22,228 bases of DNA. Source: a virus. Shown piece by piece: positions 1 through 22,228 of the stretch. Both the position numbers and the translations under genes were made by a program. The notes below the pieces were generated by a model. That model worked only from the letters and a program-made list of their open reading frames with translations. It searched no databases and was not told the DNA's origin. The stretch spans positions 1 through 22,228 of IMG/VR virus record IMGVR_UViG_3300037882_000322, one strand, 5' to 3'. Within the stretch, counting starts at the first letter, position 1, and each line of letters starts with the position of its first letter.

Positions 1-3
1 AAT

Positions 4-2346
4 ATGGTTACAGTATTTTCTAAAATTACAGATGTTGAAAACCCATTCTATAAAAATATAGATGAGGTATTATTGTCTTTTAAAGATGGCTCTAATAAGT
101 TAAAAATCGAAACTATTAGAACTATTCAAGACAAAGAAAAAAGAAATAAACTTAAATCTGATTTAAAGTCAATTTGCTTTAGTGGTGAATTTTCAAGACG
201 TTCAGCAAAAAACATTATCAATCATTCAGGTTTTGCTTGTTTAGATTTTGACGATGTAGATGATGCTGTTTGTTTACGTGATAGTTTACAAGATAATGAG
301 TATATCTATTCTGCTTTTATTAGTCCTTCAGGTAATGGAGTTAAAGCACTGGTTAAAGTTCCAAAAGACATTCCTAATTATAAAAAGTATTACGAGGCAC
401 TTTGTGAAACTTTCGATACTGCTTTAGATACAAAAACAAAAGATATATCGAGAGTATGCTATGAAAGTTATGATGCTGATTTATTCATTAACCATAATTC
501 TAAAGAATGGGTTTTAATGAAAGAATATACAGAAGTAACTCGAAAAAATAATTATCCTGAGTATTTTCAGATTAAAGATACTTCTAAAAAAGTAGATGTA
601 ATAATAAAATGGTTTAACAAGAAATTTACTCTTAATGCTGGGGAAAGAAATAACAATCTTTTTAAGTTGGCGTGTGGATTAAATCGTGCGGGGTTACCAA
701 GCGATGAGGCTTTAGGATTATTTAAAAGTTTTTATTCTGCTGGTCTTACTGATAGTGAACTTGAAACAATAATAAAAAGCGCTTATAAAAACACACACGA
801 ATTTGACAGCTTAACATTAGTTGATGATAACAAAGTGAGGGAGGCACAAGAAACGCTAAAAAAGGGAGTTTCGAGAGCGAAAAAGGAATTTCGCAAAGAA
901 GGATTAACGGATACCGATATTGATGATATTGTTGATTTTGATTTTGAATATGATTTTTTAATATTTTGGGATACCGATAAAAACGGAAAACTATCATTAA
1001 ACGATTATAAATTTAAATTGTTTTTAGAAAATAGAGGTTTTTACAAAGTACAATTAAATGATAAGGAGTTTACTTTTGTTAAGGTTTATAATAATATAAT
1101 AAACGAAGTTAACGAGGTGCAAATAAAAGACTTTGTTTTAAACCACGTTGTTGAGGTTGATATGAACGTTTATAACTTCTTTGCTAAATCAACAGCTAAA
1201 TTTACTGAAGGTTATCTAAATCAATTAGCTACTAAGGATTTAGCTATGATTAGAGATAATGAAAATGAAAGTTATCTATTCTTTGAAAATGGAGTTTTAA
1301 AAATCACAAAAGATAATACTGAAATAATAGACTACATTAATATTGGTGGCTTTGTTTGGCAAAAAAATATTATACCACACAATTTTAAATCAACCGATGT
1401 TAAGTCGGTTTTTGAGAAGTTTATTTTCAATGTTTCAAATAACGATATTGATAGAAAATTAATAGTTGAAACGTCTTTGGGTTACCTTTTAAATAACTAC
1501 AAAAAACAAGATGAAGGATTGGCAATAGTTTTTTATGATGAAACTTTAAATGATAATCCCTCAGGTCGTACTGGTAAAACTTTAATATCGAAAGCGCTTT
1601 CACATTGTCGAAAGTTGGTAACGCTAAACGGTAAGGAGTTCAACAATAAAGGTCAATTTCCATACCAAACAATTAACTTAGATGATAATATCATTTGCTT
1701 TGATGATATGGAACGGTCTTTTAAATTTGAAACTCTTTTCAGCATCATTACAGGAAATTTAACTTTAAATAAAAAGAACTTACAACCTATTGAAATACCA
1801 TTCTCGAAAAGTCCTAAGATTATGTTTACTTCAAATTATATTCTTTCAGGAGTTGGAGATAGCCACGATGCAAGAAAAATAGAAATAGAATTATTTAGAC
1901 ACTACTCAAAAACTTATAAACCGATTAATGAGTTTGGTAAGCTATTCTTTAGCCAATGGGATAAATCGGAATGGGATAGTTTTTTTAATTATATGGTTTC
2001 AAATATTCAAACGTATTTTAATAACGGTCTTTTGTTTTCAGAATTAAAAACAGGTAAGACTAAAAAAATGATAGCCAATACTTGTGAGGATTTCTTTGAC
2101 TTTTGTGAAAACGAGTTCCTTTGGAAAAATGAACACTACTATACAACAAAAGAGATATTACAATCTTATAACGATGGCACAAGAGAATTGCCACGTAATA
2201 TGAATGTGAGTTGGTTTGGTCGATGGTTAGGAATGTATTTTGATTTTAAGAAATGGAAAAGAGAGGATACTACTTACGGTGGTATTCGTAAATTCTCAAT
2301 AAGTGGATTTCAAGAAAAAGAAGATAATAACGAAATAGATTTCTAA
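4..2346 (+). CDS. Primase-helicase fusion (VirE_N primase, PriCT, SF3 helicase)
   Basis: Primes DNA synthesis and unwinds the phage replication fork. Residues about 1-175 resemble the VirE N-terminal/BT4734-type primase-like domain: a LDFDD strand with candidate metal ligands D81 and D83, then SPSGNGVK, then DISRVCYESYD. Residues about 205-270 resemble the primase C-terminal helical domain (RNNNLFKLACGLNRAG). The C-terminal half is a superfamily 3/D5-like ATPase: Walker A G521-R-T-G-K525-T526, Walker B IICFDD ending D567-D568, and sensor-1 FTSN with N611. The start codon lies three bases into the window, but the N-terminus already reads like a normal domain start, so the gene is probably complete. 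No DNA polymerase is seen nearby, so the phage may use host polymerase or encode one outside the window. The domain calls are confident; the exact priming chemistry is inferred from family. Confidence 0.88.
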   Translation: MVTVFSKITDVENPFYKNIDEVLLSFKDGSNKLKIETIRTIQDKEKRNKLKSDLKSICFSGEFSRRSAKNIINHSGFACLDFDDVDDAVCLRDSLQDNEYIYSAFISPSGNGVKALVKVPKDIPNYKKYYEALCETFDTALDTKTKDISRVCYESYDADLFINHNSKEWVLMKEYTEVTRKNNYPEYFQIKDTSKKVDVIIKWFNKKFTLNAGERNNNLFKLACGLNRAGLPSDEALGLFKSFYSAGLTDSELETIIKSAYKNTHEFDSLTLVDDNKVREAQETLKKGVSRAKKEFRKEGLTDTDIDDIVDFDFEYDFLIFWDTDKNGKLSLNDYKFKLFLENRGFYKVQLNDKEFTFVKVYNNIINEVNEVQIKDFVLNHVVEVDMNVYNFFAKSTAKFTEGYLNQLATKDLAMIRDNENESYLFFENGVLKITKDNTEIIDYINIGGFVWQKNIIPHNFKSTDVKSVFEKFIFNVSNNDIDRKLIVETSLGYLLNNYKKQDEGLAIVFYDETLNDNPSGRTGKTLISKALSHCRKLVTLNGKEFNNKGQFPYQTINLDDNIICFDDMERSFKFETLFSIITGNLTLNKKNLQPIEIPFSKSPKIMFTSNYILSGVGDSHDARKIEIELFRHYSKTYKPINEFGKLFFSQWDKSEWDSFFNYMVSNIQTYFNNGLLFSELKTGKTKKMIANTCEDFFDFCENEFLWKNEHYYTTKEILQSYNDGTRELPRNMNVSWFGRWLGMYFDFKKWKREDTTYGGIRKFSISGFQEKEDNNEIDF

Positions 2347-2348
2347 TT

Positions 2349-2609
2349 ATGGCAAATTTAAACCCAACTTTCAGAAAAGAATTAAACGGTAAAAAGATTA
2401 CTATTGATTTTCAAGAAAACTTTGTACTTACACCGTATGAGTTAAATCAAATTAGATTTTGGATAAATAGAGCGAACGATGAACGTTATACTTTACCTAC
2501 TATTTTACCAATATCAAAAAGATTTGTATTAGATTTTATTGGATGGAATGATGAAAGATATAATGATGTGTTATTGTGTAGTTTTAAAAAATCATTATTT
2601 GTATGGTAG
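2349..2609 (+). CDS. Small hypothetical protein in the replication module
   Basis: An 86-residue protein I do not recognise. It begins two bases after the primase-helicase stop codon and its end overlaps the next helicase gene by seven bases, so it is almost certainly co-transcribed and translationally coupled with both. It has no signal peptide and no convincing membrane segment. It is rich in aromatic residues (several Trp, Phe and Tyr) with a mixed alpha/beta look, and has two NDERY motifs about 30 residues apart (near residues 33 and 67), which may be an internal repeat or chance. Its position between two replication ATPases suggests an accessory factor such as a loader or DNA-binding subunit, but that is inference from context only. 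Confidence 0.75.
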   Translation: MANLNPTFRKELNGKKITIDFQENFVLTPYELNQIRFWINRANDERYTLPTILPISKRFVLDFIGWNDERYNDVLLCSFKKSLFVW

Positions 2610-3895
2610 CTTTAAGAAAATATCAATCAAGACTTGCATCGGAAGGATGCGAAATATTAAAGCGTAAAATGATTGTTTACTTTTGTTGTGAAGTCAGAAC
2701 GGGTAAGACTTTAACAGCTTTAGAAACTGCAAAGTTATCCGGTGCTAAAAACGTTTTATTCCTAACTAAAATAAGGGCATTTAAAACCGTTCAAGATGAT
2801 TATAATAACTTTGGTTATACTTTTAATTTAACGATTGCAAATGATGAAAGTTTACATAAAGTTGAAGGTGATTTTGATTTAGTTATACATGATGAACATC
2901 ATAGATTTGGAGCGTATCCAAAACCAAATGTAACGGCAAAACTATTTAAAGAGAAGTTTGGAGATTTACCTATGATATTCTTATCAGGAACACCAACACC
3001 CGAAAGTCATTCCCAATGGTATCATTCTTTTTGGGTAAGTAATCATTCACCATTTAAAGAACCTAATTTCTATAAATGGGCAAATGAATACGTTGATATT
3101 GAGTTAAAGCATTTAGGATATGCACAAGTGAAAGACTATTCAAAAGCACGAAAGAAAGACTTTTGGCATCATATAAGATATTATATTCTAACATTTACAC
3201 AAGTTGAAGCTGGTTTTGAAACCCAAGTACATGAAAACGTTTTATATTGTGATATGGATGCAATTACTTATAAAATAATTGAAAGGTTAAAGACTGATTT
3301 AGTTGTAGAAAACAAAGAAGGTCAAGTAATATTAGCAGATACAGGAGTTAAACTTCAACAGAAAATACACCAGCTTTGTAGTGGAACGTGTAAGTTTGAA
3401 GATGGCACTTCAAAAGTGATTGACTTTTCAAAAGCTATATTTATTAAAAATCATTTTAAAAGCGAAAAAATAGCTATATTTTATAAATTTGTTGAGGAAT
3501 TAAATGCTTTAAAAGATATATTCAGAAATGAATTAACAACCGATTTAGAGGAGTTTAACAACACTAATAAATGTATAGCATTACAAATAGTAAGCGGTTC
3601 CGAAGGGATAAGTTTAAGTAAAGCAAAATACTTAGTATATTATAATATTGATTTTAGTAGTAGGTTATATTGGCAAAGCCGTGACAGATTAACAACAATG
3701 CAAAGGCAGTCAAATGATGTTTATTTTATATTTGGTAATGATGGAATAGAAGCTAAAATTTACGCTTCAGTACAAAAGAAAAAAGATTATACACTTGAAA
3801 TTTTTAAACGTGATTATGGAATTAGAAAGCAAAATACAAGCGAAAATAATAGCGAAACTAACAAAAGAAGGCTGGCTTTGCTTAAAAGTAATTAA
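2603..3895 (+). CDS. Superfamily 2 (SNF2-like) DNA helicase/translocase
   Basis: Cytoplasmic ATP-dependent helicase or translocase for phage DNA replication, recombination or repair. Lobe 1 holds a Q-like motif (RKYQ, residues 5-8), Walker A R32-T-G-K35-T36, a DEAH-like Walker B variant D97-E98-H99-H100 and motif III S128-G-T130. Lobe 2 ends with VSGSEGISLSKAKYL and motif VI around Y-W-Q358-S-R360-D-R362, followed by QRQSNDVYF, resembling the SNF2-type motif VI. At 430 residues it is a compact two-lobe helicase without large accessory domains. The last 80 bases are also read in the +1 frame as the start of the VRR-NUC gene. A helicase directly followed by a VRR-NUC nuclease is a recurring phage pair. 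Helicase identity is confident; substrate and polarity are unknown. Confidence 0.88.
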   Translation: MVALRKYQSRLASEGCEILKRKMIVYFCCEVRTGKTLTALETAKLSGAKNVLFLTKIRAFKTVQDDYNNFGYTFNLTIANDESLHKVEGDFDLVIHDEHHRFGAYPKPNVTAKLFKEKFGDLPMIFLSGTPTPESHSQWYHSFWVSNHSPFKEPNFYKWANEYVDIELKHLGYAQVKDYSKARKKDFWHHIRYYILTFTQVEAGFETQVHENVLYCDMDAITYKIIERLKTDLVVENKEGQVILADTGVKLQQKIHQLCSGTCKFEDGTSKVIDFSKAIFIKNHFKSEKIAIFYKFVEELNALKDIFRNELTTDLEEFNNTNKCIALQIVSGSEGISLSKAKYLVYYNIDFSSRLYWQSRDRLTTMQRQSNDVYFIFGNDGIEAKIYASVQKKKDYTLEIFKRDYGIRKQNTSENNSETNKRRLALLKSN

Positions 3896-4076
3896 GCTAT
3901 CAAAAAACGGATTTCCTGATTTGCTTTGTCATAGAAACGGTGAAACGATGTACATTGAAGTAAAGCGACCTAACGGTAAACTTTCAGAATTACAAAAGTT
4001 AAGAATAAAAGAGTTACAAAGACAGAATATCAATGTTAAATGTTGGACAGATTATGGAACAGATTTTAATTGGTAA
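3816..4076 (+). CDS. VRR-NUC domain nuclease
   Basis: A single-domain 86-residue member of the VRR-NUC family, PD-(D/E)xK-type nucleases predicted to act on branched or damaged DNA, often as Holliday-junction resolvase-like enzymes in phages. Visible core: E4 and Q8 in the first helix, then NGFPD with D35, then YIEVKRP with E48 and K50, then GKLSELQ. The start at 3816 gives E4/Q8 helix placement typical of the family; an in-frame alternative start at 3795 would add seven residues. Because the helix with E4/Q8 is encoded inside the helicase gene, the 80-base overlap is functional dual coding rather than a mis-called start. It works in the same module as the helicase. Family assignment is strong; substrate is inferred. 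Confidence 0.88.
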   Translation: MELESKIQAKIIAKLTKEGWLCLKVIKLSKNGFPDLLCHRNGETMYIEVKRPNGKLSELQKLRIKELQRQNINVKCWTDYGTDFNW

Positions 4077-4290
4077 AACAAAACTAAACCTCAACTTCGA
4101 GCCACAACTATCACCTAACGGCAGACCGTTAAGACTAAGCGGAATATCTTTAGCAACTACTAAACCCCCTATTTGGATTGATAAAGTTTTGACACATGGA
4201 ACGGTTTACACCTTCCGCTACTTAGACCAACAAGGCGGATTTGTAGCGTTTGAGTTTGACGCTAATAATAAATTTATTGGTAAAGTATAA
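4054..4290 (+). CDS. Small hypothetical protein after VRR-NUC
   Basis: A 78-residue protein of unknown function; an earlier in-frame ATG at 4033 would give 85 residues. The 4054 start is preferred because it has a weak GGA nine to eleven bases upstream and a shorter overlap (23 bases) with the VRR-NUC gene. The C-terminal half looks like a small beta-barrel (alternating hydrophobic residues in THGTVYTFRYLDQQGGFVAFEF). The coding strand is noticeably richer in C than its neighbours, for example the run of C near 4165, and holds a 6-bp hairpin (TAACGG, CAGA loop, CCGTTA, 4116-4131). It is the last gene of the replication module before promoter P1. No function is proposed. Confidence 0.7.
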   Translation: MEQILIGKTKLNLNFEPQLSPNGRPLRLSGISLATTKPPIWIDKVLTHGTVYTFRYLDQQGGFVAFEFDANNKFIGKV

Positions 4291-4316
4291 TTATTAAAAA
4301 TAATTTATTAACTTTG
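4284..4316 (+). promoter_or_regulatory. Late promoter P1, degenerate palindrome plus TAnnTTTG
   Basis: The -7 box TAACTTTG at 4309-4316 fits the Bacteroidetes TAnnTTTG consensus exactly. Eight bases upstream, 4284-4300 matches the 17-bp palindrome of the other late promoters at 12 of 17 positions (AATTATT core kept), so this is the most diverged member. The ATG of the next gene is only six bases past the box, so a leaderless or near-leaderless transcript is likely. Confidence 0.65.
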
Positions 4317-4321
4317 TTTTT

Positions 4322-4534
4322 ATGACAAAAGGACAAATATTAATTGATACAGAATTACAACAAGAGTATAGAATATTCTACTTTGATGAAAATTCAGTTA
4401 ACGGTATTTACATAATCGATAGCGAAACAATGGGTTTAGTAATTCATGGAGCTGATTTTATTATGAAATTCGACCAAAATATATTTGAAAAAATAAAAAA
4501 TCAATTATCTTTGAAAACTTTAGGATTTAATTAA
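4322..4534 (+). CDS. Small hypothetical protein upstream of terminase
   Basis: A 70-residue protein I do not recognise, first gene downstream of promoter P1 and separated from the small terminase gene by a single base. It is acidic-to-neutral with several beta-prone stretches (QEYRIFYFD, NGIYIIDS) and no signal peptide or membrane segment. Its start codon lies so close to the promoter that its mRNA probably begins at or next to the AUG. Position suggests a packaging or early-late accessory protein, but nothing in the sequence identifies it. Confidence 0.7.
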   Translation: MTKGQILIDTELQQEYRIFYFDENSVNGIYIIDSETMGLVIHGADFIMKFDQNIFEKIKNQLSLKTLGFN

Positions 4535-4535
4535 T

Positions 4536-4979
4536 ATGGCATACAGTAAAAAAGAAATAGAAGATATATTTAACTATGTTTGCATGGAAATAGAAAAAGG
4601 TAGGGCATTAAGAAACGTTTTAAAATACGAAAATATGCCTAGTACTTCTACATTTTATCAATGGTTAGATAATAATTCAGATAAAGCGAAACAATACGCG
4701 CGCGCGACAGAAGTAAGAGCCGATGTTATTTTTGACGACATTTTAAGTATAGCAGACGAAAACGATAATGATACTTATGTAAATGATAACGGTATTGAGG
4801 TTGTAAATAATGATGTTATACAAAGGTCAAGACTTAGAATTGATGCACGTAAATGGGTATTGTCTAAATTAAATCCTAAAAAGTTCGGTGATAAAATACA
4901 AACAGAACACTCAGGCGAAGTTACTACAAATGTTATTTCTTTAGGTAATGGAATAAAACCAAATGAAACTAATATCTAA
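4536..4979 (+). CDS. terS: Terminase small subunit
   Basis: A 147-residue DNA-recognition subunit of the packaging motor. It binds the packaging site and presents phage DNA to the large subunit. The N-terminal third (about residues 5-50) reads as a helix-turn-helix of the type found in Sf6-like small terminases, with SKKEIEDIFNYVC, then GRALRNVLKYENMPSTSTFYQWL. A following helix (KQYARATEVRADVIFDDILSIAD) fits the oligomerisation region, and the RLRIDARKWVLSKLNPKKFGDK segment is very common in this family. Order confirms the call: it overlaps the start of the large subunit gene by 17 bases. An alternating CG tract of ten bases at 4697-4706 lies inside the gene and is strikingly out of line with local composition. 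Confidence 0.88.
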   Translation: MAYSKKEIEDIFNYVCMEIEKGRALRNVLKYENMPSTSTFYQWLDNNSDKAKQYARATEVRADVIFDDILSIADENDNDTYVNDNGIEVVNNDVIQRSRLRIDARKWVLSKLNPKKFGDKIQTEHSGEVTTNVISLGNGIKPNETNI

Positions 4980-6261
4980 ACAAGAAAATGCAGTCTATTA
5001 CCTTAAAGATAAAACAACAACCGAATTGCTTTACGGGGGCGCAGCAGGTGGTGGTAAGTCCGCTTTAGGTGTTTTATGGTTAATTGAACAATGTCAAACT
5101 TACCCACAAACACGCTGGTTGATGGGTAGAGCAAAGTTAAAAACATTAAAAGAAACAACCTTAAATACTTTTTTTGATTTATCTTCACAATTAAAAATTA
5201 TAAATCAATTTAATTACAACGGTCAAAACGGTGTTATTTATTGGAATAACGGAAGTGAAATACTTTTAAAAGATTTATATTCTTATCCAGCAGACCCAAA
5301 TTTTGATAGTTTAGGTTCACTTGAAATAACAGGTGCCTTTATTGATGAGTGCAACCAAATAAGTTATAAGTCGTGGCAAATCGTTACTTCACGTATTCGT
5401 TACAAATTAAATGAATACGATTTAATTCCAAAAATATTAGGAACATGTAACCCTGCAAAAAATTGGACTTATTCAAAGTTTTACATTCCAAACTCAAACG
5501 GAACTATAAATAATAAAAAGCGTTTTATTCAGTCATTACCGACTGACAACCCTAATTTACCAGCATCCTATTTAGAAAGTCTTTTAGCTTTAGATGAAAA
5601 CAGTAAACAAAGGTTATATTATGGTAATTGGGAATACGACAACGACCCTAGTAAATTAATAGACTACGATAAAATAAATAACTGTTTTACAAATGAATTT
5701 ATTGAAGATGGCACAATGTATATTAGTGCTGATATTGCTCGTTATGGTAGTGATAAAATGGTTGTTTGTGTTTGGAGTGGTTTTCGAGTAGTTGAAATAT
5801 TTTCTTTGTCTAAATGTTCAGTAGTTGAAACTGCTGAAACCATAAGAGGATTGGCAAATAAATGGAAAGTACCAAATAGCAATATAATAGCAGATGAGGA
5901 CGGAGTTGGCGGTGGTGTTATCGATATACTAAAATGTAAAGGATTTGTAAATAATAGTAAGGCATTAAAAGAAGATAATGTAATTGTTGAATATCAAAAC
6001 CTAAAAACACAATGTTATTATAAACTATCTGAAAAAATACAAAACAACGGTATTTTTATAAATTGTCCCGATGGAACTATGCAAGATGAAATTATAAAAG
6101 AATTAGAACAAGTAAAAAGGGATAAGATTGATAATGACGGTAAATTGAGAATTGTACCAAAAGAAAAAGTAAAAGAGTTTATTGGAAGGTCACCAGATTA
6201 CTCGGATGCTTTAGCTTTCAGAATGTACTTTGAATTGCAACCTAAATTTTTTACTTTCTAA
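4963..6261 (+). CDS. terL: Terminase large subunit
   Basis: ATPase and nuclease of the DNA packaging motor, which docks on the portal, pumps DNA into the prohead and cuts the concatemer. ATPase domain: Walker A G26-AAGGGK32-S33, Walker B ending I127-D128-E129, and coupling-motif-like GTCNPAKNW. The RNase H-like nuclease domain has its expected acidic residues at D257 (ISADIARYG), D311 (ADEDGVGGG) and D415 (SPDYSDALAF). At 432 residues it is a normal, compact large terminase. It starts inside the small terminase gene and is followed directly by promoter P2, so packaging genes and portal have separate promoters. Confidence is high because both domains are intact. Confidence 0.96.
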   Translation: MKLISKQENAVYYLKDKTTTELLYGGAAGGGKSALGVLWLIEQCQTYPQTRWLMGRAKLKTLKETTLNTFFDLSSQLKIINQFNYNGQNGVIYWNNGSEILLKDLYSYPADPNFDSLGSLEITGAFIDECNQISYKSWQIVTSRIRYKLNEYDLIPKILGTCNPAKNWTYSKFYIPNSNGTINNKKRFIQSLPTDNPNLPASYLESLLALDENSKQRLYYGNWEYDNDPSKLIDYDKINNCFTNEFIEDGTMYISADIARYGSDKMVVCVWSGFRVVEIFSLSKCSVVETAETIRGLANKWKVPNSNIIADEDGVGGGVIDILKCKGFVNNSKALKEDNVIVEYQNLKTQCYYKLSEKIQNNGIFINCPDGTMQDEIIKELEQVKRDKIDNDGKLRIVPKEKVKEFIGRSPDYSDALAFRMYFELQPKFFTF

Positions 6262-6295
6262 TTTAGATTAATTCTAAATAAATTTTATATCTTTG
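6262..6295 (+). promoter_or_regulatory. Late promoter P2 with palindromic -33 region
   Basis: The near-perfect palindrome TTTAGATTAATTCTAAA at 6262-6278 is followed after nine bases (TAAATTTTA) by a perfect -7 box TATCTTTG at 6288-6295. The portal ATG is 18 bases past the box. The palindrome directly follows the terL stop codon. It belongs to a five-member promoter family in this window. Confidence 0.78.
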
Positions 6296-6312
6296 AAACA
6301 AAATATACTACA

Positions 6313-7662
6313 ATGGCAGTAAATCGATTTCGTTTAGCGTGGGACACTTTTGTAAATCCTAATAAATTCAACGAGGCTTTATATAAATTAGTGGGAGCGC
6401 AAACTACTACTTACAATGCAACTTTAGAAACTTTAATGACTAAGGGATATGGCGAAAACCCAGACGTAAACGCTATTATTAACCAAATGGCTAGTAAATC
6501 AACAGCAGTGCCTTATATTGTTAAACCTATTGAAGATGAAAAGGCGTATAAAAAGATTAAAAGATTTCCGAATAATCCAACTTACTTACAACAAAAGAAA
6601 CTAGAGCTTTTAATAAAAGAAGCTTACAAAGATGTTGAGCAACCGATGCCAATAGAAAAACCTAACCCTAATCAAACATGGGAGGAGTTTATTTATTTGT
6701 ACAAAATCTATTTAAAAGTTTGCGGAAATGTTTATTTTTATAGATTGACTTCTTTAATGGGTGAACCATTAGCGATTTATATATTGCCGTCGCATTGGGT
6801 GCAAATTGTGTTAAAAGCAAACGCTTCGAGTTTAAATATTGAAAACCCTATTGATTATTATATTTTACAACAAGGCAATCAGTTAATTAAATTTGAACAA
6901 AACACTATAATTCATATTAAACGCTCAAATCCTTTTTATAATCAAAACGGGTCACATTTATACGGTTATAGTGAATTAATGGCAGCTATAAGAAACATAA
7001 ACAGCTCTAATAGTTTTATTGATACAAGTGTTAAGACTTCACAAAATGCGGGTGTCTATGGTTTTATTCACGCTGGAGATGGTCAAAGCCCATTAACACA
7101 AGAACAAGCAAACGATTTAAAGCAACGTTTAGTTGATATGAACGATAGCAAAGAAATGCTATCTAATATTGCTGGTGCTTCTGGTAAGTTAGGATTTACT
7201 AGAATATCATTAACAACAGACGAATTAAAGCCTTTTGACTATTTAAGCAATGACAGACGTACGCTTTGTAATTGTTTGAATTACCCTATTGACTTGTTAA
7301 ATGAAGAGCGTTCAGGTACTGGCTTTGGTGTTGATGCGGTTATTGAAGCCCGTAAAAGAGTGGTTACCGATAATATTAAACCCGATTTAGATTTATTAGC
7401 TTCTTATTTGAATAAAGAATTTATACAGATGTTTAAAGGTTATGAAAAATCAGTAATTGAGTTTGATATTAGTGAATTACCCGAAATGCAAACAGATACG
7501 TCTGAAATGATTAATTGGATGGTAAAAGCACCGTTAACACCAAATGAAATTAGAGAAGCTATCAATTATGAAGCTATTGAAGATGAAAATTTAGATGTTG
7601 TTTATATTAATTCAAATCTAAAAAGAATTGATGACCCTAGTTTTGATGAAATGAATGAATAA
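6313..7662 (+). CDS. Portal protein, HK97 type
   Basis: Dodecameric ring at the unique head vertex through which DNA enters and leaves, and the docking site for terminase and head-tail connectors. The 449-residue length and features fit the HK97/lambda-type phage portal family: ETLMTKGYGENPDVNAIINQMASKSTAVPYIV near the N-terminus, the central YGYSELMAAIRNI motif, and the conserved C-terminal stem region SGTGFGVDAVIEARKRVVTDN preceding DLDLLASYLN. It is transcribed from P2 and its stop codon overlaps the start of the next gene (TAATG). Position between large terminase and head morphogenesis protein is canonical. No anomalies seen. Confidence 0.94.
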   Translation: MAVNRFRLAWDTFVNPNKFNEALYKLVGAQTTTYNATLETLMTKGYGENPDVNAIINQMASKSTAVPYIVKPIEDEKAYKKIKRFPNNPTYLQQKKLELLIKEAYKDVEQPMPIEKPNPNQTWEEFIYLYKIYLKVCGNVYFYRLTSLMGEPLAIYILPSHWVQIVLKANASSLNIENPIDYYILQQGNQLIKFEQNTIIHIKRSNPFYNQNGSHLYGYSELMAAIRNINSSNSFIDTSVKTSQNAGVYGFIHAGDGQSPLTQEQANDLKQRLVDMNDSKEMLSNIAGASGKLGFTRISLTTDELKPFDYLSNDRRTLCNCLNYPIDLLNEERSGTGFGVDAVIEARKRVVTDNIKPDLDLLASYLNKEFIQMFKGYEKSVIEFDISELPEMQTDTSEMINWMVKAPLTPNEIREAINYEAIEDENLDVVYINSNLKRIDDPSFDEMNE

Positions 7663-8402
7663 TGGATAAATTAAGATTAAGACAGGAATTACAAGCGTAT
7701 AGAATTGTAAGGCGTAATGTCTTAAAAATAACTAATTCTATTCGTTTTGAAAATATGACAATCGGAACTTATCAGGCGTTAATAAATGCTAATATAACCG
7801 AAAAGGAAATATTAGAAATGTATAAAGAAATTTATACTACTTTAATTGCACCACAATATAAACGAACTGAAAAGACTATTAAGGTTGATATTGATTTTGA
7901 AACTATTATAGCTGAATGGTTAAATAGCAATGCGGGATTGAGAATAGTATCAGTACATCAAACTTTAATAGATGCTATTATCGGAGTTATTGCTCAAGGG
8001 TATGAAAATAATTTATCGGTTGCAGATATAACTAGAAATTTACAACGTCAAATTGGGTGGTTTAAATATCAAGCGTTAAGAATTGCAAGAACCGAAACAA
8101 CAACGGCTACGAATTACGCTACTGTTTTAGCTTCTGAAAATTCAGAATACGAACTTAATAAAATGTGGATAAGCACACAAGACAATCGAACACGTCGACC
8201 ACCTAAATCACCTTACGACCATTTAGATATGAATGGTGTTATAGTTGATGCCGATAAACCATTTTTTGTTAGTGGTGAGGAGTTGCAATTCCCAGGTGCA
8301 CCAAATGGTAAAGCGGGGAATATAATTAACTGTAGATGTAAAATAGTTTTCACTATAAAAGAAGATGAGGACGGTTTACCTATTCGGAAAATAAAAAAAT
8401 AG
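7662..8402 (+). CDS. Head morphogenesis protein (Mu F/SPP1 gp7 type)
   Basis: A 246-residue minor head protein that associates with the portal in procapsid assembly. The C-terminal half carries the family signature: helix ARTETTTATNYAT, then MWISTQDNRTR, then the H-L-D-M-N-G-V segment, then FFVSGEELQFPGAP and the terminal NIINCRCKI. This is shorter than Mu F but normal for the stand-alone gp7-like form. It is coupled to the portal gene through a TAATG junction. The last gene of this operon segment, it is followed by P3. The role beyond minor head assembly (for example DNA ejection) is known only for relatives. Confidence 0.9.
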   Translation: MDKLRLRQELQAYRIVRRNVLKITNSIRFENMTIGTYQALINANITEKEILEMYKEIYTTLIAPQYKRTEKTIKVDIDFETIIAEWLNSNAGLRIVSVHQTLIDAIIGVIAQGYENNLSVADITRNLQRQIGWFKYQALRIARTETTTATNYATVLASENSEYELNKMWISTQDNRTRRPPKSPYDHLDMNGVIVDADKPFFVSGEELQFPGAPNGKAGNIINCRCKIVFTIKEDEDGLPIRKIKK

Positions 8403-8406
8403 TTTA

Positions 8407-8440
8407 TTTAGATTGATTATAAATAATTTTTATATATTTG
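8407..8440 (+). promoter_or_regulatory. Late promoter P3 with palindromic -33 region
   Basis: TTTAGATTGATTATAAA at 8407-8423, a nine-base spacer TAATTTTTA, and -7 box TATATTTG at 8433-8440. Only four bases (CATT) separate the box from the protease ATG at 8445, so transcription should start at or immediately beside the start codon, giving a leaderless mRNA for the protease/capsid operon. Confidence 0.78.
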
Positions 8441-8444
8441 CATT

Positions 8445-9101
8445 ATGGATTTTAAAATATTATCATACGATTTAAAAGATTTAGACGATACTAAGGGAGT
8501 TGTTAAGGCGTACGCTAACGTTTACAACTTCAAAGACAGTGACGGTGATATTAGCGCTTATGGTTCATTCGATAAGACCGTTACTGAAAACTTTAAAAGA
8601 ATTAGAGTATTAAAAGACCATAACCCTACAATGATGATAGGCGTCCCTTTAGCTATTGACACAAAAGATAGCTATGGACTTTTAACAACCTCACAATTTA
8701 ACATGAATAAACCTTTAGGTAAAGATATGTTTACCGATGTTAAGTTGATGCATGATAGCGGACTAAATGCTGAGTTAAGCATTGGTTATAAAGTTATGCA
8801 ACGTGATACAAAAGATAAATCTATTATCAAAGAATATAAGTTAATGGAATATTCTTTTTTATCCAGTTGGGGCGCAAATCAACTAAGTACAGTACAAGAT
8901 ATAAAATCTATTAAATCGCATTACGGTTTAATGGAATTAATACAAAAATCATACGATTTGGATTATTCAGATGAAAGACTAAGACAAATTGAAAACTTAT
9001 TAAAATCACTCGATAAAGAGCCGTCACAAAGTGACACTACGAATTTAGAGCCGATTATGGAAACTTTAAAATCATTTACAAACTCTTTAATCCTAAAATA
9101 A
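8445..9101 (+). CDS. Prohead maturation protease, HK97 type
   Basis: Serine protease (U35/HK97 family) that removes the N-terminal scaffold domain of the capsid protein inside the prohead. At 218 residues it is normal length. Visible landmarks are the YANVYNFKDSDGD strand-loop, the catalytic His in LKDHNP (H59), the nucleophile in AELSIGYK (S112), and the following YKLMEYSFLSSWGANQLSTV strand typical of the family. The C-terminal about 60 residues are polar and likely disposable. It sits one base upstream of the capsid gene, and both are driven by P3. The matching delta-like coiled-coil in the capsid N-terminus supports a working cleavage system. Confidence 0.93.
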   Translation: MDFKILSYDLKDLDDTKGVVKAYANVYNFKDSDGDISAYGSFDKTVTENFKRIRVLKDHNPTMMIGVPLAIDTKDSYGLLTTSQFNMNKPLGKDMFTDVKLMHDSGLNAELSIGYKVMQRDTKDKSIIKEYKLMEYSFLSSWGANQLSTVQDIKSIKSHYGLMELIQKSYDLDYSDERLRQIENLLKSLDKEPSQSDTTNLEPIMETLKSFTNSLILK

Positions 9102-9102
9102 A

Positions 9103-10257
9103 ATGGACGAGATTAAATTAAAAGCCGAATTAGACGGTATTAAAGTAGCTTTAGAAACAAAGACTACTCAAGAAGTAAAAAGCGCAATCGATGCTTTTGA
9201 AACAAAATTAACAAGCGAAATTAAAGCATCTTTTGATACTGAATTGAAATCAGTAAAAGAAGCTTTAGAAGCTAAATTTGCTACTGACTTAAAAGCAGTA
9301 CAAGACCACGCAAACCTATTGGATGCTAAATTGCAAACAAAAGAAGTAGAAACTAAAAATGTTGACTTCTTAACAAAAGCAATTACTGAAAATATCGAAA
9401 GTATCAAAACTGTAGCGAAAGACAAACCATTCCAAACAAAAGCGGTAGCAAATATGACTACTTCTAATTTGACTGGTACTGCTCCAAAAACTTACAATTT
9501 TGATATTGTTACTTTACCATCTCAAATGGTAAACATCGAAGACTTAGCAAGACCAGTAACTGCTGATAACGGTGTGTATGTTTACACTCGTGAAACAGGT
9601 GGAGAAGGTTCTATTTCTGCTCCAGGTTCTGAAGGTGGTGCAAAATCACAAAAAGATTACGATTTCACAGCATACGACGTAGCAACTGACTTTATTGCTG
9701 GTTTTACTCGTTACTCTAAAAAAATGCGTAATAACTTAACGTACATCGTTAATACTATTCCTTCACTTTTAAGAAGAGATTATTTCAAAGCTGAAAACGC
9801 TGCTTTCCAAACTGTAATCGCTGCTGCTGCAACTGCATCAACTGAGATTATTACAGGGAAAACAAAAGCGGAAATGCTTATCAATGAAATTGGTAAATTG
9901 CAAGATGCGGATTACGACGCTACAAACTTAATCATAGTTAGACCATCTGACTACCTTTCAATCTTAAAAACTGCAAAAGACGATTTAGCTGCTGCTGTTA
10001 CTTATGACGGTGGCGTTTTAAGAGTTGCTGGAGTTCAAGTATTGAAAGCTTCAAGCTGGTTACCTGCTAACAAATATTATGTAGCGGATTGGAGTAGAGT
10101 TTCAAAAGTAACTACTGAGGGATTGTCTTTAGAGTTTTCTGAAACTGAAGGAAGTAATTTTGTAAACAACAATATTACTGCAAGAATTGAAGCACAAGTA
10201 GCTGTTTGTGTTGAGCAACCTGCTGCAGTTGTTTACGGAGATTTTACGGCTGTCTAG
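9103..10257 (+). CDS. Major capsid protein, HK97 fold
   Basis: The 384-residue shell subunit. Residues about 1-105 are a highly charged helical stretch (KAELDGIKVALETKTTQEV and similar), matching the delta/scaffold domain that the upstream protease removes. Cleavage is likely between about residues 105 and 125, near FQTKAVANMTTSN. The rest follows the HK97 order: N-arm, an E-loop-like stretch around YTRETGGEGSISAPG, the A-domain containing NLIIVRPSDYLSIL, and a final beta-rich DFTAV end. Compared with neighbours the gene uses more C-ending codons (AAC, TTC, GAC, ATC, TAC), consistent with selection for high expression. A strong terminator follows the stop codon directly. No sign of a capsid Lys-Asn crosslink can be judged from sequence alone. 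Confidence 0.93.
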   Translation: MDEIKLKAELDGIKVALETKTTQEVKSAIDAFETKLTSEIKASFDTELKSVKEALEAKFATDLKAVQDHANLLDAKLQTKEVETKNVDFLTKAITENIESIKTVAKDKPFQTKAVANMTTSNLTGTAPKTYNFDIVTLPSQMVNIEDLARPVTADNGVYVYTRETGGEGSISAPGSEGGAKSQKDYDFTAYDVATDFIAGFTRYSKKMRNNLTYIVNTIPSLLRRDYFKAENAAFQTVIAAAATASTEIITGKTKAEMLINEIGKLQDADYDATNLIIVRPSDYLSILKTAKDDLAAAVTYDGGVLRVAGVQVLKASSWLPANKYYVADWSRVSKVTTEGLSLEFSETEGSNFVNNNITARIEAQVAVCVEQPAAVVYGDFTAV

Positions 10258-10279
10258 TTTTTCATTTTTTAATTGTTTT

Positions 10280-10312
10280 AAAAGCGTTGCAATTTGTAAC
10301 GCTTTTTTTTTT
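10280..10312 (+). terminator. Intrinsic terminator of the protease/capsid operon
   Basis: Stem AAAGCGTTGC (10281-10290) pairs with GTAACGCTTT (10296-10305) around an AATTT loop, with one G-U pair; A10280 and T10306 can extend it. Ten consecutive T (10303-10312) follow. It lies 23 bases after the capsid stop codon and is the strongest terminator in the window. Confidence 0.9.
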
Positions 10313-10319
10313 ATCTTTG
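10293..10319 (+). promoter_or_regulatory. Promoter P6 fused to the capsid terminator
   Basis: Perfect -7 box TATCTTTG at 10312-10319, whose first T is the last T of the terminator U-tract. A TTTG at 10293-10296, inside the terminator hairpin, can act as a conventional -33 box with 15 bases between. The palindrome of the other late promoters is absent. It would restart transcription for the head completion genes, with the first ATG at 10342. Confidence 0.65.
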
Positions 10320-10341
10320 AATAATTAAATATTTTTTTCTT

Positions 10342-10497
10342 ATGAAATATAAAGTAATCAAACCATTTTTTAAGCTATCTGAAAAGAAAAACTATGTTAT
10401 TGACGATGTTATTGAATTAACTGAAGATGAAGCAAAGTCTATGAATTGGTGTGTAGTGGAGATAAAAGAAACTAAAAAATCCAAAAAAGATGACTAA
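10342..10497 (+). CDS. Small hypothetical protein between capsid and connector
   Basis: A 51-residue protein starting MKYKVIKPFFKLSEKKNYV and ending with a lysine-rich tail KETKKSKKDD. It is the first gene behind the terminator-promoter junction, 22 bases after the -7 box, and its 3' end overlaps the next gene by eight bases, which supports genuine translation. The sequence looks like a small beta-barrel with charged tail (KVIKPFF, NYVIDDVIELTEDEAKSM), similar in style to small proteins often encoded between capsid and gp6-type connector genes. Such proteins have been proposed as head decoration or accessory factors; nothing here proves that. Unknown function. Confidence 0.78.
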   Translation: MKYKVIKPFFKLSEKKNYVIDDVIELTEDEAKSMNWCVVEIKETKKSKKDD

Positions 10498-10948
10498 TTA
10501 TACAGACGTTATTAGTTTAGAACGTGCAAAATTATACTTAAAAATTGATAGTGGTCAAACGGTAACGGATGATGAAATTACAAGTATGATTGCTAGTTCT
10601 TTATCTTTCATAGAAAAGAGAACGGGACATATTTTTAAGACTAAAAATAAAACTTACTACTCAACACCTTGTTGCAATTCAGTTGTTGTATATGATTATC
10701 CTATTGACAATACAGAAACAGAATACGACATTGAGTATAGACAATTAAATGCTATTGTACCTACTGTAAGTGGTTCGGTAGTTTTAACATTAGGCTATAC
10801 TGATGTTGATGATATTCCAAATGAGTTGATAGATGCTGCTTTGCAATTATTAAAAGTCTATTTTTACGAAAGCGAAACACAACAAAACAGCACATTAATA
10901 CCATTATCTGTAATGCAATCCATCGATGTAAATAGAAGATTTATATAG
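10490..10948 (+). CDS. Head-tail connector, gp6-like
   Basis: A 152-residue connector that would form the ring directly below the portal (HK97 gp6/SPP1 gp15 type). The N-terminus has the family look: VISLERAKLYLKID, then TDDEITSMIASSLSFIEKRTG, a helical pair found in phage gp6/YqbG-like adaptors. The middle is beta-rich and the end is a helix containing IPNELIDAALQLLKVYFYE, again typical. It overlaps the small upstream gene by eight bases and is followed after two bases by the 56-codon gene. Position between capsid and head-closure protein agrees. Assignment rests on motif style and order. Confidence 0.85.
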   Translation: MTNYTDVISLERAKLYLKIDSGQTVTDDEITSMIASSLSFIEKRTGHIFKTKNKTYYSTPCCNSVVVYDYPIDNTETEYDIEYRQLNAIVPTVSGSVVLTLGYTDVDDIPNELIDAALQLLKVYFYESETQQNSTLIPLSVMQSIDVNRRFI

Positions 10949-10950
10949 TT

Positions 10951-11121
10951 ATGAAAACAAAAGAAATAGAATTTAAAAAAGGTAATTTACACTTATATAT
11001 TCAATATAATGTAAGAATGATTGGCTTTTTAATAGATTGGGAAAAGTACGGTAATAAATACACCTTTGCGATAGGTTTACCTTTTTTGGTTTTTTCATTT
11101 GAATATATAAAAAAATGTTAG
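10951..11121 (+). CDS. Small hypothetical protein with hydrophobic C-terminus
   Basis: A 56-residue protein beginning MKTKEIEFKKGNLHLYIQ and ending FLVFSFEYIKKC. It starts two bases after the connector stop codon and overlaps the head-closure gene by seven bases, so it is locked into the operon. The last 20 residues are strongly hydrophobic and aromatic, but flanked by charges and probably too short and beta-like for a confident membrane helix. I do not recognise a family. It may be a minor virion or assembly factor, by position only. Confidence 0.68.
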   Translation: MKTKEIEFKKGNLHLYIQYNVRMIGFLIDWEKYGNKYTFAIGLPFLVFSFEYIKKC

Positions 11122-11441
11122 CTAGAAAATATAATAAATATATTGAAATTTGGAGTACTTCAACCGTTGCTGATGGTTTTGGGGGAAATACTGTAGATAC
11201 ATTTTTGGCTTTTTCATTTTGGGCGAATGTAACGACAAAAAACGCTAGGATATTAAACGAAAACGGTCAAAATGATAATATAGTTCAAACAATATTTACC
11301 ATTAGAAGAACTAGTGATATTGAATTTTATACTAAATCCAATTTTATTAAGTATAACGGACTAACTTACAATATTGATAGTATTATGAATTTAGATTTAA
11401 ATAATATTGATATTCAAATTTATGCAAGTCAAAGGGATTAA
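11115..11441 (+). CDS. Head closure/head-tail joining protein
   Basis: A 108-residue protein of the phage head-tail joining family (HK97 gp7/SPP1 gp16-like stopper), which seals the connector after packaging and gives the surface for tail docking. It shows the family pattern: an opening YNKYIEIWSTSTVADGFGGNT, a WANV strand, a mid-protein TIRRTSDIEFYTKSNFIKYNGLTYNIDSI stretch, and a short IYASQRD end. Size is normal. It overlaps the preceding small gene by seven bases, and the next gene begins inside its last 20 bases. Fold-level assignment is from pattern recognition and synteny. Confidence 0.84.
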   Translation: MLARKYNKYIEIWSTSTVADGFGGNTVDTFLAFSFWANVTTKNARILNENGQNDNIVQTIFTIRRTSDIEFYTKSNFIKYNGLTYNIDSIMNLDLNNIDIQIYASQRD

Positions 11442-11940
11442 CGAGGTAATATCTAATTTGCGAAAATACGGCAAAGAAGCAGAAAAGGACGTTGAGGGCG
11501 TTACTGAATTAACGGCTAGAAATATTGAAAAGTATGCTAAACAATCAGCACCTGTTAATTTTGGCAAATTAGGACAGTCTATAGTAACTGAAAAAGTTAA
11601 TCCAACTACTTATAAAGTTGTTGTAAATGCTCCTTATGGTGCTTATATGGAATTTGGAACAGGAACAAAGGTTGAAGTACCGAGCGAATTAGAATCAGTT
11701 GCTCGTGAATTTCAAGGTAAAAAAAGTGGTAATTTTAAAACTGCTTTAGAAGACATTAAACAATGGTGTAGGTCAAAAGGAATACCTGAAGAAGCAGCTT
11801 ATCCTATTTTAGCAAAAATATTAAAAGTTGGTATAACTCCAAAACCTTATTTGTATCCTGCATATTTAAGAGGTAAAACGGAATATTTAGATAAATTAAA
11901 AAAAGTATTAAACAAATATGGCAAAACCAAATCCAAATAA
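11422..11940 (+). CDS. Neck/tail component, HK97 gp10-like
   Basis: A 172-residue protein of the HK97 gp10 family, involved in tail completion or neck formation. Family hallmarks are GINEVISNLRKYGKEAEKDV and the segment ELTARNIEKYAKQSAPVNFGKL followed by VVVNAPYGAYMEFGTGTK, the most recognisable motif. Residues about 100-140 are an insertion relative to the shortest members. The ATG at 11422 is chosen; an in-frame TTG at 11407 would add only five residues and has no supporting signal. It overlaps the head-closure gene by 20 bases and the next gene by 23 bases. Confidence 0.86.
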   Translation: MQVKGINEVISNLRKYGKEAEKDVEGVTELTARNIEKYAKQSAPVNFGKLGQSIVTEKVNPTTYKVVVNAPYGAYMEFGTGTKVEVPSELESVAREFQGKKSGNFKTALEDIKQWCRSKGIPEEAAYPILAKILKVGITPKPYLYPAYLRGKTEYLDKLKKVLNKYGKTKSK

Positions 11941-12325
11941 GTTTATTAGAAAAAGGATTTATGATTTAGTAAATCCTACTTATCCATGCTTTGATACAAA
12001 TGTTACAGGAAATTTAAACCCTACTCAATATGTTATTATATCAACTCAGGATAAAATAGACGATATACCAACTAAATGTGGTCATCGTTGGGAGGTAGCT
12101 ACTTTAATAGACATAGTATGTATTTATAATGGTGCTGGTAATGTTGGTTCAAGACTTATTAACGATGATATGGAGCAAGAAATTAGAACATTGTTAGAAG
12201 ATATAACTATTTCAGGCTATACGGTATTAAATCAAAGATTTGAGTATCCATCAAACCTAGATAGCTCAAGTGCAACACAAACAGTTTTTAGAAACTTTAT
12301 TCGGTTAGTTTTAACCTTAGAATAA
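11918..12325 (+). CDS. Tail completion/terminator-type protein
   Basis: A 135-residue protein at the position normally occupied by the tail terminator or tail completion protein (SPP1 gp17/lambda U type) just before the major tail tube gene. The N-terminus MAKPNPNKFIRKRIYDLVNP is a helix as expected, followed by strand-rich sequence (TQYVIISTQDK, WEVATLIDIVCIY) and the EQEIRTLLEDI helix, then a strand-rich C-terminal end. The overall alpha-beta layout agrees with this group, but conservation is low and the call relies mainly on order and length. It is the last gene before promoter P4. Confidence 0.72.
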   Translation: MAKPNPNKFIRKRIYDLVNPTYPCFDTNVTGNLNPTQYVIISTQDKIDDIPTKCGHRWEVATLIDIVCIYNGAGNVGSRLINDDMEQEIRTLLEDITISGYTVLNQRFEYPSNLDSSSATQTVFRNFIRLVLTLE

Positions 12326-12335
12326 AAATTTATTA

Positions 12336-12369
12336 TTTAGAATTATTATAAATAATTTTTATATCTTTG
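12336..12369 (+). promoter_or_regulatory. Late promoter P4 with palindromic -33 region
   Basis: TTTAGAATTATTATAAA at 12336-12352, a nine-base spacer TAATTTTTA, and -7 box TATCTTTG at 12362-12369. The tail tube ATG lies 35 bases past the box, giving the longest 5' leader of the palindrome promoters; the leader is almost pure A/T. Confidence 0.78.
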
Positions 12370-12403
12370 AAAAGGAATTAATTAATTTAAAAAATATATT
12401 ATT

Positions 12404-12847
12404 ATGGCAATAAAAGGCGAAAAAGGGATGTTATATGTTTACATCGGTGCAGCATATAAACCAGTAGCATGTTTAACTTCAATAGGGTTAAGCTCTAGCG
12501 TTTCAATTATTGAAAGTCAAACTAAATGTTATCCAGGTGTTGTTAAGAAAACGCCAGGAAGTTTTAGCGCTTCAATTTCAGCAGAGGGAGAATACATCGA
12601 TACTACTTCGGCTGGTGGTGATACTGCAAAAGTATCACATGACAAAATGTTTATCGACCAACAAACTAAAACGCTAATGGAGTGGAAAATTGACACAGAT
12701 ACAACTGATGCTAATAGTGTTAAGTATTTTGGTTCAGGTTATTATACTGACTTAGAATTAACACAAGGCTCAGGCGATGAGGTATCTACGTTTTCAGTTA
12801 CTTTAGATGTTGACGGGGCGGTTTTATATACAGACCCTAACGCATAA
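12404..12847 (+). CDS. Major tail tube protein
   Basis: A 147-residue subunit that stacks as hexameric rings into the tail tube. Beta-rich throughout, starting MAIKGEKGMLYVYI and containing YKPVACLTSIGLSSS, a LMEWKID strand and a GSGYYTDLELTQGSGDE strand pair, in the style of the TP901-1/SPP1 tail tube group. It has its own promoter (P4) directly after head completion genes, as expected for a high-copy protein, and precedes the tail assembly chaperone pair and the tape measure. A second protein of related sequence is encoded at 17553-18071. Confidence 0.87.
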   Translation: MAIKGEKGMLYVYIGAAYKPVACLTSIGLSSSVSIIESQTKCYPGVVKKTPGSFSASISAEGEYIDTTSAGGDTAKVSHDKMFIDQQTKTLMEWKIDTDTTDANSVKYFGSGYYTDLELTQGSGDEVSTFSVTLDVDGAVLYTDPNA

Positions 12848-12849
12848 AT

Positions 12850-13200
12850 ATGAAACAAATAACGCTTAATATTGGTGGACAAGACCGTATTTTTTGCTTT
12901 GGTTTAGGTTTCTTAGGAAACTTATTAGAAGTTGAAAATATAGCTTTTCACGAAATAGATGAAAAAATAAAAGAAAATCCTTTTAAATGGATACCGTTAA
13001 TAATGTTTCATTCATGCTCATTTGGTTATATTAAAAATAACGAAACGATACCTTTTAATAAATATGTTTTTTCAGATTGGATTGATGAATTAGGTGTGGA
13101 CAATGAAGTTGTTACTAACTTTTTCAACGCTTTTACACAATCACTAACAAAAGACGTTCCTAAGCAACTAGAAGATAAAAAAAAAGTAGCGAAAAAATAA
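12850..13200 (+). CDS. Tail assembly chaperone, upstream frame (gpG-like)
   Basis: The 116-residue zero-frame product of a gpG/gpGT-type chaperone locus between tail tube and tape measure. Such proteins coat the tape measure and recruit tube subunits during tail polymerisation and are absent from the virion. The body is alpha-helical and acidic to neutral; the end is lysine-rich because of a run of nine A (13177-13185) shortly before the TAA stop at 13198. Synteny, length and the slippery run fit the family; direct sequence similarity to known G proteins cannot be judged by eye. Continuation in the -1 frame gives a 223-residue fusion. Confidence 0.82.
   Translation: MKQITLNIGGQDRIFCFGLGFLGNLLEVENIAFHEIDEKIKENPFKWIPLIMFHSCSFGYIKNNETIPFNKYVFSDWIDELGVDNEVVTNFFNAFTQSLTKDVPKQLEDKKKVAKK
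13179..13185 (+). promoter_or_regulatory. Probable -1 ribosomal frameshift site
   Basis: Zero-frame codons AAA-AAA-AAA at 13177-13185 include the slippery heptamer A AAA AAA. In the -1 frame a TAA at 13176-13178 abuts the run, and the frame is then open to 13518. Slippage gives AGT-AGC-GAA onward, whereas the zero frame stops 13 bases later. No clear downstream stem or upstream Shine-Dalgarno-like stimulator is seen. Confidence 0.75.
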
Positions 13201-13520
13201 ATTGGAGTGAAGATGTAATTTCTTTTGCTTTGGGTGAACTTAAAGTGGCGGATTTGGAAACGGTTTACGATATGACGTGGAGCGAATTTCAAATCCGCCT
13301 TTTTGCTTATAAAAGACAGGATTTATACAAATGGCAACAGTTAAGGGAGCTAATGTGGATTACATATATTGCACCACACCAAGACCCTAAAAAAATGGTT
13401 AAAAGAAAAGAAAGTTTATTATCTTTAAAAGATGATAAAAAGGTAATTTCAGGAGTTACACCAGAACAGAAAGAAAGATTTTTAAAAGAGTATTTAAAAT
13501 GGCAACAGGCGGTAAATTAG
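13185..13520 (+). CDS. Tail assembly chaperone, -1 frame extension (T part of gpGT-like)
   Basis: A 111-residue extension, expressed most plausibly only as a fusion to the upstream chaperone by -1 slippage. Evidence: it lies in the -1 frame, opens exactly at the A run, lacks a convincing start codon (the first candidate is a TTG at 13230, the first ATG is within DMTWSEF), and has no ribosome binding site. The content is helical, with a SEFQIRLFAYKRQDLYKWQQLRE segment resembling the T-domain helices of phage tail chaperones and an EYLKWQQAVN end. It overlaps the tape measure start by 22 bases, as usual for this locus. Independent translation from the TTG cannot be excluded. Confidence 0.8.
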   Translation, partial: SSEKINWSEDVISFALGELKVADLETVYDMTWSEFQIRLFAYKRQDLYKWQQLRELMWITYIAPHQDPKKMVKRKESLLSLKDDKKVISGVTPEQKERFLKEYLKWQQAVN

Positions 13521-15331
13521 AGGTACAAATTGGAGCGGACATAACCGACTTTGAGAAAAAAATCAAAGAGGTTGAGTTTGATATTAAGGAACTATCAAAG
13601 GTTAAACTTGACAGGATTAAGTTAGGTTTAGATACTCGTGAGATTAATTCTCAAATAAAAGACGCTAAAAATAACTTAACACAGTTAAAAACTGCTGTTA
13701 AAGACACAGGGCAATCATTTGCACAAGCTACACCAAAAATAGCAAACGGGGGCAATACCTTAATGCAGTTTAGTAGAATAGCCCAAGATGCACCTTTTGG
13801 TATTATGGGTATTGGTAATAATATTACCGCTACTGCTGAAAGTTTTAGTTACCTTAAACAACAAACAGGAAGTACAGGCGGAGCTTTAAAGGCTTTAGCT
13901 TCTTCTATTGCTGGTACTGGTGGGATATTATTAGGGGTTTCTTTACTTACTACTGGATTAACTTTACTTTCTCAAAGTGGGTTAAGTGTTGGAGATGTTA
14001 TTGATAAATTGACTGGTGATTTTGATGAGTTTGGGGCTGAATTAAAAAAAGCAAATGAAGAAGGAATAAAATCGGCTTCAACCCAAATTAATTTGATGAA
14101 CACGCTTATTGCTGTTGCTCAAAATGATAATAGAACAAAAGCTGATAGAATAGATGCGGTTAAACAGTTAAAAGCGGAATTTCCAGAATATTATAAGCAG
14201 TTGAGTGACGAGAAAATCATGTACGGTGATTTGTCAAAAGAAACCAAAAACGCAACAAAAGCACTTTTAGCAAAAGCGGTAGCTGATAAATTAGCTAGTA
14301 AAAATGCAGATGTCTTTGAGCAAAAACTATTAGCTCAAGGGCGTTACAATAAAAAACGTGCAGAATTAGCTGAATTTGATATAAAAACGGAAAAAGAATT
14401 AGCCGCAATCAGAAAGCAAATAGCTAATAATCCATCGGGAGGAGCAGGACAAGCGGAAGCAGCTATACTATATAATAGAGGAAAAATTCTAGATAGTCTT
14501 GAAGATGAGAGCAAATTAATAGGCGCGCTTGACAAAAAATATGCTAATCTATTAAATGTAATAGATGAGATTTACGACCCTGAAAAGCCAAGAGAATTAC
14601 CAGCAACCAAAACAACCAAAGCAACTAAATCGCCAAAAATAAAAAATGCTAAATTTGAATTTGATACTGAATTTATAGCTCCTTTTATTAGTCAGATTAG
14701 CGGATTAGGGGCTACTATGGATGGCTTTGCTGAACGAACTGCAATAGCTTTTGACAATGCAAATGCATCAACAAAAATAGGGCTTTCTGAAATGGCTTTA
14801 GCTTGGGAAACTTTCGGTTTAAATTTAAGTGATATAATTGAAAGTGGTGTTGAAAGCACTTTAATCAGTTTTGGTGAAACTTTAGGAACTGCATTGACAG
14901 AGGGGATAAATGTTGTTGATGCTTTAGGACAATCTTTAATAGGCTCTATTGGACAAACAATATCGGCAGTTGGTAAAGAGTTGGTTAAAATGGGTATATT
15001 AGCTCAGGCTTATGCTGCAGTAGTTAAATTTATGCAAAAGGCTTTTACAAATCCTTACGCTTTAGCCGCTGCTGGAGTTGCTTTAGTAGTAATTGGTTCG
15101 GCTGTATCTGCAAGTGCAAAAAAAGTAGGTTCAGGAGGTTCAGGTGGCGGAGCATCAACATCAACAGGCGCAGGAGCTAATAACGAGAGTTTTTCACGTA
15201 GTAGCTTTAGTGGTACTTCAGCGAATAGTGGAACAGTAGTTTTTGAAATAGCTGGAACTAAATTAGTAGGGGTTTTAAGTAACACATTAAATGCAAATAG
15301 ACGTTTAGGCGGTCAATTAGGATTAGGATAA
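13499..15331 (+). CDS. Tape measure protein
   Basis: Sets tail length and travels down the tail during ejection. 610 residues: an N-terminal coiled-coil region (KKIKEVEFDIKELSKVKLD and following), a first hydrophobic segment around residues 120-160 (IAGTGGILLGVSLLTTGLTLL), a long charged helical middle (about 190-380), a second hydrophobic region around 500-545 (YALAAAGVALVVIGSAVSA), a Gly/Ser-rich linker, and a beta-like C-terminal end. It follows the chaperone frames and precedes the tail tip gene, the classical place. At roughly 1.5 angstrom per residue it predicts a tail near 90 nm. The membrane-like segments fit a role in DNA passage across the envelope. No peptidase or lysozyme insert is evident. 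Confidence 0.92.
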   Translation: MATGGKLEVQIGADITDFEKKIKEVEFDIKELSKVKLDRIKLGLDTREINSQIKDAKNNLTQLKTAVKDTGQSFAQATPKIANGGNTLMQFSRIAQDAPFGIMGIGNNITATAESFSYLKQQTGSTGGALKALASSIAGTGGILLGVSLLTTGLTLLSQSGLSVGDVIDKLTGDFDEFGAELKKANEEGIKSASTQINLMNTLIAVAQNDNRTKADRIDAVKQLKAEFPEYYKQLSDEKIMYGDLSKETKNATKALLAKAVADKLASKNADVFEQKLLAQGRYNKKRAELAEFDIKTEKELAAIRKQIANNPSGGAGQAEAAILYNRGKILDSLEDESKLIGALDKKYANLLNVIDEIYDPEKPRELPATKTTKATKSPKIKNAKFEFDTEFIAPFISQISGLGATMDGFAERTAIAFDNANASTKIGLSEMALAWETFGLNLSDIIESGVESTLISFGETLGTALTEGINVVDALGQSLIGSIGQTISAVGKELVKMGILAQAYAAVVKFMQKAFTNPYALAAAGVALVVIGSAVSASAKKVGSGGSGGGASTSTGAGANNESFSRSSFSGTSANSGTVVFEIAGTKLVGVLSNTLNANRRLGGQLGLG

Positions 15332-15334
15332 ATT

Positions 15335-17503
15335 ATGGCTAAAAAAATAATAATATCTTTTGCAGAAAATCCAACTTTATCAGAGCCTGGATTTGGTTAT
15401 ACTATTGATATTTCAGGATTTACATTGTTTTACGACAATGGGACAGACTTATTGCAAATTGACGAAATAGATGTAAAGCCTACACTTGAAGAAACTATAC
15501 AGAATTTAAATACTTACTTGCGTGAGAATTGGACAAATGATGTTATTTTCTACGATATAGTTGGAAACACTATAGAGGTAACTATAAATGCGGACGCAAA
15601 CGTAAATGTTGAATTTATTATAAATGCGGATATAACTATTGATGTTGTAGATATTGAGCCTATTATAACAAGTTTGAAGTACTACATAATTTTCGAGGAT
15701 TATGTATTGAATATTTACAAAGCAAACTATCAAGGTACAGCTACCGAAATATTTGGAACATTTACTTTAAACAAATCTTCAGTTGATAGTATTTTAGCAC
15801 CAATAAGAGGAACGGGATTACAACTATCTTTAGAAGCAAATCAAAGTTTAACATTTGATGAGTTTATACTAAATGATGAGTTTACTTATAAGACTGAATT
15901 ATTAAAAAACGGTTATTTAATTTACAAAGGATATATTAAACCCGACGGGGTTCAACAGTCATACGTAAACGATGAGTGGTTAATTAATATAGAAAGCACA
16001 GATGGATTAGGAGCTTTAAAAGACTTATCTTTTGTGCAAACAAATGGATTAACTTTTAGCGGTAAAATGTCTTTTTACGACGTTATAAAAGGGTGTCTTG
16101 ACCGTACTAAATTATCAATGACTATAAATACAAGTGTTGGGATTTCTTACGTAGGTTATGAAGGGACTAATATTTTAAAAGATGTTTATGTAAATGCATC
16201 GAGATTTATAAAAGATAGTCAGGATGATGTTATAATGGATTGCAACGAGGTTTTAACCTCTATTTTGAATTTATTTAGCGCAATAATAACCCAACAGGAT
16301 GGACAATGGTACATTTTACGCCCTAATGATTTAGTAGCTAGTGGCTATGTTAATTTTATTAATCAAACTACAAATGTTACTTTTTTAAAGAAATTAAACA
16401 AAACTTTAGGTAGTCAAATAAACAACTTTTATCCACATCACGCTGGAGCAAATCAACAAATTGAGGTAAAAGGTGCTATAAGTGCTTATCGTATAAATTA
16501 TAAATATGGTTTTTTAGAAGGATATCTTTTAAATCCAAATCTTAACCATGATGAAGATTTAGTTTATGAAAATTGGACAGTAAATCCTTTGTTACCAAGT
16601 GGAATTTTATTAAACAACCCATTGGACTTATCGGGTGCTTTAATGAAATCTTATTTTAGAATAGGCTCAGACCCTACGATAGAGGTTATGACAAGTGATG
16701 AACTACCAGTTTTGGCAGGAGATGTATTTACTTTTAAAACAAAATTAACAGCAAGATATGCAAAGCATAATTTCTTTTTTAAAATAAAAACGAGCGATGG
16801 TTATACTTTAAATCAGCAAAATGAATGGGTCTTAACAGATGCCACTACTTATGTTAATTTTGGACAAGCAAGTCCAGAACCAGTTAATTTGACTTATGAG
16901 TTAAAAATGCCTCCAATTTTAAACGATTGTGATTTAACGGTTACAATTTGCAGACCAACGCATGATTTTACTACCGTAAATTGGTTTTTGTTGACAAATT
17001 TAGAATGTACTTATATACAAATCACAAAAGATTTTTTCAAAGAACAAGGAATTATAGGGGAATTTCACACAGTTTCAAGACAGTTACCTCCAAGCTCAAT
17101 TACTAAAAACAATCAAGAGGTGTTCAATGGAGATGGCGATGCTTTACTTGTTGGTTCAATTTATAAAGAAGACCTAATAACGCCTACTGAAAATTGGACA
17201 CGTGATAATAAATTTGAAAGTTTACCGTTGTTGGGAATATCCGCAATGGATGACCTTAGAATACAATCAAATCCTATTAAGATTTTTAGCGGTTCGATTT
17301 ATGGACAATTACCTTATTTATCAGTAGTAACTATTGACAATGTTTCAGGGCTATTTATGTTTGTGGATTACGATTATGACTATAAAACCAACTTATCACA
17401 AGTTAAATTAATGCAATTTTATAATAGTGATTTAGGGGATATTTACTATGAGGTTTCGCCTAACTATGGAGAGAATAATATCAAGCCAACAATCAAAGGA
17501 TAA
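15335..17503 (+). CDS. Large tail tip/hub protein
   Basis: A 722-residue beta-rich protein directly after the tape measure, where the distal tail and tail-associated (hub) proteins are encoded. No catalytic motif is recognisable. Residues about 1-115 are strand-rich with an internal near-repeat (NTIEVTINADANVNVEFIIN followed by ADITIDVVDIEP). A second zone about 115-340 (TSLKYYIIFEDYVLNIY, YKTELLKNGYLIYKGYIKPD, YDVIKGCLD) reads like a baseplate-hub core, and the C-terminal part has jelly-roll-like patches (WTVNPLLPSG to DLTVTICRPTHD). The absence of a separate distal tail gene suggests that both roles may be joined here; this is inference. It is followed by P5. Confidence 0.75.
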   Translation: MAKKIIISFAENPTLSEPGFGYTIDISGFTLFYDNGTDLLQIDEIDVKPTLEETIQNLNTYLRENWTNDVIFYDIVGNTIEVTINADANVNVEFIINADITIDVVDIEPIITSLKYYIIFEDYVLNIYKANYQGTATEIFGTFTLNKSSVDSILAPIRGTGLQLSLEANQSLTFDEFILNDEFTYKTELLKNGYLIYKGYIKPDGVQQSYVNDEWLINIESTDGLGALKDLSFVQTNGLTFSGKMSFYDVIKGCLDRTKLSMTINTSVGISYVGYEGTNILKDVYVNASRFIKDSQDDVIMDCNEVLTSILNLFSAIITQQDGQWYILRPNDLVASGYVNFINQTTNVTFLKKLNKTLGSQINNFYPHHAGANQQIEVKGAISAYRINYKYGFLEGYLLNPNLNHDEDLVYENWTVNPLLPSGILLNNPLDLSGALMKSYFRIGSDPTIEVMTSDELPVLAGDVFTFKTKLTARYAKHNFFFKIKTSDGYTLNQQNEWVLTDATTYVNFGQASPEPVNLTYELKMPPILNDCDLTVTICRPTHDFTTVNWFLLTNLECTYIQITKDFFKEQGIIGEFHTVSRQLPPSSITKNNQEVFNGDGDALLVGSIYKEDLITPTENWTRDNKFESLPLLGISAMDDLRIQSNPIKIFSGSIYGQLPYLSVVTIDNVSGLFMFVDYDYDYKTNLSQVKLMQFYNSDLGDIYYEVSPNYGENNIKPTIKG

Positions 17504-17536
17504 TTTAGAATTATTCTAAATAATTTTATATCTTTG
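17504..17536 (+). promoter_or_regulatory. Late promoter P5 with perfect palindrome
   Basis: TTTAGAATTATTCTAAA at 17504-17520 is a perfect 17-bp palindrome around a central base. An eight-base spacer TAATTTTA and -7 box TATCTTTG (17529-17536) follow. The ATG of the tail-tube-like gene is 17 bases past the box. The palindrome begins at the base right after the tail hub stop codon, so no separate terminator fits in between. Confidence 0.8.
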
Positions 17537-17552
17537 AATAAAATAAAAAATT

Positions 17553-18071
17553 ATGGATTTCTTTTCAGGAGATGATAGAATTTTGTATATCAAAAAAAAC
17601 GGCTATTGGCTTCCAATAGCTTGTTTAACTTCAAATAGTTTGTCAGAAACTACCGAAATGTTACCAACAACAACAAGGGATAACAACGGATGGCAAACTT
17701 CAAGACCAGTCATGCAAAATTATAACATAGCTTTTGATGGATTGCAAGTAAATACGTCTATTGCTGGTGGCAATTTTAGCGTTGCTAGTTATGACACTTT
17801 GAAATTATTGAAAAGAAGTAAAACCTTATTGGATTGGAAAATTGAAGGGACTTTGTTTCCAGTTGTGGACTACGGGAAAGGATATATTACAGATATTTCC
17901 GAAAGTTCAGCAGTAGGTGAATTTTTAAGTTTTTCAGGCTCAATAGTAGGCTTTGGAATACCATTAACAAAAGGAAAAGGTGAGTTCGTTTTAAATAACG
18001 GTGACCCCGAAATAATATTAACAACAAGCGAAGCGGCGGATTTAATAATTCGTACTTCGGATGCTTATTAA
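17553..18071 (+). CDS. Second tail-tube-like protein
   Basis: A 172-residue protein with clear resemblance to the major tail tube protein at 12404: YWLPIACLTSNSLSETTEM against YKPVACLTSIGLSSSVSI, SKTLLDWKI against TKTLMEWKI, and YGKGYITDI against FGSGYYTDL, in the same order and spacing. It adds about 25 residues at the C-terminus (after IVGFGIPLTKGKGEF). It lies between the tail hub and the fibres and has its own P5 promoter of the same family as the tube gene, consistent with duplication of promoter plus gene. It may form a distal ring, an adaptor to which fibres attach, or an alternative tube subunit. Paralogy is well supported; function is inferred. Confidence 0.78.
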   Translation: MDFFSGDDRILYIKKNGYWLPIACLTSNSLSETTEMLPTTTRDNNGWQTSRPVMQNYNIAFDGLQVNTSIAGGNFSVASYDTLKLLKRSKTLLDWKIEGTLFPVVDYGKGYITDISESSAVGEFLSFSGSIVGFGIPLTKGKGEFVLNNGDPEIILTTSEAADLIIRTSDAY

Positions 18072-18082
18072 AAAATATAATT

Positions 18083-18628
18083 ATGCCAATTAATCCAGCA
18101 GACATATCGACAATTAGAGTAGGTGAATTGCCAGTAGGTAGTATAACATTAACCTCCAAATTAGCGGTTGAAAACGGGACAGATTTACAACAAATAGACG
18201 GACAGGCTTTAGTTGATTTTGTAAATACTAATGCGAGTGCGTTACAGTTTGAGGTTAAGGATTTATGGGTAAACCAAGCATATATTGATAATAACTTTGA
18301 TGAAACTGGATTAGGTATTAATTTGCTAGTGGGTTATGCTTTGTGTAATGGACAAAATGGAACACCTCCGATGGATGGATTGGTAAGCATAGGCTATGGA
18401 ACTAATTATAATGTTGTTGGTGCTTTTGGTGGCTCAAAAGATGCTGTTTTGGTTCAACACAGTCATACTTATGATAAACCTACAACTGTAGCTATAAATT
18501 CAGGAGCTGGAAGCGAAAGACCGAATACTCAAGTTACTTTAGCACAATCTACATCGACAGTAGGGGTTTCAGGAACTAACAAAAATATGCAACCTTACAT
18601 CGTACTAATTAAAATAATGAAATTATAA
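18083..18628 (+). CDS. Tail fibre with collar-like C-terminal domain
   Basis: A 181-residue short fibre. Residues 1-50 (INPADISTIRVGELP, then LQQIDGQALVDFV) form an anchor domain shared with the next gene. Residues about 70-181 match the phage tail collar pattern: LLVGYALCNGQNGTPPMDGLV, then GYGTNY and GAFGGSKDAVLVQHSHTYD, ending NMQPYIVLIKIMKL. In known phages this fold forms the trimeric tip of receptor-binding fibres, with the H-S-H motif near residue 131 often binding metal. It lies 11 bases after the tube-like gene and four bases before the larger fibre. Receptor specificity cannot be deduced. Confidence 0.84.
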   Translation: MPINPADISTIRVGELPVGSITLTSKLAVENGTDLQQIDGQALVDFVNTNASALQFEVKDLWVNQAYIDNNFDETGLGINLLVGYALCNGQNGTPPMDGLVSIGYGTNYNVVGAFGGSKDAVLVQHSHTYDKPTTVAINSGAGSERPNTQVTLAQSTSTVGVSGTNKNMQPYIVLIKIMKL

Positions 18629-18632
18629 AGTT

Positions 18633-20252
18633 ATGGCAATAAATCCAGATAATATTACAACGATAAGAGTTGACCAATTAGCAAACGAGCCAATAACATC
18701 GACAAGTTTATTAGCACATCAAGTAGGAACGGAATTAAAACAAGATACAGTACAATCGTTAATTGATTTAGTTGCAACTGCTATCGGTGCTGGTTCAGGC
18801 GTTGGTTATTTACCAATATCAGTAACAGACGGTCAACAATTACCTGACGTGCCAACAGACCCTAGTTTCTTTTTAGCAGGAATAGGTACTTATTTAAATG
18901 TAAATGGGTATCCTGATATTATATGCACGGAAGAATTAAATGCTATAATGAATGTTGTTGACCACTGGGAAATAGCAGTTGAAATACCTATCGAGCCTTT
19001 AAGCGGTTCGGTACAATCGGTAACTGGGTCGGCGGTTGATAATACAGACCCTTTAAATCCAATAGTAGATTTGCCAGTAATTCCTCCATTTGTACCCTCC
19101 GACTATGACTTAGAAGATTTTACTAACGCAGGAGCTGACCCTTATGCACACGTTTCTGAAATTCCTGATACACCAACACTTCAAGAAGTTACTGATGCTG
19201 GAAACACAACAACAAATCCAATTATAGTTACTGATGGGTTAGGTGTAGTTAGTGCTTTTACAGGAGCTCTTGTTGTAAGTACGACTTTTGACGATGCTTA
19301 TACAGATATAGGAGCAGGTTATATAGGGGTGTCTAATGAGGATGGTTTAAAAAGTGTAGAATTAGAACAAGATACAATTAAATTTTTAAACAATGTTCTT
19401 AATATATCAACAACTATAATTCCAAAGACAGGAGGTACGATAGGAGGTGTTTTAGAGTTACCCGATGCAAGTGGAGATTTTCTAATTACAACACCAAAAA
19501 CAGCAGACTTTGAAGCGGTAAACGGAGTTTATTATATAGTTAACACAGGGGTTTCAGAAGTTACAGACCCTACTGGAGTAACAAACAAAGGCTATATTGT
19601 TCACGTTATAGGCGGAACTCCCACAATAGGAGGTATTGCTTATTCAAGTGGCGATTTGATTTACAGATACTATAACGGTACAAGTTGGATTACCACTAAT
19701 ATGAATACTGTTGTTGATGCAACCCCAACAGACGGAAGCACAAACGCAGTAAGTAGTAATGGAGTGTTTGATGCTTTGGCTCTAAAAACAGACAAATCAC
19801 GAACTATTTATCAAGGAGCCGCAAGCGTAACAGGGGTGGCAGTTCAAACGCTATTAGCAACAATGAAAATCGATGCCAATACATACGCTTCAAACGATGC
19901 TTTTTCTTTTAAAATGAGTATTCAAAAAGGAGTGACAGCCTCAACAGTTGAATATAGAGTTTGGTTAGGCACTACTTCAGGAGCTTTGACTACTCAAATA
20001 GGGCGTATAATTATAAACGCCGCAACACGTACAGCAGATTTTTATAGAGAATATTATATCAACAGTGGCAATTTAGATACATCTATTAGCTTTACTTCAA
20101 GTGCTTTATCAGGAATAGCACAAACAACAACAGTAAACACACCAGTAGCGGTTACAATGAGTAATGATTTATGGATTTCTATAACAGCGACACCCACAAA
20201 CGTAGCGGATGTTAACGGAATTATGGGCGCATCAATAACACCTTTAAAATAA
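18633..20252 (+). CDS. Large tail fibre/receptor-binding protein
   Basis: A 539-residue fibre. Residues 1-50 (INPDNITTIRVDQLA, then LKQDTVQSLIDLV) repeat the anchor of the preceding fibre, so both likely dock on the same tail-tip ring. The middle carries fibre-type repeats and linkers (TLQEVTDAGNTTTNPIIVTD, and DATPTDGSTNAVSSNGVFDA near residue 370, a sequence style frequent in phage fibres). The C-terminal about 150 residues (from about 385) form a beta-rich domain with Thr/Ser-rich strands, the probable receptor-binding head. The stop codon overlaps the next start (TAATG). The function as a fibre is confident; the receptor is unknown. Confidence 0.85.
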   Translation: MAINPDNITTIRVDQLANEPITSTSLLAHQVGTELKQDTVQSLIDLVATAIGAGSGVGYLPISVTDGQQLPDVPTDPSFFLAGIGTYLNVNGYPDIICTEELNAIMNVVDHWEIAVEIPIEPLSGSVQSVTGSAVDNTDPLNPIVDLPVIPPFVPSDYDLEDFTNAGADPYAHVSEIPDTPTLQEVTDAGNTTTNPIIVTDGLGVVSAFTGALVVSTTFDDAYTDIGAGYIGVSNEDGLKSVELEQDTIKFLNNVLNISTTIIPKTGGTIGGVLELPDASGDFLITTPKTADFEAVNGVYYIVNTGVSEVTDPTGVTNKGYIVHVIGGTPTIGGIAYSSGDLIYRYYNGTSWITTNMNTVVDATPTDGSTNAVSSNGVFDALALKTDKSRTIYQGAASVTGVAVQTLLATMKIDANTYASNDAFSFKMSIQKGVTASTVEYRVWLGTTSGALTTQIGRIIINAATRTADFYREYYINSGNLDTSISFTSSALSGIAQTTTVNTPVAVTMSNDLWISITATPTNVADVNGIMGASITPLK

Positions 20253-20692
20253 TGAAAACAATAATTGAAACATCGACAGGGAAAGTTATAACGGTTACTG
20301 ATTTAGATATTCCTATTTTAGAAGGGCGAACGGAAATTAATAGCGTTCCAACGGTTTATTTTTTAACGCCTTTTTACAACTTTGAAACTCAAACTTTTTA
20401 CGAAGGTGCAACGCAAGAAGAAATTGCAGAAGCTAATAAACAAGAAGTGCCTTTTGAAGTACCTTTGTGGACTATGCGAAATGTAATGCGAAAAGCAAAC
20501 ATTTTTGATTTGGTTATTGGTGCAATAAATCAACTTGAAGAACCTTTGAAAACAGATGCTTTAGATTATTTAGAGTACGGTAATTATATTGAAAGATATA
20601 GTAATACTGTTTTATTAGTTCAACAAATTACACAATATACAGATGAGCAAGTTGACCAATTATTTATAGATGCAAATAATTTGAAGCTATGA
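20252..20692 (+). CDS. Fibre-associated protein of unknown function
   Basis: A 146-residue protein coupled to the fibre gene by a TAATG junction. The N-terminal about 65 residues are strand-like. The C-terminal half reads FEVPLWTMRNVMRKANIFDLV, then LEEPLKTDALDYLEYGNYIE, then QQITQYTDEQVDQLFIDANN. This helical P-LW-R, W/Y-E-Y-G and T-x-E/Q-Q-x-D-x-L/F-F pattern is frequent in small proteins encoded downstream of phage tail fibres. Reported annotations for such genes range from fibre assembly chaperone to virion protein; the sequence does not decide between them. Overlaps the next gene by four bases (ATGA). Confidence 0.75.
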   Translation: MKTIIETSTGKVITVTDLDIPILEGRTEINSVPTVYFLTPFYNFETQTFYEGATQEEIAEANKQEVPFEVPLWTMRNVMRKANIFDLVIGAINQLEEPLKTDALDYLEYGNYIERYSNTVLLVQQITQYTDEQVDQLFIDANNLKL

Positions 20693-21033
20693 GAAAGTTT
20701 TTAGTAAAACACTTTGTATTAGATTATTTCTTTACGGTTTTAGGAAAGCAATACAACGCTCCGAGAGCTAGCATAATTATATATCCTTTAATGGCACTTT
20801 GTGGGTGGTTTACAGCAACGAATTATGATTATCCAACGCCGAGTATAGGGTTGTGGTTTTTATACGCTTTATTGTCTTTGTCTTTATTCTTTGGTTTTAT
20901 TTACTTTAGAATTTATCCAGCTAAATGGGATGAATTAGATAATCTTCAAAAATTACAATATGGCTTTTTTAATAAGCACAAAATGACAATCGGACAATTA
21001 AAAGAGTGGAAGATAATAAAATTAAAATTTTAA
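20689..21033 (+). CDS. Two-TM membrane protein, holin candidate
   Basis: A 114-residue predicted inner-membrane protein. Hydrophobic helices lie at about residues 27-44 (ASIIIYPLMALCGWFTA) and 53-73 (GLWFLYALLSLSLFFGFIYF), with basic termini (MRKFLVKHF at the start, KEWKIIKLKF at the end) suggesting both ends are cytoplasmic. Two-TM small proteins immediately before an endolysin are commonly holins, which open the inner membrane so that a lysozyme without a signal peptide can reach the wall; the lysozyme in this cluster indeed lacks a signal. The C-terminal tail of about 40 residues is longer than in many holins. Function is inferred from topology and position. Confidence 0.7.
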   Translation: MRKFLVKHFVLDYFFTVLGKQYNAPRASIIIYPLMALCGWFTATNYDYPTPSIGLWFLYALLSLSLFFGFIYFRIYPAKWDELDNLQKLQYGFFNKHKMTIGQLKEWKIIKLKF

Positions 21034-21034
21034 T

Positions 21035-21457
21035 ATGAATTTTTTTGTAGCAAATTGGGAAATAGTTTTAGGGCTTTTAGGTGTAATATCAACGCCTTTA
21101 GCTTGGGTATTTGGTGGTAAACAAGCCAAAAAAGTCGAAATAAAAAAGGCGAGTGCCGATGCAGTAGCGACGATGCAAGGTGTCTATGACAGATTTTTAA
21201 CTGACTATCAAAACCGAATGACCGAAGTAATGGCTGAGCTTTCAGTTGTTAAAAATTCCAATATAGACCTGCAACGGCAATTCAATGAGATACAACTGCA
21301 ATACGCAAAGGAGGTGGAAAAGTCGCAAAATTGGGAGAAACTTCATAGAGAGTTAATGCATAAGTATGTAATTTTGGAAAAGGACTACGACAAATTAAAA
21401 AAAGACCACGATAAGTTAAAAGTTGATTTTGATAAATTTAAAAAAGTCAATAAATGA
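21035..21457 (+). CDS. TM plus coiled-coil protein, holin or spanin candidate
   Basis: A 140-residue protein with one N-terminal membrane helix (about residues 7-26, WEIVLGLLGVISTPLAWVF) followed by a basic patch (KQAKKVEIKK) and a long coiled coil to the end, closing with a tandem DYDKLKK, DHDKLKV, DFDKFKK heptad repeat (about residues 118-138). Such layout resembles inner-membrane spanins (Rz-type), but the basic residues lie after the membrane helix, which by the positive-inside rule would put the coiled coil in the cytoplasm and argues against a spanin. No lipoprotein partner gene is visible. It sits between the two-TM protein and the lysozyme (ATGA overlap), so a lysis role is likely, the exact type open. 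Confidence 0.72.
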   Translation: MNFFVANWEIVLGLLGVISTPLAWVFGGKQAKKVEIKKASADAVATMQGVYDRFLTDYQNRMTEVMAELSVVKNSNIDLQRQFNEIQLQYAKEVEKSQNWEKLHRELMHKYVILEKDYDKLKKDHDKLKVDFDKFKKVNK

Positions 21458-21903
21458 GAGTAAGTAAAAAAGGAATAGATTTAATCAAAGAGTTTGAAGG
21501 ATTAAAATTAAAACCTTATAAGTGTTCGGCTGGAGTTCCTACTATTGGCTATGGTTCTACTTACTACGAAAATGGTATAAGAGTAACTATGTCGGATGCA
21601 TCTATTACAGAAAGCAAAGCAAATGAATTGTTACAATACCACGTTTTTAGATTTGCATCAAAAGTAGCTTCTTTAGTTAAACAACCATTAACAGAAAATC
21701 AATTTAGCGCTTTGGTTTCATTTGCTTATAATGTTGGTTCTGGTGCTTTAGCTTCAAGTACTTTATTGAAGTTGGTAAATAATAACCCTAATGATGCAAA
21801 CATCGCTAAGGAGTTCTTAAAATGGAATAAGGTTAATAAAGTACCAGTTCAAGGTTTGACCAATAGAAGAATAAAAGAAAGTGCTTTATATTTTACAAAA
21901 TAA
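21454..21903 (+). CDS. Endolysin, GH24 lysozyme
   Basis: A 149-residue muramidase of the T4/P22 lysozyme family, cutting the MurNAc-GlcNAc bond of peptidoglycan at the end of infection. The catalytic region is at the N-terminus: E15 in KEFEGLKLKPY, C24 at the position of the T4 aspartate (YKCSAGVPTIGYG), and T30 at the T4 threonine. Further family marks are NQFSALVSFAYNVG and GLTNRRIKESALY at the C-terminus. It has no signal peptide or signal-arrest-release helix (MRVSKKGIDL start), so it needs a holin. The start overlaps the upstream gene by ATGA. A terminator-like hairpin follows 31 bases after the stop codon. Confidence 0.95.
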   Translation: MRVSKKGIDLIKEFEGLKLKPYKCSAGVPTIGYGSTYYENGIRVTMSDASITESKANELLQYHVFRFASKVASLVKQPLTENQFSALVSFAYNVGSGALASSTLLKLVNNNPNDANIAKEFLKWNKVNKVPVQGLTNRRIKESALYFTK

Positions 21904-22092
21904 TCAAAAAGGACAATATTCTTTTTTAGGTTTAGGGAGCAAATCTTGATACTCCCTTTTTATTTTTTCTTTTATTGCATTCCTGATAAATTCAGCAACT
22001 TTTATATTTCTACTTTTCAATTTATCAAGTGTTTTCTTTTGAATAGGGGTTATTTTTAAAACAACAACCTCAGAGTAAATTAGTGGTTTCAT
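21904..22092 (-). CDS. Ribbon-helix-helix-like small regulator
   Basis: A 62-residue protein on the opposite strand, ending against the endolysin stop codon. The pattern SEVVVLKITPIQKKTLDKLK (strand then first helix), then NIKVAEFIRNAIKEKIKRE (second helix) matches the short ribbon-helix-helix fold of CopG/Arc-type DNA-binding proteins. The tail is basic and proline-containing (PKPKKEYCPF). It is the only convincing leftward gene and faces an upstream tract (22093-22228) with AAGCAAA/TTTGCTT half-sites that could be its operator. Part of its coding sequence also forms the terminator hairpin for the rightward lysis genes. It may be a regulator of the phage or of a control module outside the window. 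Family fit is good but short. Confidence 0.7.
   Translation of the reverse strand: MKPLIYSEVVVLKITPIQKKTLDKLKSRNIKVAEFIRNAIKEKIKREYQDLLPKPKKEYCPF
21934..21966 (+). terminator. Terminator of the lysis/late transcript
   Basis: Stem AGGGAG (21934-21939) pairs with CTCCCT (21952-21957) around a 12-base loop, followed by a T-rich run (TTTTTATTTTTT, 21957 on). The T tract is only on the + strand side, so it should stop rightward late transcription. It lies inside the leftward regulator gene. The stem is short, so efficiency is uncertain. Confidence 0.62.
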
Positions 22093-22228
22093 AATACATA
22101 AGTTATACTTTTGTTTCGTTTAGCGAATAGTTAAGCAAAATTTGCTTCGCACCGAGCGTTTCGCCTTATTACATAAGTCTACCAACACTCTAATTTTGCT
22201 TAACGCTCCGAGTTTCACTCGATGCACG
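22093..22228. repeat. Non-coding tract with inverted and direct repeats
   Basis: No ORF is visible. A 13-bp inverted repeat (GTTAAGCAAAATT at 22130-22142, AATTTTGCTTAAC at 22192-22204) encloses 49 bases. The left arm overlaps the palindrome AAGCAAAATTTGCTT (22133-22147). TACATAAGT occurs at 22095-22103 and 22170-22178. CCGAG occurs at 22152 and 22208, and CGAGT-TTC-ACTCG (22209-22221) is a small hairpin. A TAnnTTTG box (TACTTTTG, 22106-22113) points rightward out of the window. GC content is higher than in the phage genes. It could be an operator region, attachment site or replication origin; the window edge cuts it off. Confidence 0.55.

What the first reader, a model, noticed from the sequence alone, without database searches (positions are those of the whole stretch)
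4284..17536. Five promoters share a 17-bp palindrome in place of the -33 box
Sites at 4284, 6262, 8407, 12336 and 17504 each have a version of TTTAGAATTATTCTAAA, a conserved 8-9 bp A/T spacer (TAATTTTTA-like) and TAnnTTTG. The palindrome would span roughly -37 to -21, where the host -33 TTTG box normally lies, and no TTTG is present there. Four copies are near-identical, one (4284) is degenerate, and all precede packaging, capsid, tail tube or tube-like genes. I infer a phage-specific late regulon: a dimeric activator substituting for -33 recognition, a repressor covering it, or an altered sigma contact. No such regulator gene is recognisable within the window, unless the ribbon-helix-helix protein serves.
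Basis: partly seen in the sequence, partly recalled or inferred. Interest (0 to 1): 0.75.

Follow-up and report, generated by a model that had tools for sequence, protein, structure and literature searches.

The report
Host iron-switch sites in phage promoters
A virus of Flavobacterium-type bacteria carries, at the start of its shell- and tail-building genes, the same DNA switch its hosts use to sense iron, and many unrelated viruses of these bacteria do too, so virus assembly may be controlled by the host's iron level.

Summary
Four strong palindromes are confirmed in this Flavobacterium phage 11b-like siphovirus (6262, 8407, 12336, 17504). Each lies 8-9 bp upstream of TAnnTTTG, ahead of portal, protease-capsid, tail-tube and tube-like genes. 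The fifth (4284) scores at background.

The palindrome is not a phage-private operator. It is the flavobacterial Fur box. The EMSA-supported Riemerella anatipestifer Fur box is ATTTAGAATTATTCTAAAT; window 17503-17521 matches it 19/19. Copies in Bacteroidota chromosomes sit at iron/heme genes: fur-feoAB, heme oxygenase, hmuY, araC/hemA, sufS, TonB receptors.

The box recurs at late promoters of 11b relatives (78 hits in 80 loci against 5-6 in controls, nearly all noncoding) and in unrelated phages with different portal families. No fetched phage locus encodes Fur, and the ribbon-helix-helix gene does not track the motif.

Best model: host Fur-Fe(II) occludes these promoters, so late genes are gated by host iron status, or by Fur titration as phage DNA replicates. 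Box identity is well supported; binding and repression in infection are inferred. Fur control of a phage-carried gene is known (stx1). I found no report of a Fur-box late structural regulon, but literature access was limited.

The parts
6261..6279 (+). Fur box ATTTAGATTAATTCTAAAT (17/19 on +, 18/19 on -), upstream of the portal gene
6288..6295 (+). -7 box TATCTTTG
6313..7662 (+). portal protein
   Evidence: PHROG 12, E 2.7e-36
8406..8424 (+). Fur box ATTTAGATTGATTATAAAT (16/19), upstream of the protease-capsid operon
8433..8440 (+). -7 box TATATTTG
8445..9101 (+). head maturation protease
   Evidence: PHROG 80
9103..10257 (+). major head protein
   Evidence: PHROG 10
12335..12353 (+). Fur box ATTTAGAATTATTATAAAT (18/19), upstream of the tail tube gene
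12362..12369 (+). -7 box TATCTTTG
12404..12847 (+). major tail (tube) protein
   Evidence: PHROG 1407
17503..17521 (+). Fur box ATTTAGAATTATTCTAAAT, identical over 19/19 to the Riemerella anatipestifer Fur box
17529..17536 (+). -7 box TATCTTTG
17553..18071 (+). second major-tail-type (tube-like) protein
   Evidence: PHROG 1407
4283..4301 (+). degenerate candidate site (14/19, background by score); -7 box TAACTTTG at 4309-4316; precedes a 70-aa ORF and the terminase genes

Best explanation
The palindrome is a host Fur box placed in the phage's own promoters. With enough iron, host Fur-Fe(II) dimers bind at about -38 to -21, cover the -33 region and exclude sigma-A RNA polymerase, so the portal, protease-capsid, tail-tube and tube-like operons stay off or low. 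They turn on when Fur releases: in iron-poor cells, or when replication multiplies the boxes and titrates Fur. Shown here: sequence identity to an EMSA-supported Fur box, the same motif at host iron genes, conservation in relatives, recurrence in unrelated phages, and promoter-occluding positions. Inferred: binding by this phage's host Fur, repression during infection, and which signal lifts it. Sub-estimates: the site is a Fur box bound by host Fur, about 0.85; given that, it works mainly by repressing these genes, about 0.75.
For: Riemerella anatipestifer Fur box ATTTAGAATTATTCTAAAT with EMSA (PMC5609570, PMC10986502); window 17503-17521 identical 19/19 and the four finding sites are the window's four best matches. 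Host copies at fur-feoA-feoB, heme oxygenase, HmuY, araC/hemA, FbpA-like and TonB genes and, in Flavobacterium, at araC/hemA (8 of 26) and sufS (5 of 26). In 80 relatives fetched without using the motif: 78 hits against 6 reversed and 5 shuffled, 70 noncoding, spacing mostly 8-9. Same box beside portals of at least three PHROG families. Boxes also lie just 3' of -7 boxes, and two perfect boxes bracket one -7 box in G194, as expected of a repressor. No Fur homologue in the fetched phage loci.
Against: No binding or expression data for this phage, and its host is only inferred. The 8-9 nt spacing is tighter than simple occlusion requires. Sister phage 11b lacks the box and G012 has a different palindrome at the same place, so it is not essential to this gene layout. 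Exact boxes are few per Flavobacterium genome (26 places at <=1 mismatch in 15 genomes, reversed control 10).
Confidence: 0.64

Rival explanations
1. Fur decoy. The boxes serve mainly to soak up Fur as phage DNA multiplies and so switch on host iron uptake; any effect on late genes is secondary.
For: Several boxes per genome (ten at <=3 mismatches in G001) would multiply with replication; some boxes have no TAnnTTTG downstream (20 of 78). Phage infections that raise host iron uptake are described in other hosts (PMC10986025).
Against: Most boxes are placed at a fixed distance from a -7 box and directly before virion genes, which a decoy does not need.
Confidence: 0.1
2. Fur acts as an activator here: Fur bound at about -30 stands in for -33 recognition and recruits polymerase, so late genes are highest in iron-rich cells.
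For: Tight 8-9 nt spacing and absence of a TTTG at -33.
Against: In other phages and at host sufS the same box sits just after the -7 box, where activation is unlikely; Fur is described as a negative regulator in the source paper.
Confidence: 0.1
3. A phage-encoded regulator, such as the ribbon-helix-helix protein, binds the palindrome.
For: The TAGA-N5-TCTA layout resembles the phage P22 Arc operator (from memory); the RHH gene is in the window, G002, G027 and G012.
Against: RHH is not found in G001, which has ten palindromes, and is present in G012, which has a different palindrome. No protein family is shared by all motif-bearing phages. Host iron genes carry the same site.
Confidence: 0.06
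4. Another Fur-family protein such as PerR, not Fur, is the ligand, so the signal is peroxide or another metal.
For: Some phage sites read TTTATAATTATTATAAA, close to the Bacillus PerR box (from memory); hemA and fur are PerR targets in Bacillus (from memory).
Against: Host copies lie at heme oxygenase, HmuY, FbpA-like, feoAB, sufS and TonB genes, and Riemerella Fur itself was tested on this sequence.
Confidence: 0.07

Closest known systems
Fur box and Fur regulon of Riemerella anatipestifer (Flavobacteriales), PMC5609570 and PMC10986502
   Same: Identical 19-bp sequence at window 17503-17521; near-identical at three more sites
   Different: There it controls host iron and hemin genes; here it lies at phage virion genes, and binding has not been tested
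Fur control of stx1 on the Stx1 phage of E. coli (PMC5552940, citing Calderwood and Mekalanos 1987)
   Same: A host Fur box on a phage controls a phage-carried gene in response to iron
   Different: That is one cargo gene; here several virion operons carry boxes, in unrelated phages
Flavobacterium phage 11b
   Same: Nearest annotated relative, with matching head and tail genes
   Different: Has no such palindrome at promoters; several of its promoters read TTG-TATATTTG
Phage T4 MotA middle promoters (from memory)
   Same: A regulator site takes the place of the upstream promoter element
   Different: MotA is a phage-encoded activator; here the site is that of a host repressor

Membership tests
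Flavobacterial Fur box | Matches the EMSA-supported sequence ATTTAGAATTATTCTAAAT | tested here: met
   19/19, 18, 18 and 16 of 19 at four sites; 4284 only 14/19
Flavobacterial Fur box | Same motif stands at iron and heme genes in Bacteroidota chromosomes | tested here: met
Flavobacterial Fur box | Lies where bound Fur would occlude RNA polymerase | tested here: met
   8-9 nt upstream of TAnnTTTG in the window; just after or around -7 boxes in other phages
Flavobacterial Fur box | Metal-dependent binding by the host's Fur | not testable with these tools
   needs EMSA or footprinting
Flavobacterial Fur box | Downstream genes respond to iron and to loss of fur | not testable with these tools
   needs infection or reporter data
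Bacteroidota sigma-A promoter | TAnnTTTG -7 box | tested here: met
   all sites; consensus from PMC9723704
Bacteroidota sigma-A promoter | TTTG-type -33 element | tested here: not met
   no TTTG there at the four sites; the palindrome occupies it
Arc-like ribbon-helix-helix operator | The RHH gene is present wherever the motif is | tested here: not met
   not found in G001; present in G012, which lacks the motif at promoters

The most novel reading that the evidence does not exclude
Host Fur works as a built-in early-to-late timer. Late promoters are shut by host Fur at low phage copy number; genome replication multiplies Fur boxes until Fur is titrated, which opens virion genes and host iron uptake together, with no phage-encoded late regulator. 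Unrelated Bacteroidota phages reached this independently.
Probability: 0.2. Interest if true: 0.9.

Novelty: new variant of a known kind. Interest (0 to 1): 0.76.

Why it matters
If true, virion production in a broad set of Bacteroidota phages is wired to the host's iron sensor, linking phage yield to iron supply in water and other habitats. It would let phages time late genes without a regulator of their own, and it gives an exact, easily tested prediction: late promoters should rise with an iron chelator or in a fur mutant. It also bears on the idea that phages and iron are linked, such as the Ferrojan Horse hypothesis of iron-bearing tail fibres (PMC11705849).

Tried and rejected
RHH protein as regulator: rejected by distribution. 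A shared phage-encoded regulator: no family tracks the motif; small HTH and XRE-like proteins are scattered. An early reading that hosts lack the motif came from requiring an exact box plus the -7 spacing; searching for the box alone reversed it. An early guess that G189-type contigs are crAss-like was wrong: their portals match Flavobacterium 'elemo' and Cellulophaga podoviruses. Blastn of one promoter against phages found nothing. HmuY loci in Flavobacterium were uninformative, probably because the stretches held do not reach the operon promoter. The cultured phages checked have few boxes; Cellulophaga phi10:1 has three at <=2 mismatches, one of them just before the gp101 start and after a TAACTTTG.

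Full report
WHAT IS THERE. The window is a 22,228-base virus record of a siphovirus related to Flavobacterium phage 11b (about 70% DNA identity over 48% of an 8-kb query). Four palindromes TTTAGAWTNATTMTAAA precede TATMTTTG by 8-9 nt, ahead of the portal, protease-capsid, tail-tube and tube-like genes. The fifth (4284) is at background by score (14/19).

RELATIVES. Eighty loci were fetched by terminase similarity alone, so without bias toward the motif. In 870 kb they hold 78 matches at two or fewer mismatches, against 6 for the reversed pattern and 5 in a Markov shuffle. Seventy of the 78 lie in noncoding DNA, which is 20% of the sequence. Thirty-one are distinct. Spacing to TAnnTTTG was 9 nt in 42, 8 in 10, 10 in 1 and 11 in 4; 20 had none. 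The conserved unit is really 23 bp, TTATTTAGAATNATTMTAAATAA (that set includes pattern-fetched loci, so its spacing is not independent). G001 (34 kb) has ten sites at three or fewer mismatches, some before early or middle genes; G002 is similar. Phage 11b has no palindrome at a promoter. G012 has a different palindrome, GTAGTAYATTGTATTAC, at five promoters with the same 8-9 nt spacing, found in only three contigs of the viral collection.

UNRELATED PHAGES. Pattern scans found the same box in contigs with unrelated head modules. Portal proteins beside boxes belong to at least three PHROG portal families (12/2662, 6547 and 64). The 6547 group is related to Flavobacterium 'elemo' and Cellulophaga podoviruses. 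A prophage portal region in one host genome also carries the box (L250).

WHO BINDS IT. Searches for a shared phage regulator failed, and the RHH protein does not track the motif. Searching chromosomes for the box plus TAA gave hits in 18 of 396 Bacteroidota genomes and none for the reversed control. The neighbours were mostly iron and heme genes: fur-feoA-feoB (L256), heme oxygenase (L247, L248), araC divergent from hemA (L249, L252, L253), HmuY (L257), FbpA-like binding proteins (L261, L263, L264) and TonB receptors (L259, L260, L262) (Pfam on representatives; the FbpA and some TonB names are my reading). In 15 Flavobacterium genomes a one-mismatch search gave 26 places (reversed control 10), with 8 at araC/hemA and 5 at sufS (Pfam on representatives). 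The literature then supplied the name: the Riemerella anatipestifer Fur box is ATTTAGAATTATTCTAAAT, with EMSA on several promoters (PMC5609570), and a near-identical box at rhuB has iron, fur-mutant and EMSA evidence (PMC10986502). Window 17503-17521 is identical to the first over all 19 bases.

HOW IT LIKELY WORKS. Fur with ferrous iron is classically a repressor (established knowledge; PMC5609570 says the same). Here the box lies at about -38 to -21, over the -33 region. In other phages the same box sits directly after the -7 box (G199/G196, G194), and in G194 two perfect boxes bracket one -7 box. Varied occluding positions point to repression more than activation. Host sufS copies also lie just after a TACTTTTG (L311, L312). 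A host gene of unknown function has the phage-like arrangement with 7-9 nt spacing in three Flavobacterium genomes (L117, L169, L310; my reading of the sequences). No phage locus held here encodes a Fur homologue by tblastn, so host Fur is the likely ligand. Release could come from low iron or from titration by replicated phage DNA; nothing here decides between them.

LIMITS. No expression or binding data exist for this phage. Its host is inferred. The Riemerella consensus was predicted from regulated genes and supported by EMSA, not by a genome-wide binding map. The spacing bias could partly reflect shared ancestry within the 11b group. Literature searches covered open papers only; I found Fur control of stx1 on the Stx1 phage but nothing on phage structural genes.

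VERDICT. The interpretation shifts from a phage-private late regulon to phage late promoters carrying the host's iron-regulator box, a feature shared by several unrelated Bacteroidota phage groups.

Noticed in passing
G012 (oriented as L073): promoters at 2285, 13201, 20840, 27773, 30558: A different palindrome, GTAGTAYATTGTATTAC, sits 8-9 nt before TAnnTTTG at five promoters of an 11b relative; its ligand is unknown.
   Followed up: partly
L092, L093 (Sphingobacterium prophages): GCTAAA-N-TTTAGC-type palindromes overlap or abut the -7 boxes of several prophage promoters, as if a repressor covers them.
   Followed up: no
window 10280-10319: A strong terminator-like hairpin (z = -4.3) after the capsid gene runs straight into a TATCTTTG promoter; G001 has a box-like palindrome at the equivalent promoter.
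   Followed up: partly
G001 9405 and 14600, G002 26417, L052 3182: A variant box ending in TTAA lies 12 nt before TAnnTTTG at early or middle genes, including ERF-like recombination genes.
   Followed up: partly
L117, L169, L310 (Flavobacterium chromosomes): A conserved small cysteine-containing protein without a Pfam match has a Fur box 7-9 nt before its -7 box, the same layout as in the phage.
   Followed up: partly
window 18083-18628: The gene after the tube-like gene contains a His-Ser-His motif; HxH motifs bind iron in some tail fibres. No Pfam match here; speculative.
   Followed up: partly
window 21904-22092 (-): Ribbon-helix-helix-like protein (PHROG 25647, unknown function) beside the lysozyme gene; present in G002, G027, G012, L029, L072, L076 but not found in G001.
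   Followed up: yes
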